From a virus, in the IMG/VR virus record IMGVR_UViG_3300030116_002805, positions 1-20,043 of that record: 20,043 bases of DNA; one strand, 5' to 3'. The translations under genes and the position numbers were made by a program. This document shows, in pieces, positions 1 to 20,043 of this stretch. The notes below the pieces were generated by a model. It searched no databases, was not told where the DNA came from, and saw only the letters and a list, made by a program, of their open reading frames with translations. Within the stretch, counting starts at the first letter, position 1. The number at the start of each line of letters is the position of its first letter.

Positions 1-345
1 TGGGTTGTCAAAATAAGATTGAACTGGAAGTTTAAACTCATATGCTGCACTACCTGATGTTGTTGTAGTTACACCTAGAGCAATCGTACCTGCTGTGTCT
101 GGAAACCATACGTGGTCACCAGCAGAATCCCAGGTTCCTTTAACTGTGAGACTAGTATTGCTACCTCCCAAACCTGTACAACGTACTATGATTGATTCAA
201 TACGTCCGAGAAATTTACCCGATGTGTCAATCTGTTCTGGGATTACTAATGTGTGTTTGTGATACTTAGTAGATGCAAAGTTCTGGTCTACTGATGCTAC
301 GTTAGTATCATTGATACTTGGATGGTCGTTGTGTCTAATGTTCAT
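1..345 (-). CDS. Virion-protein-like beta-rich protein, N-terminal 115 residues (partial at left edge)
   Basis: The frame is open from an ATG at 343-345 to the left edge, so the C-terminus is missing. The visible protein starts MNIRHNDHPSINDTNVASVD. After about 30 polar residues it alternates short hydrophobic and Gly/Ser/Thr-rich segments (around IESIIVRCTGLGG and then TVKGTWDSAGDHVWFPDTAG), which looks like a beta-sandwich virion protein. The start is well supported. Its ATG shares one base with the TAA stop of the giant upstream gene (TAATG), and a full GGAGGA ribosome binding site lies just before it. Position at the end of a tail/internal-protein block suggests a tail, fibre or capsid-accessory protein, but I recognise no family. 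The function is inference only. Confidence 0.8.
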   Translation of the reverse strand, partial: MNIRHNDHPSINDTNVASVDQNFASTKYHKHTLVIPEQIDTSGKFLGRIESIIVRCTGLGGSNTSLTVKGTWDSAGDHVWFPDTAGTIALGVTTTTSGSAAYEFKLPVQSYFDNP

Positions 346-3300
346 TATTCCTCCGAGGGTTGAATTAAGTTTGTGTCTCTAAATATAGCCGCTTCGCTTG
401 CAGTTTCTTCGCCTGTTTTTACAGTATTTAAATACCGTAAAAACAATTTCATATTTCGTTGCTGCTGTACATTTTCGGGATTTACTTGAGATATAGAATA
501 CAGTCCTGAAAACGCACCAAGTCTTGTTAGTGATGATTGATTTGCTTGTGTCGTTCCCTCTGGACTAAACAGCCTTACATAGTCCATAACTTGCGCTTGC
601 AAACCAGTTAACACTAATGCGGTATAAAAACTTTGATGATACAATTTCTTTCTTTGTGATGCTGACAATGGATACACATAACCATCAATTGCATTTTTAT
701 CATTTGGTTTTGCAGGTCTAGGTCTTACTCGTCCACCTGCATGCCGTTCAAGTGCTGCTGCCCTTTCGTTTGGAGTTGAAGCATTATTAAACATTGACAA
801 CAATGTAACTACCTCAGGCTTTGCCAAACTTGATTCGTACTTCCTTTTTAATGGAAGTATCTCTTTGTATATTGGTTGTAATAAATTTATTAAAGGTAAA
901 AAAGGGTCTACTTCTTTTCCACCAGCTAGTTGTGCTGCTTTAAACAACGATACAAGACCTGAACCAATTATTTCAACAGAATCAATAGCAGGTATTGGTG
1001 GTGCCATTAAAAATGCAGTCTTGTCGTTATATGTATTGATTTCATAAACCACACGATTCTGAGCAAATATAGGGTAATACATTTGATATGGTAGTTGTTT
1101 ATCATCGTTAAAAGCACGTAACAACGTATTAGATGACTGGGTTAATCGCAACATCCTAGCGTATCGCATTAGTGCTTGTGGTCTTGTCAACGCCATAAGA
1201 CCATTTTTAATGTTTTGGTATTGAAAACTAGAAAACACTAATGCAGACTTTGCAGCGTTTTGCCAATCCTGTGGCATATCACTGTAATCAAACATTGAAC
1301 GTCTAGCCAGGTTGGCTGCTTCATCTACACTGCGTCCTTGCTCTAATGCTCTTGTTAAAACAGCAGCTCTAAATATAAAATCTTCTTGAGTTTGTAGGTA
1401 CAACGGTTTTTCTACAACCCATTTTTTTAAGTTTCGTAAAAAATTAAACGCTTGGTCCCCGATGTTATCGTTTCTCATACTATTTAATTGTTTAACAAAA
1501 TCACTACCATCACGCAGTTGTGACTGCAAAAACTGAAACTGATTACGCACACCACTTTTTTGCAATATCTTAAACAAATCACCATTAGTATACACCTTGC
1601 CATCTGGTGTACGTAAAACAATCTTGCCATAATTAGGCGCGTTTATACTTTGACCTGACCAAACAACTCCTAATCCACGTCGTATGTTTGATGGGCTAAC
1701 AACTTCACCAGTTGTCTGATAAACAATGGTAGCCGCAGTAGTGGTGTTTCTAACATGAGATGCAGGTCGCCATCCCAAAAGAGTTACATACAATGACTGA
1801 TTAATTACATCAAATGTCTTTTTTATAAAAGCCCAATCTTCGGGAGACTGTATAACTGCTTGCATAATAGAACGTCTATATTCTTGACCACCATTAGCAA
1901 AAGCGCGTTTCAATGCATTGTATCTGTCTACACCAAAAATAGCCTGGGCGTAGTTATCGTTTTTAAACAATGCATCAATAGACTCTTGCATAGAGTTGAC
2001 AGTGCCTTTACTTTTGTTTAACAAATTGTTGTTACGTAAAACTAACTCTGCATACTCTTGTACTTTTGGTATAATTTTATTTGCTTCAGTGTCTACCATA
2101 CGCACTTGTTTTGCTGCATCTGAAATACGTATTAGTGCAGGAACACGTGTTTCATTTGCTATTCTTTCTACGTATTGTTCTGCCGTTTCATCAGGAAATT
2201 TATTCCTTGGTATTATCTCTTCTATTTCTTCTTTGCTTATAATCCTTTCCAGTGGAAACCTTGTTTCTTCTAGTGTTTCTCTTATTCTTTTAAGGTCATC
2301 TTCTTTCGTTTGTTTTAATGATGCCCTTAACTCCTCCAGTTCTTTTGCGGATGTTTCTTGAAACGCTCTTAACTCAGCAGTTGATTCTTCCACTGCCTGT
2401 AACATCTTTGGTGAGTACACGGCTTCAGGACCTTTAGTTCTTTTTAAATTTCTAATTCGTCTTGATGCTGCCTTTTGGGTTTCCTCAATAGAGTCATCTA
2501 ACATTTTTATAAGTTTTTCTTTACGTTTCTTTGCTGCTTCTGTAGACGCTTTAACCTTTTTTGCATCGCTTCTTTGTTTCCTTAACTTTTTTAATTTTGC
2601 GTCTTTTTCTGCTGTTATCTTTTTTACTTCAGCAGTACCACGTTCAGCACGTGGTATGTTTTTTGTTTTTTCTTTTAGTGCATCTTTTGATTTTTTTCTT
2701 AACTTTCGTTCTTGAACACTAATTTGTCTATTCTTTTCACGTATAATCGCTTTATGTTCTAGATTTGTTTCTGTTACATATTCTTCAACTTCTCTTTTTA
2801 CGCGAGCGTTTTGTTCTTCGTTTAATAATTTGTTTGTTTCTCTTGATGTTTTATTTTCTTCAGCAAAATATTTTTTTAAAATTTTACGTACTTCGTTTTC
2901 AGCATCATCAAATTTAAAACCATAAGAAACAAGCTCTATTTCTTTTGCATTATTTAGGGTTCTAATGCGGTCGCCTTGTAAGATTTCAATGACGTCTATT
3001 TTGTTATTTTTTCGTAGTTGCAATGCTGCATCTTTAACCATTGCTTCAAATCTTTTTTGCGCACCATCACCTAGCAGTTCTGCTATTTCTGGCATGTCTT
3101 TGACACTTAATTTAGTAAGGTCTTCGTTAATTGTTTCAAGAATTAATCTAGAAACAACACGTTCAGACTCTGCAGCAAAATACGTAGAGAATGTTAGATT
3201 CCCCATTTTCTTATCTAATAGTTCATCTGTTACATTTAAAACGTTTGTTGCGTCTAATGTGTCATCTACAATGGGTTCATTAAATCTTTCAATACCCTTT

Positions 3301-6300
3301 TCAGTTTCTATATCTACTTCACGCAACCTGTTAGTAGGATTTTGTATAGCATCGTTTATGTCATCTATTAAAGACTTTACTTCTGCCCAATAACTTAGAG
3401 GGTCATCTATTACACGCTCTTGCAGTACTAACAATTGCTCTTGTATGTATAACTGTCCATGACCATTAAATATGTCTGTTTGATAAACTTCTTGTATACC
3501 TGAAAATTTATCTGATTGACTAAACTTTGGGTCTGGCACATCTCCCTTTCTAATAAATAGATTAGTTAAAAGAAAATTAGTAGACTCGTTTATGCTATGT
3601 AACTGAGCTGCTTTTCCCAGTTCACTCGCTTGACGTTCGCCAATAATCATTAGACCTAGTATTTCTTGTGCTTCTAATGGTCTGTCGGGAACATTTTCTA
3701 AATATCGTGCTACAATGTCTTGTTTGTTATTTAGTATTTCTTGAAACAACTCTTCACTACGAATAGAAAAAGTTCCCATTTCACTGTTGTATTTATCTAT
3801 AATACGTAACTGTTCAAAGGTAAGAGAAGATTTGCTTGGTAGCACTGGTCTATTTAAAGAGTCAGCCAACTGTTTACGAATGTTGTACGAATCTCTGTTC
3901 AGCAACTGTGATAATTGGTATTCTATATTATTACTTAAAACACTTAAACGTTGAACCGTACCTCTTGCTTCTAGCAGTCTAGAAGCATTATCTAAGGCTA
4001 ATCTGTCTACATCTTGTACAGTAATAGAGCCTTCATCAAATCTTGCTATGATGTCTTTATTGCTATCTATAATACGTCTGTAATCATCTAAGAACAGAAT
4101 GCCATCATCTTTTATATTGCTTATAATTGCTCTTTTTAAAGTCTCACTTAAATCTAAACCTTCTATAGCAAGTACCAATTCATCTTGTTCATTAGGTGTC
4201 AATCTATTTAGTTGAAACGCTGCTTGTGTTTCGTCTAATGTTGCTACTTGTCCTCTACCAAAAACATCATAGGGAACGTCACGCGCTGGTCGAGTTGCCA
4301 TTACTGTCTTTACATCTTTTAGGTCGCCTTCTACAATCTTACCTATAAGCTGACCAAGTTTGCTTTCAGAATGCAATGCAAGTATACGAGCAACTCTGTC
4401 TTTGTGGACTAGTACATTTGGTGTTATCCAACTTAGATTTTCTAACCCTTTTATATTTGGGTCTGTACGAAACAATATAGGCGTAGCATACAAAGAATCA
4501 ACATTTTTTAATGCGTTAGTTGCAACATCACCACCTAATGCTTGTGCTGACTTAATAGCCTGCTCTGCCCCTTGCCAATCAACTAAAGTTCTAGTGCCTT
4601 TCATTTGGCGTTTAATTTTATTTAACCCTACTTCTGGATTAGATTCTTTTAATGCTTGGCGTACTACTTCAGTCGTTTCATCATATGACTTCAACAATTT
4701 TGCTGTTTCTTCATTCTCCATTAGCAGTTTACGGTATTTACCAGATGCTAATTGTTGTGCCATTTCGGGTGATTCTTCAACACTTTCCTTAAGCAATTTT
4801 GCATATTGAGTATCACCAAAACCAAGTTCTACTATTTCATCAAATGTCTTTCCTTCTTTTGCTAAACGTTCAGCATTTAAATTACGAGCAACGTTATCCT
4901 TCATTGCAATAATCAAATCACCTTTATGAAGGTCTGTTATTGGTGGTTCTTGATTTGTATATTTTTTATAGATTCTTAAAGATGCATTCATTAAAGGAAC
5001 TTCTTCCATGAATGCATCTTTAGAAATCTTTAATGCTTCATCATAGTTCTTTGCACCATATAATTTTTGCTGTAATCTTAAGGTGTTTGTAAATGCCGAT
5101 GTGCCTTGTATAGTACCAGTTGCTACATCAAACGTTGGGTCCACCAAATCTAATAAGAAATAACCACCTACTGCACTCCATTTTGTAATGCCTTCTAGGT
5201 TCATTTCATTGGCTATAGCAACCCCTTCACCAGTAAACCCTTTAAATCTAGCAATGTTGTCTGCTATTTCACCAACACGACCGTAATTTTTATATAGTGG
5301 TGGTCGCTCTCGTTCTCGTATACGCCTTGTGTACTGAGGGTCTATGTAACTTTCGCCTTCAGGGAGTTGTGGCAAAACCCCTGCTGCTTCTGCTATTTCA
5401 GCACCAACACCAATAGCAGTTCCTCCGGCTACGTTTAATGCTTCTGTACCAAGCACAGCAGTTACGGCTAATGGGCTAAAAGCACTACGTAAAACCCAAG
5501 ACAAAGTTGTTTCGGTAGTACCACCCAATGGAGTTTCGTCTGTAAAAACCCCTGCTTTATCATAATAGTCTATGTTTTCTAAGACATTTTTACGTTTGTC
5601 TAAAGTTTGTTTCCAATCAGGGTCGCCCAGTTCGTTGTATGCACGAACGCGCGCTAATGCATTTATTGCTCTATTATTTGTACTTATGTCTCGTTCAATA
5701 AATTCATTAAACTGGTCTTTAAAGCTTACCCTACCTTCTTTGATAGCCTTTATAATTTCTAAATCTCTATCTGTATTATAAACAACACCACCTAAAGGAT
5801 TGTTTCTTAGATATAAGTAAACTTCTGTTGGAAGGTATTCGTAATCACCATTAGCAACTTTAACCACAGCCATACGTTTTTTTTGAAGTCGATTTTTTTC
5901 GTTTTCATTATTTCGTAATGCATTTTCAAATTGTTGTATCTTGGTACGGTACTTATAGTTTTGTTGATTTTCTAAAAACCTAAGTTGTTCGTCTGTGTAT
6001 AGTGGAAGTGCTGTACCAGTTGTTTTTTGATAATCGTATGCGGCTGCAAACATATCTTGCAAGTCACCGCCTTTAAAACGTTTTTTTGTACGAGGGTCTA
6101 ATTTTTCTGCTTCTGCAGGTGTAATGTATTTAACTTCACCAAAAAACAAATCATTCAATTCATCTACAACTTTTTCGTAAACTTGTTGTTGATTTAAAGT
6201 TGGATTGTTTGTGCGCATTTGGTCAAACATAGACAACGATGCTTCAATCATACTGTTACGGTCTGTTTCTGGTACAGAAGCATATTTTTGCGTTAACTGT

Positions 6301-6752
6301 TTTCTAAGTGATTCTCTGGCGTTTATTGTTGTAGGCTTTTCTGTTTGTGCTCGTTTTTCACCTATAGTCTGTTGCCTTTTAAAAGCAGATGTTAAAACAT
6401 CAAGTGGAGTGGCAAACGCACTTTCAGCTTCAAACGGTGCTGTAACTGCATCAATAGCACCGCTTGGTGGTACAGCCCGTTCTTCAAATCCACCAAAACT
6501 TGCTATTTGACCTGAACCCTTAGCAACTTCTAGTTCTTGTATTCGCTTTACTTTTTCTTCATTACTGAGAGTTGGATTTGCATAAATAGCAACTTGCGCT
6601 TGAACATTAGCTGGGATTTCTTCTACAAAAGATTCAATAAGACCAGCCTGCTGCATGGCTTCAGCGCGCTTTAAAGCCTGTGTATATTGTTCTGGAGTCT
6701 CAATCTTTTGTGATAAAAGAACTTCAAGTTCCTTTTTACTAGGCGTTCCCAT
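345..6752 (-). CDS. Giant internal virion (DNA-ejection type) protein, 2135 residues
   Basis: This is a very large, mostly alpha-helical, charged protein and the last of three consecutive internal-type proteins. It occupies the place of the large ejection protein of T7-like phages (T7 gp16, about 1318 residues) but is far longer. The N-terminus is polar and helical. An Ala/Gly/Val-rich segment lies around residues 414-455 and another hydrophobic stretch around 522-550, both candidates for membrane contact. Residues about 1290-1510 are a Lys/Glu/Arg-rich coiled coil. The last 500 residues contain LLGWRPASHVRN (about 1660) and FIFRAAVLTRALEQG followed by RSMFDYSDMPQDW (about 1825). Similar FDY-type segments occur near the ends of other huge phage virion proteins. 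I see no lytic transglycosylase or other enzyme signature. There are no cysteines at all. The start is 4 bases after the previous stop, with a weak GGTGA ribosome site. A role in crossing the envelope during DNA ejection is inferred from size, position and composition. Confidence 0.85.
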   Translation of the reverse strand: MGTPSKKELEVLLSQKIETPEQYTQALKRAEAMQQAGLIESFVEEIPANVQAQVAIYANPTLSNEEKVKRIQELEVAKGSGQIASFGGFEERAVPPSGAIDAVTAPFEAESAFATPLDVLTSAFKRQQTIGEKRAQTEKPTTINARESLRKQLTQKYASVPETDRNSMIEASLSMFDQMRTNNPTLNQQQVYEKVVDELNDLFFGEVKYITPAEAEKLDPRTKKRFKGGDLQDMFAAAYDYQKTTGTALPLYTDEQLRFLENQQNYKYRTKIQQFENALRNNENEKNRLQKKRMAVVKVANGDYEYLPTEVYLYLRNNPLGGVVYNTDRDLEIIKAIKEGRVSFKDQFNEFIERDISTNNRAINALARVRAYNELGDPDWKQTLDKRKNVLENIDYYDKAGVFTDETPLGGTTETTLSWVLRSAFSPLAVTAVLGTEALNVAGGTAIGVGAEIAEAAGVLPQLPEGESYIDPQYTRRIRERERPPLYKNYGRVGEIADNIARFKGFTGEGVAIANEMNLEGITKWSAVGGYFLLDLVDPTFDVATGTIQGTSAFTNTLRLQQKLYGAKNYDEALKISKDAFMEEVPLMNASLRIYKKYTNQEPPITDLHKGDLIIAMKDNVARNLNAERLAKEGKTFDEIVELGFGDTQYAKLLKESVEESPEMAQQLASGKYRKLLMENEETAKLLKSYDETTEVVRQALKESNPEVGLNKIKRQMKGTRTLVDWQGAEQAIKSAQALGGDVATNALKNVDSLYATPILFRTDPNIKGLENLSWITPNVLVHKDRVARILALHSESKLGQLIGKIVEGDLKDVKTVMATRPARDVPYDVFGRGQVATLDETQAAFQLNRLTPNEQDELVLAIEGLDLSETLKRAIISNIKDDGILFLDDYRRIIDSNKDIIARFDEGSITVQDVDRLALDNASRLLEARGTVQRLSVLSNNIEYQLSQLLNRDSYNIRKQLADSLNRPVLPSKSSLTFEQLRIIDKYNSEMGTFSIRSEELFQEILNNKQDIVARYLENVPDRPLEAQEILGLMIIGERQASELGKAAQLHSINESTNFLLTNLFIRKGDVPDPKFSQSDKFSGIQEVYQTDIFNGHGQLYIQEQLLVLQERVIDDPLSYWAEVKSLIDDINDAIQNPTNRLREVDIETEKGIERFNEPIVDDTLDATNVLNVTDELLDKKMGNLTFSTYFAAESERVVSRLILETINEDLTKLSVKDMPEIAELLGDGAQKRFEAMVKDAALQLRKNNKIDVIEILQGDRIRTLNNAKEIELVSYGFKFDDAENEVRKILKKYFAEENKTSRETNKLLNEEQNARVKREVEEYVTETNLEHKAIIREKNRQISVQERKLRKKSKDALKEKTKNIPRAERGTAEVKKITAEKDAKLKKLRKQRSDAKKVKASTEAAKKRKEKLIKMLDDSIEETQKAASRRIRNLKRTKGPEAVYSPKMLQAVEESTAELRAFQETSAKELEELRASLKQTKEDDLKRIRETLEETRFPLERIISKEEIEEIIPRNKFPDETAEQYVERIANETRVPALIRISDAAKQVRMVDTEANKIIPKVQEYAELVLRNNNLLNKSKGTVNSMQESIDALFKNDNYAQAIFGVDRYNALKRAFANGGQEYRRSIMQAVIQSPEDWAFIKKTFDVINQSLYVTLLGWRPASHVRNTTTAATIVYQTTGEVVSPSNIRRGLGVVWSGQSINAPNYGKIVLRTPDGKVYTNGDLFKILQKSGVRNQFQFLQSQLRDGSDFVKQLNSMRNDNIGDQAFNFLRNLKKWVVEKPLYLQTQEDFIFRAAVLTRALEQGRSVDEAANLARRSMFDYSDMPQDWQNAAKSALVFSSFQYQNIKNGLMALTRPQALMRYARMLRLTQSSNTLLRAFNDDKQLPYQMYYPIFAQNRVVYEINTYNDKTAFLMAPPIPAIDSVEIIGSGLVSLFKAAQLAGGKEVDPFLPLINLLQPIYKEILPLKRKYESSLAKPEVVTLLSMFNNASTPNERAAALERHAGGRVRPRPAKPNDKNAIDGYVYPLSASQRKKLYHQSFYTALVLTGLQAQVMDYVRLFSPEGTTQANQSSLTRLGAFSGLYSISQVNPENVQQQRNMKLFLRYLNTVKTGEETASEAAIFRDTNLIQPSEE
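349..354 (-). promoter_or_regulatory. Strong Shine-Dalgarno (GGAGGA) for the leftmost gene
   Basis: GGAGGA on the minus strand ends 3 bases before the ATG at 343-345 and lies inside the last codons of the 2135-residue gene. It is the closest match to the Shine-Dalgarno consensus that I found in the window. It fixes the start of the partial left-edge gene and suggests that gene is translated efficiently. Confidence 0.7.
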
Positions 6753-6755
6753 ACA

Positions 6756-8852
6756 TCACCGTTTGTCTGTAATAACTGCTAAGTACATCAAGTCTAACAT
6801 ATCTAATGCTTTTCTTTTTTGCGTAGTGTTATTTATACCTAGTTTGATTTGTTGCTGTGCATTTTTGTACAACCGTTCTATATCTTCTGTTTTAGTATCA
6901 TCATTTACTGGAAACAATGACAATACCAAACTTTGCGAATCTTTGTTTAAACCACGTATTTCTTCACCAAAACGATAATACTGACCAGGTTTGCTTTTTT
7001 GCAACGCCTTTACTTGTCTCATTTGACGAGATTTTTTAGGGTCGATTGCTTTAACCATTTCCATTAAAATTTTATCTTTTGTTTTCTTGTACTCTTTACT
7101 GCTAACACCGTATGCTTCTTTTGCTTGCTGTAATAATTGAAGTGCAACTCTTTGCTTTTGCATGACCCCTTGATTTCGTACACTATCAAATGCTGATGTA
7201 ATTGGGTCCTTTGTTATTATCTCCTGCTTATCTTCCATGTATGGTATGCGACCTAATATTTTTACACGGCTCATAGGTGTTGGTGTTGGTGCAGGTGCAG
7301 GTTCCGCAAACATATCTATTTGACCAGTAGGTAAAAAGTCAGTAACTTGCTCTTCAGTCATATCGGGTGTAACCTCTATATCGACTGGAGTTTGTTCTTG
7401 ATACATTTGTGGTCTGTATCGTTCTAATGTTTGGTCAAGCATAGTTTGACCAACTGTTGGTATACGATTTTCAATAAAATCCATCGGTGCGTTTTCTGCT
7501 GCTTGCTGACGTATTCGCTCTTCGTCAACTGACTCAGAAAACCTATCCATTTCCATTTCTTCTTCTGTTTGTGGAGACTGCAGTATTTCTTGTTCTACAG
7601 GGACGCTTTCAGCAAACTGACCTGTAGAGTCAAATTCTTCTTGATAGTTTTGTGGTGTAGGACTTACACCTAAAATTTCTTGTTCTACTTGTTGCTCAGG
7701 TGTAAATGTTTGAGTTCTAACTGGCTGTTGCGTTGGTTGTTCAACATTCGTTAGGCTTCTATTTGCTAGGCTTCTATTTGCTATTTGTGATGTCAGATTT
7801 GGTTGTTGAAACCTAGACATATCATTTTGAACTGGCGTATCAACAACTTCATCAACAGGTTCCTCAACTACTTGTTCGCGTCCAAATCTATCTAGTAGTC
7901 TTCTGCGTCTACGCACAGGCTGACCGAACTTATCTGCATATATTTCACGTGTTCTGTCAATAACATCTACATTTGGAGTAACACCTAATGCAGCCATTTC
8001 TTCTTGCAGTTTACGTATTCGTTCTTCTTTTAAATCTACTTGTGGCTGTAGACTAACTCCACCTAGTTCTTGGACAGGCTCTCTGTAGTATCTAGAAGTT
8101 GTTCTTTTACCATCACCAGTTCTAGTATCTTCAGTACCACCAACCTCTATTGGTAAACCAACTTGAGTTTTATAATGCTCTACATATTCATTTGGGCTAA
8201 ATGGTTGGACTTTACCTATTTCAGTGGTGATTTCACCTTGTCTTGTGCGATTGTCTTGCAACTGCTGAATTATGTTGTTGTATTGCAGCTCTTGTTCAGT
8301 TTCTGCATTTTGCAAAAATTGAAACATTGGCTGACCACTATCTGCCATTGCTTGCAATTTTGGAATCTCTGTAGCCAATCCTGTTGCCATTGTTTGTAAT
8401 CTAGCGTTGTCTGTGTTTATATCTCTAGATTCATTTCTTAAGTCACCTAAGTATTCGCTTTTGCTTGGTATTTTTTGACCCTTTTTACCCTTAGTTCCAG
8501 TACTAACATCACCTCTTGTAACTGTAGTTAGACTTGCCTTTGCTTTCATTCGTTGATTTTCAATTTGTCTTGCTTGGTTTAAGTCCAACTGTTTTAATTT
8601 AAGTTTGTCGATAGCACTTCGTTCAGCATCTATTTGCTGCTGAATAAGTTGCATTTTTTCACGACGTTGTTTTTCTGAAATAAGACCTTGATTATACTCA
8701 CGCATAGCCTGGTCATATGCTGATTTGTACAGCATATACTTTTGCTTAGTAACCAAATCAGCCCAAGATTGACCATTGGTTGTTCTGCGTGGGTCTCGAC
8801 CACTTCCTGTAATAACGTAGACCCCTTGCCCTCCTACTTGTTGTATAGCCAT
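6756..8852 (-). CDS. Internal virion protein-like, Gln-rich coiled-coil protein (698 residues)
   Basis: I recognise no exact family. The N-terminal 120 residues are helical and rich in Gln, Lys and Arg (for example MQLIQQQIDAERSAIDKLKL), predicting a coiled coil. The middle, about 300-540, is low complexity: an arginine run (VRRRRRLLDRFGRE, about 312), many PQ/EQ segments, a duplicated ANRSL unit and a PAPAPTPTP stretch. These look like flexible linkers. The C-terminal 150 residues are again helical and basic. There is no signal peptide or clear transmembrane segment and no cysteine. Its ATG shares one base with the stop of the 289-residue gene (TAATG), and the giant protein follows 3 bases after its stop. 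The order 289, 698 and 2135 residues parallels the three ejection proteins of T7 (gp14, gp15, gp16), so I infer the middle internal/ejection protein. Confidence 0.8.
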   Translation of the reverse strand: MAIQQVGGQGVYVITGSGRDPRRTTNGQSWADLVTKQKYMLYKSAYDQAMREYNQGLISEKQRREKMQLIQQQIDAERSAIDKLKLKQLDLNQARQIENQRMKAKASLTTVTRGDVSTGTKGKKGQKIPSKSEYLGDLRNESRDINTDNARLQTMATGLATEIPKLQAMADSGQPMFQFLQNAETEQELQYNNIIQQLQDNRTRQGEITTEIGKVQPFSPNEYVEHYKTQVGLPIEVGGTEDTRTGDGKRTTSRYYREPVQELGGVSLQPQVDLKEERIRKLQEEMAALGVTPNVDVIDRTREIYADKFGQPVRRRRRLLDRFGREQVVEEPVDEVVDTPVQNDMSRFQQPNLTSQIANRSLANRSLTNVEQPTQQPVRTQTFTPEQQVEQEILGVSPTPQNYQEEFDSTGQFAESVPVEQEILQSPQTEEEMEMDRFSESVDEERIRQQAAENAPMDFIENRIPTVGQTMLDQTLERYRPQMYQEQTPVDIEVTPDMTEEQVTDFLPTGQIDMFAEPAPAPTPTPMSRVKILGRIPYMEDKQEIITKDPITSAFDSVRNQGVMQKQRVALQLLQQAKEAYGVSSKEYKKTKDKILMEMVKAIDPKKSRQMRQVKALQKSKPGQYYRFGEEIRGLNKDSQSLVLSLFPVNDDTKTEDIERLYKNAQQQIKLGINNTTQKRKALDMLDLMYLAVITDKR
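7752..7781 (-). repeat. In-frame 15-bp tandem duplication (ANRSL x2)
   Basis: Two perfect head-to-tail copies of a 15-base unit (plus-strand TAGGCTTCTATTTGC at 7752-7766 and 7767-7781) lie in the linker region of the 698-residue protein and encode ANRSLANRSL (about residues 357-367). A partial third start follows. It is in frame, so it lengthens the linker by five residues without harm. It is most simply explained by replication slippage. Confidence 0.85.
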
Positions 8853-9721
8853 TACATACCTCTTCCTGTTATAAATGCCGTCATCATGTCTTGAACTGTA
8901 GTGTCTGTTGGTTTCTTAAAAGTCATATTGTCATCTAATACTGCTTCTTGCATGTTTATGACATCAGGCATTACAAAAGCATTTGGTTTGTAGGAACCAA
9001 ACAATGCTAAATCTTCACTACTCAAACCAAGTGAAGGTGCTACAATGTTTTCCATTATTGTTTGACTGTCTTGAGTCGCAAGGGCTTTTTGTGCAGCTGC
9101 TTTGGCATTTTCTGTAGCCGTAGCAACTTGCTTTGCTTGTTCTATTTCTGCTTGAGATGCTTGTTGTAACAAACGTTCTAAAGCCATTTGACCAACGTAT
9201 GCTTCTGCTGCAGACTGGAATGGTGCGGTAAGACCTTCTGCCCTAGCACGTTTATATTGGGCTTGTGCTGCTTCTAAGTCTTTTATTTCTTGTTGTTGTT
9301 GCTGTTGACGTTGCAAGTCTATGCCCAGTATCTGTGAAGCCAAATCTGCTTCTAGACGCTGTCTACCTTCATCAGCCATTTGTTGCCCTAGCAATGCCAT
9401 CTGTGGCTGTGCTGTGGGTTGTGTAAGTCTTGCTCGTTCAGCATTTGCAAACTGTTGTGCTTGTTGACGAGTTTGTCGCATCTGTGATTCAATTGCTGCT
9501 CGTTCACGGTCTGTAAGACCTAACGCACCCATCTCTTGTTTACGTTGCATTTCACGTAGTCTTTTCTTTTGGTCACGCTCATATTTACTAGGGATAATGT
9601 CAGGCAAAGCACCAATTGCTGTACCTGCTCCACTTAACAATGCTCCTTTTGTTAAAGCACTAGCACCACCTAGTTTTCCTGCTGCTAATGCTGCTGCGCT
9701 TAATCCTGCTCCGATTGCCAT
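8852..9721 (-). CDS. Small internal virion protein-like (T7 gp14-like position), 289 residues
   Basis: The N-terminus (about residues 1-45) is Ala/Gly/Leu-rich and hydrophobic (MAIGAGLSAAALAAGKLGG...). A basic hinge follows (SKYERDQKKRLREMQRKQE), then a long Ala/Gln/Glu/Arg helical region with a run of six glutamines near residue 138. This hydrophobic-start, coiled-coil pattern is typical of the smallest ejection protein of short-tailed phages (T7 gp14, P22 gp7 type), which inserts into the envelope first. There is no cysteine. The start is well placed: AGGTGA lies before the ATG, and the upstream gene's TAG stop is part of that ribosome site. The stop overlaps the next ATG by one base. The role rests on composition and position, not on a recognised motif. 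Confidence 0.8.
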   Translation of the reverse strand: MAIGAGLSAAALAAGKLGGASALTKGALLSGAGTAIGALPDIIPSKYERDQKKRLREMQRKQEMGALGLTDRERAAIESQMRQTRQQAQQFANAERARLTQPTAQPQMALLGQQMADEGRQRLEADLASQILGIDLQRQQQQQQEIKDLEAAQAQYKRARAEGLTAPFQSAAEAYVGQMALERLLQQASQAEIEQAKQVATATENAKAAAQKALATQDSQTIMENIVAPSLGLSSEDLALFGSYKPNAFVMPDVINMQEAVLDDNMTFKKPTDTTVQDMMTAFITGRGM

Positions 9722-9728
9722 AGTTCAC

Positions 9729-10442
9729 CTACACATGAAATGTTTCTATTGTAAAAGACTGACAGTTAATGTTTCCTTTTTCAATTTTAGAATCAACTGC
9801 GACTGAAAATTTATATCTGCCTGCATTTAATGTTAACATACGAGTTATCATTATGCTGCGATGTCCAGATGCTGTATTTTTTGCACCAGGGTTTGGTGCT
9901 CCTCCAACGGGTGTACTGGTTGGGTCATTTTGGAATACATAACTTTTTGTACCTGCAAACCTAGAAATTAAACCATTCCTTTCGTATTGTAGTTGAAATA
10001 CATTATCCCACAATCTATTACCAGAACTATAAGTTACAGTGCTGTTCATAGGTCCAAATGCTTTAGCATAAAAAGTTACCATTACTTTTGTGTTTGCTTT
10101 GTATATTACAACTTCGCATCCAGTATTGTTTAATGGTTGAAAGTGTTGAACATCAGGACTTGTTTGATTGTTGCTCTTAGTGGTCGAGGTGAACCAAGCA
10201 TATTCTTGTGGTAATCGTACTTTTGATACACCTTGCACAGTTTTAGACACAAAGTCACCAGTTTGTACAGAAGATACAAAACGAGGGGTAGCAATACTCT
10301 CTCCAACAAAGGTATCAGTAGATAAGTCACTAGCAACGATTTCTTGGTTGACATATTCCCTCAATGCATCTTCATTAGATGCGTGATTAGTGGCTGATAA
10401 AACTGCGCCATCTACGTATGTAAAAGGTTTTGTAAATCCCAT
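9729..10442 (-). CDS. Short beta-rich tail protein 3 (fibre/whisker-like), 237 residues
   Basis: This is the third of three consecutive tail proteins of 225-239 residues. The N-terminal 50 residues (MGFTKPFTYVDGAVLSATNH, then a segment ending in SDLSTDTFVGESI) resemble the short connecting modules at the head of phage fibres. The rest is rich in Thr, Ser, Asn, Gly and Val with alternating strands and ends in FTIETFHV, as expected of a jelly-roll or beta-sandwich head domain. It has two cysteines. Its ATG shares one base with the stop of the previous gene (TGATG). I recognise no family. A minor tail, short-fibre or virion-surface protein is inferred from position and composition. Confidence 0.75.
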   Translation of the reverse strand: MGFTKPFTYVDGAVLSATNHASNEDALREYVNQEIVASDLSTDTFVGESIATPRFVSSVQTGDFVSKTVQGVSKVRLPQEYAWFTSTTKSNNQTSPDVQHFQPLNNTGCEVVIYKANTKVMVTFYAKAFGPMNSTVTYSSGNRLWDNVFQLQYERNGLISRFAGTKSYVFQNDPTSTPVGGAPNPGAKNTASGHRSIMITRMLTLNAGRYKFSVAVDSKIEKGNINCQSFTIETFHV

Positions 10443-11119
10443 CAGTTCTCCACTATTATTGTTTGTATGTGATTGTGTTGTATTTTAATAGTGTTACCAG
10501 TATGACCAACGCATGCTTGCAATTCTATAGTGTCAATAACGTTACCGGCTGGCAGTGTAACTAAACCACTAAAAGCAAAAGTTCGGTATTGTATAATATC
10601 AGTCATGCCTGTAACTAATCCAGTGCCTTGTGTTGTTAGGGCTGCTTTTTGTGTAAAACTATATGTACAGTTAGCAACTGTTACTGTGCTTGGCGTACCA
10701 CTACTGTTTAAAGACATTAAAAGTCTAAATGCATATGTATTTCTATTAGTTTGTAAACTTGTACCATCACCATCATTTACGTCTAATGTACCTGTTGTTA
10801 TTAAACCACTTGCCTGCACACGCACAACAACATTGGCATGTGAAGAATAATTTGGGGCTACCTTGCTTTTGGTAGGTCCTACATTCTCTATTGTAGTGTA
10901 TGCTGTATTGCTAACAGTAAACTCCACCGTTCCATCGTAATCAAATGTATACAAACTTGTAATGCTATTAGTATTAGAAAAATGTTTGCGTTGTGCCCAT
11001 TCTGTATCTAAGTTGACATCGGTTACACTGTCACTAGCAACACTATTATAAACCGCATTTAATTGTGCTGCAGAAGGTGCTTGTCCTCCTTCGAAGTATT
11101 GATTTGATACCTTACCCAT
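10442..11119 (-). CDS. Short beta-rich tail protein 2 (fibre/whisker-like), 225 residues
   Basis: The N-terminus reads MGKVSNQYFEGGQAPSAAQL, a phage-fibre-like opening followed by a short helix and VNLDTEWAQRKHF. The body is Thr/Ser/Val/Asn-rich with alternating beta strands and ends in IQTIIVEN. The layout (about 45-residue N-terminal module plus about 180-residue beta domain) matches the genes on either side, which suggests a paralogous or co-assembling set. An AGAGG ribosome site lies about 5 bases before the ATG. The gap to the upstream stop is only 2 bases and the downstream ATG overlaps its stop. A receptor-facing or tail-decorating role is possible but unproven. Confidence 0.75.
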   Translation of the reverse strand: MGKVSNQYFEGGQAPSAAQLNAVYNSVASDSVTDVNLDTEWAQRKHFSNTNSITSLYTFDYDGTVEFTVSNTAYTTIENVGPTKSKVAPNYSSHANVVVRVQASGLITTGTLDVNDGDGTSLQTNRNTYAFRLLMSLNSSGTPSTVTVANCTYSFTQKAALTTQGTGLVTGMTDIIQYRTFAFSGLVTLPAGNVIDTIELQACVGHTGNTIKIQHNHIQTIIVEN

Positions 11120-11121
11120 GC

Positions 11122-11841
11122 TTACCTCTTAGTGTTGCATGCCCATATGCATGCACCATATATTTCCATGCTTGACTTGTGTGATGCTACACTAAGTGCT
11201 TGTTCTGCTGAAGTGTCAATAGCTTGCCACTTTAGTTCTAAGCGCACAGGTTGAGAACCTATAAAAATTTTATATGGAATAGAAACGTTTAATAGCCTTG
11301 GATATACTCTACCTGTTTCTGCAATAAGAACATCATTGCAAAATAAACCCCAACGTGCCCACCAATCTACAGACCACGTTTCTATTGAACCACTTGATTT
11401 TATTCTATCCACACCATGTCGAAAATTTATATCAAAACAACCACTTAGAACACCGCTCTCTGCTTCAAATTCTAAAACAAAATCATTAAATGTGCTGTCT
11501 AATTCAGTAAGATTGTTCCAACCACTTGACCAACTGTTATTCTGTAGATTAAAGTTTATTATTGGTGTATGTATGTCAGTCCCGTTATCAAGCACTCTCC
11601 ATCTTCTAACAAAATGATAGTTTTGTGTTTGTCCCACATAACTAAAACCATTAACGTGTGCTGTGCTTGTTGATGTCAATGTTGGTGGTGCCATTTTAAG
11701 TTTATCAACAGTCGCTATTGGAAAGTTCTGACCATCCAATTTGCCGTTGTACTCACCTACAACTTGCCGTGTGTTGTCATTGATGTTTTCTGGTTTAACC
11801 TGGTCAAGGTCCTTTTGTCCTACTTGAGTAAATACTTTCAT
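11122..11841 (-). CDS. Short beta-rich tail protein 1 (fibre/whisker-like), 239 residues
   Basis: The first of the three short tail proteins. Residues 1-45 form a polar start (KVFTQVGQKDLDQVKPENIN), followed by GKLDGQNFPIATVDKLKM, which resembles fibre-head modules in other phages. The remainder alternates beta strands and is unusually rich in tryptophan (WSSGWNN, WSVDWWARWG), with four cysteines including the closing ACIWAC. Such a domain suits a carbohydrate-contacting or jelly-roll surface, but this is inference. The start overlaps the nozzle gene's TGA (ATGA, 4 bases), so translation is probably coupled to it. That coupling supports assembly onto the tail tip or nozzle. Confidence 0.75.
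   Translation of the reverse strand: MKVFTQVGQKDLDQVKPENINDNTRQVVGEYNGKLDGQNFPIATVDKLKMAPPTLTSTSTAHVNGFSYVGQTQNYHFVRRWRVLDNGTDIHTPIINFNLQNNSWSSGWNNLTELDSTFNDFVLEFEAESGVLSGCFDINFRHGVDRIKSSGSIETWSVDWWARWGLFCNDVLIAETGRVYPRLLNVSIPYKIFIGSQPVRLELKWQAIDTSAEQALSVASHKSSMEIYGACIWACNTKR
11136..11155. repeat. Perfect 7-bp inverted repeat at a gene junction
   Basis: TGCATGC at 11136-11142 and GCATGCA at 11149-11155 are perfect inverted copies around a 6-base spacer. They lie within the last codons of the 239-residue gene, just upstream of the AGAGG ribosome site of the next gene. In the transcript they could form a 7-bp hairpin. There is no T-run after it, so it is not an intrinsic terminator. It may be chance or a processing or translation-tuning structure. 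Confidence 0.6.
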
Positions 11842-14042
11842 CGTGACACCTTTGTAGACTGGTTAAGTGCAGGCATAGCAACTGAATCTGACAAGATGTT
11901 AAAAGACAACAAATGCCACTGTTGAGAGTTGGTAGTTCGTATACCAAACTTAAACTGGTCGCACAACTGTGTATTGACATCATACCGCAATGTAATCAAT
12001 CTGCCTTCTGCTATCTTACTAGAGTTAACTGTAAATGGCACTTTGGTTACAGACAAGTCAGCAGGACCAAACACAGCATCTTCATTAATAGTGTACACCG
12101 TTTCACTCTTTGCCTGCTTTTGAGTCGAGGTAGTGCTCTCTGTGTACGAGTAGTCAATCCCATAAAAGAAGTCAAACCCATTGTCTCCATATGACATGAT
12201 GCGAAGTTCAACACTAAAGTATCGTACTTTGACACTATTTTCGTTTGAGTTGTACCAGGCACTTTCCCATTGGTGACCATTGTGCGTTGTATTAGTAATA
12301 GTTAATGTTACGTTATCACCAAATGCAGTGATTTGACCTGCTTGTCCCCAATGCGAACTGGAAGACATAACTTGAAGTGGACCAAACTTATTTGTTTCTG
12401 CATTTAATGCAGGTGTCCAGTTTGGGTCGTTCCCTAATAAAAAATAGCCATTAACAGTTGTGGCCATAGCAGACCAATAACTATTAGATGGATTTTCTAA
12501 GTCTGTACGAATAGACCACATAGGGGCTTGAGGTGTTAAATGCAACACGTATCCAAAATCTGGTGTAGTAGAATCGTCAGTTGGGAGGTGCAGCCATACT
12601 TCTTTTTCTCTGTAAGAATATGCTGCTATAGCCTTATGCATCATTGAACGATTAACTCTACGCAACAGTTTGTCTATAGGCTGACTAATCTTTTGCATGC
12701 TTATCGATGCGCCTCCATTCAAGCCGCCTGACAGCATCCACACGCCTTGTTCATTAATAAAGACAACACCTAACTGAGGTATTACTACAACAGCCTTACT
12801 GGCTACTGTGCCAAGCGTGTTAGTAATAGTGCTAATGTTATAACTATCTGTATCAAAACTTATAATATTTATAGCACTTTCACGAAATACAATTAAATTA
12901 TTATAAAAGGCTACTAACTGTGTTATATCACCACCAGTTTGGTTTCCTAAATCAAAGTATGCCAATGCTCCAAACTGCTCAAAAATACCTTTATTAGAAT
13001 ATATTATACGGCTACCTGCTGCTAACCACAGTCGATTGTCCCAAACTTCACCAAACTTCCAATTGGTTGTTATGGGTGTACTTGCTGTAAATGATGGTGC
13101 TTGGTCAACCAAAAAAGCATCAGGCAAAGTATCTGTAAAAAACCTGCTTGAGTTTTCGTCAATTTGTGCAACAAAATAGTACAGTTCACCATTTTTATTA
13201 ATTTCTTTGGTTCTGTATATTCTTCTTGCAACTACACCTTCTTGTCCTAATGGCATGTCTAACACTACACCGTAACGTAGTGCAGGACTAGCAGGGGGCA
13301 AAATCCATGAAACACTCTGCGCGCCTGACAAAGGAGATTCTGCACCAAGGTCACTAATCATAGTTACTTTATAGTTGTAGGTAAACTGACTTTCTAATAC
13401 TGTACCTGAATCATTCTTTTCTATGTACCCAAGACCGTATTGAGTACTTTCTGCAAACCAAACTGCAGCTCCACCTGCTAATACATTATTTTTCTGATAG
13501 TCAGCATCTACATTTAAAGGGTCAGCACTTGGTGTATTTATAACAAAACCAAAGTCTCTATATACTTCGTCACCACTAAACAGTATTGCACGGTCCCGTC
13601 CGTTGATAATCAACAGATGTTGTCCTAAGTTTACAAACTGACTACCAACATCGCCAAGTTTAGGAATGTATCGGTCACTGTCAATCGTTACCAAGTCATT
13701 CTCATAGAAGGCACCTGAATACGTTGCACCCTGTCCTTTGTTACCAATAGCGTAGTACAATCGTCCTGACTGCTCAATAAAGGTGTATATGTCATTGGTG
13801 CCTTGTCTTTTCCATTGATAAACGGCATCCACTTTGTCAGTAAAGTACTTTGTAACAATGGCACTGGTAACAGTCCAAGATGCAGGTGCATGCCACCATG
13901 ATTCAAACCCAACATCTGCTTTCCAACCGCCTTCAGAAACGTATCTACAGTTGTTAACAATGTTTGCGTCTCCAATGTTTGGCATAAGTACTTGACTTAT
14001 ACCTCCACATGGCACGAAGCGTTTGAACCTTTGTGGCTTCAT
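11838..14042 (-). CDS. Probable tail nozzle / stabilisation protein (P22 gp10 or T7 gp12 functional analogue), 734 residues
   Basis: The length and beta-rich composition fit the propeller-containing nozzle protein that closes the tail of podoviruses. Repeated blades of the type IIYSNKGIFEQFG, ITQLVAFYNNLIVFRESAIN and GVVFINEQGVWMLSGG (about residues 340-450) resemble phage stabilisation/nozzle proteins, where hydrophobic strands ending in a turn recur. The N-terminus (RFVPCGGISQVLMPNIGDAN) is also of the kind seen in that group. The C-terminal 200 residues are a further beta-rich region. The gene starts with an ATGA overlap on the adaptor gene and is followed by short fibre-like genes, the usual place for a nozzle. 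The assignment rests on pattern and gene order. A related tail-hub protein is the main alternative. Confidence 0.7.
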   Translation of the reverse strand: MKPQRFKRFVPCGGISQVLMPNIGDANIVNNCRYVSEGGWKADVGFESWWHAPASWTVTSAIVTKYFTDKVDAVYQWKRQGTNDIYTFIEQSGRLYYAIGNKGQGATYSGAFYENDLVTIDSDRYIPKLGDVGSQFVNLGQHLLIINGRDRAILFSGDEVYRDFGFVINTPSADPLNVDADYQKNNVLAGGAAVWFAESTQYGLGYIEKNDSGTVLESQFTYNYKVTMISDLGAESPLSGAQSVSWILPPASPALRYGVVLDMPLGQEGVVARRIYRTKEINKNGELYYFVAQIDENSSRFFTDTLPDAFLVDQAPSFTASTPITTNWKFGEVWDNRLWLAAGSRIIYSNKGIFEQFGALAYFDLGNQTGGDITQLVAFYNNLIVFRESAINIISFDTDSYNISTITNTLGTVASKAVVVIPQLGVVFINEQGVWMLSGGLNGGASISMQKISQPIDKLLRRVNRSMMHKAIAAYSYREKEVWLHLPTDDSTTPDFGYVLHLTPQAPMWSIRTDLENPSNSYWSAMATTVNGYFLLGNDPNWTPALNAETNKFGPLQVMSSSSHWGQAGQITAFGDNVTLTITNTTHNGHQWESAWYNSNENSVKVRYFSVELRIMSYGDNGFDFFYGIDYSYTESTTSTQKQAKSETVYTINEDAVFGPADLSVTKVPFTVNSSKIAEGRLITLRYDVNTQLCDQFKFGIRTTNSQQWHLLSFNILSDSVAMPALNQSTKVSR

Positions 14043-15550
14043 GAAAGTCTCCTTAAGGTAGTTCCATCGTATGTAGGTCTTCCATATGCCATATGAAAAC
14101 GCCCACGCACAATACGTTGGTCAATCTTGTCAACATACCGCTTTGCTAAGTTGTTGATTTCTTTCATGTATTTCTTTTCATACGTTGCTGCCAAGCCCTG
14201 TTGACCCAACTTTAAGTAAATGTCTTCTAATGCTTTGTATACTATCAACTGATGAAATTCATACGGCATCTGTGGTACATCAGTAGACAACAACAAATCC
14301 TTTGGTTTTACCATAAAACGCATAACCATTTCACGAACGTAGTCATGGTACACTTCAATAGTGTCTCCAACTTTCTTCTGAGGAACCTCAAAGTCATATC
14401 CAACTGGGCGTGGATACGGTCTTATTTGTTGATGATTACCATCAATTTCAATGTAGCGTGGCGAACCATTGTCTAGTTGGTTTAACTTAACTATATTAAC
14501 AAATGAGTTAATGTCCGTTACTACAACTGGTCGTAAATAATCAGGGTCATTTCGAGTACCTGATGTGGTATTGGTACCATTTACAACAAATAGCCAACAT
14601 GGCAAACCTTTTCGTTCACCTGTGTTCTGGTCAAAGTTTTTGTTCCAACAAACAACTTTACGATAGCCTTCCCATTGAGTAGGCTCGCGGTCTTGATTAT
14701 TATAGGTGTCTGCTTGAATTGATAAGTCATCCCATCCTATAAAAGACAGTTTTAATGTTTTGTTGTTTTCAGCAACTTTATAAATAACTGGTTCAGACAG
14801 TGCTCCTATCTTACCATCTTTAACAAACGCCCATGCAAACTCATAGTATTTATTAGATTGAAATTCACCTGTAGGTGGAGCAACCTCTGAAATGGTTAGT
14901 TGTTCTGCAGGTTTAATATGTTGTGTAGGGCTAGTAATGTATGCTTCTGCGTAAGATTGTGTATAATCTACACGCAAATCTAAGTCTTCTTCTCGTCTAG
15001 GTAAAATGGCTGTAGATTTACCATATGGATTTTGTGAGCCACTTACACTGACGTATGGATAATCTCTGTGCCCTAAATATAATAGTTCTAAACAGTTTTC
15101 TGGTAGGTCATACCATCGTTTTTTTATCTTCCACTCTTTGTTAGTAGCATTGGTGGTGCCTTCAAATGGTTTGTCTAACAATATAGTTTTCATGTCAACA
15201 AGTTTAGAAATAGTGTATTCCATGTTGTCTATTTCCATAGGTTGACCTTCCCACACATCCATGTCATGCAATCGGTCAATGTTATGACTTAATACAACTT
15301 GTCGTTGACCCTTAGTAACATTTGCCGTAACGTTAACACCGCTGCTATTTTCTGTGTCTGTACTAGTAGTTATGTCTGTGTGCAAGCGCATAGTGCTAAG
15401 TTCTGTACTGAAGTTCCAACGCTTCATTGTCCATATACAATAATATGCGTCGTTTATCAGTTCATCTAACTGGTCGTTAAACTGTGCTAGTTCAGGACTG
15501 TAGTCTGTAATGTTTTTAACTTTCTGTCTCAATGCTTTTAAATTTGCCAT
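14039..15550 (-). CDS. Probable head-to-tail adaptor / tail tubular protein A-like, 503 residues
   Basis: The N-terminal helix pair (MANLKALRQKVKNITDYSPE ... LDELINDAYYCIWTMKRWNF) is the opening typical of adaptor proteins that dock under the portal. A beta-rich middle follows (about 60-360). The C-terminal 110 residues return to helix with MPYEFHQLIVYKALEDIY and a basic YEKKYMKEINNLAKRY segment, a common ending in this group. At 503 residues it is much longer than T7 gp11 (about 196) or P22 gp4 (about 166), so the middle is probably an inserted beta domain. It is the first gene after the capsid terminator. A GGTGA-type ribosome site precedes the ATG, and the nozzle gene overlaps its stop by ATGA. 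Confidence 0.7.
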   Translation of the reverse strand: MANLKALRQKVKNITDYSPELAQFNDQLDELINDAYYCIWTMKRWNFSTELSTMRLHTDITTSTDTENSSGVNVTANVTKGQRQVVLSHNIDRLHDMDVWEGQPMEIDNMEYTISKLVDMKTILLDKPFEGTTNATNKEWKIKKRWYDLPENCLELLYLGHRDYPYVSVSGSQNPYGKSTAILPRREEDLDLRVDYTQSYAEAYITSPTQHIKPAEQLTISEVAPPTGEFQSNKYYEFAWAFVKDGKIGALSEPVIYKVAENNKTLKLSFIGWDDLSIQADTYNNQDREPTQWEGYRKVVCWNKNFDQNTGERKGLPCWLFVVNGTNTTSGTRNDPDYLRPVVVTDINSFVNIVKLNQLDNGSPRYIEIDGNHQQIRPYPRPVGYDFEVPQKKVGDTIEVYHDYVREMVMRFMVKPKDLLLSTDVPQMPYEFHQLIVYKALEDIYLKLGQQGLAATYEKKYMKEINNLAKRYVDKIDQRIVRGRFHMAYGRPTYDGTTLRRLS

Positions 15551-15563
15551 AGGTCACCATACG

Positions 15564-15592
15564 AAAAAAGGGATGGGCGAAACACCCACCCC
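15564..15592 (-). terminator. Rho-independent terminator after the capsid/decoration genes
   Basis: Read on the minus strand, GGGGTGGG-T and its partner GCCCATCCC form an 8-9 bp stem (two G.U pairs) around a short loop, followed directly by six T (15569 down to 15564). It lies in the 65-bp gap between the decoration gene's stop and the adaptor gene's start. The T-run is on the correct side only for the minus strand, so it would end the capsid transcript and limit read-through into the tail genes. Confidence 0.88.
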
Positions 15593-15615
15593 TTCGGCTT
15601 GATAGAAAATCTAAC

Positions 15616-16092
15616 TTAGAACTGCTTGATAACAAACACGATTGCTTTCCCACCTGCTTCAGCAGCACCTGCCACTGCAAGGATAGGGTCTTCAAAGGTG
15701 TTTTGGTATGGTTCCAAAATACCTACAGTGCTGTAAATACTTAAACGGTCACCAACAGCAGTACCTGCTTTAACTTTTGCTTCAGCCATACCACCGATAC
15801 ATACATCAACTGTATCTCCAGCAGCAGCAGCAGCACTAATAGCAACACCGATTCCACAACGCTTTGCGTTTGTACCAGTATCGGCTTTCATTACAAAGAT
15901 AGCCTTGTCACCATTGTTGGTTTGAGCCAAGTCCAAAGACAATGCGTCACCAACTGCAATAGCCTCAGATGCAATGAAGGTTTCGATTTGACGACGATTC
16001 ATCGCTTCGATTCCTACAGGTACTGTACCACCAGAAGGTAATGCGTTGTACTGAGAAGTTTCCAAGTATTGGATAATGTTTTGTGTAGCCAT
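15616..16092 (-). CDS. Small head protein, probable capsid decoration/stabilising protein (158 residues)
   Basis: A small Ala/Gly/Val-rich protein directly behind the major capsid gene. After about 30 polar residues it contains a compact beta-barrel-like region: GDALSLDLAQ, CGIGVAISAAAAAGDTVDV, KVKAGTAVGDRLSIYS and a closing GKAIVFVIKQF. This pattern of short strands joined by AGD-type turns is like the DUF2190-type head proteins often found beside capsid genes. It has no enzyme motif. A strong AAGGGGG ribosome site sits 6 bases before the ATG, and the gap to the capsid stop is 11 bases. Sharing the capsid's promoter and terminator, it is probably made in similar amounts and coats or braces the shell. 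Confidence 0.8.
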   Translation of the reverse strand: MATQNIIQYLETSQYNALPSGGTVPVGIEAMNRRQIETFIASEAIAVGDALSLDLAQTNNGDKAIFVMKADTGTNAKRCGIGVAISAAAAAGDTVDVCIGGMAEAKVKAGTAVGDRLSIYSTVGILEPYQNTFEDPILAVAGAAEAGGKAIVFVIKQF

Positions 16093-16103
16093 GATAAACC
16101 CCC

Positions 16104-17138
16104 TTAGAAAGTGTCTGCGTCAAAGAGAACACCACAAGAACCGAGGTGGTCTGCAATCAATTGCATTTTAACATACAATTGGGCAGCCCGTGCTGTAGTT
16201 CCTGAAATGTGTTCAAAAGGTGAAACGGCAAAGTCAGCATCTTTGTGCATGCACAACTTAACACCGTCAAAGTTAAGGAAGTAACCAGACAATGGAGCAG
16301 GAACCCCACCATGAAATGATCCAGATGTATAGTTAAAACCAAGTTCAAGGTCTTGTTCAACAACAGCACCACCAAAAGCAAGTTGCATACGTCCACCATC
16401 AAGAGTCTTCTCGTTGATGTAACGTTCTTGTGCAAACAAAGCACGACGGTAGTTAGCCATTGCTGCTTCTGACAAAAGCACACAGTTAATTTCACCCATG
16501 TGAGTTACAGTGTTTGCTTGGATTGCCATTTGTTGCATACCAAGAATACCGTTTGTACCAAAAGCACCTGCTACGTCAGCCAACTGATTCAACCAACCGT
16601 TTACTGGATAAGTTTGCTTAGAAATACCACCAACAGAGTTACCAGCAGCAGCCTGTTGAGCCTTAGTTTCTGCTTCTAAGAATCCACCAGCAACGTCACC
16701 GTTCAAAGTGTTTACAGTGGTCAAAACAGTAGAGTTACCGCGAAGCAACTGCTTGTTCAACTCACGTCGAAGCATACCCATTACTGAGCGCATACGGGCT
16801 TCAACAATCTTTACGATTGCTTTCTCGCCTTTGTTTTCCAACTCTTCTTTCTTAGTGATAACGATTGGAGCAGTAAAGTCAGCCCACTCATAAATAGCAG
16901 GTTGCAATACGTCTTTAACAGCAAGGTTTACTGCTTCGTATCCAGTAGGAAGGTTGGTGATTTGAGAGTGTTCAGCGATTGAAAGGGGACGTTGGATTTT
17001 AATACCACCATCTTCATACTCAATACCGCCATATCGTTTTGCATTGTCAAGGAATGCAACCTTTTGAAATAATTCGTCAACTTCGCCATCACGGATGGAA
17101 TACAAGGTTGACGATAGCAAATCATTCGAAATAGCCAT
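16104..17138 (-). CDS. Major capsid protein (HK97-fold type), 344 residues
   Basis: This forms the icosahedral shell. The N-terminus (STLYSIRDGEVDELFQKVAF) and the IEYEDGGIKIQRPLSIAEHS segment look like the N-arm and first strands of HK97-fold coat proteins. EWADFTAPIVITKKEELENK followed by a long helix rich in Arg/Met/Leu (about residues 110-135) matches the E-loop/spine-helix region of that group. Residues about 215-340 contain the A-domain-like strands and end in GSCGVLFDADTF. It lies between the amidase and the decoration gene, with the scaffold upstream. The start has an AGGT site about 7 bases before the ATG and follows a long leader with its own promoter. Its coding DNA looks less A+T-rich than the tail genes (one sampled 60-base line, 16621-16680, is 28 of 60 G+C), as expected for a highly expressed gene. 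I cannot name the exact subfamily. Confidence 0.85.
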   Translation of the reverse strand: MAISNDLLSSTLYSIRDGEVDELFQKVAFLDNAKRYGGIEYEDGGIKIQRPLSIAEHSQITNLPTGYEAVNLAVKDVLQPAIYEWADFTAPIVITKKEELENKGEKAIVKIVEARMRSVMGMLRRELNKQLLRGNSTVLTTVNTLNGDVAGGFLEAETKAQQAAAGNSVGGISKQTYPVNGWLNQLADVAGAFGTNGILGMQQMAIQANTVTHMGEINCVLLSEAAMANYRRALFAQERYINEKTLDGGRMQLAFGGAVVEQDLELGFNYTSGSFHGGVPAPLSGYFLNFDGVKLCMHKDADFAVSPFEHISGTTARAAQLYVKMQLIADHLGSCGVLFDADTF

Positions 17139-17177
17139 TGTTTTACCTATTGTGTTTAGTTTTTGTCGTTTTGCCTA

Positions 17178-17201
17178 AACCGTATTCCCATCGGAATGGT
17201 T
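17178..17201 (-). other. Hairpin in the capsid mRNA leader
   Basis: On the minus strand AACC-ATTCC pairs with GGAAT-(AC)-GGTT around a GATG loop: 9 pairs with a 2-base bulge. It lies about 40 bases before the capsid start and downstream of the predicted promoter. There is no T-run, so it is not a terminator. A 5' hairpin can protect a phage mRNA or set its processing point, but this is inference. Confidence 0.5.
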
Positions 17202-17239
17202 GCTGTCCGAGTGCTCAAAAGAGTTCATTCAACATAGGC

Positions 17240-17268
17240 ATTTTAAAATGAAAATCTTGCATTGTCAA
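17240..17268 (-). promoter_or_regulatory. Sigma70-type promoter for the capsid transcription unit
   Basis: On the minus strand TTGACA (17268-17263, perfect -35) is followed after exactly 17 bases by TAAAAT (17245-17240, five of six matches to TATAAT). It lies in the 132-bp gap between the amidase stop and the capsid start, the only sizeable non-coding space in the window. Transcription would begin near 17233, giving a leader of about 95 bases. It would be read by a host-type RNA polymerase holoenzyme, so the capsid gene would not depend on the upstream structural transcript. Confidence 0.8.
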
Positions 17269-17270
17269 CT

Positions 17271-17696
17271 TTAGGCAAGTAACCCTGCCTTAAACTGTTG
17301 TAACAATGCATAAAGATAGTTACCTGGACATTCGGTGGCACCGAAGTCTCTATGCCCATAAACATTGTGCCTATCTAAATTGTATTCTTCCATAAGTAGT
17401 TTAACTTTACCCCACAAAGATTCCATTTGTGCGGTGCTAGGTGCTTCATTAGAAGTGTTACCCGTTACACAAATACCAACTGAACCACGGTTGTGGTTTT
17501 TGCAATGAGCACCAGTTTTATTTATGTGTCTTCCAGTTACAACTTGTCCATCACCAAGAACAATAAAATGGTATCCAATGTCAGACCACCCATTGCCATT
17601 GACATGCCAATCGTAAATCTGTTCTTTGGTAGTGTCTTTTGGTGAAGCACTATGATGAATAATAATTTTGTTGACGTTGCGTTTACCTTTGGGCAT
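17271..17696 (-). CDS. N-acetylmuramoyl-L-alanine amidase (T7 lysozyme type, Amidase_2), 141 residues
   Basis: This zinc hydrolase cuts the bond between N-acetylmuramate and L-alanine in peptidoglycan. The whole protein is one amidase domain. IIIHHSAS gives zinc ligand H14, GHRD gives H115, and TECPGN gives C123, matching H17, H122 and C130 of T7 lysozyme. GYHFIV supplies the conserved tyrosine (Y42). The residue matching T7's catalytic K128 is T121, as in many peptidoglycan-recognition-type amidases. There is no signal peptide or cell-wall-binding domain, so release would need a holin, and none is in the window. The start is well supported: TAGGAG, which includes the scaffold's stop codon, lies about 6 bases before the ATG. 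Its place between scaffold and capsid is unusual for a lysis gene. A virion-associated or second role cannot be excluded. Confidence 0.93.
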   Translation of the reverse strand: MPKGKRNVNKIIIHHSASPKDTTKEQIYDWHVNGNGWSDIGYHFIVLGDGQVVTGRHINKTGAHCKNHNRGSVGICVTGNTSNEAPSTAQMESLWGKVKLLMEEYNLDRHNVYGHRDFGATECPGNYLYALLQQFKAGLLA

Positions 17697-17705
17697 TAGT
17701 TACTC

Positions 17706-18572
17706 CTACTTCTTAGCCTGTTGTGACTTGTGATATTGATAGGCTTCCCATGCACTTCTAAACTTAGGTGTGCCACTTGGTGATACAGACTTTCCACCTG
17801 ATGTTTTACGCAGTGCTTCTCGTCTAGTAGACTTTTGTTTAGCAACTTGAGCACGTTCTTCTTTCAGTTTTTGTGCATCTACTTTTGCTTTCACAATGTA
17901 ATAAGCATCTTCTAAGCGTAGTTCTGGTCTGTCTTGCAGCATTTGTGCAACTGGCAAACGATAGTCATCTTCCATAAGTTGTGGATTGTCTGCCTTAAAC
18001 TGCTCCAATTGCATACGACGTTGCTTCATTTGGATTTCTTCTTGTGCAGGCTTCATCATTTCCTGCAGCATCTTTGCAGCTTGTCGTTTTATTTCTGCTT
18101 GCATACCTTCCGTGGTATAGATGTCGTACTCTTCATCTTTTGCCAGTTCTTCTTCTGCCCGTTTAAGGAATGGATTGTTGACTGCATTCTCTTGTTGTCG
18201 ATGCAGTTCCATTCTTTCTGACTCAAGTGCCTTTCGCATTTCAGCAAGTTCTTGTGTCTTTCGAGTATATGATGAGCGTATATTAGCAACATGTTTTCTT
18301 ACATCCTCAGGTATATGCTGCATCCATTCGTGCAGTGGTTTCATACCCTTATGGTTTGCATCTTCTTCAAACTCTACAAAATCTTCTACGTTTAATTCTA
18401 GTAGTTCATCTATAGTCATGAGTTCTACGTCTTTTTCTTCATTACCTTCATCACCTTCAACACTAACATCTGTATCAGTTTCGGTTTCTTCAGTTTCTAC
18501 TGCTTCAGTTTCTGGTGTATCGGGAGTTTCTACGTTTTCAACAGTCTCTAAACTAGAGGTAGTGTTATTCAT
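17706..18572 (-). CDS. Scaffolding-like (capsid assembly) protein, 288 residues
   Basis: A charged, cysteine-free, mostly helical protein directly before the capsid block, the standard place for a scaffold. The first 70 residues are extremely acidic and Thr-rich. Residues about 95-130 and 155-190 predict coiled coils (EMRKALESERMELHRQQE; AAKMLQEMMKPAQEEIQMKQ). The C-terminus is basic with GTPKFRSAWEAYQYHKSQ, like the helix-turn-helix coat-binding end of other scaffolds. I start it at the ATG at 18570-18572 because AAAGGA (18580-18585) is 7 bases upstream. The ATG two codons earlier (18576-18578) overlaps the previous stop as ATGA but leaves only 1 base of spacing. Either is possible. The role is inferred from composition and position, since scaffolds share little sequence. 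Confidence 0.8.
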   Translation of the reverse strand: MNNTTSSLETVENVETPDTPETEAVETEETETDTDVSVEGDEGNEEKDVELMTIDELLELNVEDFVEFEEDANHKGMKPLHEWMQHIPEDVRKHVANIRSSYTRKTQELAEMRKALESERMELHRQQENAVNNPFLKRAEEELAKDEEYDIYTTEGMQAEIKRQAAKMLQEMMKPAQEEIQMKQRRMQLEQFKADNPQLMEDDYRLPVAQMLQDRPELRLEDAYYIVKAKVDAQKLKEERAQVAKQKSTRREALRKTSGGKSVSPSGTPKFRSAWEAYQYHKSQQAKK

Positions 18573-18574
18573 CG

Positions 18575-18751
18575 TCATTTCCTTTTGGTTGTGGGTTTAC
18601 GTTTCTTGGCAGTCTTTGCGGACTTCTTAAATGCTGCTGCAGTTGGTGCACCTTTGGCACCTTTCTTTCTCATCTTTTCACCGCTTCCAGCTTTGATTCT
18701 TTTTCGTTTAGCGTGGATGTTTGCGTACAATCCTTTTTTCTTACCTGGCAT
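18575..18751 (-). CDS. Small, highly basic phage protein (58 residues)
   Basis: A short gene that is easily missed. The protein begins MPGKKKGLYANIHAKRKRIK and continues with GSGEKMRKKGAKGAP before a Lys/Ala/Thr-rich tail. It has 23 Lys/Arg and a single acidic residue in 58. It is probably real: GGAGAG lies about 7 bases before the ATG, the start shares a base with the upstream stop (TAATG), its TGA overlaps a possible scaffold ATG, and it exactly fills an otherwise empty gap. From memory, closely similar small proteins with a KKGLYANIHAKR start are common in the structural regions of aquatic phages. No function is known to me. Binding to DNA or to its acidic neighbours is an inference from charge. 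Confidence 0.88.
   Translation of the reverse strand: MPGKKKGLYANIHAKRKRIKAGSGEKMRKKGAKGAPTAAAFKKSAKTAKKRKPTTKRK
18580..18585 (-). promoter_or_regulatory. Ribosome binding site deciding the scaffold start
   Basis: AAAGGA on the minus strand is 7 bases before the ATG at 18570-18572 and only 1 base before the ATG at 18576-18578. Spacing favours the inner start. The site lies inside the last codons of the 58-residue basic gene. Confidence 0.6.
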
Positions 18752-19242
18752 TACATTCTCTCCATAAAAAGTGCATCCACATCTTCTGGTGGCATGTCTT
18801 CGGTTGTTATTTCATCTTCATCTATACCTTCTTCTACATCTTCTTCTGCTGTCGGTTGTGAACGAAGGTATCTGTCATATTGTTTGTCAGACGCTAGTTT
18901 ATTTATTTTACCTGCTAACATCATAAGATTTGCATCATCAGTTATAGTTTCAAAATCAAATGCAAACTCATCATCTACAATGCCCTGTTCTACGGCATCT
19001 TCAGTAGCACCTTGAAACATTGCAAGAACACGCACAAAATCTGTTGGCAACTGTGTCAGATTGCCACTAAACTCTGGATAGTCTGGGGTTTGTCCAAACT
19101 TTGGCAACAAACGGTTCGTTGCTTTTACTAGGTTGTTTAACGCTTTTGCACTAAACCGACCCTTGGGTGCCATTTCTGTAAATGTAATTTCTTCTTCTTG
19201 TTCGGCTGTGCCTATCTCAACGTCTATCATTTCTTCATTCAT
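18751..19242 (-). CDS. Acidic hypothetical protein between zinc-ribbon and scaffold genes (163 residues)
   Basis: I recognise no family. The N-terminus and the last 35 residues are strongly acidic (AEEDVEEGIDEDEITTEDMP). Between them lies a helical core with KALNNLVKATNRLLPKFG and FVRVLAMFQGATEDAVEQG, ending in NKLASDKQYDRYLRS. It has no cysteine, signal peptide or membrane segment. The start at 19240-19242 is chosen because a GGGGG run lies 4 bases before it and it overlaps the upstream gene by only 8 bases. The ATG at 19228-19230 is a possible alternative. Its place between portal and scaffold suggests a head-assembly accessory protein. The acidic tail next to a very basic small protein could mean the two interact, but nothing in the sequence proves it. 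Confidence 0.8.
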   Translation of the reverse strand: MNEEMIDVEIGTAEQEEEITFTEMAPKGRFSAKALNNLVKATNRLLPKFGQTPDYPEFSGNLTQLPTDFVRVLAMFQGATEDAVEQGIVDDEFAFDFETITDDANLMMLAGKINKLASDKQYDRYLRSQPTAEEDVEEGIDEDEITTEDMPPEDVDALFMERM

Positions 19243-19723
19243 TCTTCCCCCATGTTTTATCCAACTTACCACTAACTGCATCTTGTGCAGGAAACGCTTC
19301 CACCACGGCTTCTTCTTTTGATTTACCACTTTTTAAAGCCTCCGTGTATGTTTCTATATGTTTATCTTGTTCTAATACTCTATTTTTTTGATTTTCAACA
19401 GCAGAATCCCAACGGTCTTTTGGCAAATCTGCTTCGCAAACGAATCCCCTAGACTCCATTATCTTTTGTTCTGTATGTTTATTAGCAACATGTTTGCCCA
19501 ATGCCTTAGAGAAAAACCCATTTACACCATGTTTTCCAGTTCCTTCCCAACTGCTGTGAGCACCTGGTGCTCTTAAAACACGATACAAATCACCACCACA
19601 TCCTTGTTCATATGTGTCAGCACCACATATCTGAGGTATATTGTCATTTTCGTAGTCACTAAAAAATATTAGTTCTTCATGTACTTTGGAACACACTTGG
19701 CATTGGTAGGTATAGATTGGCAT
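19235..19723 (-). CDS. FmdB-like zinc-ribbon phage protein (162 residues)
   Basis: The first 50 residues are an FmdB-type zinc ribbon: MPIYTYQCQVC provides C8 and C11, and C33 and C42 provide the second pair. The second knuckle is stretched (eight residues between the cysteines instead of the usual two), but the following GGDLYRVLRAPG matches the usual end of the domain. The remainder is a helical, charged tail (SKALGKHVANKHTEQKIMES; EALKSGKSKEEAVVEAF). FmdB-type ribbons occur in many phage head regions with unknown function. A structural zinc site in head assembly is one idea and transcriptional control another. The ATG overlaps the portal stop by one base (TAATG), so it is probably translated together with the portal. 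Confidence 0.82.
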   Translation of the reverse strand: MPIYTYQCQVCSKVHEELIFFSDYENDNIPQICGADTYEQGCGGDLYRVLRAPGAHSSWEGTGKHGVNGFFSKALGKHVANKHTEQKIMESRGFVCEADLPKDRWDSAVENQKNRVLEQDKHIETYTEALKSGKSKEEAVVEAFPAQDAVSGKLDKTWGKNE

Positions 19724-20043
19724 TATTGTCTCTGTGTATTTAACATTTGCGCCAGTTGAGCAGATGGCAGTTCACCTTGTGCACCTATTTCACCAGGTGT
19801 AGTTTGCATTTCTTCGGGTGCTGCACCTCCCATACTTTGTGGTGCTGCTTCAGTAGGAGCAGCAGGAGCAGGCGGCGGTGCATCCATAAATGATTCTGGC
19901 AAATCGTATATGCGAACTAACTCTTCTTTTATTTTATCAGTTGGAACACCTAACTGAGTTAAGATTGGCAATAACTGTACTAGATTGTTTCTTTTAAGTG
20001 CTTCTGACAACGGCGTACTTGACTGGTCAAGTGCTACAATCTT
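19723..20043 (-). CDS. C-terminal end of the probable portal protein (partial at right edge)
   Basis: The frame is open to the right edge, so only the last 106 residues are visible. They begin KIVALDQSSTPLSEALKRNN. The helical part LVQLLPILTQLGVPTDKIKE followed by LVRIYDLPESF is like the C-terminal barrel/crown end of podovirus portal proteins. A Pro/Ala/Gly-rich, probably disordered tail of about 55 residues ends in AQLAQMLNTQRQ. A TTG at 20008-20010 could be read as a start, but nothing supports it, and the frame continues upstream without a stop. Position directly before the scaffold block fits a portal. The terminase genes would then lie further right. Confidence 0.65.
   Translation of the reverse strand, partial: KIVALDQSSTPLSEALKRNNLVQLLPILTQLGVPTDKIKEELVRIYDLPESFMDAPPPAPAAPTEAAPQSMGGAAPEEMQTTPGEIGAQGELPSAQLAQMLNTQRQ

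Follow-up and report, generated by a model that had tools for sequence, protein, structure and literature searches.

The window analyzed here is a 20,043-nucleotide stretch of a 22,979-base IMG/VR virus record, and its main genes all lie on the minus strand. Read from the high-coordinate end, the gene order begins with a 661-residue gene that runs beyond the window edge and is portal-like by position. This is followed by a zinc-ribbon-like protein of 162 residues with five cysteines (19235-19723), located upstream of the scaffold in the late operon, and by an acidic protein of 192 residues (18751-19329), where the gene for the former overlaps the listed start of the gene for the latter. A scaffold-like protein of 290 residues (17706-18578), for which ejection through the tail is not expected, and an Amidase_2 gene come next. 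The major capsid protein (344 residues), the decoration protein (158 residues) and an SU10-type adaptor (503 residues) occupy positions 14039-17138, where the capsid protein matches PHROG 9953 major head protein and the adaptor matches the Pfam family SU10_adaptor with an E value of 5.6e-8. The nozzle (734 residues) and three short tail proteins (237, 225 and 239 residues), with functions as assigned in the original prediction, span 9729-14042. Cysteine content is normal across these seven capsid and tail proteins, with three residues in the capsid protein, two in the decoration protein, four in the adaptor, three in the nozzle and four, two and two in the short tail proteins, and they serve as an internal control.

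Three further genes lie downstream of the tail proteins. The first encodes 289 residues (8852-9721) and occupies the position of T7 gp14; it is predicted to be the small, first-out ejection protein and presents a hydrophobic, Gly/Ala-rich N-terminus followed by a Gln/Arg/Ala-rich segment. The second (698 residues, 6756-8852) is predicted from its position and size to be the middle ejection protein, of the periplasmic-tunnel type. The third is a giant of 2135 residues (345-6752), the predicted third and largest ejection protein, with a C-terminal region modeled as polyvalent-type and LPD38-like. A capsid search identified 104 related viral contigs, of which the longest measure 30-35 kb, and giant homologues are present in 19 of 31 relatives searched; a profile search for the giant returned 57 loci, which partly fall in the same records as those 19 relatives. 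In every examined relative with an intact region, the cassette directly follows the tail-protein genes in small-medium-giant order.

Inspection of the three products reveals no cysteine in 3122 residues, versus 20 in 2440 residues of the seven control proteins (Fisher exact P 7e-8), which reproduces exactly the counts of the original prediction. A Poisson model trained on non-ejection proteins was used to predict cysteine from the other 19 residues; with an imperfect fit (correlation of about 0.5, overdispersion of 1.5-1.8), it gives expectations of 11-16 cysteines for the giant, 2-5 for the 698-residue protein and 0.5-1.5 for the 289-residue protein, such that the giant carries the signal within the window alone. 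Taken by itself, the zero of the 289-residue protein is unremarkable. Across 22-25 related genomes, the depletion is decisive for all three proteins. The 698-residue family contains no cysteine in 15,705 residues (25 homologous sequences) and the 289-residue family none in 6,347 (24 homologues), that is, none in 22,052 residues jointly, and the giant family contains 10 in 41,166, compared with 543 in 61,732 for the seven control families of capsid and tail proteins. An extended set of 41 giants holds 14 cysteines in 79,623 residues, all confined to seven alignment columns, and the scarcity persists in relatives as distant as about 13-25% identity. None of these homologues has ordinary cysteine content. 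Because the sequences share kinship, Fisher P values computed from them are too strong.

To separate nucleotide from protein effects, all reading frames of the giant gene were compared. TGT and TGC never occur in frame; the remaining forward frames contain them 64 and 127 times, and each frame of the reverse strand 66-161 times. Codons that are frequent out of frame and absent in frame indicate that selection acts on the protein, and base-composition bias is ruled out as the cause. Amino acid composition explains roughly half of the raw cysteine deficit, and a deficit of 10-fold or larger remains after composition matching: the Poisson model predicts 187-300 cysteines for the family giants, where 9 are observed, and 147-262 for known ejection proteins, where 14 are observed. 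Long cysteine-free proteins are not common outside the virion interior, as none of the 78 non-ejection proteins of at least 600 residues from known phages and this family is cysteine-free, versus 13 of the 20 known ejection proteins that reach this length.

Ten phages (T7, P22, Sf6, N4, e15, SP6, SU10, phiKMV, P-SSP7 and crAss001) were compared to address whether the depletion extends to ejection proteins of other podoviruses. We take gp14-17 to be the ejection set of e15. Sets for T7, P22, Sf6, SP6, phiKMV and P-SSP7 follow record annotation, with a few members assigned by position, and those for SU10 (gp20-24; PMC9509320), crAss001 (gp45-47, 49 and 50; PMC10172136) and N4 (gp50-52; PMC12633501) follow published work. 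The comparison, which the original prediction had called for, succeeds: ejection proteins contain 15 cysteines in 29,383 residues, versus 171 in 25,126 (0.68%) for the other virion proteins of the same phages, and non-virion enzymes contain 157 in 11,463. Independent cases number fewer than ten, where T7, SP6, phiKMV and P-SSP7 form one family and P22 is close to Sf6. Wider sampling of single families gives no cysteine in 85,266 residues for relatives of P-SSP7 gp16 (69 sequences), 3 in 36,676 for relatives of the N4 virion RNA polymerase (vRNAP; 11 sequences) and none in 35,739 for the HTVC010P LPD38 giants (30 sequences). The boundary is sharp, with the P-SSP7 gp15 position cysteine-free in 45 of 45 sequences and the flanking fibre position at 0.43% cysteine. 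Further cysteine-free virion proteins of N4 are gp57 (405 residues) and the major coat protein (401 residues). N4 gp17 (279 residues), annotated as a virion protein and encoded among the early genes, is also cysteine-free and may be packaged or ejected.

The residual cysteines of known ejection proteins cluster near termini, with 10 of 15 located within 18 residues of a chain end where 0.64 are expected. A single cysteine at residue 2 is found in T7 gp14 (27728-28318 of that genome), at the P-SSP7 gp14 position (15956-16558) and in e15 gp14 (11586-12128). Among P-SSP7 relatives, the sole cysteine directly follows a GTG, ATG or TTG codon, a possible start, in 35 of 35 sequences. A function for the N-terminal cysteine of small ejection-type proteins is conceivable, for example in acylation or anchoring.

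Depletion is equally apparent for the tape-measure proteins of lambda, T4, T5, HK97, 80alpha and TP901-1, all six of which are cysteine-free (none in 5,842 residues), compared with 82 cysteines in 16,127 residues of other structural proteins from these phages. Exceptions exist among ejected proteins. T4 Alt contains 3 cysteines in 682 residues, and phiKZ gp178 and gp180, which we take to be virion RNA polymerase subunits, contain 5 in 1451 and 2 in 490, respectively; ejection therefore does not always forbid cysteine.

Searches of Pfam, PHROGs and PDB sequences returned nothing usable for the three cassette proteins, and the giant matches no transglycosylase family; neither the giant nor the adaptor has a tblastn match among 50,697 phage records. 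Conservation within the giant peaks at about residues 1794-1846 (1215-1373; '...ALEQGRSVDEAANLARRSMFDYSD...VFSSFQYQN'), a stretch with invariant columns in sets of 16 and 38 homologues. An AlphaFold2 model of residues 1000-2135 is almost entirely helical (mean pLDDT 76.9). With this model, a Foldseek search of BFVD gives as its best match, at E 3.9e-12, a viral protein annotated 'large polyvalent protein associated domain', together with an LPD38-named match at E 7.8e-4; TM-scores are low (0.15-0.45) because of multidomain length. Another match is the 504-residue M1IP02, which by its length may be the HTVC010P LPD38 protein. That cysteine-free 504-residue protein of pelagiphage HTVC010P matches LPD38 (PF18857) at E 9e-49 and gives a weak hhalign profile match to the giant, at its most conserved stretch (E 0.009). 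PF18857 itself is not matched by any of 16 giants at E 0.01, the C-terminal model retrieves only generic coiled-coil matches from the PDB, and a model of residues 200-800 has no significant structural match. The modeled C-terminal part of the giant may resemble LPD38 'polyvalent' phage proteins by fold, and membership in that family is not claimed.

The absence of cysteine, its persistence across relatives, its independence of nucleotide bias and its recurrence in unrelated ejection and tape-measure proteins are the observations that an explanation must address. We consider it probable that the three genes constitute the ejection-protein cassette of an uncultured marine podovirus, and that cysteine has been removed by selection on the protein, where thiols would harm stored and threaded chains. 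As we infer it, the three proteins would be packaged in the head, exit through the portal and tail nozzle and build a conduit across the host envelope, with the giant also bringing an LPD38-like region of the kind that characterizes phage proteins with a predicted entry into the host. The chains would be stored crowded and partly non-native, would thread a narrow channel and would regain their fold outside. In the oxidizing virion and envelope, a free thiol could then lead to disulfide cross-links or misfolding, such that ejection jams. Partial unfolding during ejection has been proposed for crAss001 (PMC10172136) and discussed for N4 (PMC12633501). Harm by thiols to proteins stored and threaded in non-native states is the most likely cause, and the results support the view that thiols are selected against in proteins whose exit from the particle leads through a channel; the sensitive step could be storage, threading, refolding or the oxidizing envelope.

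An alternative account, which we regard as rather unlikely, is that long, helical, hydrophilic or loosely folded proteins of the virion or procapsid lack cysteine because they have few buried core positions, with ejection being incidental. The share of the deficit attributable to composition fits this account, as do helix-rich controls, for which cysteine is lowered to 0.55% and 9 of 21 proteins are cysteine-free. So do scaffolds, which contain no cysteine in 6,953 residues in the window's family and 4 in 2,554 in known phages. The scaffold and the acidic protein, for which the original prediction had likewise noted a lack of cysteine, are cysteine-free in the window and in 25 of 25 and 21 of 21 homologues, respectively, such that cysteine exclusion extends to head-assembly proteins. 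Causes other than ejection are therefore possible, and absence of cysteine alone is no proof of ejection; as a marker it is weakest for proteins under about 300 residues. A broader rule may apply to loosely folded, mobile interior proteins, with ejection as one instance of it. P22-type scaffolds exit via capsid pores, and such an exit would fit a rule of pore transit. What speaks against few buried positions as the whole explanation is, in addition to the 10-fold or larger deficit that survives composition matching, a fold-matched control in N4, whose T7-like RNA polymerases are of two kinds. One, the ejected vRNAP, rightly named in the original prediction as cysteine-free, is a folded enzyme with no cysteine in 3500 residues, compared with 13 in 673 for the non-ejected RNAPII of the same fold (4 in 269 and 9 in 404 for its subunits). 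Likewise, the long coiled-coil proteins MukB and SbcC retain 10 and 8 cysteines, and two of the cysteine-free tape-measure proteins contain 27-29 tryptophans. The proposal that composition backs an ejection role for all three proteins, including the giant, thus gains support from the comparison across phages.

It is also conceivable, and in our judgment decidedly improbable, that cysteine is excluded because the chains cross an oxidizing periplasm in which Dsb enzymes would form wrong disulfides. Podovirus ejection proteins do act in the Gram-negative periplasm, as established for T7 and P22 (PMC12633501). A pure Dsb or periplasm cause is nevertheless downgraded because two of the six cysteine-free tape-measure proteins, those of 80alpha and TP901-1, belong to phages of Gram-positive hosts, and scaffolds lack cysteine though they never cross an envelope. 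An origin in chance, or in the base composition or codon bias of the phage, has a negligible probability and is refuted both for the giant and for the families taken together. All that speaks for it is the low number expected in the 289-residue protein alone; against it stand the abundant out-of-frame TGY codons, the ordinary cysteine content of neighboring genes and the recurrence of zeros in unrelated phages.

That the N4 vRNAP lacks cysteine has already been linked to its entry (Kazmierczak 2002, as cited in PMC2784036), and the vRNAP of phiAxp-3 was likewise noted to be cysteine-free (PMC4837373). In the open literature, no such statement covering the whole class of ejection or tape-measure proteins was found; subscription papers lay outside the search, and the novelty of the generalization is provisional. 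Near-absence of cysteine in ejected phage proteins looks like a general rule able to flag such proteins from sequence alone. The stronger form, in which a universal chemical constraint keeps cysteine out of all proteins that occupy phage tail channels or travel through them, and a cysteine-free late-operon protein of at least 600 residues can be called ejected or tape-measure without homology, is evenly balanced between holding and failing. The literature leaves open whether unfolding is needed for ejection proteins to get through a channel of some 35 Å (PMC12633501, PMC10172136), and a residue-level constraint common to unrelated ejection and tape-measure proteins provides evolutionary evidence on it. 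Absence of cysteine also offers a means of recognizing ejected proteins, with no need for homology, among the numerous phage giants that lack annotation.

Comparison with known systems places the cassette among several arrangements of similar design. N4 gp50 (vRNAP) with gp51 and gp52, of the Schitoviridae, is likewise a small, medium and giant cassette in which all members are cysteine-free; homology between vRNAP and the window giant was not detected, and the giant has no RNA polymerase family match in Pfam, PHROG or PDB. T7 gp14, gp15 and gp16 (gp16 being PHROG 342) share the size order downstream of the tail genes and contain one, zero and zero cysteines, yet show no profile similarity to the three proteins here (hhalign E 0.18-0.37, probability under 1%). 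HTVC010P relatives carry a cysteine-free small, medium and giant cassette behind the tail genes, and the predicted C-terminal fold of the giant matches proteins annotated with large polyvalent domains; LPD38 (PF18857) proteins differ from the giant in that a PF18857 sequence match is absent from it. In the HTVC010P record, a cysteine-free stretch at 11529-16346 is annotated as short ORFs (268, 370, 144 and 504 residues), and its relatives have continuous frames of 498-712 and about 1210-1250 residues over that stretch; possibly, the type record contains sequencing errors, or its gene is truly broken. The Kuravirus SU10 gives its name to the adaptor family that the window adaptor matches, and its gp20-24 contain no cysteine in 2956 residues. 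SU10 has five ejection proteins compared with three here, with no convincing homology to the giant (the profile comparison with SU10 gp24 failed), and its ejection proteins are lost from the virion upon genome release (PMC9509320). Tape-measure proteins of long-tailed phages reside in the tail tube and determine the length of the tail, unlike head-packaged ejection proteins, and resemble them in that both occupy or pass the tail channel.
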